A stretch of 64,000 bases of DNA, taken from contig NQYJ01000002.1 in assembly GCA_002285055.1 (NCBI GenBank), forward strand, positions 228,378 to 292,377, given 5' to 3'. The translations under genes were made by a program, and so were the position numbers. This document shows, piece by piece, positions 1 to 64,000 of this stretch. The notes under the pieces are model-generated. The model saw nothing but the letters and a program-made list of their open reading frames with translations, searched no databases and was not told the DNA's origin. Position 1 is the first letter of the stretch. Every line of letters begins with the position of its first letter. Origin of the DNA: Candidatus Izimoplasma sp. ZiA1 (GTDB taxonomy: Bacteria; Bacillota_I; Bacilli_A; Izemoplasmatales; Izemoplasmataceae).

Positions 1-1
1 A

Positions 2-256
2 GCTGATGATAACTTTAGAGCAAAAGTTAAAGGATTCAAAATTTTAGAAAGTATAGCTGGTAGTTTATACGTTTTAATCGGTATTATCGGATTAATTATT
101 GGTGGATCTTTCTTAGTAAATATTTTAGATACGGGCGTTATTGGCGAATTGTTTAGCGCTGGTATTATTCCAATAGTATATGTATTAATCGGTTTAAAAG
201 TTGGTAGTGAAATATCAAATGTAATCGATAATTTCTTAACAGAGGAGGGTGCATAA
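2..256 (+). CDS. Mbx/Mrp-type antiporter subunit, MrpB (MnhB)-like, C-terminal part
   Basis: The open frame enters from the left edge and ends at TAA 254-256, leaving 84 residues with no start in the window. It shows two strongly hydrophobic segments (residues about 20-43 and 53-66) around a Gly/Leu/Ile-rich core, as in the MrpB/MnhB C-terminal domain. The position directly before an MrpC/NuoK-like gene matches the B-C-D order of Mrp antiporters and of Mbh/Mbx complexes. It would be a membrane subunit of the ion-translocating module. The family assignment rests mainly on context and hydropathy, so it is only moderately certain. Confidence 0.6.
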   Translation, partial: ADDNFRAKVKGFKILESIAGSLYVLIGIIGLIIGGSFLVNILDTGVIGELFSAGIIPIVYVLIGLKVGSEISNVIDNFLTEEGA

Positions 257-257
257 T

Positions 258-593
258 ATGTTACAGTACGCTGCAATAGTCTTAATTATGTTAGGACTTT
301 ATGGAATCTTAACACAACGAAATGTAATTAAAATCATCCTTTCATTAAACATAATGGAAATAGGGTTAAACTTGTTTATTATTAGTGTTGGTTATGTGAC
401 TGATGGTATTGCACCAATAATGACTACTAATCATAATACTAACAGCTTAATTTATGTTGATCCATTACCTCAAGCATTAGTACTTACTGCTATTGTTATT
501 GGAGTTGGAACAACTGCTCTAGGATTAGCGATTGCTAAAAATATCTATTCAAAATATGGAACATTTGAATTAGACGAAATGGAGGAAGAATAA
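258..593 (+). CDS. MrpC/NuoK-like membrane subunit of Mbx-type complex
   Basis: A 111-residue protein with three predicted membrane helices, typical of NuoK/MnhC. The helices lie near residues 4-22, 26-48 and 74-96 and are followed by an acidic tail (ELDEMEEE). Glu in the second helix (NIMEIGLNLFII) matches the conserved membrane glutamate of this family, which takes part in proton translocation. I start at ATG 258, not GTG 249, because GAGGAGG at 242-248 lies about 9 bases upstream of the ATG and would overlap the GTG. It sits between the MrpB-like and MrpD-like genes, which are in the same operon with very short spacers. Confidence 0.85.
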   Translation: MLQYAAIVLIMLGLYGILTQRNVIKIILSLNIMEIGLNLFIISVGYVTDGIAPIMTTNHNTNSLIYVDPLPQALVLTAIVIGVGTTALGLAIAKNIYSKYGTFELDEMEEE

Positions 594-595
594 TC

Positions 596-1975
596 ATGAG
601 TGCTGTATTATTAATTGCCGTACCATTACTAGCGGCCTTCATCTCTATATTAAATAAAAAATTAGCACCAGTTTTATTATTACTTGTGTCTTTGTTCAAT
701 ATAGTTAGCATTTTCTTCTATAGTTTAGGAACAATCACAATTGGTGGCTTTGAAGCACCGTATGGTATTAGTCTAGTTTTAGATAATTATTCTTTAATTG
801 GGTTAATCGTTATAAACATTGCATTTTTCTTAGTATTGTTAATTTCTTATGAAAAAGTTAAAAAAGTAGCAACTGTTTTATTAGTCGCACTTGCTGGTTT
901 AAATGGTTTATTATTAACAGGCGATTTATTTAACTTGTTTGTATTCATTGAAGTTAGTGGAATTGCTGCATATTTAATAAGTACTACAAATAAAAAATAT
1001 GTTGCCACATTTAATTATTTGGTAATTGGAACAGTAGGTAGTAGTTTTTACTTACTTGGTTTAATAATCTTATATGCAATGGTAGGGACATTAAATATGT
1101 CTGATATGGCATTAAGAATTAGTAGTGAAGGAATTAGTGCTGCGAACTTATCATTACCATTCTTGTTTATGTTTATTGGACTTGGAGTGGAAGCAAAACT
1201 ATTACCATTTAATTCATGGGTAAAAGGAATCTTAGGAAATTCAAACAAATTAGTTGGTCCGATGATTGCATCAGTATACGCTGGGACTATCAGTTTAGTA
1301 TTTGGTAGAATTCTTACAAGTGTTTTTGTAGTAAGTGACCGCCTAGGCTTAATCCTAACTGTGATATTATTAGTTGGTATTGTTGCTGGTGAAACAATGG
1401 CATTTGCATCTACAAAATTAAGAGAAATATTACTATATTCATCAATTGCTCAAGCTAGTTTAGTTATTATTTTGTTCTTAGAAGGAATTACTGGATGGGC
1501 TGTAATGATGGTTATTGCTAATGTTATTAGCAAACTAGTATTATTTGCTATTGCTTCATATACAAGTGATGAGTTAAAAACTGACGAAGTTGATAACTTA
1601 AAAGGAATATTCAGTAAAAACAAAATCATTGGTGTTGCTTTTACAATTGCAAGTTTAAGTGTTAGTGGATTACCATTGTTTATGGGGTTTGTTGTTAAGA
1701 TGAATGTTTTAACAAGTATCTTTGATGGTGAAGATTATTTACTTGCAGCTGTGATTTTATTAACTAGTATTGTTGAAGGTGTTTATTTTGTTAGAGTATT
1801 AATTAAACTTTGGTATAACAAAGAAGATGCTAAAACTATAAATTACAACTTTGTAATAAAATATATTGTTTCTGTATTAGCAGTTTTATTAATTGTTTTT
1901 GGGACATATACTACTGTTCTAAATGATCAAGTTGAAACTGTAAATGAAGTATTTGAAATAGGAGGTAATGAATAA
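596..1975 (+). CDS. MrpD/NuoN-like antiporter-type subunit (first of two)
   Basis: A 459-residue polytopic protein of the proton-conducting NuoL/M/N-MrpA/D family. Family charged residues are visible: Glu in FIEVSG (about residue 118), Lys in EAKLLPFNSWVKG (about 202) and Lys in FVVKMN near the C-terminus. About 14 helices are expected. It would form one of two antiporter-like pumping units in the membrane arm. The stop and the next start share an A (TAATG at 1973-1977), so translation is probably coupled to the next, larger paralogue. Its length is normal for MrpD and for the H' subunit of Mbx. Confidence 0.88.
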   Translation: MSAVLLIAVPLLAAFISILNKKLAPVLLLLVSLFNIVSIFFYSLGTITIGGFEAPYGISLVLDNYSLIGLIVINIAFFLVLLISYEKVKKVATVLLVALAGLNGLLLTGDLFNLFVFIEVSGIAAYLISTTNKKYVATFNYLVIGTVGSSFYLLGLIILYAMVGTLNMSDMALRISSEGISAANLSLPFLFMFIGLGVEAKLLPFNSWVKGILGNSNKLVGPMIASVYAGTISLVFGRILTSVFVVSDRLGLILTVILLVGIVAGETMAFASTKLREILLYSSIAQASLVIILFLEGITGWAVMMVIANVISKLVLFAIASYTSDELKTDEVDNLKGIFSKNKIIGVAFTIASLSVSGLPLFMGFVVKMNVLTSIFDGEDYLLAAVILLTSIVEGVYFVRVLIKLWYNKEDAKTINYNFVIKYIVSVLAVLLIVFGTYTTVLNDQVETVNEVFEIGGNE

Positions 1976-3807
1976 TGAATTTTGCAAGTATTGAAATGAT
2001 TTTAATGATTACTCTTGCCTCTGGTGTATTAGCTTACTTAATTGGTAAGTTAAACGCAAAATTAGGTAGTATCGTTACTATCCTAGTTAGTATGTATGTT
2101 ACGATCGCTGTTATTTACTTTGGTTATAATGGTGAGTTAGTAATTACTACTGAATATTTACCGTTAGTGACATTTAAAGTTACTAATATTGGATTATTCT
2201 TTGCGAGTACTGTTACATTTGTATTTGCAATGGTAAGTTTCTTTAACCCATTCTTTATTGATAAATATAAATTTAAAGCTTTATATTCAATGTTATATAT
2301 CTTTAGCTTAGTAGGAATCTTAGGTGTATTCTTCACTGATAATTTTATGACATTATTTGTATTCTTTGAGTTTACAGTTTGGAGTAGTATGTTCTTAATC
2401 CCTATGGGAAAAAGTACAAAATCTACAACATTATATTTTGCAATGAGCACAATTGGTTCATTTGCATTATTATATGCAATCTTCTTAATGAGAAGCCAAA
2501 GTGGATCATTTGATATTGATCAGGGACTAGCGATGGTGAGTGGAGCAAAAGCTACATGGACATATATATTATTAAGTGTTGCAGCATTTGCAAAACTAGG
2601 AGCATTCCCGCTACATTTATGGTTACCTAAAGTATTAGGTGATGCACCAGATCCAGTAACAGCTGTTTTCAGTGGTGGACTTGAAAAACTAGGTGCATTT
2701 GTTGCTGTTATGGGATTAGTTAGACTTGCACCAGTAAGTTTCAATATTGGGGCAATAGATATGGATTTTGCTAGATATGTAATTGCTTTTATAGGTTCGA
2801 TAACAATTATTATTGGAACACTTATGGCAATTAGACAAGATGATGCAAAAAAATTATTAGCTTACTCTTCAATGAGTAATGGTGGTTATATTATTGTGGC
2901 TTTAACTATTGGTAATGGTATCGCAATAAGTGGCGCATTATACCATGTTTTAGCTCACGCAATTGCAAGTGCTGCAGCTTTCTTAGCTATCGCAGCTGTT
3001 GCTAGAAAAACTAATACAACTAAGATGAGTGAACTTGGTGGGATGATTCATAATATGCCAATCACTTATATGGTTTATTTAATAGCAATTATATCTATGG
3101 CTGGTATCCCACCAATGGGTGGATTCATCAGTAAATGGATGATTTTCCAAGCCGTAATTAATAAGGGATTACCAATTATCGCAATTGGAGTATTCTTTGG
3201 TAGTATTGGATCGTTCTTATATGTATTTAGACCTTTAGCTGCTTTATTCCTAGGACAACAGTTACCAGAATACAAGCATTTAAAAGAAGCACCATTCTTT
3301 ATGGTTTTACCGATGATTATCTTAAGCGGGTTAATTATTTATACTGGTGTGTTACCAAATTATATTTTAGGAAAAATTAATGAAATTGTTGTCGATTTAG
3401 GAGCAACTGCAGTAACAATTACTGAATATACAATCACAGGATTTAATGGAACAATCCACCCAGCATTAATAAGTGGAATGTTTGGGGTTGGTGTATTTGT
3501 TGCATTCTTAATCTTTATAACATTTAAGAAATCAAAAAAAGTTACATTAATGGATACATATACAGCAGGTGAGTTTATTTATACAGAAGAATTACTTCAT
3601 TATAGTGTAGATTTTTATGCACCACTTGAAAGACTATATGAAAAATACATTCATATAATGGAAAAAACATACGACAGCATTAGAAATAAAATTGCTGAAG
3701 TAGGTCATTTCTTTAAATACTACTTCTTTACTAATAAACCTGAAGTGTCAGTATTTTGGATAGTTATTATAGTTTCATTATTACTGTGGGGTGAATCATT
3801 ATGGTAG
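1975..3807 (+). CDS. NuoL/MbxH-like antiporter subunit (second, long form)
   Basis: A 610-residue member of the NuoL/M/N antiporter-like family. Charged residues in the membrane helices include Glu in FFEFTVWSS (about 130), Lys in FAKLGAFPLHLWLPK (about 208), the Asp-rich loop GDAPDPVTA, Lys in DDAKKLLAYSSMS and Lys in GGFISKWM. The extended C-terminus (about residues 520-610) holds an amphipathic segment and a last helix, like the lateral-helix subunits of Mbh/Mbx and Hyf complexes. With the preceding gene it gives two antiporter-type units, as in Mbx/Mbs and unlike the single unit in Mbh. It overlaps the next gene by 7 bases. Confidence 0.88.
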   Translation: MNFASIEMILMITLASGVLAYLIGKLNAKLGSIVTILVSMYVTIAVIYFGYNGELVITTEYLPLVTFKVTNIGLFFASTVTFVFAMVSFFNPFFIDKYKFKALYSMLYIFSLVGILGVFFTDNFMTLFVFFEFTVWSSMFLIPMGKSTKSTTLYFAMSTIGSFALLYAIFLMRSQSGSFDIDQGLAMVSGAKATWTYILLSVAAFAKLGAFPLHLWLPKVLGDAPDPVTAVFSGGLEKLGAFVAVMGLVRLAPVSFNIGAIDMDFARYVIAFIGSITIIIGTLMAIRQDDAKKLLAYSSMSNGGYIIVALTIGNGIAISGALYHVLAHAIASAAAFLAIAAVARKTNTTKMSELGGMIHNMPITYMVYLIAIISMAGIPPMGGFISKWMIFQAVINKGLPIIAIGVFFGSIGSFLYVFRPLAALFLGQQLPEYKHLKEAPFFMVLPMIILSGLIIYTGVLPNYILGKINEIVVDLGATAVTITEYTITGFNGTIHPALISGMFGVGVFVAFLIFITFKKSKKVTLMDTYTAGEFIYTEELLHYSVDFYAPLERLYEKYIHIMEKTYDSIRNKIAEVGHFFKYYFFTNKPEVSVFWIVIIVSLLLWGESLW

Positions 3808-4709
3808 TCAATATTTTAGTAGGATTAGGTGTAGCACTATTTGGATTTGTTTTGCAAACAGCTATGGGCGGAATTAACCGTAAAATAGTAGCAAGAGTTC
3901 AAAAGCGTATTGGACCTAAATGGTATCAAGAGTTTATTGATATCTTTAAGTTATTTTCAAAAAGAAGTGTAAGTCATGGTTGGATATTTGACTTTGGTGT
4001 AATAATGGCACTTGGTGGAATTATTGCAACTGCTATGTTTATGCCTGTTACTGCAAATATTATTGCATTTGAAGGGTATGACAACTTCTTTATCTTTGTA
4101 TATTTATTAGCAGTAGGAATGCTTGGTATGGCGATGAGTGCTAGTGGTAGTGGTAATCCACTTGCTAGTATCGGAGTTATGAGAGCTTTAACAACAATGC
4201 TTGCTTATGAAGTTCCGTTTATGATTGTTGTTATGACAATTATCAAACTTACTGGTGGAACAAGTAGTGTTAGTGAAATAGCAGCTTTCCAGCAAATAGC
4301 TGGAAACAACTGGTTTATAATTGCCTTACCTCTTGGTGGGATTGTGGCAATTATAAGTTTAATGGGAATGCTTGGTAAAAAACCATTTGAAACTTATATT
4401 GCACCTGCAGAGATTGCTTCAGGACCTATGGTTGAATATGGTGGAAAGCAATTAGGTATGTTATTTGTAATGCATGAAATAACAGTTTTTATCGAAGTAA
4501 GTTTATTTATCCATTTATTCTTAGGTGGAGCAGCAACATTAGGAGTTTATTTACTAAAATACTTCTTAGTATATACAGCGCTTAATTTAATTAGTAGTGT
4601 TTATGCACGATTCAAAATTGATCAAGTAGTTGTGTTCTTCTATAAATGGCCATTATTTATGGCTGTAACACAAGCGATAATCGCAATTTATTTAGGGTGG
4701 GTGATTTAA
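3801..4709 (+). CDS. NuoH/MbxM-like membrane anchor subunit
   Basis: A 302-residue membrane protein of the NuoH/EchB/MbhM family, which joins the peripheral iron-sulfur arm to the membrane arm and forms part of the proton path. Diagnostic motifs are RVQKRIGPKWYQ near residue 33, the MRALTTMLAYEVPF segment near 130, and the Glu-rich loop KPFETYIAPAEIASGPMVEYGG near 195-215. About eight helices are predicted. It overlaps the upstream gene and is followed one base later by the NuoB-like gene, so the order is membrane module then catalytic module. Confidence 0.92.
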   Translation: MVVNILVGLGVALFGFVLQTAMGGINRKIVARVQKRIGPKWYQEFIDIFKLFSKRSVSHGWIFDFGVIMALGGIIATAMFMPVTANIIAFEGYDNFFIFVYLLAVGMLGMAMSASGSGNPLASIGVMRALTTMLAYEVPFMIVVMTIIKLTGGTSSVSEIAAFQQIAGNNWFIIALPLGGIVAIISLMGMLGKKPFETYIAPAEIASGPMVEYGGKQLGMLFVMHEITVFIEVSLFIHLFLGGAATLGVYLLKYFLVYTALNLISSVYARFKIDQVVVFFYKWPLFMAVTQAIIAIYLGWVI

Positions 4710-4710
4710 T

Positions 4711-5280
4711 ATGAAATCAACTAAATTTTCACCAATGACACAAGAGCAAATCGATAAAAAATGGTGGGAGATTGGAAACTATTTCCGTCGTAACTCATTA
4801 TGGATGCTAATGTATTGTACTGGTTGTTGTGCAATTGAATTACCACCTGCAATGACATCAGCTTATGATATGGAACGTCTTGGGATGGGGCCAATGGCAA
4901 CACCTAGACAAGCAGATGTATTATTAGTAACAGGGTACTTATCATTAAAAACATTAAGACGTTTAATCTATACTTATGAACAAATGAGTGAACCAAAATA
5001 TGTAGTAGGATTTGGTTCTTGTACAATAAACGGAGGAATCTACCATGATTCTCACGCTGTTATCAATAAATTAGATCAATATATTCCAGTAGATGTTTAT
5101 GTTGCTGGTTGTATGCCAAACACAGAAGCTGTTATGAATGGCTTTACTGATTTAATGGGTATGATCAAAAACAAAACTGCTCGTGGTTGGTTAGATTACA
5201 AAGAACGTAATGATTGGTATAAAAAGAATCAATTAGACTCATTAGGGGAGGTACTAGTCCATGATGAATTCCATGAATAA
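4711..5280 (+). CDS. NuoB/MbxJ-like [4Fe-4S] small subunit
   Basis: A 189-residue protein of the NuoB (PSST)/MbhJ family that binds the proximal [4Fe-4S] cluster next to the catalytic cavity. Visible cysteines are C36, C39 and C40 (CTGCC), C104 (GSC) and C134 (AGCMP). The segment ATPRQADVLLVTG at about 63-75 and GGIYHDSHAV at about 108-117 are typical of NuoB. Both a CxxC and an adjacent CC are present, so the exact ligand set, hydrogenase-like or complex-I-like tandem Cys, cannot be fixed from sequence. The 3' end overlaps the next gene by 20 bases. Confidence 0.92.
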   Translation: MKSTKFSPMTQEQIDKKWWEIGNYFRRNSLWMLMYCTGCCAIELPPAMTSAYDMERLGMGPMATPRQADVLLVTGYLSLKTLRRLIYTYEQMSEPKYVVGFGSCTINGGIYHDSHAVINKLDQYIPVDVYVAGCMPNTEAVMNGFTDLMGMIKNKTARGWLDYKERNDWYKKNQLDSLGEVLVHDEFHE

Positions 5281-5857
5281 TGTTGAGTTTTTAAATGAAT
5301 TAGTAAACTCAAAATTTAATGTAGTAAAAACAGAAATTATTAATGCTGAGCAAATGAGTTTCATTGTTGATTCTCGTGATGTTCATACATTATTAACTTT
5401 ATTAAAAACATCAGGATGGAAACAATTATCTTACCTTTCTGCGATAGATTGGATTAAAGAAGATGAGTTTGAACTTGTATATATTGTTTTTAACTGGGAT
5501 AGACCAGTACATATCCAAGTGAGAACTAGAATCAAAAGAGATCGTGAAAATGCTTCTTTTGAAACAATTATTCCAATATACCCAGGTGCAAAGTATTATG
5601 AAAGAGAAGTTCATGAGTTTTTCGGAATTAAATTTCCAGGTAACCCTGATTTCCATAAGCAATTAATTCTTGAAAATTGGGATGATATGCCACCGCTTTT
5701 AAAAGACTTTGATCCAAGAGCATACAGTGACTCTCATTTCGAAAAACGTGATTATCCTGAAAAGCACATAAACCTAAACAATCAAGAAAGCAAACAAGAG
5801 AAAAGACAAAAAAGAAATTTAAAATCATTGCTTCTTAGAAACGGAGGTAAAAAATAA
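5261..5857 (+). CDS. NuoC/MbxK-like subunit (30 kDa family)
   Basis: A 198-residue protein of the NuoC 30-kDa family. The signature region is EREVHEFFGIKFPGNPDF, near residues 109-127, followed by LLKDFDPRAYSD. It is a structural subunit of the peripheral arm that contacts the NuoD-like large subunit. The start at 5261 is supported by GGGGAGG at 5245-5251 about 9 bases upstream; ATG 5264 is an alternative. The C-terminus (about 165-198) is a Lys/Arg/Gln-rich tail, longer than in compact family members. It overlaps the genes on both sides, consistent with coupled translation. Confidence 0.9.
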   Translation: MMNSMNNVEFLNELVNSKFNVVKTEIINAEQMSFIVDSRDVHTLLTLLKTSGWKQLSYLSAIDWIKEDEFELVYIVFNWDRPVHIQVRTRIKRDRENASFETIIPIYPGAKYYEREVHEFFGIKFPGNPDFHKQLILENWDDMPPLLKDFDPRAYSDSHFEKRDYPEKHINLNNQESKQEKRQKRNLKSLLLRNGGKK

Positions 5858-6963
5858 TGAGACAAATGAAATTATTTTTAGGACCTCAGCATCCTGGAAT
5901 GCATGGTAATGCATCGGTTCATATTTACGCTGAAGGTGATATTATAAAAAGATCATATCTTTTACCAGGGATGTTACATCGTGGATTTGAAAAAGGTATG
6001 GAAAGACATACTTGGATGAATAATATTGGTCTTATTCCTCGTGTTTGTGTTGTAGAACCAGATATCAATGAAATGGCATTTGCAATGGGTGTTGAAATGC
6101 TTGCTAATATAGAAGTTCCTGAACGAGCTCATTACTTAAGAATGGTAATTTTAGAACTTGCAAGAATTAGTATTCATTTAATGAGTTATGGTGGGCTTGG
6201 TGGACCAACTGGTCTTTATACTCTGATGTATCATGCTCATGCAGATAGAAACAGAATTTTAAATATATTTGAGAAGATCACTGGTCACCGTGTATATCAT
6301 ATGTATATAGTTCCTGGAGGAGTTCGTAAAGATTTCCCTGTTGGAATTGAAAATGATATTCATGAGTTTTTAAATGATCTTGAAAGTAGATACACTGAAT
6401 ACCGTGATTTAGGTATTGAGAATCCTACAGTTTTAGCTCGTATTAAAGATAATATCATGTTACCTGAAAGTGTAGTTTGGGAACTTGGTGTTACTGGTGT
6501 TGGTATGAGAAGTGCTGTAAATAAGCCGTATGATTTGCGTAAAGTTAAACCTTATGCAAGATATAGTGAAGTTGAGTTTGATGTTCCAGTTTATGATTAT
6601 AGTGATGCGAGAAACCGTGTTGATATTAAATTAAATGAACTAGTTCAATCAATTGGAATAATTCGTCAATGTTTAGAGAAAATGCCAACAGGTCCTGTAA
6701 GAGCTAAGGTTGGTAATGGACAATCAATGAGATGGACAGTTCCGAAAGGTCAAGTTTATTCATGTGTGGAATCTAGTCGTGGTGAGTTTGGTTATTACAT
6801 AGTTAGTGATGGAGGTACTCATCCTTATCGTGTTGGAGTTAGAGGTGCAAGTTATCCTCAAGGGTTATTAGGGATTGAAAAATATATGCCAGGAACGCGT
6901 ATTGATGATGCGCCATTATGGATAGACACTATGGGTGTTTGTTCACCTGAGATTGATCGATAG
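5857..6963 (+). CDS. NuoD/MbxL-like large subunit lacking NiFe ligands
   Basis: A 368-residue homologue of the 49-kDa NuoD and NiFe-hydrogenase large subunit. GPQHPGMHG at residues 9-17 and the IEVPERAHYLRMVILELARI block are family hallmarks. In hydrogenases a CxxC pair near each end binds Ni-Fe. Here the N-terminal pair reads C64-V-V-E67 and the C-terminal pair C362-S-P-E365, so each motif keeps its first Cys and has Glu for the second. I therefore do not call it a hydrogenase. It is closer to the Mbx/Mbs (sulfur-reducing) branch or a complex-I intermediate. The substrate is unknown from sequence. It starts in a TAATG overlap with the NuoC-like gene. Confidence 0.88.
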   Translation: MRQMKLFLGPQHPGMHGNASVHIYAEGDIIKRSYLLPGMLHRGFEKGMERHTWMNNIGLIPRVCVVEPDINEMAFAMGVEMLANIEVPERAHYLRMVILELARISIHLMSYGGLGGPTGLYTLMYHAHADRNRILNIFEKITGHRVYHMYIVPGGVRKDFPVGIENDIHEFLNDLESRYTEYRDLGIENPTVLARIKDNIMLPESVVWELGVTGVGMRSAVNKPYDLRKVKPYARYSEVEFDVPVYDYSDARNRVDIKLNELVQSIGIIRQCLEKMPTGPVRAKVGNGQSMRWTVPKGQVYSCVESSRGEFGYYIVSDGGTHPYRVGVRGASYPQGLLGIEKYMPGTRIDDAPLWIDTMGVCSPEIDR

Positions 6964-6974
6964 GAGATATGAAA

Positions 6975-8957
6975 ATGAAAAAAGTTAATAGTATATTTAC
7001 TCCTTGGAGATTATTAAAATATTTATTCAAAAAACCTATAACGATTCCATTCACTAAGATTTTTACACAAAAAAATGCAAATTATTTAAATCAAAATTCA
7101 ATTATTAAACTGAACTCAAGGCTAGATAGTGAACCAAGAGAAGGTGCCGATAATATAAGAGGATTCCATACTAATGATTGGGAAGAATGTATTGGTTGTG
7201 GAACTTGTGCTGATATATGCCCTACTGAGGCTATCTTTATGGCTGAACGTTTAGAATTACCTAATGAAGATGGAAAACTTCAACAACGTCCAACAATTGA
7301 TTATGGTAGATGTTGTTTCTGTGCTCTTTGTGTTGATACATGTACTACGGATTCACTAAAAATGAGTAAAGAATATATTTACTCAAACAGTGATCCTGAT
7401 GCTTTCTTATTTATGCCTACAGATACATTTGAAGGTCAAAAAGTTAAAGAAGGTTATGTTAAAGATGAAGTGTCAGACTTACTAGATTTAAAAAGAGTCG
7501 AAAATCCTCACGAATTACCAGAAGAAAGAAAATCATCTTTTGTTGAAATAGTCAGAGGGTATAGTAAAGAGTTTGCTCGTTTAGAAGCAGCTAGATGTGT
7601 TGAATGTGGAGTTTGTACAAGTGCATGTCCTGTTCATATGCATATACCTCAATATATCAAAGCAATTTGGGAAGATGATATTGATGGAGCTTTAAGACAA
7701 GTTTATGAAACAAACCCATTACCTGGTGTTTGTGGTCGTGTATGTACTCACAACTGTGAAACATCATGTGCAATAGCAGTTAGAGGAGAAGCAATTGCAA
7801 TTCGTTGGTTAAAAAGATATATTATTGATAGTGCTCCAGATGATATGTATGAAAATATCATTTTAGAACCTGTAAGTGATGTTATTGACGCTAAAGTTGC
7901 AATCGTTGGTAGTGGTCCTGCGGGACTAGGTGCTGCTTATTACTTAAGAGTTATGGGATATAAAGTGGATGTTTATGAGGAATTATCACTTGCTGGTGGG
8001 GTTATGAGATATGGTATACCTGCATATCGTTTACCTGATACAGCAATTGATAAAGATATTAATTTTATTAAACATATTGGTGTAAATATTAAAACAAATA
8101 CTAGAGTTGGTAGAGATATTACTATGGATCAACTTGAACAAGATTACGATGCAGTATTCTTAGGTACAGGATTTATGAAACCAAGAGGTTTAAACATTCC
8201 TGGGGCTGATCATAACCGTGTTGTAGGAGCAATGGAGTTTTTACCAAAAGTTAGAGAATTTGAAAGAGGTAACTTAAGCCTTGAAGACATTGATGTTGCT
8301 GAAAATGTGGTTGTTATTGGTGGTGGAGATGTAGCCTTCGATGTTGCTAGAAGTGCAACAAGACTTCAAATGTTAAAATATGGTAAATCAAGTGTAAAAT
8401 TGACTTCACTTGAAAATGAAGATAGTTTACCAGCTACTTTTGATGAATATGTAGAAGGTGCAGAAGAAGGTGTAGAATTCTTCTGTGGAAACGGACCTCA
8501 AGAAGTAGTAGTTGAAAATGGCAAAATACTTGGTCTAAAATTATGGAAATGTTTATGTATCTTTGATGAAAAAGGTGGTTTCAACCCTGAATTTGATAAA
8601 GAATGTGAACAAATTATTGAAGGAGAGCAAATCTTTATAGCAATTGGTCAAGCTCCTGATTATGATTATATTCCAGAATCAATTAAAGATAAAATATCAA
8701 TTAATAGAGGAAAAATTGAAGCGTCAATAGATGGACAAGTTAAAGATGTACCTTGGTTATTTGTTGGTGGAGATATTTTAAGAGGACCAGATTTAATTGG
8801 TGGAGTTAGTGATGGACATCGTTCAGCCAAAGCGATTGATGCATACTTATATGAAAATGCAAAAAAACAAGATATTTCTGATTCTTTAAAAGCAATGAGA
8901 GAAGCAGTAAAAGAATCTAGTCCAGAATTAACAATAAGACAAGGTGGAAAAAAATAA
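6975..8957 (+). CDS. MbxN (NuoI-like ferredoxin) fused to GltD/NfnB-type flavoprotein
   Basis: A 660-residue fusion. Residues about 1-135 are NuoI/MbhN-like, with two [4Fe-4S] motifs (CIGCGTCADICP and CCFCALCVDTC). Residues about 195-285 form an Fer4_20-type domain (CVECGVCTSACP, then four more Cys in VCGRVCTHNCETSC). From about residue 300 come an FAD-binding GSGPAGLGAAYYL, the GltD-family IPAYRLP, a dinucleotide-binding GGGDVAFDVA and the C-terminal GGD...SDGHRSAKAID. It would pass electrons between NAD(P)H or ferredoxin and the NuoB-like cluster. The usual NADPH-phosphate-binding YRR loop is replaced by a SLEN-type sequence. ATG 6975 is chosen because AGGAG at 6962-6966 is too close to ATG 6969. 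Confidence 0.87.
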   Translation: MKKVNSIFTPWRLLKYLFKKPITIPFTKIFTQKNANYLNQNSIIKLNSRLDSEPREGADNIRGFHTNDWEECIGCGTCADICPTEAIFMAERLELPNEDGKLQQRPTIDYGRCCFCALCVDTCTTDSLKMSKEYIYSNSDPDAFLFMPTDTFEGQKVKEGYVKDEVSDLLDLKRVENPHELPEERKSSFVEIVRGYSKEFARLEAARCVECGVCTSACPVHMHIPQYIKAIWEDDIDGALRQVYETNPLPGVCGRVCTHNCETSCAIAVRGEAIAIRWLKRYIIDSAPDDMYENIILEPVSDVIDAKVAIVGSGPAGLGAAYYLRVMGYKVDVYEELSLAGGVMRYGIPAYRLPDTAIDKDINFIKHIGVNIKTNTRVGRDITMDQLEQDYDAVFLGTGFMKPRGLNIPGADHNRVVGAMEFLPKVREFERGNLSLEDIDVAENVVVIGGGDVAFDVARSATRLQMLKYGKSSVKLTSLENEDSLPATFDEYVEGAEEGVEFFCGNGPQEVVVENGKILGLKLWKCLCIFDEKGGFNPEFDKECEQIIEGEQIFIAIGQAPDYDYIPESIKDKISINRGKIEASIDGQVKDVPWLFVGGDILRGPDLIGGVSDGHRSAKAIDAYLYENAKKQDISDSLKAMREAVKESSPELTIRQGGKK

Positions 8958-8962
8958 TAATT

Positions 8963-8989
8963 AAAAAAGCCCTATTTAGGGCTTTTTTT
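8963..8989. terminator. Bidirectional terminator between mbx-like operon and 8972-9838
   Basis: An 11-bp stem (8963-8973 with 78-89 of the same block) built on GCCCT/AGGGC with a short TTTA loop, with an A-run on one side and a T-run on the other. It can serve both convergent genes. The stop codon of the minus-strand gene lies inside the stem. Confidence 0.85.
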
Positions 8990-9838
8990 ATTTTTAAGTA
9001 GATAATTGATTTTTTCCTTTGTAGTTAAAATAGATCTCTCTAAGAATGAAAGCTTAGTAATTGTATCTAGATTTTGATATTTATTCTTTTTAATCTTTTT
9101 AAGTGTTGCATCACTATATTTTGCTGTTATGTATAATGGGAATCTAGAATCCTTATCGTATAAATGAATATTATCATAAAAAACATCAAAACTTTCCTTT
9201 GCTTTGTTAATATAATCGTTCACCAAACTTACATATTCCTCTGTGATAACTTTGTTTTTCAAATCATAAACACTAGCATGATGTTTATCAATCATTTCCA
9301 TAGATAGATAAACTTGGTCATTATCAATATCGTCACCAATAGTTTTAAGAAGTTTTGATATTTCCATAGCATAACCTAAGTTTTTAGCAATAATATTTAG
9401 TAACTCACTATTTTCAGAATAGGCTTCTGAAGCAATTACTGGAGTTAATAATAAATACCTAGTTTCCGATACATAATAGCAATATTCCTCAAGCTCAGAT
9501 TCTGTTTTTGTATATTTATGGTAGAAATCAAATTTAATACCTTTAATCATATCTAAAAAATACTTTTTTTGTAAATTATATCTTTTTATTGCATCTTTTA
9601 ATGCAATAAACACATGATCATTCACATAAACTCCTGAGTAGATATCATTAATATAGTCTTTTTTTCTTTCTAGTAAATGGATATCATTTTTTATTACAAC
9701 AGCGTTTCTTGCCTCAATATAAAAAGCATAGACCGCATAAAGTGCAGAGGCTTTTTCAAATGGAAGCATTGAAAAAGCTTTATAAAAACCTTTGTTGTTA
9801 GTTTTTACAACTTTTCTACAATATAAGTAACTTTCCAT
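8972..9838 (-). CDS. Squalene/phytoene synthase-like protein with degenerate active site
   Basis: A 288-residue all-helical trans-isoprenyl diphosphate synthase-fold protein. Family landmarks are SYLYCRKVV at the N-terminus, FSMLPFEKASALYAVYAF at 22-39, YCYYVSETRYLLLTPV at 119-134 and IGDDIDNDQVYLS at 167-179. The first Asp-rich motif (DDxxD) is replaced by IEARNAVV at 41-48. In the second motif the usual RD is KT (165-166), leaving only DDxxND. Prenyl-diphosphate condensation is therefore doubtful, although ispG elsewhere in the window shows isoprenoid precursors are made. It converges on the complex-I-like operon. The start is ATG 9838 with GGAGG about 8 bases upstream; GTG 9847 overlaps the ribosome site. 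Confidence 0.75.
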   Translation of the reverse strand: MESYLYCRKVVKTNNKGFYKAFSMLPFEKASALYAVYAFYIEARNAVVIKNDIHLLERKKDYINDIYSGVYVNDHVFIALKDAIKRYNLQKKYFLDMIKGIKFDFYHKYTKTESELEEYCYYVSETRYLLLTPVIASEAYSENSELLNIIAKNLGYAMEISKLLKTIGDDIDNDQVYLSMEMIDKHHASVYDLKNKVITEEYVSLVNDYINKAKESFDVFYDNIHLYDKDSRFPLYITAKYSDATLKKIKKNKYQNLDTITKLSFLERSILTTKEKINYLLKNKKSPK

Positions 9839-9964
9839 TTTCTTCACCTCCTATCTTTATTATAATACATTTTTTACAACTTTTCTAAATTAAGACTTAT
9901 ATATTTTTTGTGTAATATAAAATCATCTTGTATATATATGTTAGAATTAGAAAGAGGTGATTTG

Positions 9965-11293
9965 ATGAAAACAGTAATTATTGGTGGTGTGGCTGCTGGA
10001 ATGAGTGCTGCTTCTAAACTTAAAAGACTTGATAAAAATAATGAAATATTTGTTTTTGAAAAAGGAAATGTTTTATCATACGGAGCTTGTGGCATGCCTT
10101 ACTATATCTCTGGAGAAATAACGAATGCAAAAAAACTAATAGCAAGAACAAAAAAAGATTTTGAGGATAAAGGCATAACTGTCTTTACCAAACATGAGGT
10201 CATCAAACTTAACGAACTAGACAAGCAAATTTTAGTAAGGGATTTAATATCCGAAAAAGATATTTTAGTTAATTACGACAATTTAGTTATAGCAACAGGA
10301 GCTAGCCCTATTAAGCTTCAAATTCCTGGAAAGGATTTAACTAACATATTTTCTTTAAGTGAGTATGAGGATGCTTTGAAAATAAAAGAATATATAAATA
10401 ATGGTGTTAAAGATATAGTAATAGTTGGGGCAGGGTTTATAGGTGTTGAACTTGTTGAAGCTTTTAATACTTTAGGATTGCACATTACATTAATTGAGTA
10501 TAATGATCAAATCCTGAACCTATTTGATAAAGATATTACTGATTATCTCGAAGACCATTTAAAAGAAAATCAAATAAATGTTAGAACCAAAGAAACTGTA
10601 TTGGAATACAAAATAGAGAATGGTGTAACCTATGTTTTGACAGATAAAGGTAAATATAAAGCAGATATGATTATTGAAAGTGTTGGTGTAAGACCAAATA
10701 CCAAGTTTACTAGTAACACTAGTATTAAGCTTGCAAAAAATGGAGCTATTATAGTTGATGAGAATATGATGACTAGCGTAAAAGATATATATAGTGGTGG
10801 TGATTGTAGTTTGATCTTCAACAAAGCACTTAATCAAAACACTTATATACCAATGGGTCACAATGCTAATAAGCAAGGTCGAATAATAGCTCAAAGTATT
10901 ATGAATGAGGAAAATAATTTTGAAGGAGTATTAGGGACCACTGTAATTAAAGTAATTAATATGGAAGCTGCTAAAACAGGCTTAACAGAGAAAGATGCAA
11001 TAAAAATCGGAGCAAGTTATCGAACTGTTACTGCAAAGGGAAAAAATCACGCTGGTTATTATCCAAACGCAACTATGACAACAGTAAAAGTTATTTATGA
11101 CCCTTTAAATTATAAAATACTAGGCGCTGAAATTGTTGGATATAAAGATTCTGCAATCAGAATTGATATATTTGCTGTGGCAATTCACGCTGGTTTAACT
11201 ACAAAACAACTAGGTTTTATTGACTTAGCATATGCGCCACCATTTGCCTCAGTTTGGGATATTACACAAGTAGCAGCTAATATCGCTAAATAG
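9965..11293 (+). CDS. CoA-disulfide reductase / NADH oxidase-like flavoprotein
   Basis: A 442-residue pyridine-nucleotide disulfide oxidoreductase with a single redox cysteine, C42, in SYGACGMPYY, the hallmark of CoA-disulfide reductases, NADH oxidases and the CoA-dependent NADPH sulfur reductase (NSR). FAD binds at GGVAAGMSA (7-15) and NAD(P) at VGAGFIGVELVEA (about 155-167). The C-terminal dimerisation domain ends in YAPPFASVWD. No rhodanese domain is fused. It would reduce CoA disulfide, polysulfide or oxygen with NAD(P)H. The start is ATG 9965 with AGAGGTGA just upstream; an in-frame extension to 9908 lacks a ribosome site. Its position close to the Mbx-like operon is suggestive of a sulfur role. 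Confidence 0.88.
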   Translation: MKTVIIGGVAAGMSAASKLKRLDKNNEIFVFEKGNVLSYGACGMPYYISGEITNAKKLIARTKKDFEDKGITVFTKHEVIKLNELDKQILVRDLISEKDILVNYDNLVIATGASPIKLQIPGKDLTNIFSLSEYEDALKIKEYINNGVKDIVIVGAGFIGVELVEAFNTLGLHITLIEYNDQILNLFDKDITDYLEDHLKENQINVRTKETVLEYKIENGVTYVLTDKGKYKADMIIESVGVRPNTKFTSNTSIKLAKNGAIIVDENMMTSVKDIYSGGDCSLIFNKALNQNTYIPMGHNANKQGRIIAQSIMNEENNFEGVLGTTVIKVINMEAAKTGLTEKDAIKIGASYRTVTAKGKNHAGYYPNATMTTVKVIYDPLNYKILGAEIVGYKDSAIRIDIFAVAIHAGLTTKQLGFIDLAYAPPFASVWDITQVAANIAK

Positions 11294-11304
11294 AATTTTA
11301 GTCT

Positions 11305-11332
11305 TTGAAAACGCTTTTCTTTGTGATATAAT
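11305..11332 (+). promoter_or_regulatory. Promoter of yerC with overlapping cre-like site
   Basis: TTGAAA (11305-11310), a 16-base spacer and TATAAT (11327-11332), 33 bases before the yerC start. The segment TGAAAACGCTTTTC (11306-11319) matches the CcpA cre consensus TGWAARCGYTWNCW at 12 of 14 positions and covers the -35 box. This suggests carbon-catabolite repression, which is an inference because no CcpA gene is in the window. Confidence 0.6.
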
Positions 11333-11364
11333 ACTTTATGAGATTAAAGTAAAGAGGTGAGACC

Positions 11365-11658
11365 ATGGAATATAAATACAAAGCTATGGGTGAGGAAATT
11401 AATGAATTATATCGTGCAATCTTAAAATTAAACAGTATCGAAGAATGTTATAAGTTCTTTGATGATTTATGTACTATTAATGAAATAGAAGCTTTTGGAC
11501 AAAGATTAGAAGTAGCAAAACTGATTGATCAGAAAGTTACTTATCAGGAAATTGAAAGAAGAACAGGTGTTAGTGCTGCTACAATCTCTAAGATTTCAAA
11601 AGCATACATGTATGGACCTGGTGGATATAAATTGATCATTGAAAAACTTAAAGATTAA
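11365..11658 (+). CDS. yerC: YerC/YecD family TrpR-related DNA-binding protein
   Basis: A 97-residue protein of the YerC/YecD family of TrpR-like repressors, common in Bacillota. A helix-turn-helix is visible at about residues 60-85 (TYQEIERRTGVSAATISKISK), and the N-terminal half is helical, as in TrpR dimers. The ligand and regulon are not known from sequence. It is a single-gene unit with its own promoter, ribosome site AAAGAGGTGAG and hairpin terminator. A cre-like sequence in the promoter suggests regulation by carbon source. Confidence 0.88.
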   Translation: MEYKYKAMGEEINELYRAILKLNSIEECYKFFDDLCTINEIEAFGQRLEVAKLIDQKVTYQEIERRTGVSAATISKISKAYMYGPGGYKLIIEKLKD

Positions 11659-11659
11659 T

Positions 11660-11682
11660 AAAAGCGCTTTTGCGCTTTTTTT
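11660..11682 (+). terminator. Terminator after yerC
   Basis: Stem AAAGCGC (11661-11667) with GCGCTTT (11672-11678), loop TTTT, followed by a T-run. Confidence 0.85.
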
Positions 11683-11732
11683 ATATTAATATCATATTTA
11701 CTCATATATAGAAAACAGAAACGAGGGGCAAG

Positions 11733-13001
11733 ATGGAAAAACAAACAAAGAAGAATACTGTATTTAAAAACAAGAATTTTATGTTATTGTTTATGGGTGG
11801 TTTCGTGTCTAATCTAGGAACTACAATTTATAATTTTGCAATTAGTCTCTACATTCTTGAGCTAACTGATAGTGCTGGGATTGCTGGAGCATATATGGCA
11901 ACAGGAGGATTAATATATTTTGTTCTTGCTCCTTTTGGTGGAGCAATAGTGGATAGACTAAATAAAATTAAAGTAGTTTATATTACTGATTTTATTAGAG
12001 GTATAACTGTTCTTCTGGCTTTTTACTTAATAATTCAAGGTGTATCTGTTACAAATCAAGTAATAATGTTATTTGTTGTTACAGTTATATTATCCCTTAA
12101 TAGTGCTCTTTTTGTACCTAGTGTCAGTGCCTTACCAGCACATATTTTAGATGAAGAACTACTTCAACAAGGTAATTCTTTAAATCAAGGAGCTGGAGCT
12201 CTTTATGCAATAATAGGAGCAGTTATAGGAGCTATAATATATGATAATCTTGGTATTGAGTTTATTTTTATGTTGAATGGAATATCATTTATTCTTTCAG
12301 GTTTTAGTGAAATGCTCATTAAAATTAATACATATTTTGGTGATCAAATTAAGATTTCATTTAACCAAGCTATTGTTGATATAAAAGAAGGGTTAAAGTA
12401 TTTACTGCAAATCAAACCGATTTTGCATTTGGTTTTAATTGCATCAATCATGAATTTTTTTACAACACCAACAATCGCAAATGGGTTACCATATTTATTT
12501 GAAAAACAACTAGAAGTTGATAGTATCTATTACTCAATCTTTATGGCTGTATTTCCTTTAGGAATAGTAATCTCATCAATCTATTTAGGAAATAAAAAAC
12601 AAGGGGACAAAATTTATCCGTTGATTAGAAGAGGGACAATAGGAATGACTTTCTTCTTTACACTTTTTGTTGCTGCGTTATTGATGTTACTACAAGATAT
12701 GATTTCATTCGAAATGTTTATGATTATTGGAGTTTTAATGATATTAATTGTTGGAATATTTAATGCGTTTGTCAATATTCCTTTTGGAGTAGCAATTCAA
12801 AAGACAGTAGATAAAGAAAAAATGGGACGTGTATATAGTGTTATTGGTACAATATCAATGGGGCTGACACCGATTTCTATAGGGCTTGGTGGAGTGGTTA
12901 TAGAGTTTTTAGGTTTAGGAATGTTGTTTATTATTGGCGCTTTCGCGTTGATTGTAGTAACATTTATAATGGTAAGCGATAAACAAGTGAAGAGGTTATA
13001 A
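11733..13001 (+). CDS. MFS transporter (multidrug/macrolide efflux type)
   Basis: A 422-residue major facilitator with about 12 hydrophobic helices. The N-terminal motif FMLLFMGGFVSNLGTTIYNFAISLYIL and the loop GGAIVDRLNKIKVVYITDF, which follows helix 2, match the MFS signature of the macrolide-efflux (Mef) and Bcr-like groups. The substrate cannot be read from sequence. It has a ribosome site GAGGGG and lies two bases before a metallo-hydrolase gene, so the two are probably co-transcribed. A second, distinct MFS protein of the same subgroup is encoded at 16328-17668. Confidence 0.85.
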   Translation: MEKQTKKNTVFKNKNFMLLFMGGFVSNLGTTIYNFAISLYILELTDSAGIAGAYMATGGLIYFVLAPFGGAIVDRLNKIKVVYITDFIRGITVLLAFYLIIQGVSVTNQVIMLFVVTVILSLNSALFVPSVSALPAHILDEELLQQGNSLNQGAGALYAIIGAVIGAIIYDNLGIEFIFMLNGISFILSGFSEMLIKINTYFGDQIKISFNQAIVDIKEGLKYLLQIKPILHLVLIASIMNFFTTPTIANGLPYLFEKQLEVDSIYYSIFMAVFPLGIVISSIYLGNKKQGDKIYPLIRRGTIGMTFFFTLFVAALLMLLQDMISFEMFMIIGVLMILIVGIFNAFVNIPFGVAIQKTVDKEKMGRVYSVIGTISMGLTPISIGLGGVVIEFLGLGMLFIIGAFALIVVTFIMVSDKQVKRL

Positions 13002-13003
13002 AA

Positions 13004-13816
13004 ATGAAAATTACAACTTTATTAGAGAATGAAACGTTTAATCCTAAGTTAAAAAGCGCACATGGTCTTAGTTTATTCATTGAGACAAAAGGTAAAAAAA
13101 TACTTTTTGATTTGGGACCGAATAACTACTATATTAGTAATGCTAAAAAACTTAACATTGATTTAAGGGAAGTAGACATATTAATAATATCTCATGGTCA
13201 TTTTGATCACGGAAGTGGTTTAGCCAAATTCTTGAAAATTAATGATAAAGCACAAGTCTATGTTTCAAAACTGGCTTTTGATTTTCATTATAAAAAAGTT
13301 GGGATGATTAAAATCCCTATTGGTATAAAAAAACCTAGTGATTTATCAAGAGTTTTCTTGATTGATGATGATTATGAAATTTCAGATGACTTACATATCT
13401 ATAATTCATCAGATATTAATATGAGTTTTAGTTTTGATGAATCATTATTTAGTAGTACTAATGGTATTAATCAATTAGATAATTTTAATCATGAAATTTA
13501 TCTGACTGTCAATGAAAATAATAAACGAGTTTTGTTTTCTGGTTGTTCCCATAAAGGTATTGATAATATTATTTCAAAGATTGAGAAAGATGCTGAACTT
13601 ACACATGTCTATGGTGGATTCCATTTATCTCATTATAATCCTGAGAATGAAATTCAAAAAAATGCATTTAAAAAGATTAAAGAAAAACTAAACAGTATGG
13701 AAAAGACATCGTTTTATACATGTCATTGCACTGGTGAAAATAGTTATAATCTACTTAAAACTGACTTAAAAGACAAAATTAGTAAAGTTTCAACAGGTTC
13801 ACGCATTGAAATTTGA
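13004..13816 (+). CDS. Metallo-beta-lactamase-fold hydrolase (dihydropterin-type MBL)
   Basis: A 270-residue MBL-fold protein. The metal site motif is SHGHFDHGSG at about residues 64-73. Further ligands are likely at SGCSHKGIDN (about 181-190), and a C-terminal His is at GGFHLSHYN. The N-terminal MKITTLLENETFNPKLKSAHGLS pattern resembles the family annotated as 7,8-dihydropterin-6-yl-methyl-aminobenzene-phosphate synthase-like hydrolases. The true substrate is unknown. It follows the MFS gene after a 2-base gap, with its ribosome site inside the MFS coding end, so translation is linked. It terminates with TGA, showing TGA is a stop in this genome. Confidence 0.82.
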   Translation: MKITTLLENETFNPKLKSAHGLSLFIETKGKKILFDLGPNNYYISNAKKLNIDLREVDILIISHGHFDHGSGLAKFLKINDKAQVYVSKLAFDFHYKKVGMIKIPIGIKKPSDLSRVFLIDDDYEISDDLHIYNSSDINMSFSFDESLFSSTNGINQLDNFNHEIYLTVNENNKRVLFSGCSHKGIDNIISKIEKDAELTHVYGGFHLSHYNPENEIQKNAFKKIKEKLNSMEKTSFYTCHCTGENSYNLLKTDLKDKISKVSTGSRIEI

Positions 13817-13843
13817 AAAAAGAGGATTTTTTCCTCTTTTTTT
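13816..13843 (+). terminator. Terminator after the MFS-MBL pair
   Basis: Stem AAAAAAGAGGA (13816-13826) with TCCTCTTTTTT (13832-13842), followed by T residues. Confidence 0.85.
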
Positions 13844-13884
13844 GTTTAAATATTTAAAAAAATGTGTATAATTATTATAGTAAT

Positions 13885-13971
13885 GCCAGTATGGTGAAAT
13901 TGGTAGACACGCTGGATTCAAAATCCTGTGGCTTTGCGGCCGTGCCGGTTCGACTCCGGCTACTGGTACCA
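13885..13971 (+). tRNA. tRNA-Leu (anticodon CAA)
   Basis: An 87-nt class II tRNA with an encoded CCA end. Acceptor arms GCCAGTA (13885-13891) and TACTGGT (13961-13967) pair with a G-T first pair. D-arm sequence follows, then the anticodon loop TTCAAAA gives CAA. A long variable arm (GTGGCTTTGCGGCCGT region) and the T-arm GCCGG-TTCGACT-CCGGC complete it. The anticodon stem CTGGA/TCCTG has one T-T mismatch. A TATAAT at 13867-13872 lies 12 bases upstream and probably is its -10 box. Confidence 0.95.
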
Positions 13972-13983
13972 AATTTTAAAAAT

Positions 13984-14020
13984 AGTACAATCAAAGTTAA
14001 TCTTGATTGTACTTTTTTTT
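13984..14020. terminator. Bidirectional terminator between tRNA-Leu and merR-like gene
   Basis: Perfect 11-bp stem AGTACAATCAA (13984-13994) with TTGATTGTACT (14003-14013), then eight T residues. It can also end the convergent minus-strand regulator gene. Confidence 0.85.
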
Positions 14021-14771
14021 ATTTTAAATAGTTTTTAATTGCCTGATTTAAAAATAGTGTTCCACCTTCAATTATGTCCTCATAATACTTTTTAAATCTT
14101 TCATCTTCTAAGTACATATCAACAAGACCAATATGAGCTTCTTTTGAATATGAAGGCCAATAAGCCATTATCCATTTTTGATGATTTTCAGCTAACTCAA
14201 CTGCTATACTAGACTTTATATCATCTGTTTTTAATGCTTCAACCAATAACACTTTGATTTTTTCTGCCAATTTATTAGCGTATTCATAATTAGCTTTTGA
14301 TTGCTTTTGATAAAAATTGTTACTTGCATCAATTTTATTATCACCGTGTCTTTTTCTTAATTCTTTACCGTATTTGTTTTCATTATCAAGTATATTTTTT
14401 TCCTTTAAATCTTCAAACAATTTTTCATTTTTCATTTTTATACCTCTATTTATAGATTTTATAGTGTTTCTAATGTTTTTTTTGATGAGGACTAAGTCAT
14501 CAATTCTTTTATCAATTTCTAAACTTTGATTTTCTAATGATGCAATTTTATCAAAATTAGGATTGCCTGTTATGTCTATAATTGATTCTAAAGAATAATT
14601 AAGTTTTTTGAATAGTAAAATATCCTGTATTTTTAATAAATCTTTATCATTATAAATTCTATATTGATTACTCAAATCTTGTTTTGGAACTAACAAACCT
14701 ATTGAATGGTAATGTCTCAGTGTCCTTTTTGTTAAACCTGTGAGTTTCGAAACATCATTTATACTATACAT
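14019..14771 (-). CDS. MerR family regulator with TipAS-type effector domain
   Basis: A 250-residue MerR-family activator. The N-terminal winged helix (MYSINDVSKLTGLTKRTLRHY, then GLLVPKQDLSNQYRIYNDKDL) covers residues 1-70, followed by a coiled-coil dimer helix at about 75-115. The C-terminal part (about 160-250, with HQKWIMAYWPSYSKEAHIGL) matches TipAS/albicidin-binding domains that sense drug-like ligands. It has a promoter with the 19-base spacer typical of MerR-controlled genes, carrying a dyad (see 14789-14819), so it probably regulates itself. It is divergent from the iron alcohol dehydrogenase gene and may influence it. Confidence 0.9.
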   Translation of the reverse strand: MYSINDVSKLTGLTKRTLRHYHSIGLLVPKQDLSNQYRIYNDKDLLKIQDILLFKKLNYSLESIIDITGNPNFDKIASLENQSLEIDKRIDDLVLIKKNIRNTIKSINRGIKMKNEKLFEDLKEKNILDNENKYGKELRKRHGDNKIDASNNFYQKQSKANYEYANKLAEKIKVLLVEALKTDDIKSSIAVELAENHQKWIMAYWPSYSKEAHIGLVDMYLEDERFKKYYEDIIEGGTLFLNQAIKNYLK

Positions 14772-14788
14772 TTAATCACCTCAACTAC

Positions 14789-14819
14789 ATTATAAACCTT
14801 AACATAACGTCAAGGTCAA
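14789..14819 (-). promoter_or_regulatory. MerR-type promoter and operator (19-bp spacer)
   Basis: On the minus strand the -35 box TTGACC (plus positions 14814-14819) and the -10 box TATAAT (14789-14794) are separated by exactly 19 bases. A dyad at 14796-14816 has outer arms ACCTT/AAGGT and seven of eight possible pairs. The elongated spacer with a central dyad is the classical MerR activation architecture. Confidence 0.8.
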
Positions 14820-14881
14820 TAAAAAGAATAAAATTAATTTAAACAAAGTAATTTATGTTAAAATATATAAGAGGTGATTTA

Positions 14882-16042
14882 ATGATTAATTTTACTTATA
14901 GTTCACCAACCATTATTCATTTTGGTGAAGGACAAATCGTCAAACTTATTGACGAGCTAAAGAAAAGAAATGTAAAAAACTTATTGTTTGTTTATGGTAA
15001 AACAGCTGTAAAAAAACTTGGCATTTACGATAAAGTAGTAGAAGTTACAACAGAGCTTGGAATTAGGCTGTTTGAAGAAAGTGGCGTTAGACCAAATCCG
15101 GATATTACTAGTGTCTATAGTGGTATTAGTAAGTGTAAGGAAAATAATATTGATTTTATCTTTGCTGCTGGTGGCGGTAGTGTCGTAGATTGTGCAAAGG
15201 CAATTGGGTTAGGTTATTATTATGATGGTGACGCTTGGGATATGTATGTTAAAAAAGGTATCCCTGGAAAATCTTTACCTATTGGTTGTGCTATAACACT
15301 AGCTGCAACTGGAACTGAATCAAACGGTAACAGTGTTATTAGCAATGATTCTACTGATGAGAAGCGTAGTATAGCATCAAAAAATAGTGTTCCTGTATTT
15401 GCAATAATTGATCCAGCATATACTTTAAGCGTTAATCAACATTTTACAGTAGCTGGAAGTATTGATATTATAATGCATATCTTAGAGCAGTACTTTAGCA
15501 ATACAGAAGATACTGAGACAAGTGATTTAATGAGTATTGGTGTTCTTAAAAGTGTAATAGAGAATACGAACTGGCTTTTAAATGGTAAAAATACATATCA
15601 AAAAAGAGCTAATATTAGCTGGGCATCAACTATTGGACTAAACTGGATACTAGGTGTAGACAAAGTTGGGGATTGGGCTACTCATCGTCTTAGTTATGCT
15701 ATAACAAAAGAATATGGAGTAACACATGGTAGTGCTCTTGCATTGATATTTAGTTCTTGGATGAAAACAGCTTTAAAATATAATCCAGTAACTATGAAAT
15801 GGCGTTTATCGTTACTAGGTTCAGAATTATTTGGAGGAATAGAATATAACGAAGTCCCTGACGCATTGAATAAAGTTTTTAATGAATGGGGCGCAAATAC
15901 CTGTTTTAAAGATCAGGGCATAACCTTGAGTGAACAAAACATTGATTCATTAGTTGAAAACGCTTTGGCACTAGGTAATGTAGGAACAGTAGTAGATATC
16001 AATAAAGAGATTGCAAAAGAAATTTTTAATTTAGCAAAATAA
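14882..16042 (+). CDS. Iron-containing alcohol dehydrogenase (butanol dehydrogenase-like)
   Basis: A 386-residue group III iron-dependent alcohol dehydrogenase, close to NAD(P)H-dependent butanol dehydrogenases (YugJ/BdhA type). The nucleotide-binding GGGSVVDCAKAIG is at about 95-107. Metal ligands are expected at D and H of GSIDIIMHILEQ (about 194-205), H of DWATHRL (about 265) and H of VTHGSALAL (about 281). It would interconvert aldehydes and alcohols in fermentative redox balance. The start is ATG 14882, preceded by AAGAGGTGAT; ATG 14855 in the same frame would read through that ribosome site. It lies divergent from the merR-like gene. Confidence 0.9.
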   Translation: MINFTYSSPTIIHFGEGQIVKLIDELKKRNVKNLLFVYGKTAVKKLGIYDKVVEVTTELGIRLFEESGVRPNPDITSVYSGISKCKENNIDFIFAAGGGSVVDCAKAIGLGYYYDGDAWDMYVKKGIPGKSLPIGCAITLAATGTESNGNSVISNDSTDEKRSIASKNSVPVFAIIDPAYTLSVNQHFTVAGSIDIIMHILEQYFSNTEDTETSDLMSIGVLKSVIENTNWLLNGKNTYQKRANISWASTIGLNWILGVDKVGDWATHRLSYAITKEYGVTHGSALALIFSSWMKTALKYNPVTMKWRLSLLGSELFGGIEYNEVPDALNKVFNEWGANTCFKDQGITLSEQNIDSLVENALALGNVGTVVDINKEIAKEIFNLAK

Positions 16043-16063
16043 AGCAGAGAAATCTGCTTTTTT
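16041..16063 (+). terminator. Terminator after iron alcohol dehydrogenase gene
   Basis: Stem AAAGCAGA (16041-16048) with TCTGCTTT (16053-16060), then T residues. Confidence 0.8.
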
Positions 16064-16082
16064 ATTTTTTTTATAATTCTTA

Positions 16083-16130
16083 TTGTGTAATACACAAAAA
16101 GGTGTTATTATTTAAATGTGTAATACACAA
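16083..16130. promoter_or_regulatory. Twin 13-bp palindromes flanking a possible promoter
   Basis: TGTGTAATACACA occurs twice, at 16084-16096 and 16117-16129, centre-to-centre 33 bases, on the same face of the helix. The first copy covers a possible -35 box (TTGTGT 16083-16088) followed 17 bases later by TATTAT (16106-16111). The second copy falls near the expected transcription start. This looks like a two-site repressor operator. The next gene is the MFS gene at 16328. Confidence 0.6.
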
Positions 16131-16237
16131 TAATAAAATATGGTGTCAACATATGCTACATAATTAATAATGTTGATGAAAAAATTAATAATATTGACAA
16201 TTATATTAAAAATATTAATAAAGATTTCAATTACTTC

Positions 16238-16266
16238 TTGACTTAAAAGTATAATATTTATATAAT
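16238..16266 (+). promoter_or_regulatory. Second promoter for the MFS gene at 16328
   Basis: TTGACT (16238-16243), 17 bases, TATAAT (16261-16266). It gives a short leader of about 55 bases before ATG 16328, which has GAGGTG as its ribosome site. Confidence 0.7.
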
Positions 16267-16327
16267 TAAGGCATGAGTTAATATTATTAAGTGTTTAATA
16301 AAGAAAATAAACTATTAGAGGTGAAAT

Positions 16328-17668
16328 ATGAAGAATCATCAATTTTTAAAAGACAAAAACTATTTGCTGTTATTTTTTGGTAAATTGGTATCTGGAATTG
16401 GGAGTAGGGTTTATGGATTTGGTATTGGACTATACCTACTAGACCTTACTGGACTTGCGAGTTCTTTAGCAAGTTATATTAGTATTTGGGCCGTTGTTTT
16501 ATTTATAGCAGGTCCTATAGCAGCAACATTTACTGACCGTTGGAAAAATAAAGTCCGTGTTTTATATCTAACAGATTACGGCAGAGGTATTGTATATCTA
16601 CTAATTTCATTAGGTGTTTGGTATTTTGGTGGTACTGGAAACACAGAGATGGTGATGTTGGTAATTTATTGTGGTTTAGTTGTTATTGGGATTCAAACAG
16701 CTTTTTTCAATCCTGCATCAGTTGCTTTGATTCCACAATTAGTTGATAGTGATGAGTTAGTTTCTGCTAGCTCGATAATGCAAATAACGAGATCTGTTCA
16801 GAATATATTAGGTTTATCTTTAGGAGCTTTATTATATATAACAATTGGAATTGTTCCTTTAATGATAATTAATGGTCTTAGTTTTATATTATCTGCATTT
16901 TCTGAAATGTTTATTAGATTTAAGGTTCCAAAAAATATTGAAAGAATAAAAAAAGAAGCTGAGACATTTAAAGCTGAAGAAGAAACTGTAGGAGCTCTAG
17001 GTTATATTAAGAGGATTTATAACGATTTATACAACGCTGTTAAGTATATGACAGTAGACGCTAAACCGATTTTAATGATTACACTTATTATTCTAATTTC
17101 AACAACACTTGGAGCTCCATGGTTTTCAATCGGTGTTCCATATATGTTAAAAGAATACTTTACATTTGCAGAAGGATTTAAACCTGAATATATTCTTGCT
17201 TCAGCAGAGTTTGCTGAAGGTATTGGGATTATTCTATTAAGCTTGGTTGTTAGTGCAATTGCGGTAAAGTATAAAATATATCAACTTATTAGAGTTGGTG
17301 GTACACTCTTTCTTTTCTTAGGAGCATCTTATTTTGCTATTGTATACTTCTTTGATATCAATGTGTTTAGCACACATACGTTTGTATATACCTTTGTGGC
17401 AATAAACTTTGTGGCAGGTGGAATAAACGCAATAGTAAATGCGCCTTTAGATGCGGCTATGCAAAAGTATATTGATCCTTCAAAAATTGGTAAAGTCGGA
17501 ACTTTAATGGATACATTTGGTAGTTTGTTATTTCCAGTAACTGCTCTACTTGCTGGATTAATGATTGACAATATAAGTATGTATATTCCATTATTTATGA
17601 TGATATCTGGAATGTTGTTAATAACATTTATTAGTTTTAAAAGTAAAGAACTAAAAAAACTTGTATAA
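16328..17668 (+). CDS. MFS transporter (efflux type)
   Basis: A 446-residue major facilitator with about 12 helices. The motif FTDRWKNKVRVLYLTDYGRG follows helix 2, and a long charged loop (about 200-235, KKEAETFKAEEE) separates the two halves. It belongs to the same broad efflux subgroup as the protein at 11733-13001 but is not a recent duplicate. The substrate is unknown. Two candidate promoters precede it, the upstream one carrying twin palindromes, so expression is probably repressor-controlled. It is transcribed alone and ends at a strong hairpin. Confidence 0.85.
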   Translation: MKNHQFLKDKNYLLLFFGKLVSGIGSRVYGFGIGLYLLDLTGLASSLASYISIWAVVLFIAGPIAATFTDRWKNKVRVLYLTDYGRGIVYLLISLGVWYFGGTGNTEMVMLVIYCGLVVIGIQTAFFNPASVALIPQLVDSDELVSASSIMQITRSVQNILGLSLGALLYITIGIVPLMIINGLSFILSAFSEMFIRFKVPKNIERIKKEAETFKAEEETVGALGYIKRIYNDLYNAVKYMTVDAKPILMITLIILISTTLGAPWFSIGVPYMLKEYFTFAEGFKPEYILASAEFAEGIGIILLSLVVSAIAVKYKIYQLIRVGGTLFLFLGASYFAIVYFFDINVFSTHTFVYTFVAINFVAGGINAIVNAPLDAAMQKYIDPSKIGKVGTLMDTFGSLLFPVTALLAGLMIDNISMYIPLFMMISGMLLITFISFKSKELKKLV

Positions 17669-17695
17669 AAAACACTTGTAAAAGTGTTTTTTTTT
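17669..17695 (+). terminator. Terminator after MFS gene
   Basis: Stem AAAACACTT (17669-17677) with AAGTGTTTT (17682-17690), then T residues. Confidence 0.82.
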
Positions 17696-17727
17696 ATCAA
17701 TTTTGATATAATCAAGATGGTGATAAT

Positions 17728-18381
17728 ATGAATGTGAAAATTGATGAAAGACTTAAAGAACTAACTCCTAATTTCAACGTCGGAGTAGTTGAGATGATTG
17801 TTGAGCAAATAGACAGTAAGGAACTCAATGAAACAATCACTCAATTAGAGAATGAAATCTATAAAACAATAGATATAAAAGATGTAGTGAACTTAGATAT
17901 TATCAAAGATGGAAGAGATGCCTATAAAAAATATGGGAAAGATCCTTCAAGATATCGTCTAAGTGTGGAATCTTTATATAGAAGACTTTCAAAAGGAAAT
18001 AAACTTTATAGAATTAATAACATTGTTGATATTGGTAATCTATTATCAATCGTTTCTAGAAAAAGTATCGCAGTTCTTGATTATGATGCAATAAAAGGTG
18101 ATGTCCTTATCCGATTAGGAAAAGCTGATGATGACTATGAAGGTATAGGAAGAGGAAAGTTGAATGTTGAAAAAATCCCTGTTTATGTCGATAAAATATC
18201 AGCGTTTGGGTCAACAACTTCTGATACACTTAGGACTTCAATAAAAATAGATACAAAAAAAATCCTTGTTTTTGTTATCTCTTTCTCAGGTCCTAAATCA
18301 CTTGAATGCGAGATTAAACTTACTAAAGATTTGTATAAACAATTTGCAAATGGTCACATAATTAATGAGTATATTCTTTAG
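17728..18381 (+). CDS. B3/4 domain (PheT-like tRNA-binding) protein
   Basis: A 217-residue stand-alone protein with the B3/B4 domain otherwise found in the phenylalanyl-tRNA synthetase beta chain. The diagnostic stretch is KYGKDPSRYRLSVESLYRR (about residues 70-88), followed by INNIVDIGNLLSIVSRKSIA. In PheT this domain edits mischarged Tyr-tRNA. Free-standing versions are widespread in Bacillota but poorly characterised, so an RNA-binding or trans-editing role is an inference. The gene has a GGTGAT ribosome site and its own terminator. Confidence 0.85.
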   Translation: MNVKIDERLKELTPNFNVGVVEMIVEQIDSKELNETITQLENEIYKTIDIKDVVNLDIIKDGRDAYKKYGKDPSRYRLSVESLYRRLSKGNKLYRINNIVDIGNLLSIVSRKSIAVLDYDAIKGDVLIRLGKADDDYEGIGRGKLNVEKIPVYVDKISAFGSTTSDTLRTSIKIDTKKILVFVISFSGPKSLECEIKLTKDLYKQFANGHIINEYIL

Positions 18382-18403
18382 AGCACAAAAATGTGCTCTT
18401 TTT
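18380..18403 (+). terminator. Terminator after B3/4 gene
   Basis: Stem AGAGCACA (18380-18387) with TGTGCTCT (18392-18399), then T residues. Confidence 0.82.
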
Positions 18404-18414
18404 AAGTACATTTT

Positions 18415-18443
18415 TTGTATTTCTCCTTGATTTAGTGTAGAAT
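18415..18443 (+). promoter_or_regulatory. Promoter of the membrane HU gene
   Basis: TTGTAT (18415-18420), 17 bases, TAGAAT (18438-18443), 28 bases before ATG 18471. Confidence 0.55.
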
Positions 18444-18470
18444 AATTATAAATAACAAGGTGGTGGTTTT

Positions 18471-19934
18471 ATGCGTTCAAGCTCTAATTTATTTCGAAGA
18501 CTTAGTATTATCTTTTTAATACTTTCTTTAGTAACGCTTTTTGTTATAGCTGCCTTGCTGATTCTTAGTATTACAGATGACGCAATTGTGTGCCCTGAGG
18601 ACAGTTTTATCTGCCACTATGAGGAAGAGTTTAGATTTTATCAGAACACAATTGTTGGATTGGGATTAATAATGGCTTTATTGATAATTATGTCAAGATT
18701 CTTTCAACTTCAAATAAAGTATGTAGCTGAATATTCTGGTTATACTAAATCAGTTTCAGAAGAAGAACAAAAAATAATTGAAGAATCTACAAAAGCATCT
18801 TCTGCATTAAAAGAGTATTTTCAACTTCTTGAAGATAAAAAGAATAACAGTCATCAAATGAGTATTGATGATTATGATGAAACAGAGGATGCTGACCTTA
18901 CAGAAGATTCTTTAGAAGAAATGATAACTGATAAAGACTTGATAGATATTTCCTTAGAAACCGAAAAACACAGTAAAAACAAAATTAATTATCCTAGTGA
19001 CTTCGCTGATGAAGACGAGAATAATAGAAAAATAATAGATGAGGAAAAAGAATTAGAAAGCCTAACAGAATCAGCCCCAAATAATATTACTATTGAGCCT
19101 TTAACTACAAAGAGTGATGACATTAAAGATTTAAATGAGTCCAAAGAAGATATATCTACAGAAAAGATAGATAATAAATCTCCAGATTTACTAATTAGAG
19201 ATGCACACATTCAAAAGTCAAGTGCTGAGAGTGAATCAAAAAAAGTTAAAGAGTATTATGTTAGAAAAACAAAATCTGATTTTTATGGAATAATTTATAA
19301 AGAAACAGATCTTAACAAAACAAAATCTAAATTGTTCTTGAACACTTTGCTTAATGTAATAACAGAAGAAATCTCACAAGGGAACATAATAAATATAAAT
19401 GAGTTTGGTAAGTTTAGAAAAGTTAGTTATAAAGAACAACTTAGAATTAACCCAAAAACAGGTAAGAAAATCTCAGTAAAGGCACATTCATTAGCTCGCT
19501 TTTACCCTCACAAGAATTTAAAAGAAATTGTTGATAAAGGGGAACTTGATTTTACTAAAAAATATTTAAAATCAATAAAAATAATTGAACCTAAGATTAC
19601 CACAGAAAACATGAAAAAAGTGGTAAGTAAAAAGTCACAAATTAAAACGCTTACAAAATCAATACACAAAACTGAGATAATTTCAATTATTTCAGCAAAA
19701 TCTTTATTATCAAAAAACAAATCGCAGCAATTTTTAAACGCTTTCATTTCTGTATTAACTAATGAGTTAAAAAGTGGAAATTCCATAAATATTCCGGAAT
19801 TTGGAAAATTCAAAACAGTGAAAAGAGCGCCTAAAGAAGCGGTTAATCCTCAAACGCTTGAACGAATTAAAATAAATGCACACAATTCTGTAAAACTTCT
19901 TTTTGACAAGAATTTTAAAGAAAAAATAAAATAA
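18471..19934 (+). CDS. Membrane-anchored protein with two C-terminal HU domains
   Basis: A 487-residue protein. Residues about 11-34 and 58-78 are membrane helices. RR at 9-10 before the first and an acidic loop with C41 and C48 between them suggest that both termini are cytoplasmic. Residues about 95-260 are a low-complexity acidic, Ser/Asp/Glu-rich linker. Residues about 263-355 and 396-487 each match the HU/IHF fold (KSDFYGIIYKETDLNKTKSK, NEFGKFRK, NPKTGKK; and INIPEFGKFKTV, NPQTLER). Both keep the Asn-Pro of the DNA-intercalating arm. It may tether chromosomal or incoming DNA to the membrane. I know of no named family with this architecture. It is transcribed alone. Confidence 0.82.
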   Translation: MRSSSNLFRRLSIIFLILSLVTLFVIAALLILSITDDAIVCPEDSFICHYEEEFRFYQNTIVGLGLIMALLIIMSRFFQLQIKYVAEYSGYTKSVSEEEQKIIEESTKASSALKEYFQLLEDKKNNSHQMSIDDYDETEDADLTEDSLEEMITDKDLIDISLETEKHSKNKINYPSDFADEDENNRKIIDEEKELESLTESAPNNITIEPLTTKSDDIKDLNESKEDISTEKIDNKSPDLLIRDAHIQKSSAESESKKVKEYYVRKTKSDFYGIIYKETDLNKTKSKLFLNTLLNVITEEISQGNIININEFGKFRKVSYKEQLRINPKTGKKISVKAHSLARFYPHKNLKEIVDKGELDFTKKYLKSIKIIEPKITTENMKKVVSKKSQIKTLTKSIHKTEIISIISAKSLLSKNKSQQFLNAFISVLTNELKSGNSINIPEFGKFKTVKRAPKEAVNPQTLERIKINAHNSVKLLFDKNFKEKIK

Positions 19935-19968
19935 AAAAAATAGGCAAAAAAAACTTGTCTATTTTTTT
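19934..19968 (+). terminator. Terminator after the membrane HU gene
   Basis: An imperfect stem AAATAGGCAA/TTGTCTATTT (one G-T pair) around an A-rich loop, followed by a T-run ending near 19968. Confidence 0.65.
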
Positions 19969-20031
19969 GTAAAATTGTCTTTAAAAATCATTATTTTGTG
20001 ATATTATAATTTTGTAGAAAGTTGGTGGAGT

Positions 20032-21870
20032 ATGCTTTATATAAATACAGCTTTAAACAAAGAAAAGCATTGTGCTTTTTATTTTGGACTAGAAGAATAT
20101 CTAATTAAGGATTTTAATTACGATAATGATATATTTATGCTTTGGAATGTTGAGCCAACTGTAATGATTGGTAGACACCAAATAACTAATCTTGAAATCA
20201 ATAAAGATTACATTGATGAAAACAACATTCATATAGTTAGAAGAAACAGTGGTGGTGGTGCTGTATTTACAGATTTAGGGTGTTTACAGTATTCATTTAT
20301 TACTGATAAAAAGGAACATTCTAAAAATATTTTTGAAAAACATGTTAAACATATAGTTGATGCTGTAAAAGATTTAGGAATTGATGCAACTTTTACAGGT
20401 CGCAACGACATTCTTAGTGATGGTTTAAAATTTTCAGGAAACGCTGAGTATATATACAAAGATAAAATGGTAATGCATGGAACAATTTTGTTTGAGACGG
20501 ATTTTGAGAACCTACTGAAAAGTTTAAATCCAGATAAAATAAAACTAACTTCAAAAGCAATAACAAGTGTCAAAAGTCGTGTTACTAACATTGGTGAAAA
20601 AACAGAACTAACACTAGAAGAATTTTATGACTATCTTGTAAAAAAAATTAAAACTAGTGAAATTAATTATCAAGAACTTGAACTTAGTAAAGTTAATGAA
20701 TACAAAAAGAAGTTTTATTTAGATGAATGGAATTATGGAAAAAACCCTAAGTTTGCATTCACAAAAAAGAAACGTTTTAAAGCTGGAACATTTAGAGTAG
20801 ATATTGATCTAAAAAATAATACTGTAAAAAGTTTAAAACTTAGTGGAGATTATTTTGCGTTTAAAGATATAAAAACATTTGAAGAAGCCTTTTATGGTGT
20901 TTCATTTACTTATGATGAGTTTCTAAAAGTGCTAAAAAAGAATAAAATAAAAGAGTATATTTATTTGATGAAATCATCAAATTTCCTTGAACTTGTCTTT
21001 GATGAAGTAAAAAAGAAAATTTCAAAACCTGATTACTTAAAAGTTAATTTGAAGGATCTTAATAAACAAACATCAAAAATAAAAGCTTTATTAAGTCAAC
21101 ATAACTTACATACAGTATGTCAAGAAGCAGCTTGTCCTAACCAACTTGAATGCTTCTCAAATAAAACTGCGACTTTTATGATTCTTGGTACAAAATGTAC
21201 TAGGAATTGTAAATTTTGTGATGTAACTCATGGTGAACCTGATTTAGTAGATAAATTAGAGCCGAACAACATTCTTAAAGCTGTTGAAGTAATGGGTCTA
21301 AAACATGTTGTTATAACTTCAGTTACTAGAGATGACTTAAAAGATTATGGGGCAAGTCAATTTAAAGATAGTATTTTACTTCTAAAGGATAAGTTTCCAG
21401 AGACAACTGTAGAAGTTTTAATCCCTGACTTAATGGGAGATAAAGAGGCATTAAAGATTATCGTTGATGCTAAACCTGATGTAATCAATCATAATCTTGA
21501 GACTGTTGAAGAACTTTATGAAGGATTTAGAGATAATGCGAATTATCAAAGAAGTTTTAATGTACTAAAAAATGTTAAGGAAATGGATCCATCAATTTTA
21601 ACGAAATCTGGTATTATGGTTGGAATTGGGGAAAAAGAGGAATCTGTATATAAATTAATGGATGATTTAAGGAATATCAACTGTGATATTTTAACTATAG
21701 GACAATATTTAAGGCCATCTTTAAAACATATAGAAGTTACTGAGTATGTAACTGAGGAAATGTTTGAAAAATATAAGAACGAAGGTAAAAAAAGAGGCTT
21801 TAGGTATGTCGCAAGTGGACCACTTGTAAGAAGTAGTTATCAAGCCTTAAAACAATTTGAAGGAGAATAG
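20032..21870 (+). CDS. Lipoate-protein ligase A / lipoyl synthase fusion (LplA-LipA)
   Basis: A 612-residue fusion. Residues about 1-335 are LplA: RRNSGGGAVFTDLG at 66-79, the ligand-binding Lys in GLKFSGNAE (about 135-143), and the C-terminal accessory domain. Residues about 336-612 are LipA: auxiliary cluster C-x4-C-x5-C (CQEAACPNQLEC), radical-SAM C-x3-C-x2-C (CTRNCKFC) and the C-terminal RSSY serine ligand. The ligase can attach lipoate or octanoate, and the synthase can insert sulfur into octanoyl groups. The likely substrate is the GcvH protein encoded two genes downstream. It leads the glycine cleavage operon, 2 bases before gcvT. I see no frameshift or stop at the junction. Confidence 0.92.
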   Translation: MLYINTALNKEKHCAFYFGLEEYLIKDFNYDNDIFMLWNVEPTVMIGRHQITNLEINKDYIDENNIHIVRRNSGGGAVFTDLGCLQYSFITDKKEHSKNIFEKHVKHIVDAVKDLGIDATFTGRNDILSDGLKFSGNAEYIYKDKMVMHGTILFETDFENLLKSLNPDKIKLTSKAITSVKSRVTNIGEKTELTLEEFYDYLVKKIKTSEINYQELELSKVNEYKKKFYLDEWNYGKNPKFAFTKKKRFKAGTFRVDIDLKNNTVKSLKLSGDYFAFKDIKTFEEAFYGVSFTYDEFLKVLKKNKIKEYIYLMKSSNFLELVFDEVKKKISKPDYLKVNLKDLNKQTSKIKALLSQHNLHTVCQEAACPNQLECFSNKTATFMILGTKCTRNCKFCDVTHGEPDLVDKLEPNNILKAVEVMGLKHVVITSVTRDDLKDYGASQFKDSILLLKDKFPETTVEVLIPDLMGDKEALKIIVDAKPDVINHNLETVEELYEGFRDNANYQRSFNVLKNVKEMDPSILTKSGIMVGIGEKEESVYKLMDDLRNINCDILTIGQYLRPSLKHIEVTEYVTEEMFEKYKNEGKKRGFRYVASGPLVRSSYQALKQFEGE

Positions 21871-21872
21871 AT

Positions 21873-22964
21873 ATGAAGAAAACAGTATTATACGATAATC
21901 ATGTAGCTTTAGATGCTAAAGTTGTTGATTTTGCTGGTTTTATGATGCCTATAAGTTATACTTCAATTTCTCATGAACATTCTTACGTTCGTGAAAAATG
22001 TGGTATTTTTGATGTATCTCATATGGGTGAGATTTATGTAAAGGGTAGTGAAGCAGAAAAATTTGTAGATTATATTTTCACAAATGATGTATTAAGTATG
22101 AATGATAATCAAGTTCTTTATGGAATGATGTGTTACCCAACAGGTGGAGTAGTAGATGATCTATTAGTTTACAAGGTGAATAAAGAGTTTTATTTATTAG
22201 TGATTAATGCATCAAATATTGAAAAAGATTATGCTTGGATTTTAGAAAACAATAAATTTGATTGTGTTACATCAAATGAATCAGACAATTATAGTGAAGT
22301 TGCATTACAAGGACCTTTAGCAGAAAAAGTGTTAAGTGAGTTTACTAGTTATGATTTAAAAGAACTAAAATTTTTCACTTTTGATAATATCGTAATCGAT
22401 GGTATTAAGTATTTAGTATCTAGAACCGGTTATACTGGTGAAGATGGATTTGAAATTTACGGAAAACATCAAGATATAGTTAAAGTTTGGGAGTTATTAT
22501 TAAGTAAAGGTGAAGAATATATTGTTCCAATAGGTTTAGGAGCAAGAGATACACTAAGATTTGAAGTTGCACTTCCATTATATGGTAATGAACTTAGTAA
22601 AGATATTACACCTCTTGAGGCCTCACTAGGATTTGCAGTGAAGTTAGAAGCTGGTGATTTTATTGGTAAAGATGTTTTAGTTAAGCAAAAAGCTGAAAAA
22701 ACTAAACGTCGTGTAGTTGGATTAACATTATTAACAAAAGGTATTTTAAGACATGGTTATAAGGTTTATTTTGAAGATAAAGAAGTTGGAGAGGTAACTA
22801 CTGGTTATAAGTCTCCATCAACTAATGAGAGCGTTGCTTTAGCTTTAATTGATAGACCATATGATAAAATGGGGACTTTATTAAAAGTTCAAGTAAGAAA
22901 CAAATTTGTAGATGTAAAAGTTAGAAATAAAAAATTTTATGATAAGAATTATAAACAGGATTAG
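21873..22964 (+). CDS. gcvT: Glycine cleavage system T protein (aminomethyltransferase)
   Basis: A 363-residue GcvT. It transfers the aminomethyl carbon from the lipoyl arm of H protein to tetrahydrofolate and releases ammonia. Family landmarks are VDFAGFMMPISY near the N-terminus, REKCGIFDVSHMGE at about 41-54, the RTGYTGEDGFEIY folate-site segment at about 184-196 and PIGLGARDTLRFE (about 218-230). The length is typical. It follows the LplA-LipA fusion by 2 bases and precedes gcvH by 11 bases, with AGGAGG as the gcvH ribosome site. Confidence 0.96.
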   Translation: MKKTVLYDNHVALDAKVVDFAGFMMPISYTSISHEHSYVREKCGIFDVSHMGEIYVKGSEAEKFVDYIFTNDVLSMNDNQVLYGMMCYPTGGVVDDLLVYKVNKEFYLLVINASNIEKDYAWILENNKFDCVTSNESDNYSEVALQGPLAEKVLSEFTSYDLKELKFFTFDNIVIDGIKYLVSRTGYTGEDGFEIYGKHQDIVKVWELLLSKGEEYIVPIGLGARDTLRFEVALPLYGNELSKDITPLEASLGFAVKLEAGDFIGKDVLVKQKAEKTKRRVVGLTLLTKGILRHGYKVYFEDKEVGEVTTGYKSPSTNESVALALIDRPYDKMGTLLKVQVRNKFVDVKVRNKKFYDKNYKQD

Positions 22965-22975
22965 GAGGAAAAATA

Positions 22976-23353
22976 ATGAGTAAAGTATTAGACGGGTTAT
23001 ATTACACAAACTCACATGAATGGGTGAAAGTAGAAGATGGTTTTGCATATATTGGGATTACTGATTATGCGCAAGAAAGTTTAGGTGAAATCGTATTTGT
23101 TGAGTTGCCTGAAGAAGAAGATCAAGTTAATGCAGGTGAAGAATTTGCTGCAATTGAAAGTGTAAAAGCTGCATCAGATATCTTATCACCAATAACAGGA
23201 ATTATTGTTATGGTTAATGATGATTTAGAAGATTCTCCAGAATTATTAAACGAAGATTCATTTGAAAATTGGATTATCAAAGTAGAAATGGAAGACAGTT
23301 CAGAATTAAATAAACTTTTAAGTAAAGCAGAATACGAAGATATTTTAGAATAG
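22976..23353 (+). CDS. gcvH: Glycine cleavage system H protein
   Basis: A 125-residue GcvH carrying the lipoyl swinging arm. The lipoylated lysine is expected in ESVKAASDI (about residues 61-69), and the flanking ITDYAQESLGEIVFVELPE is characteristic. It shuttles the aminomethyl group among P, T and L proteins. Its modification would depend on the LplA-LipA fusion at the head of this operon. Confidence 0.97.
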   Translation: MSKVLDGLYYTNSHEWVKVEDGFAYIGITDYAQESLGEIVFVELPEEEDQVNAGEEFAAIESVKAASDILSPITGIIVMVNDDLEDSPELLNEDSFENWIIKVEMEDSSELNKLLSKAEYEDILE

Positions 23354-23364
23354 GAGTGATTAAT

Positions 23365-24693
23365 ATGTTCAAATATTTACCTCATACTGAGCAAGAAATA
23401 AATGAAATGTTAGAGGTAATTGGTATCAATGATATCAATGAACTATTTGATGAAATTCCTAACAAATTAAGAAATCATGATTTTGATATACCAAATGCAA
23501 AATCAGAATTGGAAATCCATCAAATCTTTAAAGATTTAGCAAGTAAAAACAAGGAGTTAATACCTTTTATTGGAGCTGGAGCATATGATCATTATACTCC
23601 TTCAATAATTAGACATTTAATTTTAAGACAAGAGTTTATGACAGCGTATACTCCATATCAACCTGAAATCTCACAAGGAACATTACAATATATTTTCGAG
23701 TTTCAAAGTATGATTTCAACTTTAACAAACATGGATGTTGCAAATGCATCTATGTATGATGGAGCTACATCAACAGCAGAAGCAATGTTTATGGCATGTG
23801 GAGCTAAAAAAAGAAATAAAATTCTTGTTTCAAAAACAGTAAATCCAAACATTATTGAAGTTATTAAAACTTATGCACATTACCGTGATATAACAGTTGA
23901 TTTTATTGATCAAGTAGATGGAGCAACAAGCTTAAGTGACTTAGAAGAAAAAATGTCAAAAGATTATGCTGGTGTTATTGTTCAAACTCCAAACTTTTAT
24001 GGAATAATGGAAGATTATAGTGGATTTAAAGAAACTATTGAGGAATACAAAGGATTATTCATAGTTAATAGTGATCCTTCAACATTAACACTTATTAAAT
24101 CTCCTGGTGAATGGGGTGCAGATATTGCCGTTGGTGAATGTCAAACAATGGGTGTACCTTTACAATTTGGTGGACCATATATTGGTTATTTAGCAACTAC
24201 TAAAAAACTGATGAGAAAAATGCCTGGTAGAATTTGTGGTGTTACAGAAGATACTGATGGGAAAAGAGCATTTGTTTTAACTTTGCAAGCTCGTGAACAA
24301 CATATTAGACGTGAAAAAGCAAATTCAAATATTTGTTCAAATCAAAGTTTATTAGCTTTGTTTGTTACTATTTACATGGCTGTAATGGGTGAAAAAGGAA
24401 TTAAAGAAGCTCAAAAGAATTCATATGATGCAACGCATTATTTATTCGAAAAAGTAACAGCTTTAGATAAGTTTGAAGCTGTATATAAAAATGATTTCTT
24501 TAAGGATTGTTTAGTAAGAACAACTTTGGATCCGAAAGTTATAGAAGATAAATTAATTGAAAATGGTATTTTAGGACCACTTTCAATTTCAAAATTTGAT
24601 GAAAATTTAGCTGATTGTTTATTGTTTAGTGCTACTGAAAAACGTACTAAGGAACAAATAGATAAACTAGTTAGTATTTTGGAGGTGCTATAA
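23365..24693 (+). CDS. gcvPA: Glycine dehydrogenase (decarboxylating) subunit 1
   Basis: A 442-residue P-protein N-terminal subunit in the split GcvPA/GcvPB form found in Bacillota. It starts MFKYLPHTEQEINEML, typical of GcvPA. NASMYDGATSTAEAM and the C-terminal LLFSATEKRTKEQID are also typical. With GcvPB it forms the PLP-dependent glycine decarboxylase. ATG 23365 is preferred over GTG 23356 because AGGAGTGA (23352-23359) is correctly spaced for it. It shares one base with gcvPB (TAATG). Confidence 0.95.
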   Translation: MFKYLPHTEQEINEMLEVIGINDINELFDEIPNKLRNHDFDIPNAKSELEIHQIFKDLASKNKELIPFIGAGAYDHYTPSIIRHLILRQEFMTAYTPYQPEISQGTLQYIFEFQSMISTLTNMDVANASMYDGATSTAEAMFMACGAKKRNKILVSKTVNPNIIEVIKTYAHYRDITVDFIDQVDGATSLSDLEEKMSKDYAGVIVQTPNFYGIMEDYSGFKETIEEYKGLFIVNSDPSTLTLIKSPGEWGADIAVGECQTMGVPLQFGGPYIGYLATTKKLMRKMPGRICGVTEDTDGKRAFVLTLQAREQHIRREKANSNICSNQSLLALFVTIYMAVMGEKGIKEAQKNSYDATHYLFEKVTALDKFEAVYKNDFFKDCLVRTTLDPKVIEDKLIENGILGPLSISKFDENLADCLLFSATEKRTKEQIDKLVSILEVL

Positions 24694-26141
24694 TGTATTA
24701 CGATAAATTAGCATTTGAGATATCTAAGAGTGGACATACAGGATACTCACTTCCAAAAAACGTATTTAAAGACTATAAAATTTCTGAATCTTTATTAAGA
24801 GAAGAAAAAATAGTTTTACCAGAATTAACTGAGTTTGAAGCTGTAAGACACTACACAAATGTAAGTTTTAAAAACTTTGGTGTTGAAAAAGGTTTCTACC
24901 CTCTTGGTTCTTGTACAATGAAATACAATCCAAAAATTAATGAGGATATAGCAGCGTTACCTGGATTAAGTAATGTTCATCCTTATCAACCAACTAAAAC
25001 AGTTCAAGGGTTACTAGAAATATACTATAATACTCAAAAAATTCTTTCTGAAATCAGTGGGTTATATGAGTTTACATTAAATCCTTATGCTGGTGCACAT
25101 GGTGAATTAGTTGGACTTATGATTATGAAAAAATTCCATCAAGATAATGGCGACTTTAAACGTACAAAGGTTATTGTCCCTGAATCAGCACATGGTACAA
25201 ATCCTGCAAGCGCAACTGTAGCTGGGTTTGAAAGTGTTGAAGTTAAATCAAATCAAGATGGTACTGTAAATATTGAATCTTTAAAAGAAGTACTAGGTGA
25301 TGATATTGCTGGAATTATGCTTACCAATCCTAATACTATTGGTATTTTTGAAAAAGATATTTTAGAGATTGCTAAGTTAGTTCATGAAGCTGGGGGATTA
25401 TTATATTATGATGGAGCAAATCTGAATCCGTTATTAGGTCAAGCTAGACCTGGGGATATGGGATTTGATATTATGCATATTAATATCCATAAAACATTCT
25501 CAACGCCACATGGCGGTGGAGGACCAGGAAGTGGACCAGTAGGAGTTAATAAAAGATTAGTTCATTTATTACCAAGTCCGGTAGTTAAAAAAGTTAATGA
25601 TAAATTTATTATTGAAGATCAAAATGATACAGCGATTGGTCAAGTTACCCACTTTTATGGGAATATGGCAGTTATCGTAAAAGCATATACATATTTATTA
25701 ACAGTTGGAAAAGAAAACTTAGGTAACATTGGTAGATATAGCGTATTAAACGCAAACTATATTAAAGAATCACTAAAAGATTTATACTTACTTCCAGTTG
25801 ATGAAGTATGTAAACATGAGTTTGTTTTTGATGGGCTTATTGATAAATCTAACCATGTAACGACTCTAGATATTGCTAAGAGAATGTTAGATTACGATGT
25901 TCATCCACCAACTGTTTACTTCCCATTAGTATTTAAAGAATCTTTAATGATTGAACCACCAGAAACTGAATCAAAAGAAACATTAGATTCATTTATTGAT
26001 GTAATGAGAAAAATTGCACTTGAAGCTAAAACAAATCCTGAATTAGTAAAAGGTGCTCCATACAATACGGTTGTTAAAAGATTAGATGAAGCGAAAGCTG
26101 CTCGTAACCCACTAGTAAAATATACGGATTTAATAGAGTAG
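24693..26141 (+). CDS. gcvPB: Glycine dehydrogenase (decarboxylating) subunit 2
   Basis: A 482-residue PLP-containing P subunit. The PLP-lysine lies in NIHKTFSTPHGGGGPGSGP (about residues 263-281). Other landmarks are FYPLGSCTMKYNPK and VHPPTVYFPL. It decarboxylates glycine and loads the aminomethyl group onto lipoyl-GcvH. The start overlaps the stop of gcvPA by one base, and GGAGGTG inside gcvPA supplies the ribosome site. Its own stop TAG overlaps the GTG start of lpd. Confidence 0.96.
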   Translation: MYYDKLAFEISKSGHTGYSLPKNVFKDYKISESLLREEKIVLPELTEFEAVRHYTNVSFKNFGVEKGFYPLGSCTMKYNPKINEDIAALPGLSNVHPYQPTKTVQGLLEIYYNTQKILSEISGLYEFTLNPYAGAHGELVGLMIMKKFHQDNGDFKRTKVIVPESAHGTNPASATVAGFESVEVKSNQDGTVNIESLKEVLGDDIAGIMLTNPNTIGIFEKDILEIAKLVHEAGGLLYYDGANLNPLLGQARPGDMGFDIMHINIHKTFSTPHGGGGPGSGPVGVNKRLVHLLPSPVVKKVNDKFIIEDQNDTAIGQVTHFYGNMAVIVKAYTYLLTVGKENLGNIGRYSVLNANYIKESLKDLYLLPVDEVCKHEFVFDGLIDKSNHVTTLDIAKRMLDYDVHPPTVYFPLVFKESLMIEPPETESKETLDSFIDVMRKIALEAKTNPELVKGAPYNTVVKRLDEAKAARNPLVKYTDLIE

Positions 26142-27478
26142 TGAAAGACGTTGTAATAATAGGTGCAGGTCCAGGAGGTTTTGATACAGCAATATTTGCT
26201 GCAGAACACGGTCTTCAGGTAACACTTATTGAAAAACACATCGTTGGTGGTACATGTTTAAACTATGGTTGTATTCCAACTAAAACATTGTATCAAAACG
26301 CTAAAACAATAAAAAATATGACAGAGTTATCAACGTTAGGTGTTAATGTTGATAACTTTACTGTTGATTATGAGCAAATCAAAAACCGTAAAGAGTCAAT
26401 TGTTAGTAACCAAGTAAAAAATATCTTAACTTCTCTTAAAAAACTTAATGTTAATTTAATAGAAGGTGAAGCAAAAATCATTAACAAGAATGAAGTTATG
26501 GTTAATGATGAAATAATTAAGACTAAAAATATTATAATTGCTACTGGAAGTACACCAAGAATTTTCCCATTTCCTGGAAGCGATTTAGAAATTGTGAATG
26601 ATTCTAAGGGGATATTATCACTAGATACATTTCCTAAAAAAATGATTGTTGTTGGAGCAGGAGTAATTGGTTCAGAGATTGCAACTATCTTTAACTATTT
26701 TGATTCAGAAATTACCCTTGTTGAATATATGGATGAGATTTTACCGCCACTTGATAAAGATATCAAAAAACGAGCTAAAAATTTATATAAACGACAAGGT
26801 ATAAATATATTAACATCATCGACTTTAAAAGAAGTTAAAGAAGAAGATGGGAAATATATAGCAATTATTGAATCTAAAGGAAAATTAAAAGAAATAGAAA
26901 CTGATTATGTCTTACTAGCAACAGGTAGAAAACCATCATTTGGTAATCTAGATTTAGATGGACTAGGAATTGAATACGATCAAAAAGGGATTAAAGTTAA
27001 TAATAACTTTATGACTAGCATTGATGGTGTTTATGCTATTGGTGATGTTACTGGTATTTTAATGTTAGCTCATAAGGCAACTTATGATGGTTATAAAACA
27101 ATATCACATATTCTTAATAAAAAAATGGATATTAATTTTGATTTAGTACCTTCAGTAGTATTTAGTTTTCCTGAAATTGCAAGTATAGGTAAAACTGAAG
27201 ATGAGATGAATGGTGAATATAAAACAAACAAATATCTATATAAAACTAATGCAAAAGCAGAAGCAATGAATGAGACTGATGGTTTTATTAAAATGATTGT
27301 TGATGAAGATAATATTTTAGTAGGAGCACATATTATTGGGGCTCACGCAGCTGATTTAATTCATGAACTTAGTACAATTATTTATAAAAAAATAACGATA
27401 AATGAGTATAAAAACATTATCCATGCTCATCCAACGTTATCAGAAATAATTGGTGAATGTATTAAAGGATTCCATTAA
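26141..27478 (+). CDS. lpd: Dihydrolipoamide dehydrogenase (L protein)
   Basis: A 445-residue FAD-dependent dihydrolipoamide dehydrogenase, the fourth glycine cleavage component. The redox disulfide is in GGTCLNYGCIPTKTL (about 36-50). FAD binds at GAGPGGFDTA, NAD at VGAGVIGSEIAT, and the catalytic His-Glu pair lies in AHPTLSEIIGE near the C-terminus. No lipoyl domain is fused. It begins with GTG overlapping the gcvPB stop by one base, which implies coupled translation. It is probably dedicated to glycine cleavage, as no other 2-oxoacid dehydrogenase genes are in the window. Confidence 0.95.
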   Translation: MKDVVIIGAGPGGFDTAIFAAEHGLQVTLIEKHIVGGTCLNYGCIPTKTLYQNAKTIKNMTELSTLGVNVDNFTVDYEQIKNRKESIVSNQVKNILTSLKKLNVNLIEGEAKIINKNEVMVNDEIIKTKNIIIATGSTPRIFPFPGSDLEIVNDSKGILSLDTFPKKMIVVGAGVIGSEIATIFNYFDSEITLVEYMDEILPPLDKDIKKRAKNLYKRQGINILTSSTLKEVKEEDGKYIAIIESKGKLKEIETDYVLLATGRKPSFGNLDLDGLGIEYDQKGIKVNNNFMTSIDGVYAIGDVTGILMLAHKATYDGYKTISHILNKKMDINFDLVPSVVFSFPEIASIGKTEDEMNGEYKTNKYLYKTNAKAEAMNETDGFIKMIVDEDNILVGAHIIGAHAADLIHELSTIIYKKITINEYKNIIHAHPTLSEIIGECIKGFH

Positions 27479-27502
27479 AAAAAGAGGCGAAAGCCTCTTT
27501 TT
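27478..27502. terminator. Terminator of the glycine cleavage operon
   Basis: Stem AAAGAGGC (27481-27488), GAAA tetraloop, GCCTCTTT (27493-27500), with A and T runs on either side. It also lies at the end of the convergent prepilin gene. Confidence 0.85.
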
Positions 27503-29195
27503 AATTGTAATTAAATTCACTTGCAAAGAATGTCCAAACACCTTCACTTACAATTATACTTTCAAAGTCAGGTATATGATCAAATCGTGTAATATAACTG
27601 CCTTGGGTTATCGGTGAAATCTTAAATCGATTATTCGCATAATTATTACTAGAAGTTGCCCAGTATACCCAACCAATATCTGTTAAGTAACCTTGGAAGT
27701 TATTGATGATTATTCCGTTAACTTGAACTGCGCTCTGATCAACAACTTCAATTGGATTAATCGACCCGCCTTTAGCTAGAGCGTATAAAGAACCATGATA
27801 ATCCATCATTGATTTAACCGCATTAATATAAATTGATTGTTCAGTGAACATAAACGAATCAATTGAATAGTCTCCGTAAGCACTTGATAAGTACTCATAA
27901 TAATGGTTGTTCTCTACTCTAATATTATCTTTACTAAGCAGTGTAAATCCAGCGTTGTTACCTGATGTAGTAATCCCATGATTTTCATTCATATTAATAA
28001 TAGTTTCACCTTTTACAAAGAAAGTACCATCAATATCGACAGAATTTCCAATAAATGTTAAGTTCCCAAGAACAATAAAATTACCATTAAGGTTGATACT
28101 GCTTCTGCTTGTATCAACTGTTAAATTCCCAAGAACGACTAATGCATCAGTGCTTTGCTGGACTGTTAGATTTCTACTAATAGTTAAATCACCATTATAA
28201 ACACTAGAATCTCTAAAAGTTTTATTTCTAGTAAAATTAGCACTTGTAACATTATCATAATAATAGTTGTCAGTTGCTCCCCAAATTACATTCTCGAGAT
28301 TATCCCAAGTTAACTCTTCCCAAGAAGAACTTGTAGTTAAATCTCTTGAATTAGTAGTAGACTCATTTTGAATATATTCAAAGAAATAACTATCATAATC
28401 AAAAGAGGTAAAGAAATCATTAATCTCAATATCACCTTGTAAGCCAGTATCCCCAGAATAGTTATCCCAAGCATCTGTAAATGTACCTTGAGTGACGTTA
28501 TTAACAATTATGCTATCGTTTACAGTATTTCCAGTTGAACTCCAGCATAAAGCTGTACAAAATCTGTAGTCATTTGAATATATATAGGTTTCACTTCCAG
28601 CTGATGTAAAATGTGGAAACGAACTATTTAAAGCACGATATTGACTATAAAGTTCATCATAGAAGAATGGTAAATCAGTAATATATACCTTATCACCAAA
28701 AATTTTAGAATCAGTATAAGTCCCGCCGTTCATAATCAGTGTTCCATCTGTAGCAATATTATATTCGAAAACTTCTGGACTATCTAAGCTTTCTCCATAA
28801 CTTGAAACGTATATTTCTAAATAGATAGTTTTTCCATTAGTTAACAAGTAAGAAAAGTTATATACATAAGTAACAGCTCCATTTGTATGATCACCAAAAT
28901 CAGGATATGAAGGAGTAATATTATCAATTTCAACTCCTAAAGCTTGTTCGATAACTAAAGAACCTGCATTATCAAAATCAATAAAAGTTCCACCATCTCT
29001 AATATAAACTTCAAATTGGTCAGCAGCTTCTTTTATTAAACCTTTAGCTAAACTTTCTTCACTAGTTTGTAAGTTAATCTGATGTGTGTTTGATGAAAGA
29101 TTAATTGTAAGTGCAGCAACACTTGTTAATGAAAATGTTAAAATCGCAATAACTATTAATGCTGAACTTAATATATTTCCTTTATTATTCACCAA
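27501..29195 (-). CDS. Large prepilin-like protein (PilX/GspK type) with solenoid region
   Basis: A 564-residue protein with a type IV prepilin-like N-terminus: a short leader MVNNKG, then NILSSALIVIAILTFSLTSVA. Position 5 of the mature sequence is Ser, not Glu, as in tip pseudopilins of the PilX/GspK type. Residues about 318-408 show short repeated hydrophobic strands (LTVDTS, LNGNFIVLGNLTF, VDIDGTFFVKG) suggestive of a beta-solenoid like bactofilin or adhesin folds. One Cys-x-x-x-Cys pair is present (FCTALCW). It would sit at the pilus tip and could bind a surface or DNA. Last of three co-directional minor prepilin genes. Confidence 0.78.
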   Translation of the reverse strand: MVNNKGNILSSALIVIAILTFSLTSVAALTINLSSNTHQINLQTSEESLAKGLIKEAADQFEVYIRDGGTFIDFDNAGSLVIEQALGVEIDNITPSYPDFGDHTNGAVTYVYNFSYLLTNGKTIYLEIYVSSYGESLDSPEVFEYNIATDGTLIMNGGTYTDSKIFGDKVYITDLPFFYDELYSQYRALNSSFPHFTSAGSETYIYSNDYRFCTALCWSSTGNTVNDSIIVNNVTQGTFTDAWDNYSGDTGLQGDIEINDFFTSFDYDSYFFEYIQNESTTNSRDLTTSSSWEELTWDNLENVIWGATDNYYYDNVTSANFTRNKTFRDSSVYNGDLTISRNLTVQQSTDALVVLGNLTVDTSRSSINLNGNFIVLGNLTFIGNSVDIDGTFFVKGETIINMNENHGITTSGNNAGFTLLSKDNIRVENNHYYEYLSSAYGDYSIDSFMFTEQSIYINAVKSMMDYHGSLYALAKGGSINPIEVVDQSAVQVNGIIINNFQGYLTDIGWVYWATSSNNYANNRFKISPITQGSYITRFDHIPDFESIIVSEGVWTFFASEFNYN

Positions 29196-29210
29196 ATCAC
29201 CTCTTTCTTT

Positions 29211-29795
29211 CTAAATAATAATTGTTGTTGTAAATGTTTGCGTGTCTAATACACTTCCGTTTGGGAGTGTTATTTCAATTTCTAAAGTTAATTCGATAAC
29301 TACATTTTGGTAACCACTTACTGTAGTTCCGTTTATATCAGTAAAACTAGAAGGCTCACCAATTGGAGTAAAAACTAGATTGCTCTGTCCGACAAGTTTG
29401 ACACTTCCAGGATGAACGACTTCTCCATCAAAGAAAATTTGATCAGAACCTTCATTAAAAACTATTAACAAAGTTTCTTCAGATGTATTGTCCCATTTTA
29501 ACTCGCCAGTATCAGGGTCTGCACTAATTTCATAATGAAATAGTTTAACTTCCTTTGTAGAACCATTATCTGTGAATTGAACGTATTGTGGTTCAAATTG
29601 GAAAGTTTGATTTTGTAGATATTCTGATATATAGTACGATTCATTTAATAGTCGATTGTCGTATTCTAAATCAGCTTTTGCTGTTAAAACCATAGTTAAT
29701 AATCCCATTAGCATTGTCAACACAACACTAGTTATTGTAATTGTTAAAAGAAGTTCAAATAAAGTAATCCCTTTTTGATTATTCAAATTATTCAT
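29211..29795 (-). CDS. Minor prepilin, PilW-like
   Basis: A 194-residue prepilin. Leader MNNLNNQKG is followed by ITLFELLLTITITSVVL, with the conserved Glu at mature position 5 and a hydrophobic stem of about 20 residues. The rest is a beta-rich domain with no Cys. It is expected to be cleaved by the prepilin peptidase encoded at 35297-36046. ATG 29795 overlaps the stop of the upstream prepilin gene by 8 bases; an upstream in-frame GTG (29810) is the alternative. Confidence 0.82.
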   Translation of the reverse strand: MNNLNNQKGITLFELLLTITITSVVLTMLMGLLTMVLTAKADLEYDNRLLNESYYISEYLQNQTFQFEPQYVQFTDNGSTKEVKLFHYEISADPDTGELKWDNTSEETLLIVFNEGSDQIFFDGEVVHPGSVKLVGQSNLVFTPIGEPSSFTDINGTTVSGYQNVVIELTLEIEITLPNGSVLDTQTFTTTIII

Positions 29796-30360
29796 TATAT
29801 AAATACCCACTTAATGTAGTTGTACCAAGTTCGCCATCAGCGTATCTAATATAAACTTCAATTCTCAGTAGGTTATCATTAGAAGCTAAGTTTTCTGGGA
29901 TTAAAGCAATTTTATCTCTAACAACCTTAGGGATATCGGTCATGTCTTCACTTAAAATTCTTATTTGATCTGTTGTTAAGTTGTAATTAAATATAAATAC
30001 TCTAAAGTTTTCTTTATCAAAATTCACATTATTCCAGATTGAATCAAAGATTCTACCACATAATGTTTCATCATCATTTACAGTTAAATTAACGCATTTA
30101 TCAACATCAAAATCAATATAGTATTTGTTTGTAATATCATTGGCATCGTTTACTTGATTTCGCAAATCAGAAAAATTCATTTTATCAAAAGCATAAACTG
30201 TAGTTTCACTTACAGTTATTGCGCTCCGTCTATCATGCATTAATCTGTTGATTTCAAAACTGTCTATTAATGTAGTCAATAAAGGGAAAATGATAGCTGT
30301 CGTAATTATTATCATTGCTAGTATTTCAACAAGAGAAAATCCTTTATTATTTTGCTGCAT
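29788..30360 (-). CDS. Minor prepilin, PilV-like
   Basis: A 190-residue prepilin. Leader MQQNNKG then FSLVEILAMIIITTAIIFPL, with Glu at mature position 5, a class III signal peptide. First gene of the minor-prepilin operon, with its own promoter on the minus strand. ATG 30360 is chosen, with GGAGGG about 6 bases upstream; an adjacent TTG codon could extend it by one residue. Two Cys in VDKCVNL and DETLCGR may form a disulfide outside the cell. Confidence 0.85.
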   Translation of the reverse strand: MQQNNKGFSLVEILAMIIITTAIIFPLLTTLIDSFEINRLMHDRRSAITVSETTVYAFDKMNFSDLRNQVNDANDITNKYYIDFDVDKCVNLTVNDDETLCGRIFDSIWNNVNFDKENFRVFIFNYNLTTDQIRILSEDMTDIPKVVRDKIALIPENLASNDNLLRIEVYIRYADGELGTTTLSGYLYNE

Positions 30361-30394
30361 CAATATCCCTCCTTTAATTTAAATAATTCATTTA

Positions 30395-30423
30395 ATTATA
30401 CCACAATCACTTTATTTAGTAAA
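30395..30423 (-). promoter_or_regulatory. Promoter of the minor prepilin operon
   Basis: On the minus strand TTTACT (plus 30418-30423), 17 bases, TATAAT (plus 30395-30400) with an upstream TGG (extended -10), about 35 bases before the pilV-like start. Confidence 0.7.
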
Positions 30424-30500
30424 TTATTAAACAAAACTCATTAATGGCTTAAACTAAATGTTTATGATTATTTAGAAAATATTTAAAAAAACAATGCGAA

Positions 30501-30542
30501 ATTTACAAAGATTTTGTAAATATAGCGGTTTTATAGTATAAT
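30501..30542 (+). promoter_or_regulatory. Promoter of pil operon with overlapping palindromic operator
   Basis: TTGTAA (30514-30519), 17 bases, TATAAT (30537-30542). A perfect palindrome, ATTTACAAA (30501-30509) with TTTGTAAAT (30513-30521) around GAT, covers the -35 box, the usual location for a repressor operator. The leader to ATG 30575 is about 25-30 bases. Confidence 0.65.
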
Positions 30543-30574
30543 ATTACTAAATAATGGATGGACGGGTGATATTT

Positions 30575-31747
30575 ATGAGTACACAGTTTAAAAACAGCAA
30601 TCTTGCATACTACTTATATACATCAGTAATTATTATAGTTGGACTAGCAACTATAGTTATTTTTTGGTTTATGTTTAATGGTTACCGTGCTGGTAATTTT
30701 AATGAAAACACATTACTTGGTAGTGTTTATTTAGGTGGAATTGATAAAGAAGAAGTTAAGGGAAAAGTTGAAGCTCGAGTAAACTCTTGGCTAGGTGACG
30801 ATACAATAGTATTTGAAGCTACTTATCAAGGATATGTTTATGAATTTGATAGAGAGTTATTAGATTTTGATATTGCAAGATCAATTGATGAAATAAGAGA
30901 TGGGATAACTAATGATTTAATTGTAAGTTACTCAGTAGAAAACAGAAATATTGTTAAGAGTGAATTAAGTAATCAAATATTTTTATCAGGTATTAATACT
31001 GAGTTTGATTTAGATGCAGTAGTTGATAAAATTGTTTTTGACGCAAGTTATATGAAATCTTTCTCAAGTGTAGAACTAGAAGATCATTTACTTGATTTTG
31101 ACGCTAGTAAAGTATTAATACATGAAACTACAATTTCTACACCACCCCTATTTGATGTTAATAGCTTATTATTAAATATTAGTAATAATTTAGAAGATTC
31201 AAAAATTATAGTTGATTCTAAAAGTTTATATAGCGTTTTAAATGAGTTGAGTTTAATCTTTGATGATGAGGAAATGACTATTGTTTCTTCAGGAATATTA
31301 GAGAATATTAAATATTCTAATTTTGTTATTCATGAAAGAAGTTACAATTCTGAGATTGATTTTAACACATACAATATTAACAATTTTCCTTTATTTGGAA
31401 AACAAGTAAGAATTGATAATGATTTAGGTGTTGACTTTTCATTCTACAACCCTAATGATTCTGCATATGAGTTTACATTTAGTTTAGTAAGTGCAAATGA
31501 ACTTAAAGTTACAATGAAAGGTCTTAGTTTTGTTGATCAAATTTTTGTAACTGAAGAGGAAACAGAGTTAGGTTTTATTACTCAAGAAACTGATGATTCT
31601 AATTTTGAGCAAGATGGACAATTAGGAAAAATAGTTGAAGTTAATCGCAGAATTATTAACCTATACGGTGAAACTGTATTGGATGGAATTATTGTTTTTG
31701 AATTCTACCCTCCGATTAAAGAAATAATTTTAGAGGATGGAATTTAG
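30575..31747 (+). CDS. Membrane-anchored YoaR/VanW-like protein in pilus operon
   Basis: A 390-residue protein with one N-terminal membrane helix (about 15-36) and an extracytoplasmic remainder. Residues about 44-110 (GSVYLGGIDKEEVKGKVEARV, then EATYQGYVYEFDRELLDFDI) resemble the peptidoglycan-binding repeats of YoaR/VanW proteins. The region NNFPLFGKQVRIDNDLGVDF...YEFTFSLVSANELKVTMKG (about 270-320) resembles the C-terminal part of VanW. The central conserved VanW core is not evident. First gene of the pilB operon; it may anchor the machine in the envelope. The start ATG 30575 is preceded by GGGTGAT; ATG 30554 is less likely. Family assignment is moderate. Confidence 0.55.
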   Translation: MSTQFKNSNLAYYLYTSVIIIVGLATIVIFWFMFNGYRAGNFNENTLLGSVYLGGIDKEEVKGKVEARVNSWLGDDTIVFEATYQGYVYEFDRELLDFDIARSIDEIRDGITNDLIVSYSVENRNIVKSELSNQIFLSGINTEFDLDAVVDKIVFDASYMKSFSSVELEDHLLDFDASKVLIHETTISTPPLFDVNSLLLNISNNLEDSKIIVDSKSLYSVLNELSLIFDDEEMTIVSSGILENIKYSNFVIHERSYNSEIDFNTYNINNFPLFGKQVRIDNDLGVDFSFYNPNDSAYEFTFSLVSANELKVTMKGLSFVDQIFVTEEETELGFITQETDDSNFEQDGQLGKIVEVNRRIINLYGETVLDGIIVFEFYPPIKEIILEDGI

Positions 31748-31768
31748 AAATAAAAAGGGAGTGAAACT

Positions 31769-33457
31769 ATGGCAAGAAATGTACAAAAGCGACTTGGTGA
31801 CGTTCTAGTAGAAGAAGGAATTGTTACTGAAAAACAAATAAATGAAGTGCTAAGAAGAAGAGAAAAAGGCGAAAAAATTGGTGAAGCGCTAATCCGTTTT
31901 GGATTTTGTAATGATTCACAAATAGTTGATGCAATGGAATCTTCATTAGCCATTAGAAGAGTAAATTTAGGTCTCGTTTTTATAGATGAGGCCGTTTTGA
32001 AATTGTTGGATGAAGACTTTGTTACTAAATCAAAAATAATGCCAATAAATATTCATGGCCGTAGAATAGTTATCGCAACAAATGACCCTCTTGATTTTCC
32101 AACACTAGAAAATGTTAGATTAAGAACTGGAATGAATGTTGAACCAGTTTTAGCAACAATTTCAGATATTGAAACTGCGATTGCGAGATATTACGGTTTT
32201 AGTAAAACTTTAAAAAGTTTAGGTATTGAAGTTGAAAAAGAGAAAAAAGATGAAGAGAAATTTTATGAAGAGATTTTAGCTGATGCAGAGGAAGATGCAA
32301 ATGAATCTCCAATTATTCAGTTAGTTAATCAAATACTATTAACAGCTGTAAAAACTGAATCTTCAGATATTCATATTGATCCAACAGATATTGAATTTAA
32401 AATTAGATATCGTATCGATGGAGTTTTATCAACTGAAAGAGTTTTACCAAAAGTAATTTTGCCAAAACTTATCTCAAGAATTAAAGTAATGTCTCATATG
32501 GATATAACAGATACAAGAACACCTCAAGATGGTAGGATAAAAACTATAATTGAAGGTCGACCTATTGATTTGCGTATTTCAACTTTACCAACAGTACGTG
32601 GTGAAAAATGTGTTCTTAGGGTTTTAGATTTATCAAGGGATTCAACTGGTATTGATCGTCTTGGGTTATCCGAATATGAAGAAGAAGTATTTAGGAGATT
32701 AATTAGTAGACCAAATGGAATTGTTTTAGTAAGTGGTCCAACAGGATCAGGGAAAACAACTTCATTATACGCCAGTTTAGATGAGTTAAATCACGATGAC
32801 GTGAATATAATTACAGTAGAAGATCCTGTGGAAATTGAGTTAGAAGGAATTAACCAGGTAAATGTTAATCCGGATATTCATTTTACATTTGCTAATGCTT
32901 TGCGTTCAATTCTACGTCAAGATCCAAATATTATAATGGTTGGGGAAATTCGTGATACCGAAACAGCACAAATAGCGGTTAAAGCCTCTTTAACTGGACA
33001 TTTGGTTTTAAGTACTATTCATACTAATAGTGCAATAAAAACCGTCACAAGACTTGTGGACATGGGAATAGATTCATTCTTAGTAGCAAGTTCGCTTTCT
33101 GGGGTTATTGCGCAGAGGTTAGTTAGAAAAGTGTGTCCTTATTGTTCGAAAGATGTTGAGCCTACCGAAAGTGAAAAGGAAATATTTAAAAGAAATAAAA
33201 TCAAAGTTGATAAAGTAAAAAGAGCTGTGGGTTGTGCTGTTTGTAACAACAAAGGGTATAAAGGTAGAACTGCAATCTTTGAAATTTTAGAAATTAGTGA
33301 TGAGTTAACGAGAATGGTTTCTAATAAACGTCATGAATATGAATTATTAGAACAAGCAACAAAAGAAGGTACTAAACTCCTAATAGAAGCTGGACTTGAA
33401 AAAGTTAAAGCTGGAATTACTACTTTAGAAGAAGTACTTAAAGTTAGTTTGGATTAG
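31769..33457 (+). CDS. pilB: Type IV pilus assembly ATPase PilB (GspE family)
   Basis: A 562-residue extension ATPase. An N-terminal MshEN domain (RLGDVLVEEGIVTEKQINEVL) covers about 1-145. The ATPase part has Walker A SGPTGSGKTTS near 321-331, an Asp box and a Walker B-like IIMVGEIRDTETAQ near 390. A zinc-binding tetracysteine (VCPYC near 454 and GCAVC near 490) identifies PilB/GspE rather than PilT. It powers pilin polymerisation from the cytoplasm. The upstream gene ends 21 bases earlier; pilC follows after 10 bases. Confidence 0.95.
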   Translation: MARNVQKRLGDVLVEEGIVTEKQINEVLRRREKGEKIGEALIRFGFCNDSQIVDAMESSLAIRRVNLGLVFIDEAVLKLLDEDFVTKSKIMPINIHGRRIVIATNDPLDFPTLENVRLRTGMNVEPVLATISDIETAIARYYGFSKTLKSLGIEVEKEKKDEEKFYEEILADAEEDANESPIIQLVNQILLTAVKTESSDIHIDPTDIEFKIRYRIDGVLSTERVLPKVILPKLISRIKVMSHMDITDTRTPQDGRIKTIIEGRPIDLRISTLPTVRGEKCVLRVLDLSRDSTGIDRLGLSEYEEEVFRRLISRPNGIVLVSGPTGSGKTTSLYASLDELNHDDVNIITVEDPVEIELEGINQVNVNPDIHFTFANALRSILRQDPNIIMVGEIRDTETAQIAVKASLTGHLVLSTIHTNSAIKTVTRLVDMGIDSFLVASSLSGVIAQRLVRKVCPYCSKDVEPTESEKEIFKRNKIKVDKVKRAVGCAVCNNKGYKGRTAIFEILEISDELTRMVSNKRHEYELLEQATKEGTKLLIEAGLEKVKAGITTLEEVLKVSLD

Positions 33458-33467
33458 GGGTGAACAT

Positions 33468-34694
33468 ATGAAAATTTTTGACTATAAATATAAAGCGAAA
33501 AGATTAAAAGATGGTAAAATTGTTTATGGAATGACAGAAGCCCCATCAAGAGCTCTTGCTGACAAGTTTTTAATGGAAACCGGATTAAAATCAATTGATA
33601 TTTATAAGAAGACATCATATCTTGCAATTCTAAATAGAGTTACATTAGATAAAATTATTAAAGAAAGAGATTTAATATTTTACCTTAAACAATTAGCGTC
33701 CTTATTAAAAGCAGGAATTAAATTAAACGAAGCCTCAGAAATATTAGCTACTCAGCAAACAGATAAAAACGTAAGAAGAATTCTTTATGGGATTTATTAT
33801 GAAGTAAATAGTGGGCAAACACTAAGTGATTCATACCGAGAATATCCAAGAGAATTTCCTAAACTTTTAATTGCTATGGTTGAAGTAGGAGAAAAAACTG
33901 GTGAACTTTATCCAATCATCAACGATATGGTTAATTATCTTGAAAAGCAATATCGTTTGAAAAGTTCAATCAGATCAACATTGATGTTGCCAGTTATTTA
34001 TATGGTTGTTGCTTCAGCAGTTGCTGTATTTATCTTGATTGGAGTATTACCACAGTTTAAAAGCATGTATGATAGTTTAGGTGGAGAATTACCTGGAATT
34101 ACTACATTCTTTATGGATGTTGGAGATTTCTTGTTACTTCACTGGTGGAAACTAATACTTGGGATTATTGGTGCGATAGCAGGTTATAAAACAATACATA
34201 AAAAAAGTATTGGATTTGAAAGATTTATGGCATCAGTTTTTATTAGATTACCAATATTTGGTGATTTAATAAAATTAAATAATTTATCAAGAATATCGTC
34301 AACATTATCACAAATGTTAAATAAACATGTTCCACTTCAAGATGCGTTAGCAACTACATTTGACACAGTTGATAATAGAGTATATAAAGATTTAATTGTC
34401 CAAGCTCAAAAGAACGTAACAAGTGGAGAATATATGAGTGATGCATTTGAGAATCACTATGCAGTTGAAGTCGTTTTTTCAAGAATGGTAAATGTTGGTG
34501 AGAAAACGGGTGATTTGGACCGTATGTTACATAGTTTATCTTCGTTTTATGATGAGGATAGTGATGTAAAGATTGAAAGACTTAAGAAGGCTTTAGAACC
34601 ACTTTTACTACTCTTTGTATATGCGTTAGTAGTAATGATGATTTTAGCAGTTATGCTACCAAGTCTTTATATGTCTAGTCAAATCGGGAATTAA
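33468..34694 (+). CDS. pilC: Type IV pilus platform protein PilC (GspF family)
   Basis: A 408-residue inner-membrane platform protein. It has two GspF repeats (about 65-190 and 270-400), each with a conserved MVEVGEKTGEL or MVNVGEKTGDL motif, and three hydrophobic segments (about 168-192, 215-235, 375-400). It couples the ATPase to the pilin stem. An N-terminal extension (DYKYKAKRLKDGKIVYGMTEA) is typical of the family. It overlaps nothing and is followed by a separate, strong pilin promoter. Confidence 0.94.
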   Translation: MKIFDYKYKAKRLKDGKIVYGMTEAPSRALADKFLMETGLKSIDIYKKTSYLAILNRVTLDKIIKERDLIFYLKQLASLLKAGIKLNEASEILATQQTDKNVRRILYGIYYEVNSGQTLSDSYREYPREFPKLLIAMVEVGEKTGELYPIINDMVNYLEKQYRLKSSIRSTLMLPVIYMVVASAVAVFILIGVLPQFKSMYDSLGGELPGITTFFMDVGDFLLLHWWKLILGIIGAIAGYKTIHKKSIGFERFMASVFIRLPIFGDLIKLNNLSRISSTLSQMLNKHVPLQDALATTFDTVDNRVYKDLIVQAQKNVTSGEYMSDAFENHYAVEVVFSRMVNVGEKTGDLDRMLHSLSSFYDEDSDVKIERLKKALEPLLLLFVYALVVMMILAVMLPSLYMSSQIGN

Positions 34695-34728
34695 AGTAGA
34701 ATCTAAGTTCTATAGTACGCTATTAATA

Positions 34729-34757
34729 TTGACAACTAGCCATTTTAGTGGTATATT
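34729..34757 (+). promoter_or_regulatory. Strong promoter of the major pilin gene
   Basis: TTGACA (34729-34734), 17 bases, TATATT (34752-34757). The leader of about 45 bases ends with TATGGAGG and a 7-base spacing to ATG 34806. It allows high pilin expression independent of the pilB transcript. Confidence 0.8.
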
Positions 34758-34805
34758 AGATTTAGAATTTACTCAAAAAATTATACAATTTATGGAGGTA
34801 TTATA

Positions 34806-35213
34806 ATGGTAAAAAATAACAAAGGGGTAACTTTAACTGAATTGTTAATCGTTATCGTAGTAATGGGAATCATCGCAGCTTTCAGTGTTCCAGCTGTAGG
34901 ATCAATTATTGAGAATACAAAAAAAGATGCTGTATTAGCAGATGCTTTAACTATTGAATCAGCTGCTAAATTATATTGTTCATCAAACTCTTGTTCAACA
35001 ACTCAATCTTTATCAAAAACTGAATTAGCTACTTATATTCAAGGATTAGATGTTGCAGCTACACCAGCTACAGCTGCTAAGTATATTGATGATTATACTG
35101 CTGTATTAGGTAGTGGAGACTGGACAGTAACTTTAAACGCAGGTGGACTAAGTGAATATGAATTTACAGGAGTTCCATCACAATCAAGTAGAAGCGACGT
35201 AGCAAACAAATAA
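34806..35213 (+). CDS. Major type IV pilin
   Basis: A 135-residue pilin. Leader MVKNNKG is cleaved before VTLTELLIVIVVMGIIAAF, with Glu at mature position 5. The globular part is small, Ala/Thr/Ser-rich, and has a short Cys pair (YCSSNSCS, about 58-65) that can form a disulfide loop. It has its own promoter and strong ribosome site, followed immediately by a terminator, which fits the structural subunit. The small size is typical of monoderm pilins or pseudopilins (ComGC-like size, but with a full C-terminal domain). Confidence 0.9.
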   Translation: MVKNNKGVTLTELLIVIVVMGIIAAFSVPAVGSIIENTKKDAVLADALTIESAAKLYCSSNSCSTTQSLSKTELATYIQGLDVAATPATAAKYIDDYTAVLGSGDWTVTLNAGGLSEYEFTGVPSQSSRSDVANK

Positions 35214-35243
35214 AAAAAGAATGAATTTCATTCTTTTTTTTTT
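35213..35243 (+). terminator. Terminator after the major pilin gene
   Basis: Stem AAAGAATGAA with TTTCATTCTTT around 35216-35236, followed by a long T-run. It separates pilin from the pilD gene. Confidence 0.82.
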
Positions 35244-35296
35244 GCTAAATATGGCTATTTATTTATAAATAGTGTAAAATATAAGTGGTGATATGA

Positions 35297-36046
35297 ATGG
35301 AAATATTAATATATATATACATTTTTATTTTTGGAACAATATTTACTTCTTTTTTTGTTTTGCTTGGTACAAGGGTGCCAATGAAAGAAACTATTATGGG
35401 AAGAAGTCATTGCGATAATTGTAAAAGTGAATTAACGCTCTTAGAAGTAATTCCCCTTTTGGGATATTTAGTAAATTTTGGTAAATGTAAATCATGTAAA
35501 AATAAAATTTCACTGGTTTATCCACTAATTGAAGTGTTAAGTGGACTTCTATATGTGTTTTTCTTTTACAAATATGGTCAAGATATGTTAGAATATATAG
35601 TAATAGCAGTGTTGATTGCTACAATGACTATCATAACAGTAAGTGACATTTACTATAAAATAGTACCTGATATTATATTAGTGGTCGTTTTTCCAATTAT
35701 GTTCATCTTAAGAATTCTATCCCCAATTGAATTTTGGTATGATGGAATCATTGGAGGAGTATTAGGTTTTTCAATAATGTATTTGTTTGCATGGTACGGA
35801 AAAAAACGATATAAAACTGAAGCCCTTGGTGGTGGAGATATAAAGCTATATTTAATTATTGGTTTATTTTTAGGATATAAAGTACTCTTTTTAAGTCTAT
35901 TTTTTGCAGCGATAATTGCTTTAATTTATGCTAAAATTCTTAAAAAAGAAGGTTATTTACCATTTGTTCCATTTATCTATATTGGAACATTAATTAGTTA
36001 CACATATGGAAATACCATCATTGAATGGTATTTAAATTTATATTAG
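35297..36046 (+). CDS. pilD: Prepilin peptidase (PilD/GspO family)
   Basis: A 249-residue polytopic aspartyl protease. The N-terminal domain has two CxxC pairs (HCDNCK and KCKSCK, about 38-66) that are typical of full-length PilD, and the catalytic aspartates are in SDIYYKIVPD (about 116) and GGGDIKL (about 178). It processes the prepilins in this locus and may N-methylate them. About eight helices are predicted. It begins the third transcription segment of the locus (pilD-M-N-O). Confidence 0.93.
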   Translation: MEILIYIYIFIFGTIFTSFFVLLGTRVPMKETIMGRSHCDNCKSELTLLEVIPLLGYLVNFGKCKSCKNKISLVYPLIEVLSGLLYVFFFYKYGQDMLEYIVIAVLIATMTIITVSDIYYKIVPDIILVVVFPIMFILRILSPIEFWYDGIIGGVLGFSIMYLFAWYGKKRYKTEALGGGDIKLYLIIGLFLGYKVLFLSLFFAAIIALIYAKILKKEGYLPFVPFIYIGTLISYTYGNTIIEWYLNLY

Positions 36047-36062
36047 GGAAGAAGGTGTTTAA

Positions 36063-37004
36063 ATGGCTCGATTATCAATAAATTGTTTCTTTACAGATAA
36101 CGAATTTAGTTTCATTGAAAAGCCGGATGGATACAACATGAAAAAGCTAAAATATTCTTCAGTTAAATTAGAACCTGGAATTATTGAGAATGGAATAATT
36201 TATAAAGAGGATAAGCTTTTAAAAATTATTAAAGACACTTTTAAAATGTTTAAAATTAAATCAAGACGAGTTAACTTGATTGTCCATGAGGAACTATTTA
36301 CATTTAGAACTATTGAAGTTCCAATTATTTATAAACAAAACGAGATTGGTAATTACTTAAAATCTCAAATTGGTAAATCAATTATGATTCCAAGTGAAGA
36401 TATTATTATGGATTATGTTATTCATAGAAAAAATGAAGATCACTATGAAGTGATTATGTTTTATGCGCCAAGTAGTGAACTTAAGAATTATATTCAATTA
36501 TTTTATGAAATGAATATGCAAGTAGTCAGAACAGATATTCCACCATTATCTTTACATCGTTTATATTATTATCGTAAAGGTGAAGATTCAGATATGAAAT
36601 TTGATCAAGATATTATGTTTGTCGCTGTTTTTGATGACACTTATTCAATGTATATCTTTGATGAGGAAATTCCGATTTTTAGTTTAGTTCAAAATGTTAA
36701 CGTGCGCGGGATGGAAAATGATAAGTATATGTCTTTATTAGATTCAGAAATATCTAAAATTGCCAATTATTATCGCTTTAATATAAATGCTGGAGACCGC
36801 ATGATTCAAAAATTAGTTGTATTTAATATGACTAACAAGATGACTAACGATGAATTGAATAGTTATTTTGTTGAAGAGGGTTCACCAATGGTTACACAAA
36901 TATTCGATATGAAAAGAATTAGTAAAATTGTTGATACATTAATTGATCGTGAGTGTTATATTCCTTTAGCCGCATCATTAGTTCAAACAAAGGGGCTGTG
37001 GTAA
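36063..37004 (+). CDS. PilM-like pilus assembly protein
   Basis: A 313-residue cytoplasmic actin-fold (ASKHA) protein. It has the PilM-type segments VNLIVHEELFTFRTIEVP (about 74-91), EIGNYLKSQIGKSIMIPSEDI (about 97-117) and VVRTDIPPLSLHRLY (about 156-170). It links the membrane proteins PilN/PilO to the ATPase. It lacks an easily recognised full ATP-site signature, so nucleotide binding is uncertain. It is separated from the PilN-like gene by one base. Confidence 0.8.
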   Translation: MARLSINCFFTDNEFSFIEKPDGYNMKKLKYSSVKLEPGIIENGIIYKEDKLLKIIKDTFKMFKIKSRRVNLIVHEELFTFRTIEVPIIYKQNEIGNYLKSQIGKSIMIPSEDIIMDYVIHRKNEDHYEVIMFYAPSSELKNYIQLFYEMNMQVVRTDIPPLSLHRLYYYRKGEDSDMKFDQDIMFVAVFDDTYSMYIFDEEIPIFSLVQNVNVRGMENDKYMSLLDSEISKIANYYRFNINAGDRMIQKLVVFNMTNKMTNDELNSYFVEEGSPMVTQIFDMKRISKIVDTLIDRECYIPLAASLVQTKGLW

Positions 37005-37005
37005 A

Positions 37006-37608
37006 ATGGCTGATCGTAAAGTATATTCAAAAAGCTCAACATCTAGAAGTGATTTTGTTTATGTAAATCTTCTGCCAGATGTTAAAAGAGCTAGACAATT
37101 TAATGTAAATATCTTATTAATTGTGTTTTTTACAGTTTTATTAACAGGAGTTATTATCTTTATACCTTATCGTAATCGAACTGAGCAACTAAGTTCTTTA
37201 AACGGTGATAATAGTGATTTAAGTTATGCTTTAATCCTTGCAAATGAGGAGTTAAGAGGATATGAAATCAATTTAAATACAATTCATTTCTATAACCGAT
37301 TAACAGAGGTAGAAAATTTAACAGTTGATGTAAATAGTTATATTAGTGAAGTTCAAGATAAGATTGACACTATTCTTGAAAGTCCGCTTGTAAACGGTGA
37401 AGTAGCAAGTTTTAATTATGACTTAGAAAACAATACTTTAGAAGTTGTAGTTAGGTTTTCATCAATCTCAACCTTTACTACTTTAAATAATCGATTTAAT
37501 GATCTAGATTGGGTTATTAGATCAACAAATACTGAACCTATTCAATCTGGTGTGTTAGTTCTTTATGAGTCTACATATAGTTTGGAGGTTGATTATAATG
37601 CTGAGTAG
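37006..37608 (+). CDS. PilN-like pilus assembly protein
   Basis: A 200-residue bitopic membrane protein. The short cytoplasmic N-terminus contains DFVYVNLLPDVKRAR (about residues 17-31), the PilN motif that binds PilM. A single helix follows (about 36-55), then a coiled coil (about 60-120) and a ferredoxin-like extracytoplasmic domain. It would form the alignment complex with the PilO-like protein. Its last 11 bases overlap the next gene. Confidence 0.82.
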   Translation: MADRKVYSKSSTSRSDFVYVNLLPDVKRARQFNVNILLIVFFTVLLTGVIIFIPYRNRTEQLSSLNGDNSDLSYALILANEELRGYEINLNTIHFYNRLTEVENLTVDVNSYISEVQDKIDTILESPLVNGEVASFNYDLENNTLEVVVRFSSISTFTTLNNRFNDLDWVIRSTNTEPIQSGVLVLYESTYSLEVDYNAE

Positions 37609-38185
37609 AAAAACAAGTGATATTTTATTCTATGGTATTATTATTGGTATTATTGGAATTATCTTTCTAATTAGATTTATGCTATTAAGTAGTCTTGATA
37701 ATCGTATCTCTCAAGTTGAAAATCAAAACCAAATTCTGCAAATGCAAATTACAAATGTTAGAACAATTGTTGAAGATAACAAAAATCAACAATTAAACAA
37801 TATTTATCAGATGTATGAGCAAATACCTGCAGAGTATTCAAGAGATAGTTTAAACTTTTATGTTTTAGCTAAGTTAGAACAAGTTGGAGTAAGCGAAGAC
37901 TTGATAATGACTAGAAAAGTGTCTATTAATGAAAATAAAACGTTTGAAAGTACTTCGGATTTTAGAGAAATCAACACATATTTTAAAATCGTTGAAGTCA
38001 ATGTAACTTTTTCAACAACTGACATAAATAATATTATTGATTTTATTGATGAAATTTATGAGTCAGAACAGCTATTTATTATTGACTCATTAGAATATTC
38101 TGCACCAGCAGATGAGTTCTCTTCAATTCCAGTTACAATTAGTTTCTTAGCATTTTATGAATTAGAAGTAGAATCAACAAGTTAA
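37598..38185 (+). CDS. PilO-like pilus assembly protein
   Basis: A 195-residue bitopic protein with an N-terminal helix (about 8-29), a coiled coil (RISQVENQNQILQMQITNV) and a small extracytoplasmic alpha/beta domain, the PilO pattern. The start is ATG 37598, with GGAGG at 37583-37587; ATG 37565 would skip this site. It is the last gene of the pilus locus and has a strong hairpin after it. Sequence identity to PilO is weak, so the call depends on topology and gene order. Confidence 0.75.
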   Translation: MLSRKTSDILFYGIIIGIIGIIFLIRFMLLSSLDNRISQVENQNQILQMQITNVRTIVEDNKNQQLNNIYQMYEQIPAEYSRDSLNFYVLAKLEQVGVSEDLIMTRKVSINENKTFESTSDFREINTYFKIVEVNVTFSTTDINNIIDFIDEIYESEQLFIIDSLEYSAPADEFSSIPVTISFLAFYELEVESTS

Positions 38186-38216
38186 AAGGCAAATCATTTA
38201 TGATTTGCCTTTTTTT
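38184..38216. terminator. Bidirectional terminator between pilO and ispG
   Basis: Perfect 13-bp stem AAAAGGCAAATCA (38184-38196) with its complement (38201-38213), loop TTTA, followed by T residues. The stop of ispG (38194) is within the stem. Confidence 0.88.
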
Positions 38217-39264
38217 CGTACTCTTGTATTTCATTGATTAAACTTTCATAAAGTTCAGTATCTTTAACTTTTTTCTTTATAACACCATTCACAAAAATTA
38301 ATCCTTCGCCCTTACCACCAGCTACTCCAATATCAGCACCTCGAGCCTCACCTGGACCATTAACAGCGCATCCCATAACCGCAACTGTGATATTTGAATC
38401 TATATCTTCTAAATATTTTTCAATTTTGTCAAGTATAGGTAGCATGTTGTAACTTAACCTACCACAAGTTGGGCAACTTATTATTTTTGGTTTCTTATAA
38501 AGTCCTAAAGAACTAAGAAGTTCTTTACAAACTTTTATCTCTTCAACAGGATCAGTAGAAAGGCTAACCCTAATAGTATCACCAATCCCCTCAAACAATA
38601 ATATTCCAAGACCTACGCTTGATTTGATAGTTCCACCGAACTTTGTGCCTGCTTCAGTGATACCAAGATGTAAGGGGTATTTAAAGGTATTGCTTGCAAT
38701 ACGATAAGCTTCAACAGTTTCATATATATCTGAAGATTTTAGACTAAGAATAATATCGGTAAATCCAAACTTCTCAAGGAGCTCAACATGATATTTTGCA
38801 CTTTCAACCATAGCTAAAGCTGTTGGTTTTTTATATTTCTCTAATATATGCTTTTCAAGACTTCCCCCATTAATCCCAATTCTTATTGGAATGTTTTTTT
38901 CAAGACATGCATCAACAACTAACTTTATTTTTTCATCACTACCAATGTTGCCAGGGTTAATTCGGACTTTATCAATTCCGTTTTTAATAACTTCAAGAGC
39001 TAAACGATAATCAAAATGAATATCAGCAACTAAAGGTACATTAACTAAAGATTTAATCTCTTTGATAGCAATAGCGTCATCCATATCCAATATGGCAAGT
39101 CGAACAATATCAGCTCCACTAGTAGCTAATTGGTTAATTTGTGTTACAGTTTTTTTAATATCTTTTGTGGATGTGTTACACATTGATTGGATTACAACTT
39201 TTTCCTGATTTCCAATTTGCACATCTCTAACTTTAATAAGTTTTGTTTTCATACGTTTTTTCAT
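38194..39264 (-). CDS. ispG: 4-hydroxy-3-methylbut-2-enyl diphosphate synthase (IspG/GcpE)
   Basis: A 356-residue [4Fe-4S] enzyme of the MEP isoprenoid pathway that converts the cyclodiphosphate MEcPP to HMBPP. The iron-sulfur ligands are in [11 protein letters not shown] and [16 protein letters not shown] near the C-terminus. The TIM-barrel half shows [13 protein letters not shown] and [13 protein letters not shown]. It starts at ATG 39264 with GGTGAT upstream; ATG 39309 adds a poorly conserved leader. It supplies isoprenoid precursors, relevant to the phytoene-synthase-like gene at 8972-9838. Confidence 0.94.
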
Positions 39265-39373
39265 ATTATCACCAAGTTTATTATACATTAATACCCTTAA
39301 AAAATACATAAATGTGTTGCTTTTTTATGTTTTTAATGATATATTAATTACAGTTTTGTTAGGAGGAATTATT

Positions 39374-39523
39374 GTGAGAGTTCAATTTACTTTAAGATGT
39401 ACAGAATGTAAATCAGAAAACTATATCGCTAAGAAAAATAAAAAGCTTCATCCTGAAAGAATGGAAGCTCAAAAATTTTGTAAAAAATGCGGTAAAAAAA
39501 CTTTACATAAAGAGAAAAAATAA
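39374..39523 (+). CDS. rpmG: 50S ribosomal protein L33 (zinc-type)
   Basis: A 49-residue L33. It starts at GTG 39374 with AGGAGG at 39361-39366. Two CxxC pairs (CTECK and CKKCG) mark the zinc-binding C+ form, and the sequence [20 protein letters not shown] is characteristic of bacterial L33. The upstream in-frame ATG at 39314 would skip the ribosome site and add a non-conserved leader. Confidence 0.94.
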
Positions 39524-39533
39524 TAAACACATT

Positions 39534-39562
39534 AAAACTTCTTTTAACGAGAAGTTTTTTTA
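39534..39562 (+). terminator. Terminator after rpmG
   Basis: Stem AAAACTTCT (39534-39542) with AGAAGTTTT (39550-39558), then T residues. The next ribosome site TTAGGAGG follows directly. Confidence 0.78.
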
Positions 39563-39577
39563 TTAGGAGGTTATTTT

Positions 39578-40504
39578 ATGAGAAATCATATTTATGGGAT
39601 TGATATTGGTGGAACAACAATTAAAATTGGGTTATTTTCTAGATCAGGATTATTAATTGAAAAATGGGAAATTGATTCTGATAAATCTAATAATGGTAAA
39701 AATATCTTAAATGACATCGCTAGTTTTATTAAAAATAACGTTATACCTTTAGATGATATCATAGGTTATGGATTTGGAGTTCCAGGTCCTGTAGTTGGTA
39801 ACACAGTTCTTAATTGTGTTAACTTAGGATGGAAAGAAGTAAATATAAAAGAGAATTTGAAAGACCTTCTTGAAAATGAGAATATCTATGTAGCTAATGA
39901 TGCTAATGTAGCTGCTTTAGGTGAAACAATGAATGGTGCAAGTAAAGGGTTTAAAGACTCTGTAATGATTACACTTGGAACAGGAGTAGGTTCTGGAGTA
40001 ATTATTGATGGTAAAATTATTACCGGAACTAACGGAGCAGCAGGTGAAATGGGACATATTAAATTAATTCATGAACACGGGTTAGCTTGTGGATGTGGAA
40101 ATACTGGATGCCTTGAGACTGTAGCTAGTGCAACTGGACTAAAAAATATTTTCACTGAACTTCTAGCAAAAACAAATACAAGTTCGGTTCTTAGAAGTGT
40201 TGAAGATTTCAATGCAAAATTAATTTTTGATGCGGCTAATAATAATGATGAATTAGCATTAGAAGCGGTTGATAAGTTTACATATTATATTGCAACAGCA
40301 ATTCAGATTATAACGGTATCAATAAACCCTGAAATTATTGTTATTGGTGGTGGCGTTTCAAAAGCAGGACTACCTTTATTAGATAGAATAATCAATCATT
40401 TCAAAAATATTGGATTTTCAAGTGTAAAGGATACAAAAATAGTTTTGGCTAAATTAGGAAATGATGCTGGCATCTTTGGTGCTGCAGGGATGGTGAAAGT
40501 ATAA
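39578..40504 (+). CDS. ROK family glucokinase-like sugar kinase
   Basis: A 308-residue ROK kinase. The ATP-binding GIDIGGTTIKIG is at the N-terminus, the sugar-binding NDANVAALGE lies at about 107-116, and the zinc-binding motif GH...CGCGNTGCLE at about 163-185 with ExGH. It fits glucokinase GlcK and would feed glucose into glycolysis; other hexoses are possible. Its stop TAA overlaps the next gene's ATG by one base. Confidence 0.88.
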   Translation: MRNHIYGIDIGGTTIKIGLFSRSGLLIEKWEIDSDKSNNGKNILNDIASFIKNNVIPLDDIIGYGFGVPGPVVGNTVLNCVNLGWKEVNIKENLKDLLENENIYVANDANVAALGETMNGASKGFKDSVMITLGTGVGSGVIIDGKIITGTNGAAGEMGHIKLIHEHGLACGCGNTGCLETVASATGLKNIFTELLAKTNTSSVLRSVEDFNAKLIFDAANNNDELALEAVDKFTYYIATAIQIITVSINPEIIVIGGGVSKAGLPLLDRIINHFKNIGFSSVKDTKIVLAKLGNDAGIFGAAGMVKV

Positions 40505-41118
40505 TGGTTAAGCAAATAATTAATAACTTTACAGAAAACACATATATTATATCAAATAATAAACAAGGATATATAATCGACCCAGGTGCAGACGTGTTAG
40601 ATATCATAGATTACTTAAATAAGGAAAATATTAACCTTAAAGGTGTTTTACTAACTCACGGACACTTTGATCATATAATCTCTTTAAATGATATTCTAAC
40701 GCATTACAATGTGAACGTTTATGTACACGAGTTTGATCGCGACTTTCTGTTTGATGCTTCATTAAATCTTAGTAATACTACTAAACATAAATTTATTGTT
40801 AATGATAAAAAGAAGGTAGTAACATTTACTGAAGGATTTAAATTGAAAATCGGGAGCGAGGAAATTAGAGTAATGCACACACCAGGTCACACCAGAGGCA
40901 GTTCAACATTCTTATATAGTAATTATTGTTTTACAGGGGATACTTTATTTAAAGGAAGTATTGGTAGAAGTGATTTACCAACCGGGGACGAAGTGAAAAT
41001 CAAAAAAAGTTTAAAACGTATGATGAATGAACTAAATGACAATAAAATTGTTTATCCAGGACATGGACATTTTTCAACTATATTAAATGAAAAAATGGAT
41101 AATATTTATTTAAAATAG
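40504..41118 (+). CDS. MBL-fold hydrolase (YcbL/glyoxalase II-like)
   Basis: A 204-residue metallo-beta-lactamase-fold hydrolase. Metal ligands are visible at THGHFDHI (about 51-58), HTPGHTRGS (about 126-134), TGDTLF (about 146-151) and PGHGH near the C-terminus. This pattern fits the YcbL/GloB-like group, which often hydrolyses thioesters such as S-lactoylglutathione analogues. Its true substrate is unknown. It is coupled to the glucokinase-like gene, so a role in handling glycolytic by-products such as methylglyoxal is plausible. Confidence 0.87.
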   Translation: MVKQIINNFTENTYIISNNKQGYIIDPGADVLDIIDYLNKENINLKGVLLTHGHFDHIISLNDILTHYNVNVYVHEFDRDFLFDASLNLSNTTKHKFIVNDKKKVVTFTEGFKLKIGSEEIRVMHTPGHTRGSSTFLYSNYCFTGDTLFKGSIGRSDLPTGDEVKIKKSLKRMMNELNDNKIVYPGHGHFSTILNEKMDNIYLK

Positions 41119-41123
41119 GATAT

Positions 41124-41159
41124 ATCAAGCGCTATATTAAGCGCTTGATTATTTTTTTT
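41124..41159 (+). terminator. Terminator after MBL gene
   Basis: Stem ATCAAGCGCT (41124-41133) with AGCGCTTGAT (41140-41149), then T residues. Confidence 0.85.
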
Positions 41160-41166
41160 ATAAAAA

Positions 41167-41193
41167 TTAGCACTCAAATCTTGACAGTGCTAT
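41167..41193. promoter_or_regulatory. CIRCE element 1 (HrcA operator)
   Basis: TTAGCACTC (41167-41175), nine bases, CAGTGCTAT (41185-41193). The left arm is perfect, and the right arm matches GAGTGCTAA at seven of nine positions. It overlaps the -35 box of the hrcA promoter. Confidence 0.88.
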
Positions 41194-41209
41194 TATAGTA
41201 TTGTATAAT
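41181..41209 (+). promoter_or_regulatory. Promoter of hrcA-grpE-dnaK-dnaJ operon
   Basis: TTGACA (41181-41186), 17 bases, TATAAT (41204-41209), a near-consensus vegetative promoter nested between two CIRCE operators. Confidence 0.88.
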
Positions 41210-41213
41210 AATT

Positions 41214-41240
41214 TTAGCAAACATCAATCGCGAGTGCTAA
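41214..41240. promoter_or_regulatory. CIRCE element 2 (HrcA operator)
   Basis: TTAGCAAAC (41214-41222), nine bases, GAGTGCTAA (41232-41240). The right arm is perfect and the left arm has seven of nine matches. It lies at and just downstream of the transcription start, directly before the hrcA ribosome site CGGAGGTGAT. Confidence 0.88.
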
Positions 41241-41253
41241 CGGAGGTGATTTT

Positions 41254-42267
41254 ATGCTTACAGAAAGACAAATATTAGTTTTAAAATTTATAGTTGAGGA
41301 ATTTGTTAGAACTGCAGAACCAATAGGTTCAAGAACACTTTCAAAATTACTTGATTTTTCACCTGCGACATTAAGAAACGAGATGGCTGATTTAGAAGAA
41401 CTTGGGTATATTGAAAAAACTCATACTTCAAGTGGAAGAATCCCAAGTGATAAAGGTTATCATTTCTATGTTGAATTTATCCTAAATAATCAAGAAAACT
41501 TTGACGCTAGCTTCAATGTCATTGATGAACTGTTTAAAAACAAGGATTTTAAAAGAGATGAAGCAATAACTCAAGCGATGAATTTGCTTAGTCAGCTGAC
41601 AAATTATACAACCATAGCCCTTGGACCAAATGCCTATGGATCAAAAGTGAAAAAGATTGAGTTAATCAATTTATATGATGATCGTGCTTTATTAATCATA
41701 ATCACTAATCTAGGTCATGTTGAAAGTAAACATTTAATTGTTCCAGACGGTGTTAATGTTGAAGAAATGAAGCGTGTAATCGAGATATTTAATGATGTTT
41801 TATTTGATTGTCCGATTGGTAAAGTAAGTGAAAAACTTCATTATGAAATTAATCAGGATAAGATAAAAGATATCTTAATATATAATCAATCAATAATAGA
41901 TACATTCTTAGAAGCGTTTGCCAAGTTCACTCAATCAAAATACTATTTATCAGGTCAAAACAATATGTTATATCAACCTGAATTTAGTAGTGTAGAGCGG
42001 GTAAGAGAACTATTAACCTTCTTTGAAAAAAATGAAATATTTAAACTAGTTAATGACACAACGGCTACAGGTTTAACCGTAAATATAGGGAAAGATAACC
42101 AGATTAGTGCAATGCAAGATTGTACAGTAATCACAATACCTTATGATGTAAATGATACTCAAAAAGGAACAATCGCAGTTGTAGGTCCAACAAGAATGGA
42201 GTATCAAAAAGTTATTCCATTAATAAAATATCTTGCTTCACACATGTCTAAGTTATACAAGGAGTAG
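41254..42267 (+). CDS. hrcA: Heat-inducible transcription repressor HrcA
   Basis: A 337-residue HrcA. The N-terminal winged helix (RQILVLKFIVEEFVRTAEPIGSRTL, with LDFSPATLRNEMADLEELGYIEK) covers about 5-70, and the GAF-like inducer domain with the hairpin insertion (about 105-330) ends in TQKGTIAVVGPTRMEYQKVI. It represses its own operon through the two CIRCE sites and is normally kept active by GroEL. It is followed after 3 bases by grpE. Confidence 0.95.
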   Translation: MLTERQILVLKFIVEEFVRTAEPIGSRTLSKLLDFSPATLRNEMADLEELGYIEKTHTSSGRIPSDKGYHFYVEFILNNQENFDASFNVIDELFKNKDFKRDEAITQAMNLLSQLTNYTTIALGPNAYGSKVKKIELINLYDDRALLIIITNLGHVESKHLIVPDGVNVEEMKRVIEIFNDVLFDCPIGKVSEKLHYEINQDKIKDILIYNQSIIDTFLEAFAKFTQSKYYLSGQNNMLYQPEFSSVERVRELLTFFEKNEIFKLVNDTTATGLTVNIGKDNQISAMQDCTVITIPYDVNDTQKGTIAVVGPTRMEYQKVIPLIKYLASHMSKLYKE

Positions 42268-42270
42268 AAA

Positions 42271-42894
42271 ATGGCAAAGGAAAAGAAAGCAAAAGAAGTT
42301 AAAGAAGAGGTTTTAGAAGAATCAAAATGTTGTAGTGATGAATCAGAATGTTGCAGTGATGATTCGACTTGCTGTAGCGAAGAATCAAATTGCTGTAGCG
42401 ATGAATCAACTTGCTGTAGCGCTGAATCAACTTGCTGTAAAGAGGAAACATTAGAAGAAAAACTAAGCAAAGAAGTTCAAAATTTAAAAGATCAATTGCT
42501 AAGAAATCAAGCAGAACTTGAAAATTTTAAAAAACGCATTAATGATGAACGAATCAAAGAAAGAAAATATGCTAGTATGGATGTTTGTAAAGGATTACTA
42601 TCTCCACTAGATACATTTGATTTAGCTTTGAAACAAGAAATTAAAGATGAAGCTACATTAAATTTTGTTAAAGGATTCAAGATGATAGAGGATCAAATAT
42701 TTAACGCCTTAAAAGATCAAGGTGTATGTGAAATTGAAGCACAAGACAAAAAGTATGATCCATTTTATCATCAAGCAATAATGAAAGAAAAATTAGAAGG
42801 CGTAGAACCTGAGATGGTAACTGATGTACTACAAAAGGGTTACATGTTTAAAGACAGAGTACTTAGACCTTCAATTGTAAAAATAAGTGAATAA
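42271..42894 (+). CDS. grpE: GrpE nucleotide exchange factor with Cys-rich N-terminal repeats
   Basis: A 207-residue GrpE. The conserved coiled coil (LKDQLLRNQAELENFKKR, about 74-95) and C-terminal beta domain (KKYDPFYHQAIM, then LQKGYMFKDRVLRPSIVKIS) are normal. It releases ADP from DnaK. Residues 20-56 are unusual: six Cys-Cys pairs at 20/21, 27/28, 34/35, 41/42, 48/49 and 55/56, each followed by an acidic/Ser spacer, exactly seven residues apart. Acidic N-termini are common in GrpE but a regular 12-Cys array is not. Metal binding or redox sensing is an inference. The underlying DNA is a 21-base tandem repeat. Confidence 0.93.
   Translation: MAKEKKAKEVKEEVLEESKCCSDESECCSDDSTCCSEESNCCSDESTCCSAESTCCKEETLEEKLSKEVQNLKDQLLRNQAELENFKKRINDERIKERKYASMDVCKGLLSPLDTFDLALKQEIKDEATLNFVKGFKMIEDQIFNALKDQGVCEIEAQDKKYDPFYHQAIMKEKLEGVEPEMVTDVLQKGYMFKDRVLRPSIVKISE
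42328..42453 (+). repeat. 21-base tandem repeat inside grpE (about 6 units)
   Basis: Units read TGYTGYAGYGAWGAWTCAAMT-like at 42328, 42349, 42370, 42391, 42412 and 42433 (last unit diverged). They encode CC-x5 heptads. The third-position differences between units indicate that the repeat is not brand new and the protein pattern is retained. Confidence 0.85.
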
Positions 42895-44739
<1,845 letters not shown>

Positions 44740-44748
44740 TCAGTGAGA

Positions 44749-44768
44749 AGAAGCAGGGAACTGCTTCT
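44749..44768 (+). other. RNA hairpin between dnaK and dnaJ
   Basis: Eight-pair stem AGAAGCAG (44749-44756) with CTGCTTCT (44761-44768), closed by a GGAA tetraloop of the GNRA type. No T-run follows, so it is more likely a processing or stability element than a full terminator. Confidence 0.6.
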
Positions 44769-44790
44769 CTTACTCTTAAGAGGTGAGAAT

Positions 44791-45900
44791 ATGGATAAAA
44801 GAGATTATTATGACGTTTTAGGCATTAATAAATCTTCATCAGATCAAGAAATTAAGGGTGCCTATCGTAAACTTGCAAAAAAATATCACCCTGACGTATC
44901 TACAGAAGACAACGCCGAAGCAAAATTTAAAGAAGTACAAGAAGCATATGAGGTACTTAGTGATTCTACAAAACGTTCTCAGTATGACCAATTTGGTCAT
45001 CAAGCAAATAATGGACAAGGATTTAATTCACAAGGATTTGGTGGATTTGATTTTGATATAAATGATATTTTCTCAAGTTTCTTTGGTGGAGGTGGAGGTA
45101 ATCAAAGGTCATCTAACCGCCCCCGTAAAGGTTCAGACCTACAAAGAAGAATGGTAATAAGTTTTAAAGAATCAATCTTTGGAGCTAAAAAGAAAATTAA
45201 AGTTAATGTTCATGAAGAATGCTCTACATGTCATGGAAGTGGAGCACATTCAAAAAATGATGTAAAAACGTGTTCTAAATGTCATGGAAGTGGACGTATT
45301 ACAGTTGAACAACAAACATTATTTGGTAGAACTCGTACTCAAGCTGCATGTAATGTATGTGGTGGAACAGGTAAAGAAATAACTAAAAAATGTAGTACTT
45401 GTCATGGTGATGGAATTATCACTAAGACAAAAGAAATCGAAGTTACGGTTCCTGAGGGAATTGATCATGGACAACAAATTAGATTAGAAGGTTATGGAAA
45501 CAAAGGTCATAATGGTGGACCTACCGGAGATTTATATATTCTATTTGAAGTTAAAAATGATACAATATTTGAAAGACATGGTGATGATTTAGTAATGGAA
45601 GCACCTGTTACTATATCTCAAGCAGCTCTTGGTGGCTCGATTAAAATTCCAACACCATATGGTGATGTAAAATTAAAAATCCCAGCTGGAACTCAATCAA
45701 AAACAACATTTAGATTACGTGGTAAAGGTGCTCCTAATGTTAGAAGTAAACGTAAGGGTGACCAACATGTAATTGTTACTGTTGTTACTCCGTCTAATTT
45801 AACTAAAAAGCAAATAAAACTATTTGAACAACTTGAGGAAACTGATTTAACAGATAACTCATCAATTTGGAAAAAGTTTAAAAGTGCATTCAAACTATAA
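44791..45900 (+). CDS. dnaJ: Chaperone protein DnaJ (Hsp40)
   Basis: A 369-residue DnaJ. The J-domain (RDYYDVLGINKSSSDQEIKGAYRKLAKKYHPD, with the HPD triplet) occupies about 1-70, followed by a Gly/Phe-rich linker. The central zinc domain has four CxxCxGxG repeats (CSTCHGSG, CSKCHGSG, CNVCGGTG, CSTCHGDG). The C-terminal peptide-binding domains end the protein. It starts at ATG 44791 with AGGTGA just upstream; a GTG at 44743 in frame would run through the hairpin. Confidence 0.97.
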   Translation: MDKRDYYDVLGINKSSSDQEIKGAYRKLAKKYHPDVSTEDNAEAKFKEVQEAYEVLSDSTKRSQYDQFGHQANNGQGFNSQGFGGFDFDINDIFSSFFGGGGGNQRSSNRPRKGSDLQRRMVISFKESIFGAKKKIKVNVHEECSTCHGSGAHSKNDVKTCSKCHGSGRITVEQQTLFGRTRTQAACNVCGGTGKEITKKCSTCHGDGIITKTKEIEVTVPEGIDHGQQIRLEGYGNKGHNGGPTGDLYILFEVKNDTIFERHGDDLVMEAPVTISQAALGGSIKIPTPYGDVKLKIPAGTQSKTTFRLRGKGAPNVRSKRKGDQHVIVTVVTPSNLTKKQIKLFEQLEETDLTDNSSIWKKFKSAFKL

Positions 45901-45922
45901 AAGGCTAATTTTTAGCCTTTTT
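45899..45922 (+). terminator. Terminator of the dnaK operon
   Basis: Stem AAGGCTAA (45901-45908) with TTAGCCTT (45912-45919), then T residues. Confidence 0.8.
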
Positions 45923-45943
45923 GTTTTTAATCAAAAAAACATA

Positions 45944-45952
45944 TGATATAAT
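45944..45952 (+). promoter_or_regulatory. Extended -10 promoter upstream of mtaB
   Basis: TGATATAAT, an extended -10 (TGN followed by TATAAT at 45947-45952), about 80 bases before the start at 46031. No clear -35 box. Confidence 0.5.
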
Positions 45953-46030
45953 CATAAATGGTCATTATTAATACAAAATATAATAAGCTAATTACATTAT
46001 TTGTGGAATTAGTAATAGGAGTGAATTTTT

Positions 46031-47317
46031 ATGAAAATTGCTTTTCACACATTAGGATGTAAAGTTAATACATATGAAACAGAATCAATCTCAAAATTAT
46101 TTACAGATAATGGATATGTGAGAGTTAAAGATAATGAGTTTGCTGATGTATATGTAATCAACACTTGTACCGTTACTAATCAAGCTTCCTCAAAAAGTCG
46201 TAAGTCTATAAGAAAACTAATAAAAATGAACCCAGAAGCGATTATCGCAGTAATGGGATGCTATTCACAAGTCTCTGAAGAGGAAATAGCAGTAATTGAA
46301 GGTGTAGACATAATTATTGGGACAACACATAGAGAACATTTATATGAACTAGTATCTAGAGTTAAAAGAGATAGAGAAAAAATTAGTGAAGTAAAAGACG
46401 TATCTAGATATCGTGAGTTTGATATAGTCAACGTCACAAACTTCACAGAAAACACTAGAGCATTTCTAAAAATCCAAGATGGATGTAATAATTTTTGTAC
46501 TTATTGCATAATTCCTTTTGCAAGAGGAAGAGTGCGCTCTAGAAAAAAAGATGAAGTTCTTAATGAAGCTATCGAACTAGTAAAAAATGGGTATCAGGAA
46601 ATTGTTTTAACAGGGATTCACACAGGAGCATACGGTGTTGATTTAGATAATTATTCGCTTTATTACTTATTAAAAGATTTAGCTGATATAACCGAGTTAA
46701 AACGAATTAGAATTTCTTCTATTGAAATTAATGAGCTAACAGATGAAATCATTGATTTAATAGCTTCAAATTCAAAATTCGCACGTCATCTTCATATTCC
46801 ATTGCAAAGTGGATCTGATGAGATACTTAAAAAAATGCATAGAAAATATACAAAGGAACAGTTTTTTAGTAAAATTAACGAGATTAAACAAAAAGTTGAA
46901 AATATCGCAATTACTACTGATATTATTGTTGGTTTTCCAAGTGAATCTGACAATAATTTTAGAGAAATGTACGACTTTATTGCAAAATGTGAGTTTTCAG
47001 AACTGCATGTTTTTCCATTCTCAAAACGAAATGGAACTAAAGCTGCATTAATTAAAGACCAAATTAACGGTATAACAAAAACCTTAAGAGTAAATGAGTT
47101 ATTAGAACTTAATGACAAACTAGCAAATAAATATCGACAGCTTCAAAAAAAACCTTTGAGTATCATTTTTGAAACTAGCGATGATGAATATACTTATGGA
47201 CATACAACTAATTACTTAAAAGTTGCAGTAAAGAAAGATGTAACTTTGCATAATACGCTAAAATCATGTCTAATAACAAAATATGGATATCCAATTAGTT
47301 ACGGAGTAATAGCATAA
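46031..47317 (+). CDS. mtaB: tRNA N6-threonylcarbamoyladenosine(37) methylthiotransferase (MtaB)
   Basis: A 428-residue radical-SAM methylthiotransferase. The N-terminal UPF0004 domain has three Cys (LGCKVNTYE, NTCTVTNQA, MGCYSQ). The radical-SAM CxxxCxxC is in DGCNNFCTYCIIPFARGR (about 151-168), and a TRAM-like C-terminus follows. It converts t6A37 to ms2t6A37 in tRNAs that read ANN codons. The VNTYE form near the N-terminus distinguishes MtaB from MiaB. It is a single-gene unit with a clear terminator. Confidence 0.92.
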   Translation: MKIAFHTLGCKVNTYETESISKLFTDNGYVRVKDNEFADVYVINTCTVTNQASSKSRKSIRKLIKMNPEAIIAVMGCYSQVSEEEIAVIEGVDIIIGTTHREHLYELVSRVKRDREKISEVKDVSRYREFDIVNVTNFTENTRAFLKIQDGCNNFCTYCIIPFARGRVRSRKKDEVLNEAIELVKNGYQEIVLTGIHTGAYGVDLDNYSLYYLLKDLADITELKRIRISSIEINELTDEIIDLIASNSKFARHLHIPLQSGSDEILKKMHRKYTKEQFFSKINEIKQKVENIAITTDIIVGFPSESDNNFREMYDFIAKCEFSELHVFPFSKRNGTKAALIKDQINGITKTLRVNELLELNDKLANKYRQLQKKPLSIIFETSDDEYTYGHTTNYLKVAVKKDVTLHNTLKSCLITKYGYPISYGVIA

Positions 47318-47356
47318 AAAAACCTTTAGCAAACAGCTAAAGGTTTATTTTTTTTA
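47316..47356. terminator. Bidirectional terminator after mtaB
   Basis: Stem AAACCTTTAGC (47320-47330) with GCTAAAGGTTT (47336-47346), with A and T runs on both sides. It also fits the end of the convergent hypothetical gene. Confidence 0.85.
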
Positions 47357-47914
47357 CTTAATTAAGTATCCAATACTAATATCTTGTTCATTTATGTAAA
47401 TATCATATTCTTGTTCTTCAAGAATTGCTTCTGGTAAATTATGTAAGAACAAAATGAATTGGTCTAAACAATCAAATTTGTTAGTAAAGTTCACAAACTC
47501 TTTCATAGGTTTTTTAAACTTCGAACGATAGATTATTTTTTTCTCATTCTTTGCATAAATCTGAATTTTTTTCTTTGATCTTTTAAATAGCTTTCCGTGT
47601 GTATAACGAACTAGAACCGGCAGTTCATCAAGTTTATATGCAAAATACTTTTTAACAAGTTTCTTCCCACGACCTTTAAGCTTTTTAAATGAATTAGTGT
47701 TCTTTTTTCTTTTTCTCTTAATTTTATCAACTAATGCAGGTCCATTAAACTTTTTAGCTCTTAATTTCTTTGATTTTTTCATAAATCTTTTATTTCCTAA
47801 ATAGAGGCGCATTGTTTTCCAAATTCTAAAAAGCACTAATAAAATTAATACTCCAATTCCAATACTTAATAGAAAATTATCCTCAACAAAAACTCTAATT
47901 TCTTCTATTGGCAT
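47354..47914 (-). CDS. Hypothetical membrane-anchored, highly basic protein
   Basis: A 186-residue protein I do not recognise. One N-terminal membrane helix (about 14-31, LLSIGIGVLILLVLFRIW) is preceded by an acidic stretch. Residues 32-130 are exceptionally rich in Lys and Arg (for example KIKRKRKKNTNSFKKLKGRGKK), and the C-terminal 50 residues are acidic. Topology would place the basic part in the cytoplasm. Nucleic-acid, ribosome or membrane-surface binding is possible but not shown. A GGAAGTG ribosome site precedes ATG 47914. It lies opposite the rpsU-phoH cluster. Confidence 0.7.
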   Translation of the reverse strand: MPIEEIRVFVEDNFLLSIGIGVLILLVLFRIWKTMRLYLGNKRFMKKSKKLRAKKFNGPALVDKIKRKRKKNTNSFKKLKGRGKKLVKKYFAYKLDELPVLVRYTHGKLFKRSKKKIQIYAKNEKKIIYRSKFKKPMKEFVNFTNKFDCLDQFILFLHNLPEAILEEQEYDIYINEQDISIGYLIK

Positions 47915-47995
47915 AATATCACTTCCTTTTTAATAATTTTACCATACTCTTTTTACCTAAGCAATTAATAAAATTTAACAATTATCACAAATCGC

Positions 47996-48024
47996 TTTAC
48001 AAACATAACAATATTTGATATTAT
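47996..48024 (+). promoter_or_regulatory. Promoter of rpsU
   Basis: TTTACA (47996-48001), 17 bases, TATTAT (48019-48024), about 48 bases before ATG 48073. Confidence 0.65.
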
Positions 48025-48072
48025 AAGTACGGCAAAATAAAGCTAGTTAAAGAGTGGAAGGAGGGAAACCTC

Positions 48073-48246
48073 ATGGCAAAAACAGTAGTTAGAGAAAATG
48101 AAACAATAGAAGACGCGTTGAGAAGATTCAAGCGCGATGTTTCACGTTCAGGTACCCTTGCAGAAGCTCGTAAAAGAGAATATTATTTGAAACCAAGTGT
48201 ATCAAAAAAATTAAAACAAAAAGCTAACAAGAAAAAAGGCAGATAA
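48073..48246 (+). CDS. rpsU: 30S ribosomal protein S21
   Basis: A 57-residue S21. It reads [20 protein letters not shown], continues [18 protein letters not shown] and has a Lys-rich C-terminus. The small size and RRFKRDVSR pattern are diagnostic. It acts on the 30S platform near the anti-Shine-Dalgarno region. AAGGAGGG lies 7 bases before the ATG, and the bases between form a GAGG-GAAA-CCTC hairpin that could hide part of the ribosome site. It begins the rpsU-phoH-ybeY-...-rpoD region that is widely conserved in Bacillota. Confidence 0.95.
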
Positions 48247-48254
48247 ATTATAAA

Positions 48255-48282
48255 ATGACGGTGATTTCACCGTTATTTTTTT
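48255..48282 (+). terminator. Terminator after rpsU
   Basis: Stem ACGGTGA (48258-48264) with TCACCGT (48267-48273), then ATTTTTT. Confidence 0.78.
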
Positions 48283-48300
48283 CCAAAAATTTAGACTGAT

Positions 48301-48309
48301 ATGGTATAA
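48301..48309 (+). promoter_or_regulatory. Extended -10 promoter upstream of phoH
   Basis: TGGTATAAT, an extended -10 (TATAAT at 48304-48309), 26 bases before the phoH start. The -35 region is weak. Confidence 0.55.
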
Positions 48310-48334
48310 TTACAATATAAAGGAGACTGATATA

Positions 48335-49315
48335 TTGGAAAAACTATACAAGCTGAATACAAGTTTTAATGATTCTAGAGTGTTTCAAATTGTAACGGGG
48401 AATAACGACCGTAATATTACAGTGTTATCATCACTGCTTAATGTTAATGTTTATTCAAAAGGTGATGATATATTTGTGGATAGCAATGATGAAGCTGTTA
48501 TCAAGATCCTTGAAGTTGTATTTGAAGCCTTAATAAAAATTGCTTCAACTAACATAATTATCAAAGAAAGAGACGTTATCTATATTGCAAAACTCGCTGA
48601 AAGTAAAGGTGTAGACCAAATAACTAGTGTTTATACAAAACGTGAGTTTATTGTAAAAACATACAATGGAAAGTCTCTATATGCAAAAACCTTAAATCAA
48701 AAATTGTATCTTGATGCAATCAATAAGAATGACATGGTTTTTAGTATTGGACCTGCTGGTACTGGTAAAACATATGTTGCCGTTATTAATGCTATTGCTA
48801 AACTAAAAACAGGTGAAGTTAAAAAAATCATATTAACTAGACCCGCTGTTGAAGCTGGCGAAAATCTGGGATTTTTACCAGGTGATTTAAAAGAAAAAGT
48901 TGATCCTTATTTACGACCATTATATGACGCTTTATATGAAGTGTTAGGTTCAACGCAAGTAGAAGAGATGCTTGAAAAAGGAATTATCGAAATTGCACCA
49001 CTTGCTTATATGCGAGGTAGAACACTTGAAAATGCATATGTTATCCTTGATGAAGCTCAAAATACAACAACTAATCAAATGAAATTATTTTTAACAAGAT
49101 TAGGTTTTAACTCTAAAATGGTTATAACAGGTGATATAACACAAATTGATTTACCTAGAAACAAACAAAGTGGAATGATTCAGGCTGTAAAATTACTTGA
49201 AAACCTTAAAGGGATTTCAATAGTTACATTTGATCGTGTTGACGTTATTAGACATCCTCTTGTTCAAAAAGTCTTATCGAGGTATGAAAAACATGAAAAT
49301 CCATTTAATCAATAA
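48335..49315 (+). CDS. phoH: PhoH-like ATPase
   Basis: A 326-residue PhoH family P-loop protein. The N-terminal KH-like part (about 1-105) precedes the ATPase, with Walker A GPAGTGKTYVA (about 137-147) and Walker B YVILDEAQNTT (about 232-242), then MVITGDITQIDLP. It is usually adjacent to ybeY and implicated in RNA metabolism. It starts at TTG 48335, with AAGGAG about 9 bases upstream. Its end overlaps ybeY by 23 bases, indicating coupled translation. Confidence 0.9.
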   Translation: MEKLYKLNTSFNDSRVFQIVTGNNDRNITVLSSLLNVNVYSKGDDIFVDSNDEAVIKILEVVFEALIKIASTNIIIKERDVIYIAKLAESKGVDQITSVYTKREFIVKTYNGKSLYAKTLNQKLYLDAINKNDMVFSIGPAGTGKTYVAVINAIAKLKTGEVKKIILTRPAVEAGENLGFLPGDLKEKVDPYLRPLYDALYEVLGSTQVEEMLEKGIIEIAPLAYMRGRTLENAYVILDEAQNTTTNQMKLFLTRLGFNSKMVITGDITQIDLPRNKQSGMIQAVKLLENLKGISIVTFDRVDVIRHPLVQKVLSRYEKHENPFNQ

Positions 49316-49712
49316 TTACGATAATAAAAATTACGATTTAATTATTAAACCAGTAATTGACCTTGCATCTCAGATTCATTCGGTTCAAAATGATTTTGAA
49401 ATTAATATAGTATTAGTTGATAATCAAACTATAAAAAAATATAATAAAGAATTTAGAAACAAGGACTATGCTACTGATGTTTTAACATTTCCTAATGGTG
49501 AGTTTAAAAATCTAGGAGATTTGATTATTTCTATTGATAAAGTAGAAGAACAATCAATAGAGTATAATCATTCCTTTAATCGTGAACTATCATTCTTAGT
49601 AGTTCATGGATTCTTACATTCAATAGGCTATGACCATCAAACAAAAGAAGAAGAAAATGAAATGATAGAACTTCAAAATGAAGTTTTAAATAAACTAAAA
49701 ATTAATAGATAG
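49293..49712 (+). CDS. ybeY: Endoribonuclease YbeY (rRNA maturation factor)
   Basis: A 139-residue metallo-ribonuclease. The zinc motif HGFLHSIGYDH (about residues 105-115) is diagnostic, preceded by YATDVLTFP (about 60-68). It takes part in 16S rRNA 3'-end maturation and ribosome quality control. ATG 49293 is chosen (GAGG 49279-49282, about 10 bases away); ATG 49284 is possible. It overlaps phoH. Confidence 0.9.
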   Translation: MKIHLINNYDNKNYDLIIKPVIDLASQIHSVQNDFEINIVLVDNQTIKKYNKEFRNKDYATDVLTFPNGEFKNLGDLIISIDKVEEQSIEYNHSFNRELSFLVVHGFLHSIGYDHQTKEEENEMIELQNEVLNKLKINR

Positions 49713-49720
49713 GTGATATA

Positions 49721-50113
49721 ATGAAAAAATTATATGATGAGGCAAAGAGTATCTTGCCAAACAGTTTTGCAAAATATTCAAATTTTAAAGTTGCTGCAGC
49801 TCTTGAAATGAATAATGGGGAAGTTATAACAGGTGTTAATGTTGAAAATGCATCATTTGGTTTAACAAACTGTGCAGAAAGAACAGCGTTATTTGCAGCA
49901 TATACAAAAGGATATCGTAAAAACGATATCAAACAAATCTTAATAACAACAGAACAAGATGACTTTATAAGCCCTTGTGGAGCATGTAGACAAGTTATGA
50001 GAGAGTTAATGCCTGATGATGCATTAGTTCATATGTCAAACAACAAAGGCGAAATTAAAACTGTATCAAATAAGGATTTATTGCCATTTGCCTTCACTGA
50101 TGAGGATTTATAA
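49721..50113 (+). CDS. cdd: Cytidine deaminase
   Basis: A 130-residue homotetrameric-type cytidine deaminase. The zinc site is CAERTALFAA (about 51-60) with PCGACRQVMREL (about 86-97), and the substrate-side residues lie in NVENASFGLTNCAERT. It salvages cytidine and deoxycytidine to uridine and deoxyuridine. It is encoded just after ybeY and overlaps era by one base (TAATG), the usual Bacillota order. Confidence 0.94.
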   Translation: MKKLYDEAKSILPNSFAKYSNFKVAAALEMNNGEVITGVNVENASFGLTNCAERTALFAAYTKGYRKNDIKQILITTEQDDFISPCGACRQVMRELMPDDALVHMSNNKGEIKTVSNKDLLPFAFTDEDL

Positions 50114-51012
50114 TGTTTAAATCTGGATTTATAACAATAGTAGGGAGACCAAATGTTGGTAAATCAACTTTTATAAATAATGTGTTAGGGCAAAAAATTG
50201 CAATTACAAGTCCGAAACCTCAAACCACCAGAAATAATATTTCTGGTATTTATACTGGAGAAGATGCCCAGTTAATATTTATCGACACGCCTGGTATTCA
50301 TAAACCAAAACATAAACTAGGGGAATACATGACAAGAGAAGCTATAAACACACTAAATTCAGTTGATTTAGTTATGTTTATGGTTGATGCAACTCAAAAA
50401 ATGGGTCCTGGAGATAAGTTCATTATGAATGAGCTTAAAAAGTCTAGAGCAAAAGTATTCCTAATTATTAATAAACTTGATTTAGTTGAAGATTATGATA
50501 AATTGAAAAATAATGTTGGAGAATACAAAGCTGAATATAAATTTGACCAAGCTTTCGCAATATCTGCTTTGAATGGTGATAATATTGATTTATTATTACA
50601 AGATATTAAGGATGTTTTAGAAGAAGGTCCAAAATATTATCCAGATGATCAAGTTACTGATCACCCTGAAAAATTTATTATTAGCGAGTTAATCAGAGAA
50701 AAAGTGTTAAGATTAACAAAAGAGGAGGTTCCTCATGGTGTTATGGTATTAATAGACAGCATGAAACCTGCTGAGGACAATCCTAACTTAATGGAAATTT
50801 CTGCATCAATTATCGTTGAAAGAACTTCTCAAAAGGGAATCATCATTGGTAAGGGTGGAAAAATGATTAAAGAAATAGGAACTCAAGCAAGAAAAGACAT
50901 CCTACATTTAATTGGAACTAAAGTCTTTCTTGATTTATATTGCCGAGTTGAAAAAAATTGGAGAAACAAGGAATTTCATTTAAGAAATTTTGGATACCAA
51001 GACGACAGGTGA
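50113..51012 (+). CDS. era: GTPase Era
   Basis: A 299-residue Era. The GTPase motifs are G1 GRPNVGKST (10-18), G3 DTPGIHKPKHKLG (about 58-70) and G4 NKLD (about 119-122). A C-terminal KH domain includes VERTSQKGIIIGKGGKMIKEIG (about 236-257). It binds the 3' end of 16S rRNA and assists 30S assembly. The start overlaps the stop of cdd; recO follows after 4 bases. Confidence 0.96.
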   Translation: MFKSGFITIVGRPNVGKSTFINNVLGQKIAITSPKPQTTRNNISGIYTGEDAQLIFIDTPGIHKPKHKLGEYMTREAINTLNSVDLVMFMVDATQKMGPGDKFIMNELKKSRAKVFLIINKLDLVEDYDKLKNNVGEYKAEYKFDQAFAISALNGDNIDLLLQDIKDVLEEGPKYYPDDQVTDHPEKFIISELIREKVLRLTKEEVPHGVMVLIDSMKPAEDNPNLMEISASIIVERTSQKGIIIGKGGKMIKEIGTQARKDILHLIGTKVFLDLYCRVEKNWRNKEFHLRNFGYQDDR

Positions 51013-51016
51013 TAAT

Positions 51017-51745
51017 ATGGATAATGAAGGAATTGTATTAAGAAGCTTGGACTACAAAGACTCATCAAAGATTTTATACTTATATACTAATACTGGTAAT
51101 ATTAGTATTATCGCTCATAGTGTTAAAAAGTATAATTCTAAAAACCGTTTTTTAAGTCAGTCTTGCAACTTAATCAAATTTTCAAAAACGAATAAAAGCT
51201 TTCCTTCCTTAAAAGAAGCTGAGCTACTAAATAGTTATGATAACATCAAAAATGATATCATATCTTTTTCTTATGTAAACCATATTTTCGAGTTGGTTTC
51301 TAATGTTATAAGTGAAGATTTGAATCATCAAAAAATGCTTAACTTCATTAAAAAAATATTACTAATGGTAAATCAAAACTATGATCCTGAAGTATTAACT
51401 TTTATATTTGAATTAAAGTTACTATACTTCATTGGATATGGATTGAATTTTACTAAATGCCCAAATTGTAACGAAGAGGAAGACATAGTTTTTAATATTA
51501 ACGCAGGCGGGGTGATTTGTCGTAAACACATTTTAAATAATGACATTGTTTATGAAGAAAACATTACCAAACTTATCAAGTATTTATACTATATTGATGT
51601 TAATAAAAATGATATCATCAATATTAGTACGGAAGATAAATTTTGTGTAAGAAAAGTTATCAATGAATTATATAGTCAATATATCAGTTACAACTCAAAA
51701 AGTTTGAAAATAATAGAACAATTAAAAACAACAAATTTTCGCTAA
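51017..51745 (+). CDS. recO: DNA repair protein RecO
   Basis: A 242-residue RecO. The N-terminal OB-fold (about 1-75) starts NEGIVLRSLDYKDSSKILYLYT. A zinc-finger-like CPNCNEEED...GGVICRKH segment lies at about 145-175, and the C-terminal helical part completes the protein. It loads RecA with RecR during recombination repair. ATG 51017 has GGTGAT upstream; an in-frame start near 50990 lies within era. It is weakly conserved overall, but position and N-terminus fit. Confidence 0.85.
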   Translation: MDNEGIVLRSLDYKDSSKILYLYTNTGNISIIAHSVKKYNSKNRFLSQSCNLIKFSKTNKSFPSLKEAELLNSYDNIKNDIISFSYVNHIFELVSNVISEDLNHQKMLNFIKKILLMVNQNYDPEVLTFIFELKLLYFIGYGLNFTKCPNCNEEEDIVFNINAGGVICRKHILNNDIVYEENITKLIKYLYYIDVNKNDIINISTEDKFCVRKVINELYSQYISYNSKSLKIIEQLKTTNFR

Positions 51746-51770
51746 TTATAGCTACTTTTTATCTAAATTG

Positions 51771-51779
51771 TGGTATAAT
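51771..51779 (+). promoter_or_regulatory. Extended -10 promoter upstream of glyS
   Basis: TGGTATAAT (TATAAT at 51774-51779), 43 bases before the start at 51822. The space is too short for a T-box leader. Confidence 0.5.
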
Positions 51780-51821
51780 ATATAATGCACATTTTTATGC
51801 TTTGAGCAAGGAGGAAAAGTT

Positions 51822-53201
51822 ATGAGTAATATTAAAATGGAAGACTTAGTTAACTACGCAAAAAATTATGGGTTTGTATTCCAAGGTAGTGAAATATATG
51901 GAGGATTAGCAAACACATGGGATTATGGCCCTTTAGGTGTAGAACTTAAGAATAATATAAAACAATCGTGGTGGAAACGTTTTGTTCAAGAAGATGACTT
52001 AGTGGTTGGACTTGACTCAGCAATTCTATTAAACCCAAAAACATGGGAAGCAAGTGGTCATGTAGGTGGGTTTAGTGACCCTTTAATGGATTGTAAAAAA
52101 TGCAATACAAGACACCGTGCTGATAAGCTAATTGAAGTTCATTCAAAAGGTGATGTTAACGCAGACGGTTGGAGTAATGATCAAATGATGGATTATATCA
52201 CATCTAATAATGTAGTTTGTCCAAACTGTAAAGAATTGGACTATACTGATATCCGTCAATTTAATCTAATGTTTAAAACATCACAGGGTGTTTTAGCAAC
52301 AGAGAATAATGATATTTACTTACGCCCAGAAACTGCACAAGGAATTTTCTTAAATTTCAAAAACGTGCAAAGATCATTAAGAAAAAAAGTACCGTTTGGA
52401 ATTGGACAAATCGGGAAAAGTTTTCGAAATGAAATAACTCCAGGTAACTTTATATTTAGAACTAGAGAATTTGAACAAATGGAACTAGAATTTTTCTGTA
52501 AACCAGGAACTGAAATGGATTGGTTTGCTCATTATAGAAAATACGCATTTGATTTTCTTGTTTCATTAGGACTTAATAAGGACAATATAAGATTAAGAGA
52601 TCACGATGCTGAGCAATTATCACACTACTCAAACGCAACAACAGATCTTGAATATAAATTCCCTTGGGGATTTGATGAATTATGGGGTGTTGCTAGTCGT
52701 ACAGATTATGACTTAAATCAACATCAAGAACATTCAAAGCAATCTTTAATGTACTTAGATCCAGAAACAAATGAAAAATATTTACCATATGTTATTGAAC
52801 CTTCTTTAGGAGTAGAAAGATTATTTCTTGCAATATTAAGTGAAGCATATACGGTTGAAAAATTAGAAGGTGATGAAGAAAGAATAAACCTTCAATTAGC
52901 TCCTCATTTAGCACCTTATAAAGTTGCTGTACTCCCTTTAATTAAGAAGTATCATCAAGAAAAAGCAAAAGAAATGGAATCTTATTTATCAAAATTCTTT
53001 ACTGTTACTTATGATGAAGCCGGTAAAATTGGTAAAAGATATCGTCGTCAAGATGCCATTGGAACTCCATACGCTTTAACAATTGATGATTCTAGTTTAG
53101 AAGAAGATATGTTCACATTAAGAGATAGAGATTCTATGGAACAAGTAACACTTAAAAAAGAAGAATTAGTTCCATATTTAATGGAAAAATTATATTACTA
53201 A
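51822..53201 (+). CDS. glyS: Glycyl-tRNA synthetase (single-chain, class II)
   Basis: A 459-residue single-chain GlyRS (eukaryote/archaeal-like alpha2 type). Class II motifs are seen in [16 protein letters not shown] (about 23-38), the motif 2 region [21 protein letters not shown] (about 202-222) and motif 3 [13 protein letters not shown] (about 321-333). The C-terminal anticodon domain begins at [10 protein letters not shown]. It is the Bacillota form encoded upstream of dnaG. It is followed after 12 bases by dnaG. Confidence 0.95.
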
Positions 53202-53213
53202 AAAGGTGATTAA

Positions 53214-54995
53214 ATGCCAAGAATTAGTGAAGAGGTTATAAAGCAAATAATAGACAAAACAGACATAGTTGATGTTGTTAGTGAAAAAGTTACCTTAAAA
53301 AGACAAGGTAAAAGCTACTTCGGTTTATGTCCTTTTCACAATGAAAAAACCCCTTCGTTTTCAGTAGAACCTGAGAAAAAAATATATAAGTGTTTTTCTT
53401 GTGGTGAGGCTGGTAATGCAATTACTTTCAAACAAAAATTAGATAACTTAACATATGTTGATGCAGTTAAAGAACTCGCATACAAGGCTAATGTTAATTT
53501 TGACTTTACAGAGTATACTAAAGAAGATCCTAACCAAAGATTATATGATATTAATCAACAAGCCTTAAATTTTTATAAATTCTACTTAAAAAGCACTAAA
53601 ACAGGTGAATTGGCTCTTGAATATTTAAAAGCAAGAGGCATAACCGAAGATATAATTAATGACTTTAACATTGGTCTGGCCCCAGATGAGTTTGATATTT
53701 TGTATAAAACTCTTACTGAAAAAGGAACATTAGTCACGGACCTACATGATTTAGGGTTAGTAAAAAAATCTAAAAATGATAATTTTTATGATTTGTTTAG
53801 AGAAAGAATAATTTTTCCAATTAAAAATCATAAAAATAATGTAGTAGGTTTTTCTGGTAGAACTTATCATAATCTTGAGGATAAAGACCAACCTAAATAC
53901 ATAAACAGTCCCCAAACAAAAATATTCACAAAAAGCAATGTACTTTATAACATGGATAATGCAATAGCTCATATAAAAAAAACTAACAGAGTTGTTTTGT
54001 ATGAAGGCTTTATGGATGTAATAGCTTCTCACAAAGCTTTTATTAAAGAAGCTGTAGCATCAATGGGTACAGCCTTAACAAAAGAACATGTAGAGATTAT
54101 CAAACGTTATACTAACAATGTTATTATATGCTATGATGGTGATAAAGCAGGTATAGAAGCGGCTTATCGGGCAATGATACTTTTAGAAGCTAGACAAATA
54201 GATGTTCGAGTTGTTATTTTACGCGATAATTTAGATCCAGATGATTTTATCCAAAAATATTCAATTGAAGCTCTTCAATATGAAATAAACGAAAACAATC
54301 TAGATAAAATAGATTTCAAATATCTTTATCTTAAAAAAACCGTTGATTTTCAAAAAACAATGGAAATCGAAAGGTTTAAAAAAGAAGTATTTGATTTAAT
54401 TAAAAAGGATGATAATTCAGTCATAGAAAAGCATTTAAGAATGTTATCAACTGATACGTCAATTTCAATTGAAGCGCTCAGACAGGATTTTACGCAGTAT
54501 ACGAAAAGATTTACTGCCAGACCTAAAAGAGAAACAATTAAAAAATTTGAAATTGAAGATAAATATGTAAAAGCTGATCGCAATTTACTTAAATACTTTA
54601 TTGAAGACTATAAATATTTAAAACGATTTAATCATGAATTTAAACCACCATTAATGATAAATATTAATAGTGATAATTTTATAATTAGATCAGAAATAGA
54701 ATTAATCTATCAAATGAATAGAAGAGACCATGGTGAATTTTTTATTGAATTAGAAGCATTAAGAGAAAGACTCAATCCAAAACAAAATAGTATTATAGAT
54801 AAAGCACTAATGTTTGATACATTTAGTTTAGAAGAGTTTGAGGACTATATTAATGTAATTCATAAATATAATCAACTATCAGGTCTAAGAAAGCAAAAAC
54901 TTAATATGAAAAACGCAGAAAACGAAACAGAAAAACTTAAAATCGCACAAGAGTATCAAAAAAGAATAATGGAGGTAAAACATGGACAAAGATAA
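53214..54995 (+). CDS. dnaG: DNA primase
   Basis: A 593-residue DnaG. The N-terminal CHC2 zinc finger is [18 protein letters not shown], with YKCFSCGE completing the C-x2-H...C-x2-C set (about 40-65). The TOPRIM core shows [12 protein letters not shown] (about 260-271) and [14 protein letters not shown] (about 303-316). A C-terminal DnaB-binding domain follows. It synthesises RNA primers at the replication fork. It overlaps rpoD by 14 bases, continuing the dnaG-rpoD macromolecular-synthesis operon. Confidence 0.97.
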
Positions 54996-56235
54996 AATTA
55001 TTCAAGAACTAATAGAAATCGGTAAAGCAAAAGGGTATTTAGCAGTAAAGGAAATACTTAAATATGTAAGTGACGACTCAGATGAGTTTGATGTAATTTG
55101 TGCTGAACTAGAAAAACGTCAAGTTGATGTTGTAAGTGAAGATGAAATGGTAAATATGAAAGTTCCTGATATTGTATTAGATGATGATGACGGAAGTGAT
55201 GATCCAGTAGCTGAGATAGATTCTGATATTATTTTAGATTTGGATTTTACGAAAGATATAGAAGAAGAATTACTCCATGATAAATCTTTTGAAAACTCAG
55301 TATCAATTAAAGTTGACGATCCAGTTAGAATGTACTTAAAAGAAATTGGTCGTGTTGACTTGTTAGAAAATAATATGGAAACTGAACTAGCACAAGATAT
55401 TGTAAATGCTGAATTAGCTAAAGATCAATTTGATGAAATGATAGCTAATGGTGAAGCAATCACACCTGAATTCAAATTAGAAATAGAACAATTGATGTTT
55501 AAAGGTGAACTTGCAAAAAATAAACTTGTTGAGGCAAATTTGCGTTTAGTTGTCTCTATAGCTAAAAGATATGTAGGTCGCGGTATGCAATTCTTAGATC
55601 TAATTCAAGAAGGTAATATGGGTCTAATAAAAGCTGTTGGAAAGTTTGACCACACCAAAGGATTTAAGTTTTCTACATATGCTACTTGGTGGATACGTCA
55701 AGCAATTACAAGAGCTATCGCAGACCAAGCTAGAACTATTAGAATTCCAGTTCATATGGTTGAAACAATTAATAAATTAGTTAGAACTCAAAGACAGTTA
55801 ATCCAAGAGTTGAAACGTGAACCTCATCCTGAAGAAGTAGCAGAAAGAATGGGTATTAGTGTAGAAAAAGTGCAAATAATTCAAAAAGTTGCACAAGAAC
55901 CTATTTCCTTAGAATCACCTGTTGGTGAGGAAGAAGATTCAAGTTTAGGGGATTTCATACCCGATCCAGATACTTTAACTCCAATGGAGTTTACTTCTAA
56001 GGAAATGTTAAAAAGAGAACTCGATAGTGTTCTTGAAACCTTAACTGACCGCGAAGAGAAAGTATTAAGAATGAGATTTGGTTTATTAGATGGTAGAAGC
56101 CGCACACTAGAAGAGGTTGGACGTGAGTTTGGTGTTACAAGAGAGCGTATTAGACAAATTGAAGCTAAAGCTCTTAGAAAACTAAGACATCCATCTAGAA
56201 GTAAAAAATTAAAGGACTTCATGAGCGGTAAATAA
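54982..56235 (+). CDS. rpoD: Primary RNA polymerase sigma factor (sigma A / RpoD)
   Basis: A 417-residue housekeeping sigma-70. Region 1.2 is [16 protein letters not shown] (about 113-128). Regions 2.1-2.4 carry [31 protein letters not shown] and [32 protein letters not shown]. Region 4.2 ends with [30 protein letters not shown]. The N-terminus (about 60-105) is Asp/Glu-rich. The promoter boxes seen in this window (TTGACA-N17-TATAAT) match this sigma. It shares one base with trmK. Confidence 0.98.
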
Positions 56236-56903
56236 TGAGTTTATCAAAACGATTAAATGCATGTGTAACATACACAAGCGGATTCAATAAGTTAGCTGAT
56301 ATTGGTACTGACCACGCGTTTTTACCAATAACAGCTGTTCAAAACGGATACGTTTTTGAGGCACTTGCAATTGACAATAAAGAAGGCCCTTATGTTATTG
56401 CTTATAGCAATATTAAAAGAGCAAATTTAGAGGATAAAATCAAACCAATTCTTGGAGATGGACTAGCTGCTATTACCGACGATGTTGATGTTGTTGTCAT
56501 TAGTGGAATGGGTGGGAAACTAATAAGTAATATCTTAATAAAAGACCCACTAAAAAATGTTAAAAGATTAATTTTACAACCAAACAGTGATGCTCATTAT
56601 ATTAGAGCAATATTACCTTTTATTGGCTTCTATATTATAGATGAATTATTTATTAGTGAAGGAAAAAAATACTACGAAGTTATTGTTCTTGAAAAGGGTA
56701 ATAAAGTATATGATCCTTTAGAAATTAAATATGGTCCAATTCTATTGAAAGATAAACCGTTCTTTTTTCAGAATAAAATTTTCAAAGATATTGAGTACTA
56801 TAGTAAAGTCTTACCTAATATTAGTAACTTAGAGAAAATTAAAAGTATCGAAAGTAAGCTGAAAGAACTTAATGAGGTGAAACTATGGATGGAATCGAAA
56901 TAA
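56235..56903 (+). CDS. trmK: tRNA (adenine(22)-N1)-methyltransferase TrmK
   Basis: A 222-residue class I methyltransferase of the TrmK (YqfN) family, which methylates A22 in the D-loop of tRNAs. The SAM-binding motif ADIGTDHAFLPI is at about 17-28, and VVISGMGGKLI at about 85-95 contains the family SGMGG. The C-terminal coiled helix (NLEKIKSIESKLKELNEVKLWMESK) is typical. It overlaps rpoD by one base and the Nif3 gene by 19 bases. Confidence 0.93.
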   Translation: MSLSKRLNACVTYTSGFNKLADIGTDHAFLPITAVQNGYVFEALAIDNKEGPYVIAYSNIKRANLEDKIKPILGDGLAAITDDVDVVVISGMGGKLISNILIKDPLKNVKRLILQPNSDAHYIRAILPFIGFYIIDELFISEGKKYYEVIVLEKGNKVYDPLEIKYGPILLKDKPFFFQNKIFKDIEYYSKVLPNISNLEKIKSIESKLKELNEVKLWMESK

Positions 56904-57658
56904 AAAAAGTAATGGAAAATAACTTCCCAACTTCTTTAGCATACGATTGGGATAATGTTGGACTCCAAGTTGGCACTTTAAATAAAGATGTAACTAGTAT
57001 ATTAGTTAGCTTAGATTTAACCAAAGAAGTTATTGAAGAAGCTATTAATAATAAGTCTAACCTGATTATTGTACATCACCCTCTACTTTTTAGAGCAATA
57101 AAAAAGATAACTCTTGATAGTTATCTTGGAAAATGTATTGAAATGCTTATAAAAAATGATATAGCATTATATGTTGCCCATACAAATTTCGATTTAAGCA
57201 ATGTTGGAATGAACTTTATACTTGCAGAAAAACTAAAACTAAAAAACCACAAACCTTTAGACTATACAACTGAAGAAGAAGGGTTAGGAAGAATTGGTGA
57301 AGTCAAAGATATTAGTACTTCTGATTATATAGATTTTATAAAAGTTCTTTTTAATATAAAGGATGTTAGATTTATTGGTAATATTGAGAAAAAGATAAGT
57401 AAAGTGGCTGTATGTGGTGGTAGTGGTGCTGATTTATTTATGAAATCAAAACTGCAAAAAGCCGACATATTAATAACAGGAGATGTTTCATATCATAAAG
57501 CGTTAGATGCCTTAGCTATAGGAATGAATATATTAGATGTAGGTCATAATATTGAAAAAATATATGCAAATCATTTAAGGAATTTACTTGTAAATGAAGG
57601 AATCGATTGTAAAATTGAAATTTCTGAAGTGAATACAAATCCTTATCAGTTTCTATAA
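56885..57658 (+). CDS. Nif3-like dinuclear metal center protein (YqfO family)
   Basis: A 257-residue Nif3/YqfO-family protein. Metal-binding segments include LIIVHHPLLFRAIKKI (about 57-72), YVAHTNFDLSNVGMN (about 97-111) and the C-terminal VGHNIEKIYA (about 219-228). It lacks the PII-like insertion found in longer homologues. Function is not established; GTP cyclohydrolase I type 2 has been proposed for some relatives. It sits at the end of the sigma operon with a terminator behind it. Confidence 0.9.
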   Translation: MDGIEIKKVMENNFPTSLAYDWDNVGLQVGTLNKDVTSILVSLDLTKEVIEEAINNKSNLIIVHHPLLFRAIKKITLDSYLGKCIEMLIKNDIALYVAHTNFDLSNVGMNFILAEKLKLKNHKPLDYTTEEEGLGRIGEVKDISTSDYIDFIKVLFNIKDVRFIGNIEKKISKVAVCGGSGADLFMKSKLQKADILITGDVSYHKALDALAIGMNILDVGHNIEKIYANHLRNLLVNEGIDCKIEISEVNTNPYQFL

Positions 57659-57668
57659 AAAATATAAT

Positions 57669-57699
57669 AAAAAAAAGAGTTATAAACTCTTTTTTTTTT
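57669..57699. terminator. Bidirectional terminator after the sigma operon
   Basis: Stem AAAGAGTT (57674-57681) with AACTCTTT (57685-57692), with long A and T runs either side. It lies between the Nif3-like gene and the convergent ferredoxin gene. Confidence 0.82.
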
Positions 57700-57868
57700 A
57701 TACTTCCGAAATAGCTTCTACTGGACAAACTACTTCACATGCTCCACAATCGATACAATCGTCTTCAGCGATAACGAAAAGTCCGTCACCTTCAGCGATA
57801 CAATCTACTGGGCATTCAGCTACACAAGCAGCACATGAAATACATTCTTCAGATATTCTTCTTGGCAT
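57698..57868 (-). CDS. 2[4Fe-4S] ferredoxin
   Basis: A 56-residue clostridial-type ferredoxin. Two CxxCxxCxxxCP-type clusters are present (CISCAACVAECPVDC and CIDCGACEVVCPVEA). It starts MPRRISEECI at ATG 57868 with GGAGG 7 bases upstream. It is an electron carrier for anaerobic metabolism and a plausible partner for the Mbx-like complex (its NuoI domain) and for pyruvate:ferredoxin oxidoreductase. A short inverted repeat (57883-57902) just upstream of the ribosome site may regulate it. Confidence 0.96.
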   Translation of the reverse strand: MPRRISEECISCAACVAECPVDCIAEGDGLFVIAEDDCIDCGACEVVCPVEAISEV

Positions 57869-57882
57869 AGTATATCCTCCTT

Positions 57883-57902
57883 ATATTGACATTATTCAAT
57901 AT
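57883..57902. promoter_or_regulatory. Dyad upstream of the ferredoxin gene
   Basis: Perfect arms ATATTGA (57883-57889) and TCAATAT (57896-57902) around CATTAT. The TTGA-N6-TCAA core has the spacing of Crp/Fnr-family sites. No regulator for it is in the window. Confidence 0.4.
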
Positions 57903-58123
57903 ACATATTTTATTATTAAAACACCTAAAAGTAAACACTTTTTTACAAAAAGATTCATTATTTTTTCCCTTGTTTAAAAGATTATTACCAGTTTTTTAAA
58001 TAGGGTAAAAAGCAGTTTAGTTTTTAAGGAAACTATAGCTAATAATTAATACATTAAAATTCTTGTATAATCACAGTAAATCAAGTAAAATAAGGAAGAG
58101 ATTAGATTTAAGGAGTGATTATA

Positions 58124-58342
58124 ATGATGCAAATTTGGGTAGCAATAATCTATATCGTTATTGCTTTAATAGCTGGTGGAGCACTTGGTTTCTTTTTATC
58201 ACAAAGATATTTTAAAAAATATTTAAGAGAAAACCCACCTGTTAATGAACAAATGATTAGAGCTATGATGATGCAAATGGGTAGAAAACCATCTGAAAAA
58301 CAAGTTCGTCAAGTAATGCAATCAATGAATCAAGCAAAATAG
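58124..58342 (+). CDS. UPF0154 (YneF-like) small membrane protein
   Basis: A 72-residue protein. One N-terminal membrane helix (about 4-27, WVAIIYIVIALIAGGALGFFLS) is followed by QRYFKKYLRENPPVNEQMIRAM and the conserved MMQMGRKPSEKQVRQVMQSM, which define UPF0154/YneF. It is widespread in Bacillota and Mollicutes, function unknown. ATG 58124 follows AGGAGTGA at 58111-58118; ATG 58127 is the alternative. It is transcribed alone. Confidence 0.9.
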   Translation: MMQIWVAIIYIVIALIAGGALGFFLSQRYFKKYLRENPPVNEQMIRAMMMQMGRKPSEKQVRQVMQSMNQAK

Positions 58343-58348
58343 AAAAAT

Positions 58349-58380
58349 TAAAACCTTCCAATTGGAAGGTTTATTTTTTT
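58349..58380 (+). terminator. Terminator after yneF-like gene
   Basis: Perfect stem AAACCTTCCA (58351-58360) with TGGAAGGTTT (58363-58372), then T residues. Confidence 0.85.
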
Positions 58381-58415
58381 GCATAAAACTTAAATACATA
58401 TTTACTTATATTAAA

Positions 58416-58444
58416 GAAAAAAAGTAACTCATTTGAGTTACTTT
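58416..58444 (-). terminator. Terminator after plsY
   Basis: Stem AAAGTAACTCA (58421-58431) with TGAGTTACTTT (58434-58444). On the minus strand a T-run follows (plus 58417-58423 is A-rich). Confidence 0.82.
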
Positions 58445-59041
58445 TTACATCCAATATACTTTTCTTTCTTTACCAGCTCGAATATTTTGATAATTAACTT
58501 TGTGTCGGTAAATGACAACTAACATCGTAATGCCTCCAAAGAAACTAAACCAAAAATCCCCTAAAAACAAAGTCGTAACAAACATTGTTACAGCTGCCAT
58601 CGTAGAAGCAAGGCTAACATACTTTGATAATTTTAAAGTTATAAAGAATCCAAGGGCAGCAACTATTGCGACTAACGGATTGAAAGCGATGATCATTCCA
58701 CCACCAGTTGCAACTGCTTTTCCACCTCTGAATTTAATGTATACACTGAACACATGACCAATCGTAGCTGCGAATCCGTATGCTAATGGATGTAACAAAT
58801 CAAGAGAATCAGGTAATATATATTTTGTTAAAATAACAAATATCGCACCTTTTAGGATATCAAAAAATATAACTAATAAACCAACACGTTTCCCTAAATA
58901 TCTTAAAGAATTAGTACCGCCAGGGTTACCACTTCCGTGTTCTCTTACGTCAATTCCTTTTAATTTTATACCTAGTATTACTGAAAAAGGAATAGCTCCA
59001 ACAAGGTAAGAAATTAATAATAAACCGTACTTCAAAACCAT
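58445..59041 (-). CDS. plsY: Glycerol-3-phosphate acyltransferase PlsY
   Basis: A 198-residue integral membrane acyltransferase that uses acyl phosphate to acylate glycerol-3-phosphate, the first step in phospholipid synthesis. Motif 1 is HGSGNPGGTNSLR (about 35-47), motif 2 KFRGGKAVATGGG (about 102-114) and the C-terminal motif includes YRHKVNYQNIRAGKE. About five helices are predicted. It is divergent from parE, with a ribosome site GGAGAG. Confidence 0.95.
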   Translation of the reverse strand: MVLKYGLLLISYLVGAIPFSVILGIKLKGIDVREHGSGNPGGTNSLRYLGKRVGLLVIFFDILKGAIFVILTKYILPDSLDLLHPLAYGFAATIGHVFSVYIKFRGGKAVATGGGMIIAFNPLVAIVAALGFFITLKLSKYVSLASTMAAVTMFVTTLFLGDFWFSFFGGITMLVVIYRHKVNYQNIRAGKERKVYWM

Positions 59042-59122
59042 ACAAATCTCTCCAATCGTGCAATTTCTAATTAATTATAACATAATAAATAAAATTTTCC
59101 ACTACAAAAATCGATTTCGTTT

Positions 59123-59131
59123 TGTTATAAT
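59123..59131 (+). promoter_or_regulatory. Extended -10 promoter of parE-parC
   Basis: TGTTATAAT (extended -10; TATAAT at 59126-59131), 33 bases before ATG 59165. No clear -35 box. Confidence 0.5.
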
Positions 59132-59164
59132 ATTTAGAGTAGTTAAAGAAGGATGTGTAACTAG

Positions 59165-61096
59165 ATGGAAAATAATTTAAATAATTATAGTGCTGATTCA
59201 ATTCAAATCCTTGAAGAACTCGAAGCAGTTAGAAAAAGACCAGGTATGTATATTGGTAGTACTGATGCTAGAGGACTTCATCATTTAGTATGGGAAATTG
59301 TTGATAATGCAATTGATGAAGTTTTAGCCGGATTCGGTAAAGAAATTATTGTAACAATCAAAGAAGATAACAGTATAACTGTTGATGACTTTGGACGAGG
59401 AGTTCCTGTTGGTCTCCACCAATCTGGTAAAAGTGCAGTTGAAATTATCTATACAAAATTACATGCAGGTGGGAAATTTGGACAAGCAGGCGGGTATAAG
59501 GTTTCAGGAGGTTTACATGGTGTTGGTGCAAGTGTTGTAAATGCATTAAGTGAATTCGTTGATGTAACTGTATACAAAAACTCTGAAGTACACAATATTA
59601 GATTTTCTAATGGTGGTACTAAAATATCTGAACTAAAGATGATTGGTGAGACTAAAAGAACAGGAACTTTGGTTTGGTTTAAACCAGATCCTAAAATTTT
59701 CAGTTCTACAGTTTATAACTTTCAAACTATATCAGAGAGATTACGCGAAAGTGCATTCTTATTAAAAGGTTTAAAAATAAGTTTGATTGATGAAAGAAGT
59801 AAACAACAAGAAACTTTTTTATATGATGATGGAATAATATCATATATTGCTTTCTTAAACCAAGCAAAAACGCCATTTCATGAAATTGCATATTTTGAAG
59901 GTGAAAGTCAGGAGATAGAAGTTGAGGTTGCTCTTCAGTTTACAAAGTCTTATTCAGATCAAATTGTTTCTTTTGTAAACAATGTAAGAACTAAAGATGG
60001 TGGTAATCATGAAACTGGTTATAAATCAGCAATCACTAAACTCTTCAACGAGTATGGGCAAAAAGTAGGATTACTAAAAAACGGTAATAAGCTTGAAGGT
60101 GCAGACATCCGTGAAGGATTAACAACAATTATTTCTGTAAGAATTCCTGAACAATTGTTACAATTTGAGGGTCAAACTAAAAATAAATTAGGAACACCTG
60201 AGGCACGAAGTTCCGTTGAACAAGTGGTTTCAGAAAAAATGAAATACTTTTTTGAGGAAAATAATAATTTAACATTTACATTAATAGATAAAGCTATAAA
60301 GGCACAACAAGCTAGAGACGCTGCTAGAAAAGCTAGAGAAGAAGCTCGTCTTGAAAAAAAGAAAAATAAAAGGGAAACTAACTTAAGTGGTAAACTTTCT
60401 CCAGCTCAATCTAAGAATAAAGAAAAAAACGAACTTTATTTAGTAGAGGGAGATAGTGCCGGTGGGAGTGCTAAACAAGGTCGAGATCGACGCTTTCAAG
60501 CAATCCTACCACTTAGAGGTAAAGTAATAAATACAGAAAAAGCTAAAATTGAAGATGTTCTAAAGAATGAAGAAGTAAATACTATAATTCATACTATCGG
60601 AGCTGGTTTAGGTATGGACTTTGATATTGAAAAATGCAACTATAATAAAGTTATTATTATGACCGATGCCGATACAGATGGAGCACATATTCAAGTATTA
60701 CTATTAACTTTCTTCTTTAGATATATGCAAGAACTAGTTGAGCGAGGTAAAGTTTATATAGCTTTGCCACCACTATACAAAGTTACTAAAAAAACAAAAG
60801 GAAAATCAAAAATTGAATACGCATGGGATGATGAAGGTTTAAACAAAATCACTTCGCGTTCAAAAAATCATAATATCCAACGTTTTAAAGGTTTAGGTGA
60901 GATGAATGCTGCTCAACTTTGGGATACTACAATGAACCCAGAAACTAGAACGCTAATTAAAGTTAACATTGATGACTTAGCTGATGCTGATCAACGTATA
61001 AAAATACTTATGGGAGATAAAGTCGAACCACGACGTGACTGGATTGAAAACAATGTTACATTCTCTCAAGAAGATGACTTTAGGATCAAGGAGTAG
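59165..61096 (+). CDS. parE: DNA topoisomerase IV subunit B (ParE)
   Basis: A 643-residue type IIA topoisomerase ATPase subunit. It begins SIQILEELEAVRKRPGMYIGS, with the GHKL ATP site VDNAIDEVLAGFGKEI. The TOPRIM part has KLSPAQSKNKEKNELYLVEGDSAGGSAKQG, and the PAQSKNKEKNE form is typical of ParE rather than GyrB. It decatenates daughter chromosomes with ParC. It is followed after 5 bases by parC. Confidence 0.93.
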   Translation: MENNLNNYSADSIQILEELEAVRKRPGMYIGSTDARGLHHLVWEIVDNAIDEVLAGFGKEIIVTIKEDNSITVDDFGRGVPVGLHQSGKSAVEIIYTKLHAGGKFGQAGGYKVSGGLHGVGASVVNALSEFVDVTVYKNSEVHNIRFSNGGTKISELKMIGETKRTGTLVWFKPDPKIFSSTVYNFQTISERLRESAFLLKGLKISLIDERSKQQETFLYDDGIISYIAFLNQAKTPFHEIAYFEGESQEIEVEVALQFTKSYSDQIVSFVNNVRTKDGGNHETGYKSAITKLFNEYGQKVGLLKNGNKLEGADIREGLTTIISVRIPEQLLQFEGQTKNKLGTPEARSSVEQVVSEKMKYFFEENNNLTFTLIDKAIKAQQARDAARKAREEARLEKKKNKRETNLSGKLSPAQSKNKEKNELYLVEGDSAGGSAKQGRDRRFQAILPLRGKVINTEKAKIEDVLKNEEVNTIIHTIGAGLGMDFDIEKCNYNKVIIMTDADTDGAHIQVLLLTFFFRYMQELVERGKVYIALPPLYKVTKKTKGKSKIEYAWDDEGLNKITSRSKNHNIQRFKGLGEMNAAQLWDTTMNPETRTLIKVNIDDLADADQRIKILMGDKVEPRRDWIENNVTFSQEDDFRIKE

Positions 61097-61101
61097 ATAA
61101 T

Positions 61102-63615
61102 ATGGCTAGAAAAAAAGTACTAGAGCAAATTGATTCATACGTTGAAAAAATAATAACTGAAAATTTAGAAGACATTGTTGGTGAACGTTTCGGACGATAC
61201 TCAAAATATATTATCCAAGATCGTGCATTACCAGATGTTAGAGATGGGTTAAAACCAGTTCAAAGAAGAATTCTATTTTCTATGTATAAACTTGGAATGT
61301 TTAGTGATAAACCATATAAAAAATCAGCGCGTATTGTTGGTGATGTAATTGGTAAGTATCATCCTCATGGAGATACTTCTGTTTACGATGCAATGGTTAG
61401 ATTGTCACAACCATGGAAAGTTAGATGCTTACTAATTGATATGCATGGTAATAATGGTTCTATTGATGGCGATAGCGCAGCAGCAATGCGTTATACAGAA
61501 GCGAGAATGTCTAAGATTAGTGAATATTTATTAAAGGATATTGATAAAAGAACAGTTGATTTTGTTCCGAACTTTGATGATGAGGAGTACGAACCTACAG
61601 TATTACCAGCTAGATATCCAAACTTATTAGTTAATGGAGCTACTGGTATTAGTGCCGGATACGCTACAGAAATTCCACCTCATAACTTAAGAGAAGTAAT
61701 TAAAGCTGTAATCCTTAAAATAGATGACCCAACAACTAGTATGGACCAAATATTAAAAGTTGTAAAAGGTCCGGACTTTCCTACAGGAGGAATAGTTCAA
61801 GGGAAAGACGAAATCAGAAAAGCATTTGAAACAGGACGTGGAAAAATACTAATTCGTTCAAAACTTGAAATAATTGATCACAGCATTATTGTTACTGAAC
61901 TACCTTACGAAGTAAATAAAGCTAACTTAGTTAGAAAAATAGATGATATTAGAATTAGCAAACAAATTGAAGGTATACAAGAAGTAAGAGATGAATCAGA
62001 TAGAGAAGGTTTAAGAATAGCTATTGATATTAAAAAAGAAGCTAACCCAGAACTGATTTTGAACTTTTTACTCAAAAAAACAGACTTACAAAGAAACTAT
62101 AATTACAATATGGTAGCTATAAATAATAAAAGACCAGTATTGATGGGAATTTTAGAAATTATTGATGCATATATATTACATCAAAAAGAAGTTACAACAA
62201 ATCGTTCAAATTTTGAGTTAACTAAAGCCCAAAAACGTCTTCATATTGTTGATGGGATTATTAAAATGATGGATGTACTAGATGAAGTAATTCATATAAT
62301 CAGATCATCATCTAACAAAAGAGATGCAAAAGATAGATTAATGGAAGCTTATTCGTTTTCAGAAGAACAAGCTGAAGCTATTGTAACATTACAATTATAT
62401 AGATTATCATCTACTGATATTTTAGCTCTTGAAAAAGAGAAAAAAGATCTAAATAAATTAATAGATGCATTAACTAAAGTATTGCATAACGAAGGCGCAT
62501 TACAAAAAGTAATAAAAGATGAACTAGAAGACTTCTTAAAAAGCTTTAAAGCTCCAAGACTTACTGTTATTGAAGAGGAAATTGAAAAAATAACAATAAA
62601 TGAAGAGGATTTAATTACTGAAGAACAAGTCATGGTTGGTGTAACTAAAGAAGGTTATATCAAACGTTCTAGTATTAGAAGTTATAGAGCTACAAATGAT
62701 GCTAATTTAAAAGAATTTGATACTTTTATGGTTGAAAAAGAATTATCAACATTAGATACTTTATTAATATTTACAAATCAAGGTAATTATATCTTTATTC
62801 CGGTGTACAAAGTACCTGATTATAAATGGAAAGACCTTGGTACACACATTAATAATATAGTACAATTAGATTTAGATGAAAGAATCATAAAAGTTTTAGA
62901 TATTCAAGATTTTTCAAAAGAGCAATACTTATTGTTTGCAACTAGAAATAACCTTGTAAAAATATCAAAACTATCAGATTTCTTAGTATCTAGATTCTCA
63001 AAAACAATAAAAGCAATAGGCCTTAATAAAGGTGATTCAGTAGTATCAATTACTGTAACTAATTCTCTTGAAAAAGAAGTTATGGTCGCAACAGAAAATG
63101 GACTTGCTATAAGATTTGATTTAATGGAAATTCCACTTACTCAAAATACAGCAAAAGGTGTAAAAGCAATGAATATAGCTAAAAATCAAAAATTAGCATA
63201 TGCAGTTGCATTAGAGGATAACAATGATTTGCTTGTTTTAACAAATCGTGGAACTATAAAGAGAGTTAACATTCTTTCTATTCCTAAGAAAAAGAGGGCC
63301 AATAGAGGTACTCATCTTTACAAAGAAGTTAAATCCAATCCGTATCTTGTTGTTGCTTTAGAAAACTTGAATGCTACTCAGTATAAAAATAAAGTAGGTA
63401 TCAAGATAATCACTTCAAAAGGTGAAAAAATCATATCAGCATTTGATATTAAAACAGACACAACAGAAAACGGTAAATCATTTATTAAGAAAAAAGAAGG
63501 AATACCTGAGTTCATTCAAATTGAGAAAATAGAACTAGATGATACTATTCCCCCACTTAGTGAATATGTTAAAGAAGATGAAGAAACAGAGGTTCAAACA
63601 ACATTATTTGACTAA
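61102..63615 (+). CDS. parC: DNA topoisomerase IV subunit A (ParC)
   Basis: An 837-residue breakage-reunion subunit. The catalytic tyrosine is Y131 in AAMRYTEARMS. The QRRILFSMYKLG and GKYHPHGDTSVYDAMVRL segments lie upstream. The C-terminal pinwheel domain (about 510-820) lacks a clear QRRGGRG GyrA box, which with the linked ParE gene favours ParC. It decatenates and relaxes DNA. The frame is intact and followed by a terminator. Confidence 0.93.
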   Translation: MARKKVLEQIDSYVEKIITENLEDIVGERFGRYSKYIIQDRALPDVRDGLKPVQRRILFSMYKLGMFSDKPYKKSARIVGDVIGKYHPHGDTSVYDAMVRLSQPWKVRCLLIDMHGNNGSIDGDSAAAMRYTEARMSKISEYLLKDIDKRTVDFVPNFDDEEYEPTVLPARYPNLLVNGATGISAGYATEIPPHNLREVIKAVILKIDDPTTSMDQILKVVKGPDFPTGGIVQGKDEIRKAFETGRGKILIRSKLEIIDHSIIVTELPYEVNKANLVRKIDDIRISKQIEGIQEVRDESDREGLRIAIDIKKEANPELILNFLLKKTDLQRNYNYNMVAINNKRPVLMGILEIIDAYILHQKEVTTNRSNFELTKAQKRLHIVDGIIKMMDVLDEVIHIIRSSSNKRDAKDRLMEAYSFSEEQAEAIVTLQLYRLSSTDILALEKEKKDLNKLIDALTKVLHNEGALQKVIKDELEDFLKSFKAPRLTVIEEEIEKITINEEDLITEEQVMVGVTKEGYIKRSSIRSYRATNDANLKEFDTFMVEKELSTLDTLLIFTNQGNYIFIPVYKVPDYKWKDLGTHINNIVQLDLDERIIKVLDIQDFSKEQYLLFATRNNLVKISKLSDFLVSRFSKTIKAIGLNKGDSVVSITVTNSLEKEVMVATENGLAIRFDLMEIPLTQNTAKGVKAMNIAKNQKLAYAVALEDNNDLLVLTNRGTIKRVNILSIPKKKRANRGTHLYKEVKSNPYLVVALENLNATQYKNKVGIKIITSKGEKIISAFDIKTDTTENGKSFIKKKEGIPEFIQIEKIELDDTIPPLSEYVKEDEETEVQTTLFD

Positions 63616-63638
63616 AAAAAGTAGCGAAAGCTACTTTT
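63613..63638 (+). terminator. Terminator of parE-parC
   Basis: Stem AAAGTAGC (63618-63625), GAAA loop, GCTACTTT (63630-63637), followed by T residues. Confidence 0.82.
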
Positions 63639-63646
63639 TGTCTTGT

Positions 63647-63738
63647 AATATACTCAACAACATTAAAAAATGAGTATATTAAACATCAAATATACTTGAA
63701 TAATTATATAATTATAGTAAAATTATTATATATTTGAT
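63647..63738. repeat. Two inverted repeats upstream of the last gene
   Basis: AATATACTCA (63647-63656) pairs with TGAGTATATT (63671-63680), and ATCAAATATA (63685-63694) pairs with TATATTTGAT (63729-63738). Both are perfect ten-base arms, but the region is AT-rich, so chance matches cannot be excluded. Confidence 0.4.
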
Positions 63739-63757
63739 ATATATTAGAGGTGATATA

Positions 63758-64000
63758 ATGAATTGCTTAAAAAATATTACACACACTACAATACCAAATG
63801 ACGTAGTTATGGATTACCTTAAGATTTATAAGTCAATCGGAATGAACACTCATAATTATGAGATTCTAAGTCCTGATTATCAAGCAATGAACAGCCAAAT
63901 AACAAGTTTAGATACTTATTATTTTGCTAAGATATTTGATTTAGATGTGACTGAAACACGGTTAAAATCACTTATTTATAAAGAAGTGCTTCCAAAAAAT
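63758..64000 (+). CDS. Unidentified protein, N-terminal 81 residues (runs off window)
   Basis: The frame starts at ATG 63758, with AGAGGTGA upstream, and is open to the right edge. The first 81 residues (MNCLKNITHTTIPNDVVMDY, with DTYYFAKIFDLDVTETRLKSLIYKEVLPKN later) are soluble and helical. The segment IFDLDVTETRLKSLIYKEVLPKN loosely recalls the N-terminal part of some Fic-domain proteins, but the catalytic region is outside the window, so I make no functional call. Confidence 0.6.
   Translation, partial: MNCLKNITHTTIPNDVVMDYLKIYKSIGMNTHNYEILSPDYQAMNSQITSLDTYYFAKIFDLDVTETRLKSLIYKEVLPKN

Follow-up and report, generated by a model that had tools for sequence, protein, structure and literature searches.

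Several bacterial proteins are described as bringing DNA to the membrane. Rv3852 of Mycobacterium tuberculosis binds DNA while a helix holds it at the membrane, and it makes the nucleoid more diffuse (PMC8233713); in Bacillus subtilis, Noc recruits DNA to the membrane (PMC4331003) and RacA brings chromosomal DNA there (PMC6593407). The protein considered here is encoded in a 64,000-nucleotide stretch of the genome of Candidatus Izimoplasma sp. ZiA1 (the window). By prediction from its sequence it resembles Rv3852 in joining a membrane anchor to a DNA-binding-type domain on the cytoplasmic side; Rv3852, in turn, is not an HU protein, has a C-terminal anchor and KAAK/PAAK repeats, and is confined to slow-growing mycobacteria. 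With Noc and RacA the likeness lies in chromosomal DNA being brought to the membrane, as we propose for the window protein. Noc binds specific sequences and reaches the membrane via an amphipathic helix, the folds of Noc and RacA are unrelated to HU, and Pfam found no ParB_N domain (PF02195), by which Noc would be recognized, in the window protein.

Ordinary HU (hup) has the same fold and arm tip as the window protein but is small, soluble and single-domained; canonical HU comprises some 90 residues, whereas the window protein has 487 and two hydrophobic helices. Two HU-superfamily domains, likewise predicted to be cytoplasmic, also occur in the CCDC81-like membrane proteins of Bacteroidetes, with the order HU-HU-TM-SPOR (PF18174, PF18175 and PF05036; a design seen by Pfam in two proteins, with the hydrophobic stretch located by eye), for which Burroughs et al. 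reportedly proposed a partitioning role in 2017. These have one helix and a SPOR domain beyond it, whereas the window protein runs TM-TM-linker-HU-linker-HU, with canonical PF00216 domains and no SPOR domain detectable by Pfam. It scores 15.9 bits against PF18175, below the cut-off of 35, and does not match PF18174; among 12 members of its family, all match PF00216, nine PF18175 (best E 1.7e-9) and two PF18174 (E 1e-3). An earlier sequence-only reading of this locus knew of no described system of such architecture. This holds only for the exact domain order and does not extend to the general design, which is shared with the Bacteroidetes proteins and Rv3852. Titles and the opening lines of abstracts yielded no description of a two-helix membrane-anchored HU protein, and an earlier mention elsewhere is possible.

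The gene and the predicted architecture of its product

The open reading frame (18471 to 19934, forward strand, as are its parts, the hairpins on either side and the two adjacent genes) begins with ATG and is preceded by a ribosome-binding-site-like AAGGTGG at 18457-18463. A PF00216 scan of the genome (1.88 Mb, 99.8% complete) gave three matches, namely the tandem domains, which lie in one open frame (82.1 and 72.3 bits), and an ordinary HU, a 97-codon frame on a separate contig (C7) after a gpsA-like gene assigned by eye. Upstream lies a gene for a B3/4 domain protein (PF03483; 17728-18381), followed by a terminator-like hairpin with a U run at 18380-18399, and a second hairpin with a U run stands 3' of the HU gene at 19934-19968 (-12 kcal/mol, z -6.17; missed by a pattern scan for terminators). 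Since such hairpins flank it on both sides, the tandem HU gene probably has its own transcript. Downstream, a lipoate ligase-lipoyl synthase fusion recognized by Pfam (20032-21870) opens a run of lipoate and glycine-cleavage genes that extends from 20032 to 27478, in which gcvT was assigned by PF01571 and the other later genes from the letters. After the glycine-cleavage genes comes a type IV pilus-like cluster (27501-36000, beginning about 7.5 kb downstream of the HU gene), with prepilin-like frames recognized by eye and a T2SSE ATPase match at 32297-33439.

Pfam places PF00216 in two stretches of the protein (E 3e-40 for the whole). Its N-terminal part comprises two predicted transmembrane helices, residues 11-31 (18501-18563; mean hydropathy 3.07) and 60-80 (18648-18710; mean hydropathy 2.0), joined by a short, putatively outer loop of residues 32-59 with Cys41 and Cys48 (18564-18647). 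There follows an acidic, largely disordered linker, residues 81-263 (18711-19259), in which 49 D/E stand against 23 K/R between residues 91 and 263 and a helix is modelled at 97-127. HU domain 1 covers residues 264-356 (19260-19538; tip Asn327-Pro328) and HU domain 2 residues 396-487 (19656-19931; tip Asn459-Pro460), each with a net charge of +11, and between them lies a linker of residues 357-395 (19539-19655). A full-length AlphaFold2 model (10 rows, pTM 0.25) has helices at 2-35 and 52-88, with low confidence (pLDDT below 50) for 126-264 and 358-397. In a model of residues 255-487 (single chain, six rows) both domains show the HU order of elements, at pLDDT of about 75-88 over most of each, and the stretch connecting them is disordered. 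The best Foldseek match of this part is the HU chain 5lvt (E 1e-7, TM 0.83 by target length), and the top matches are HU/IHF chains. Pfam, AlphaFold2 and Foldseek agree on the fold of the HU/IHF superfamily (PF00216), with beta-ribbon arms, each tipped by a proline (Pro328 and Pro460). The two full HU modules, intact Asn-Pro tips, two-helix anchor and long acidic linker that had been read from the letters are therefore all borne out at the level of sequence, and both HU folds are found within residues 263-487.

On which side of the membrane the HU part lies was judged from charge. Summed over 21 proteins (20 HU proteins and one anchor-only relative, with two incomplete rows and three that were duplicated or nearly so set aside), the loop has 31 lysines and arginines, compared with 67 before the first helix and 50 in the 15 positions that follow the second; two cysteines are present in 18 of the 21 loops. 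Because these counts follow the positive-inside pattern, the HU part is predicted to lie inside the cell on a hairpin anchor with both ends in, as the sequence-only reading had supposed. The opposite arrangement, in which the HU domains would catch extracellular DNA as a surface receptor, might appeal because some relatives degrade extracellular DNA (PMC8289736, PMC8397711). It runs against the charge pattern, and were helix 1 removed as a signal, helix 2 would still keep the C-terminus inside, so that we regard it as highly improbable.

Distribution, neighbours and constraint in Izemoplasmatales

In a survey of 90 genomes of the order, counting as a tether gene any PF00216 match in a frame of at least 228 codons, such genes turned up in 19 of 49 genomes from the window's family and in none of 41 from the other two families. 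The contig stops before the anchor in G020 and G032, both among the 19, and a twentieth genome of the family, G005, has a fragment at a contig end. The carriers include Candidatus Izemoplasma acidinucleici MAG-BB-5 and Candidatus Izimaplasma HR2, whose protein stands in the public record as "DNA-binding protein HU 1". Searches of a 5.8-billion set gave three to four rows each among the matches listed, two of them from a capped set of candidates and one from 105 candidates. The searches across class and phylum likewise speak for the best matches listed, so further HU fusions are possible; among these matches, two small genomes of another family (G258 and G282; family f12, genus g144) show an HU expansion, with 15 and 9 PF00216 matches.

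In 18 of the 19 genomes, the window's included, the tether gene stands just upstream of lplA-lipA and/or gcvT, even where other neighbours differ; in the remaining one, G081, the contig ends too soon. Such a placement would suit an IHF-like regulator that sits in the membrane, senses a signal at the outer loop and acts on the neighbouring lipoate and glycine-cleavage genes. Against this, the flanking hairpins suggest a separate transcript, the order of the wider region is conserved as well, and the G005 fragment sits away from its gcvT. Moreover, gcvT occurs in 75 of the 90 genomes, 56 of them without a tether gene (19 of 19 with and 56 of 71 without, counts blurred by incomplete genomes). A regulatory role is, in our view, unlikely.

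The earlier suggestion that the protein receives DNA entering the cell, taken here to cover both uptake and DNA feeding, fared unevenly. It is favoured by the presence of DNA-degrading species in the order and by the pilus-type cluster downstream in the window, and a rise of comE/comF on DNA is recorded in Hujiaoplasma (PMC10470597). A pilus-type ATPase scoring above 400 bits is found in 47 of the 90 genomes, namely in 16 of the 19 with a tether gene versus 31 of the 71 others, so that the association is weak and not exclusive; ComEC, present in 79, is equally common in genomes that have the tether gene (17 of 19) and in those that lack it (62 of 71), all of these counts being blurred by incomplete genomes. 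Neither ComEC nor GcvT, then, tracks the tether gene over the 90 genomes, and the pilus ATPase does so in part. DNA enters the cell as a single strand and HU favours the double-stranded form, which further disfavours such a receiver, and we consider it quite unlikely. Competence, DNA uptake, pilus and ComEC go unmentioned in the accessible part of PMC8289736.

In a GcvT tree of 37 rows (250 residues, midpoint root, with G019 and G026 on long branches, G086 dropped for length, and genomes with gcvT outside the loci used absent, among them the tether genomes G010 and G081), every one of the 17 HU-bearing rows lies, together with the anchor-only G011, within a single fork (23 rows, support 100/99). 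The fork also holds G003, G018 and G034, which have no tether gene, and two rows left unscored. Since the tether rows cluster in this way, the simplest reading would be a single gain followed by few losses. The order survey and the loci indicate loss in some relatives, which, together with its absence from the 41 genomes of the other two families, makes the gene dispensable.

HU domains vary in number among the relatives, from none (G011) through one (G081, G082 and G017) and two to three or more (G020, truncated where its contig stops), and the inter-HU linkers span 24 to 221 residues. The sequence-only reading had envisaged an intramolecular HU pair as the working unit. The relatives with one HU domain or none argue against such a dimer being needed in general. 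For the window protein itself the models allow either answer: in the six-row fragment model (pTM 0.33) the two domains are not packed as a dimer, and its overlay on single-chain IHF gave 24.6 Å rmsd. The tandem as such is old in most of the clade, because in the HU-domain tree HU1 of the window protein groups with other first domains (91/85) and HU2 with other second domains (96/87); the domains of G002, G007 and G021 make a separate group. The anchor-only version of G011 (L109:5952-6371, 140 residues) keeps the two loop cysteines and the syntenic place before gcvT. Another variant, that of G029 (L035:7508-9094), has a long Pro-Glu repeat, possibly a rod-like spacer, in its inter-HU linker of 140 residues. 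HR2 encodes in addition another membrane protein, distinct from the tether, which carries a single HU domain of the same type at its C-terminus (G027:C21, L050:7077-8219; PF00216 E 6.2e-18), whose gene lies, by eye, between signal-peptidase-like genes and near small secreted-looking proteins.

Selective constraint was compared in five pairs. In the closest, HR2 and CSMAG_300, dN/dS was 0.12 for the anchor, 0.14 for HU1 and 0.10 for HU2, versus 0.29 and 0.63 for the linkers, and the other pairs were mostly alike (linkers 0.24 to 0.50, anchor 0.10, HU2 0.17 to 0.19; dS saturated in G029/G022). The pair G035/G007, where dS is saturated in one domain, is the one of the five in which the anchor (0.29) evolved no more slowly than a linker (linker 1, 0.28). 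The HU1 value of 1.09 for G006/G082 rests on 27 codons, as G082 has no HU1.

Whether the HU domains of this family bind DNA throughout is less uniform a matter. Both HU domains of the window protein are strongly basic (pI 10.0 and 10.2). At 13 sites a basic residue is present in at least 70% of 19 ordinary HUs, a reference set made up of those loci, out of 31, that matched a pattern; HU1 keeps five of these sites and HU2 seven. Among the last HUs of the family the tip proline is present in 21 of 21 proteins, and positions 3, 18 and 58 hold a basic residue in 19, 19 and 21 of them, compared with 0, 4 and 1 for the arm positions 53, 55 and 64; the first HU has the tip proline in 16 of 20. Several orthologues have acidic last HUs (G022, pI 5.1; G029, 5.0; G016, 5.3), and HU1 of G022 and of G029 has a net charge of -8 and an altered tip. 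As several orthologues thus have neutral or acidic HU domains and the arm positions are rarely basic, DNA binding may not be family-wide. The HU of Escherichia coli is described as binding linear DNA weakly by a phosphate lock and bent DNA via its arms (PMC7283360); we infer that the residue pattern of the tether proteins would fit the former mode better than the latter.

These departures bring in the main rival to a chromosome tether, namely that the HU fold has been reused as a protein-protein module, with anchored HUs pairing with ordinary HU or with each other in a membrane scaffold that makes minor contact with DNA. The acidic or neutral domains and lost arm arginines of several orthologues speak for it, as does the incomplete retention of the first tip proline. 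The strongly basic HU domains of the window protein and the invariant proline of the last HU speak against it, and we hold a scaffold to be rather unlikely.

Two-helix HU proteins in a second family

Two-helix HU proteins also came to light when the family profile was run over 392 genomes of the phylum; they occur in genomes whose frames must be read with TGA as Trp (family f6). Among the matches listed, 12 of 60 genomes of this family carry at least one, seven of them in genus g32, one in g107 and four in g164, and the 12 include the wall-less laboratory organism Mesoplasma florum L1. The charge pattern is the same when 13 proteins are summed (K+R 48 before the first helix, 16 at the loop ends and 47 after the second helix), with single proteins varying. 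In the main M. florum copy (441 residues) the HU domain is matched with E 5e-25 and the linker matches a histone-H1-like HC2 model with E 3e-11. The available part of a characterisation paper on M. florum (PMC7745072) leaves nucleoid, histone and DNA-binding unmentioned.

The main M. florum copy adjoins mnmG (TIGR00136), and mnmG neighbours were seen by eye beside two-helix HU genes in three further genomes (G179, G191 and G387). In many Bacillota, parA/parB and noc lie beside mnmG-rsmG. Six single-contig g32 genomes have one copy at a distance of 13.5-20.1 kb from the end of a contig that opens with dnaA (checked by Pfam in M. florum, G167, and by like letters in the other five); if the contigs are circular, this copy is near oriC. 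ParB_N was found in none of the 12 tether genomes by a profile search over the 60 f6 genomes. The family thus splits into 12 genomes with the tether and without ParB, 42 with ParB and without a two-helix HU among the matches listed, and six with neither, two longer frames of G523 not being included. This complementarity is striking, but it may reflect few evolutionary events. One genome with ParB, G385, has two adjacent longer HU proteins (246 and 228 residues; L180:3127-4833) without membrane helices.

In an unrooted HU-domain tree (68 rows, 93 columns) the Izemoplasma tethers, the f6 tethers and ordinary HUs form three groups, which would be compatible with one origin or with two for the two sets of tethers. 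By eye, paralogous two-helix HU genes of the Mesoplasma group and of G350 directly adjoin long frames (about 990-1200 residues) that have a hydrophobic helix at the C-terminus (L172, L173, L174 and L177), and others, at L176, L182 and L183, lie close to lipoprotein-like genes. Tether genes beside surface-protein genes might hint at membrane-coupled expression.

A predicted chromosome-membrane tether

Taken together, HU proteins that carry a predicted membrane anchor make up a genuine and conserved family, and the likeliest role of the window protein, which we rate as about evenly poised between right and wrong, would be that of a chromosome-membrane tether holding DNA at the inner face of the membrane. 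That the nucleoid is held at the membrane had been proposed at the outset, and the anchor, its orientation and the HU folds agree with it at the level of sequence. The hairpin anchor would sit in the membrane with both termini inside, and the long flexible linkers would let the HU domains reach into the nucleoid, where their hold on double-stranded DNA would be weak and show little preference for sequence. Neighbouring molecules could pair with one another as homodimers, or the protein could form mixed dimers with ordinary HU. Acting in large numbers, such weak tethers would keep the nucleoid spread along the membrane and, in cells thought to lack a peptidoglycan wall, would aid the separation of the two chromosomes during growth of the envelope.

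The tether reading is supported by several lines of evidence: by the HU domains and their fold, the predicted topology, conservation within one clade, constraint on anchor and HU domains, and the tip proline and basic residues kept in the last HU; by the recurrence of the same design on other anchors, in the second HR2 protein and in the 12 of 60 f6 genomes, with the placing of one copy relative to the contig end in six g32 genomes and the absence of ParB_N from the 12; and by the fact that the principle has been shown elsewhere, for Rv3852 and Noc. It is weakened by the neutral or acidic HU domains of several orthologues, by the rarity of basic residues at three arm positions and by coexistence with ParB in the window's family, by the dispensability of the gene and the G035/G007 pair with its anchor no slower than the linker, and by the pilus ATPase being commoner in tether genomes, which fits the uptake rival. 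ParB coexists with the tether in 17 of the 19 genomes with long HU frames in the window's family. Replacement of ParB was accordingly rejected for that family, and the complementarity is confined to f6.

A further step would be to see the tethered HU as a segregation device of wall-less bacteria, the Mesoplasma-group copy, adjacent to mnmG, near oriC and in genomes from which ParB is gone, having replaced ParABS/Noc; we put this forward tentatively, as possible though doubtful. For the parting of chromosomes in cells with neither ParB nor a wall, a membrane-fixed HU would offer a simple physical answer. For the biology of HU itself, a textbook soluble protein is extended to a predicted membrane-anchored architecture that varies in the number of its HU copies and recurs in two bacterial families.
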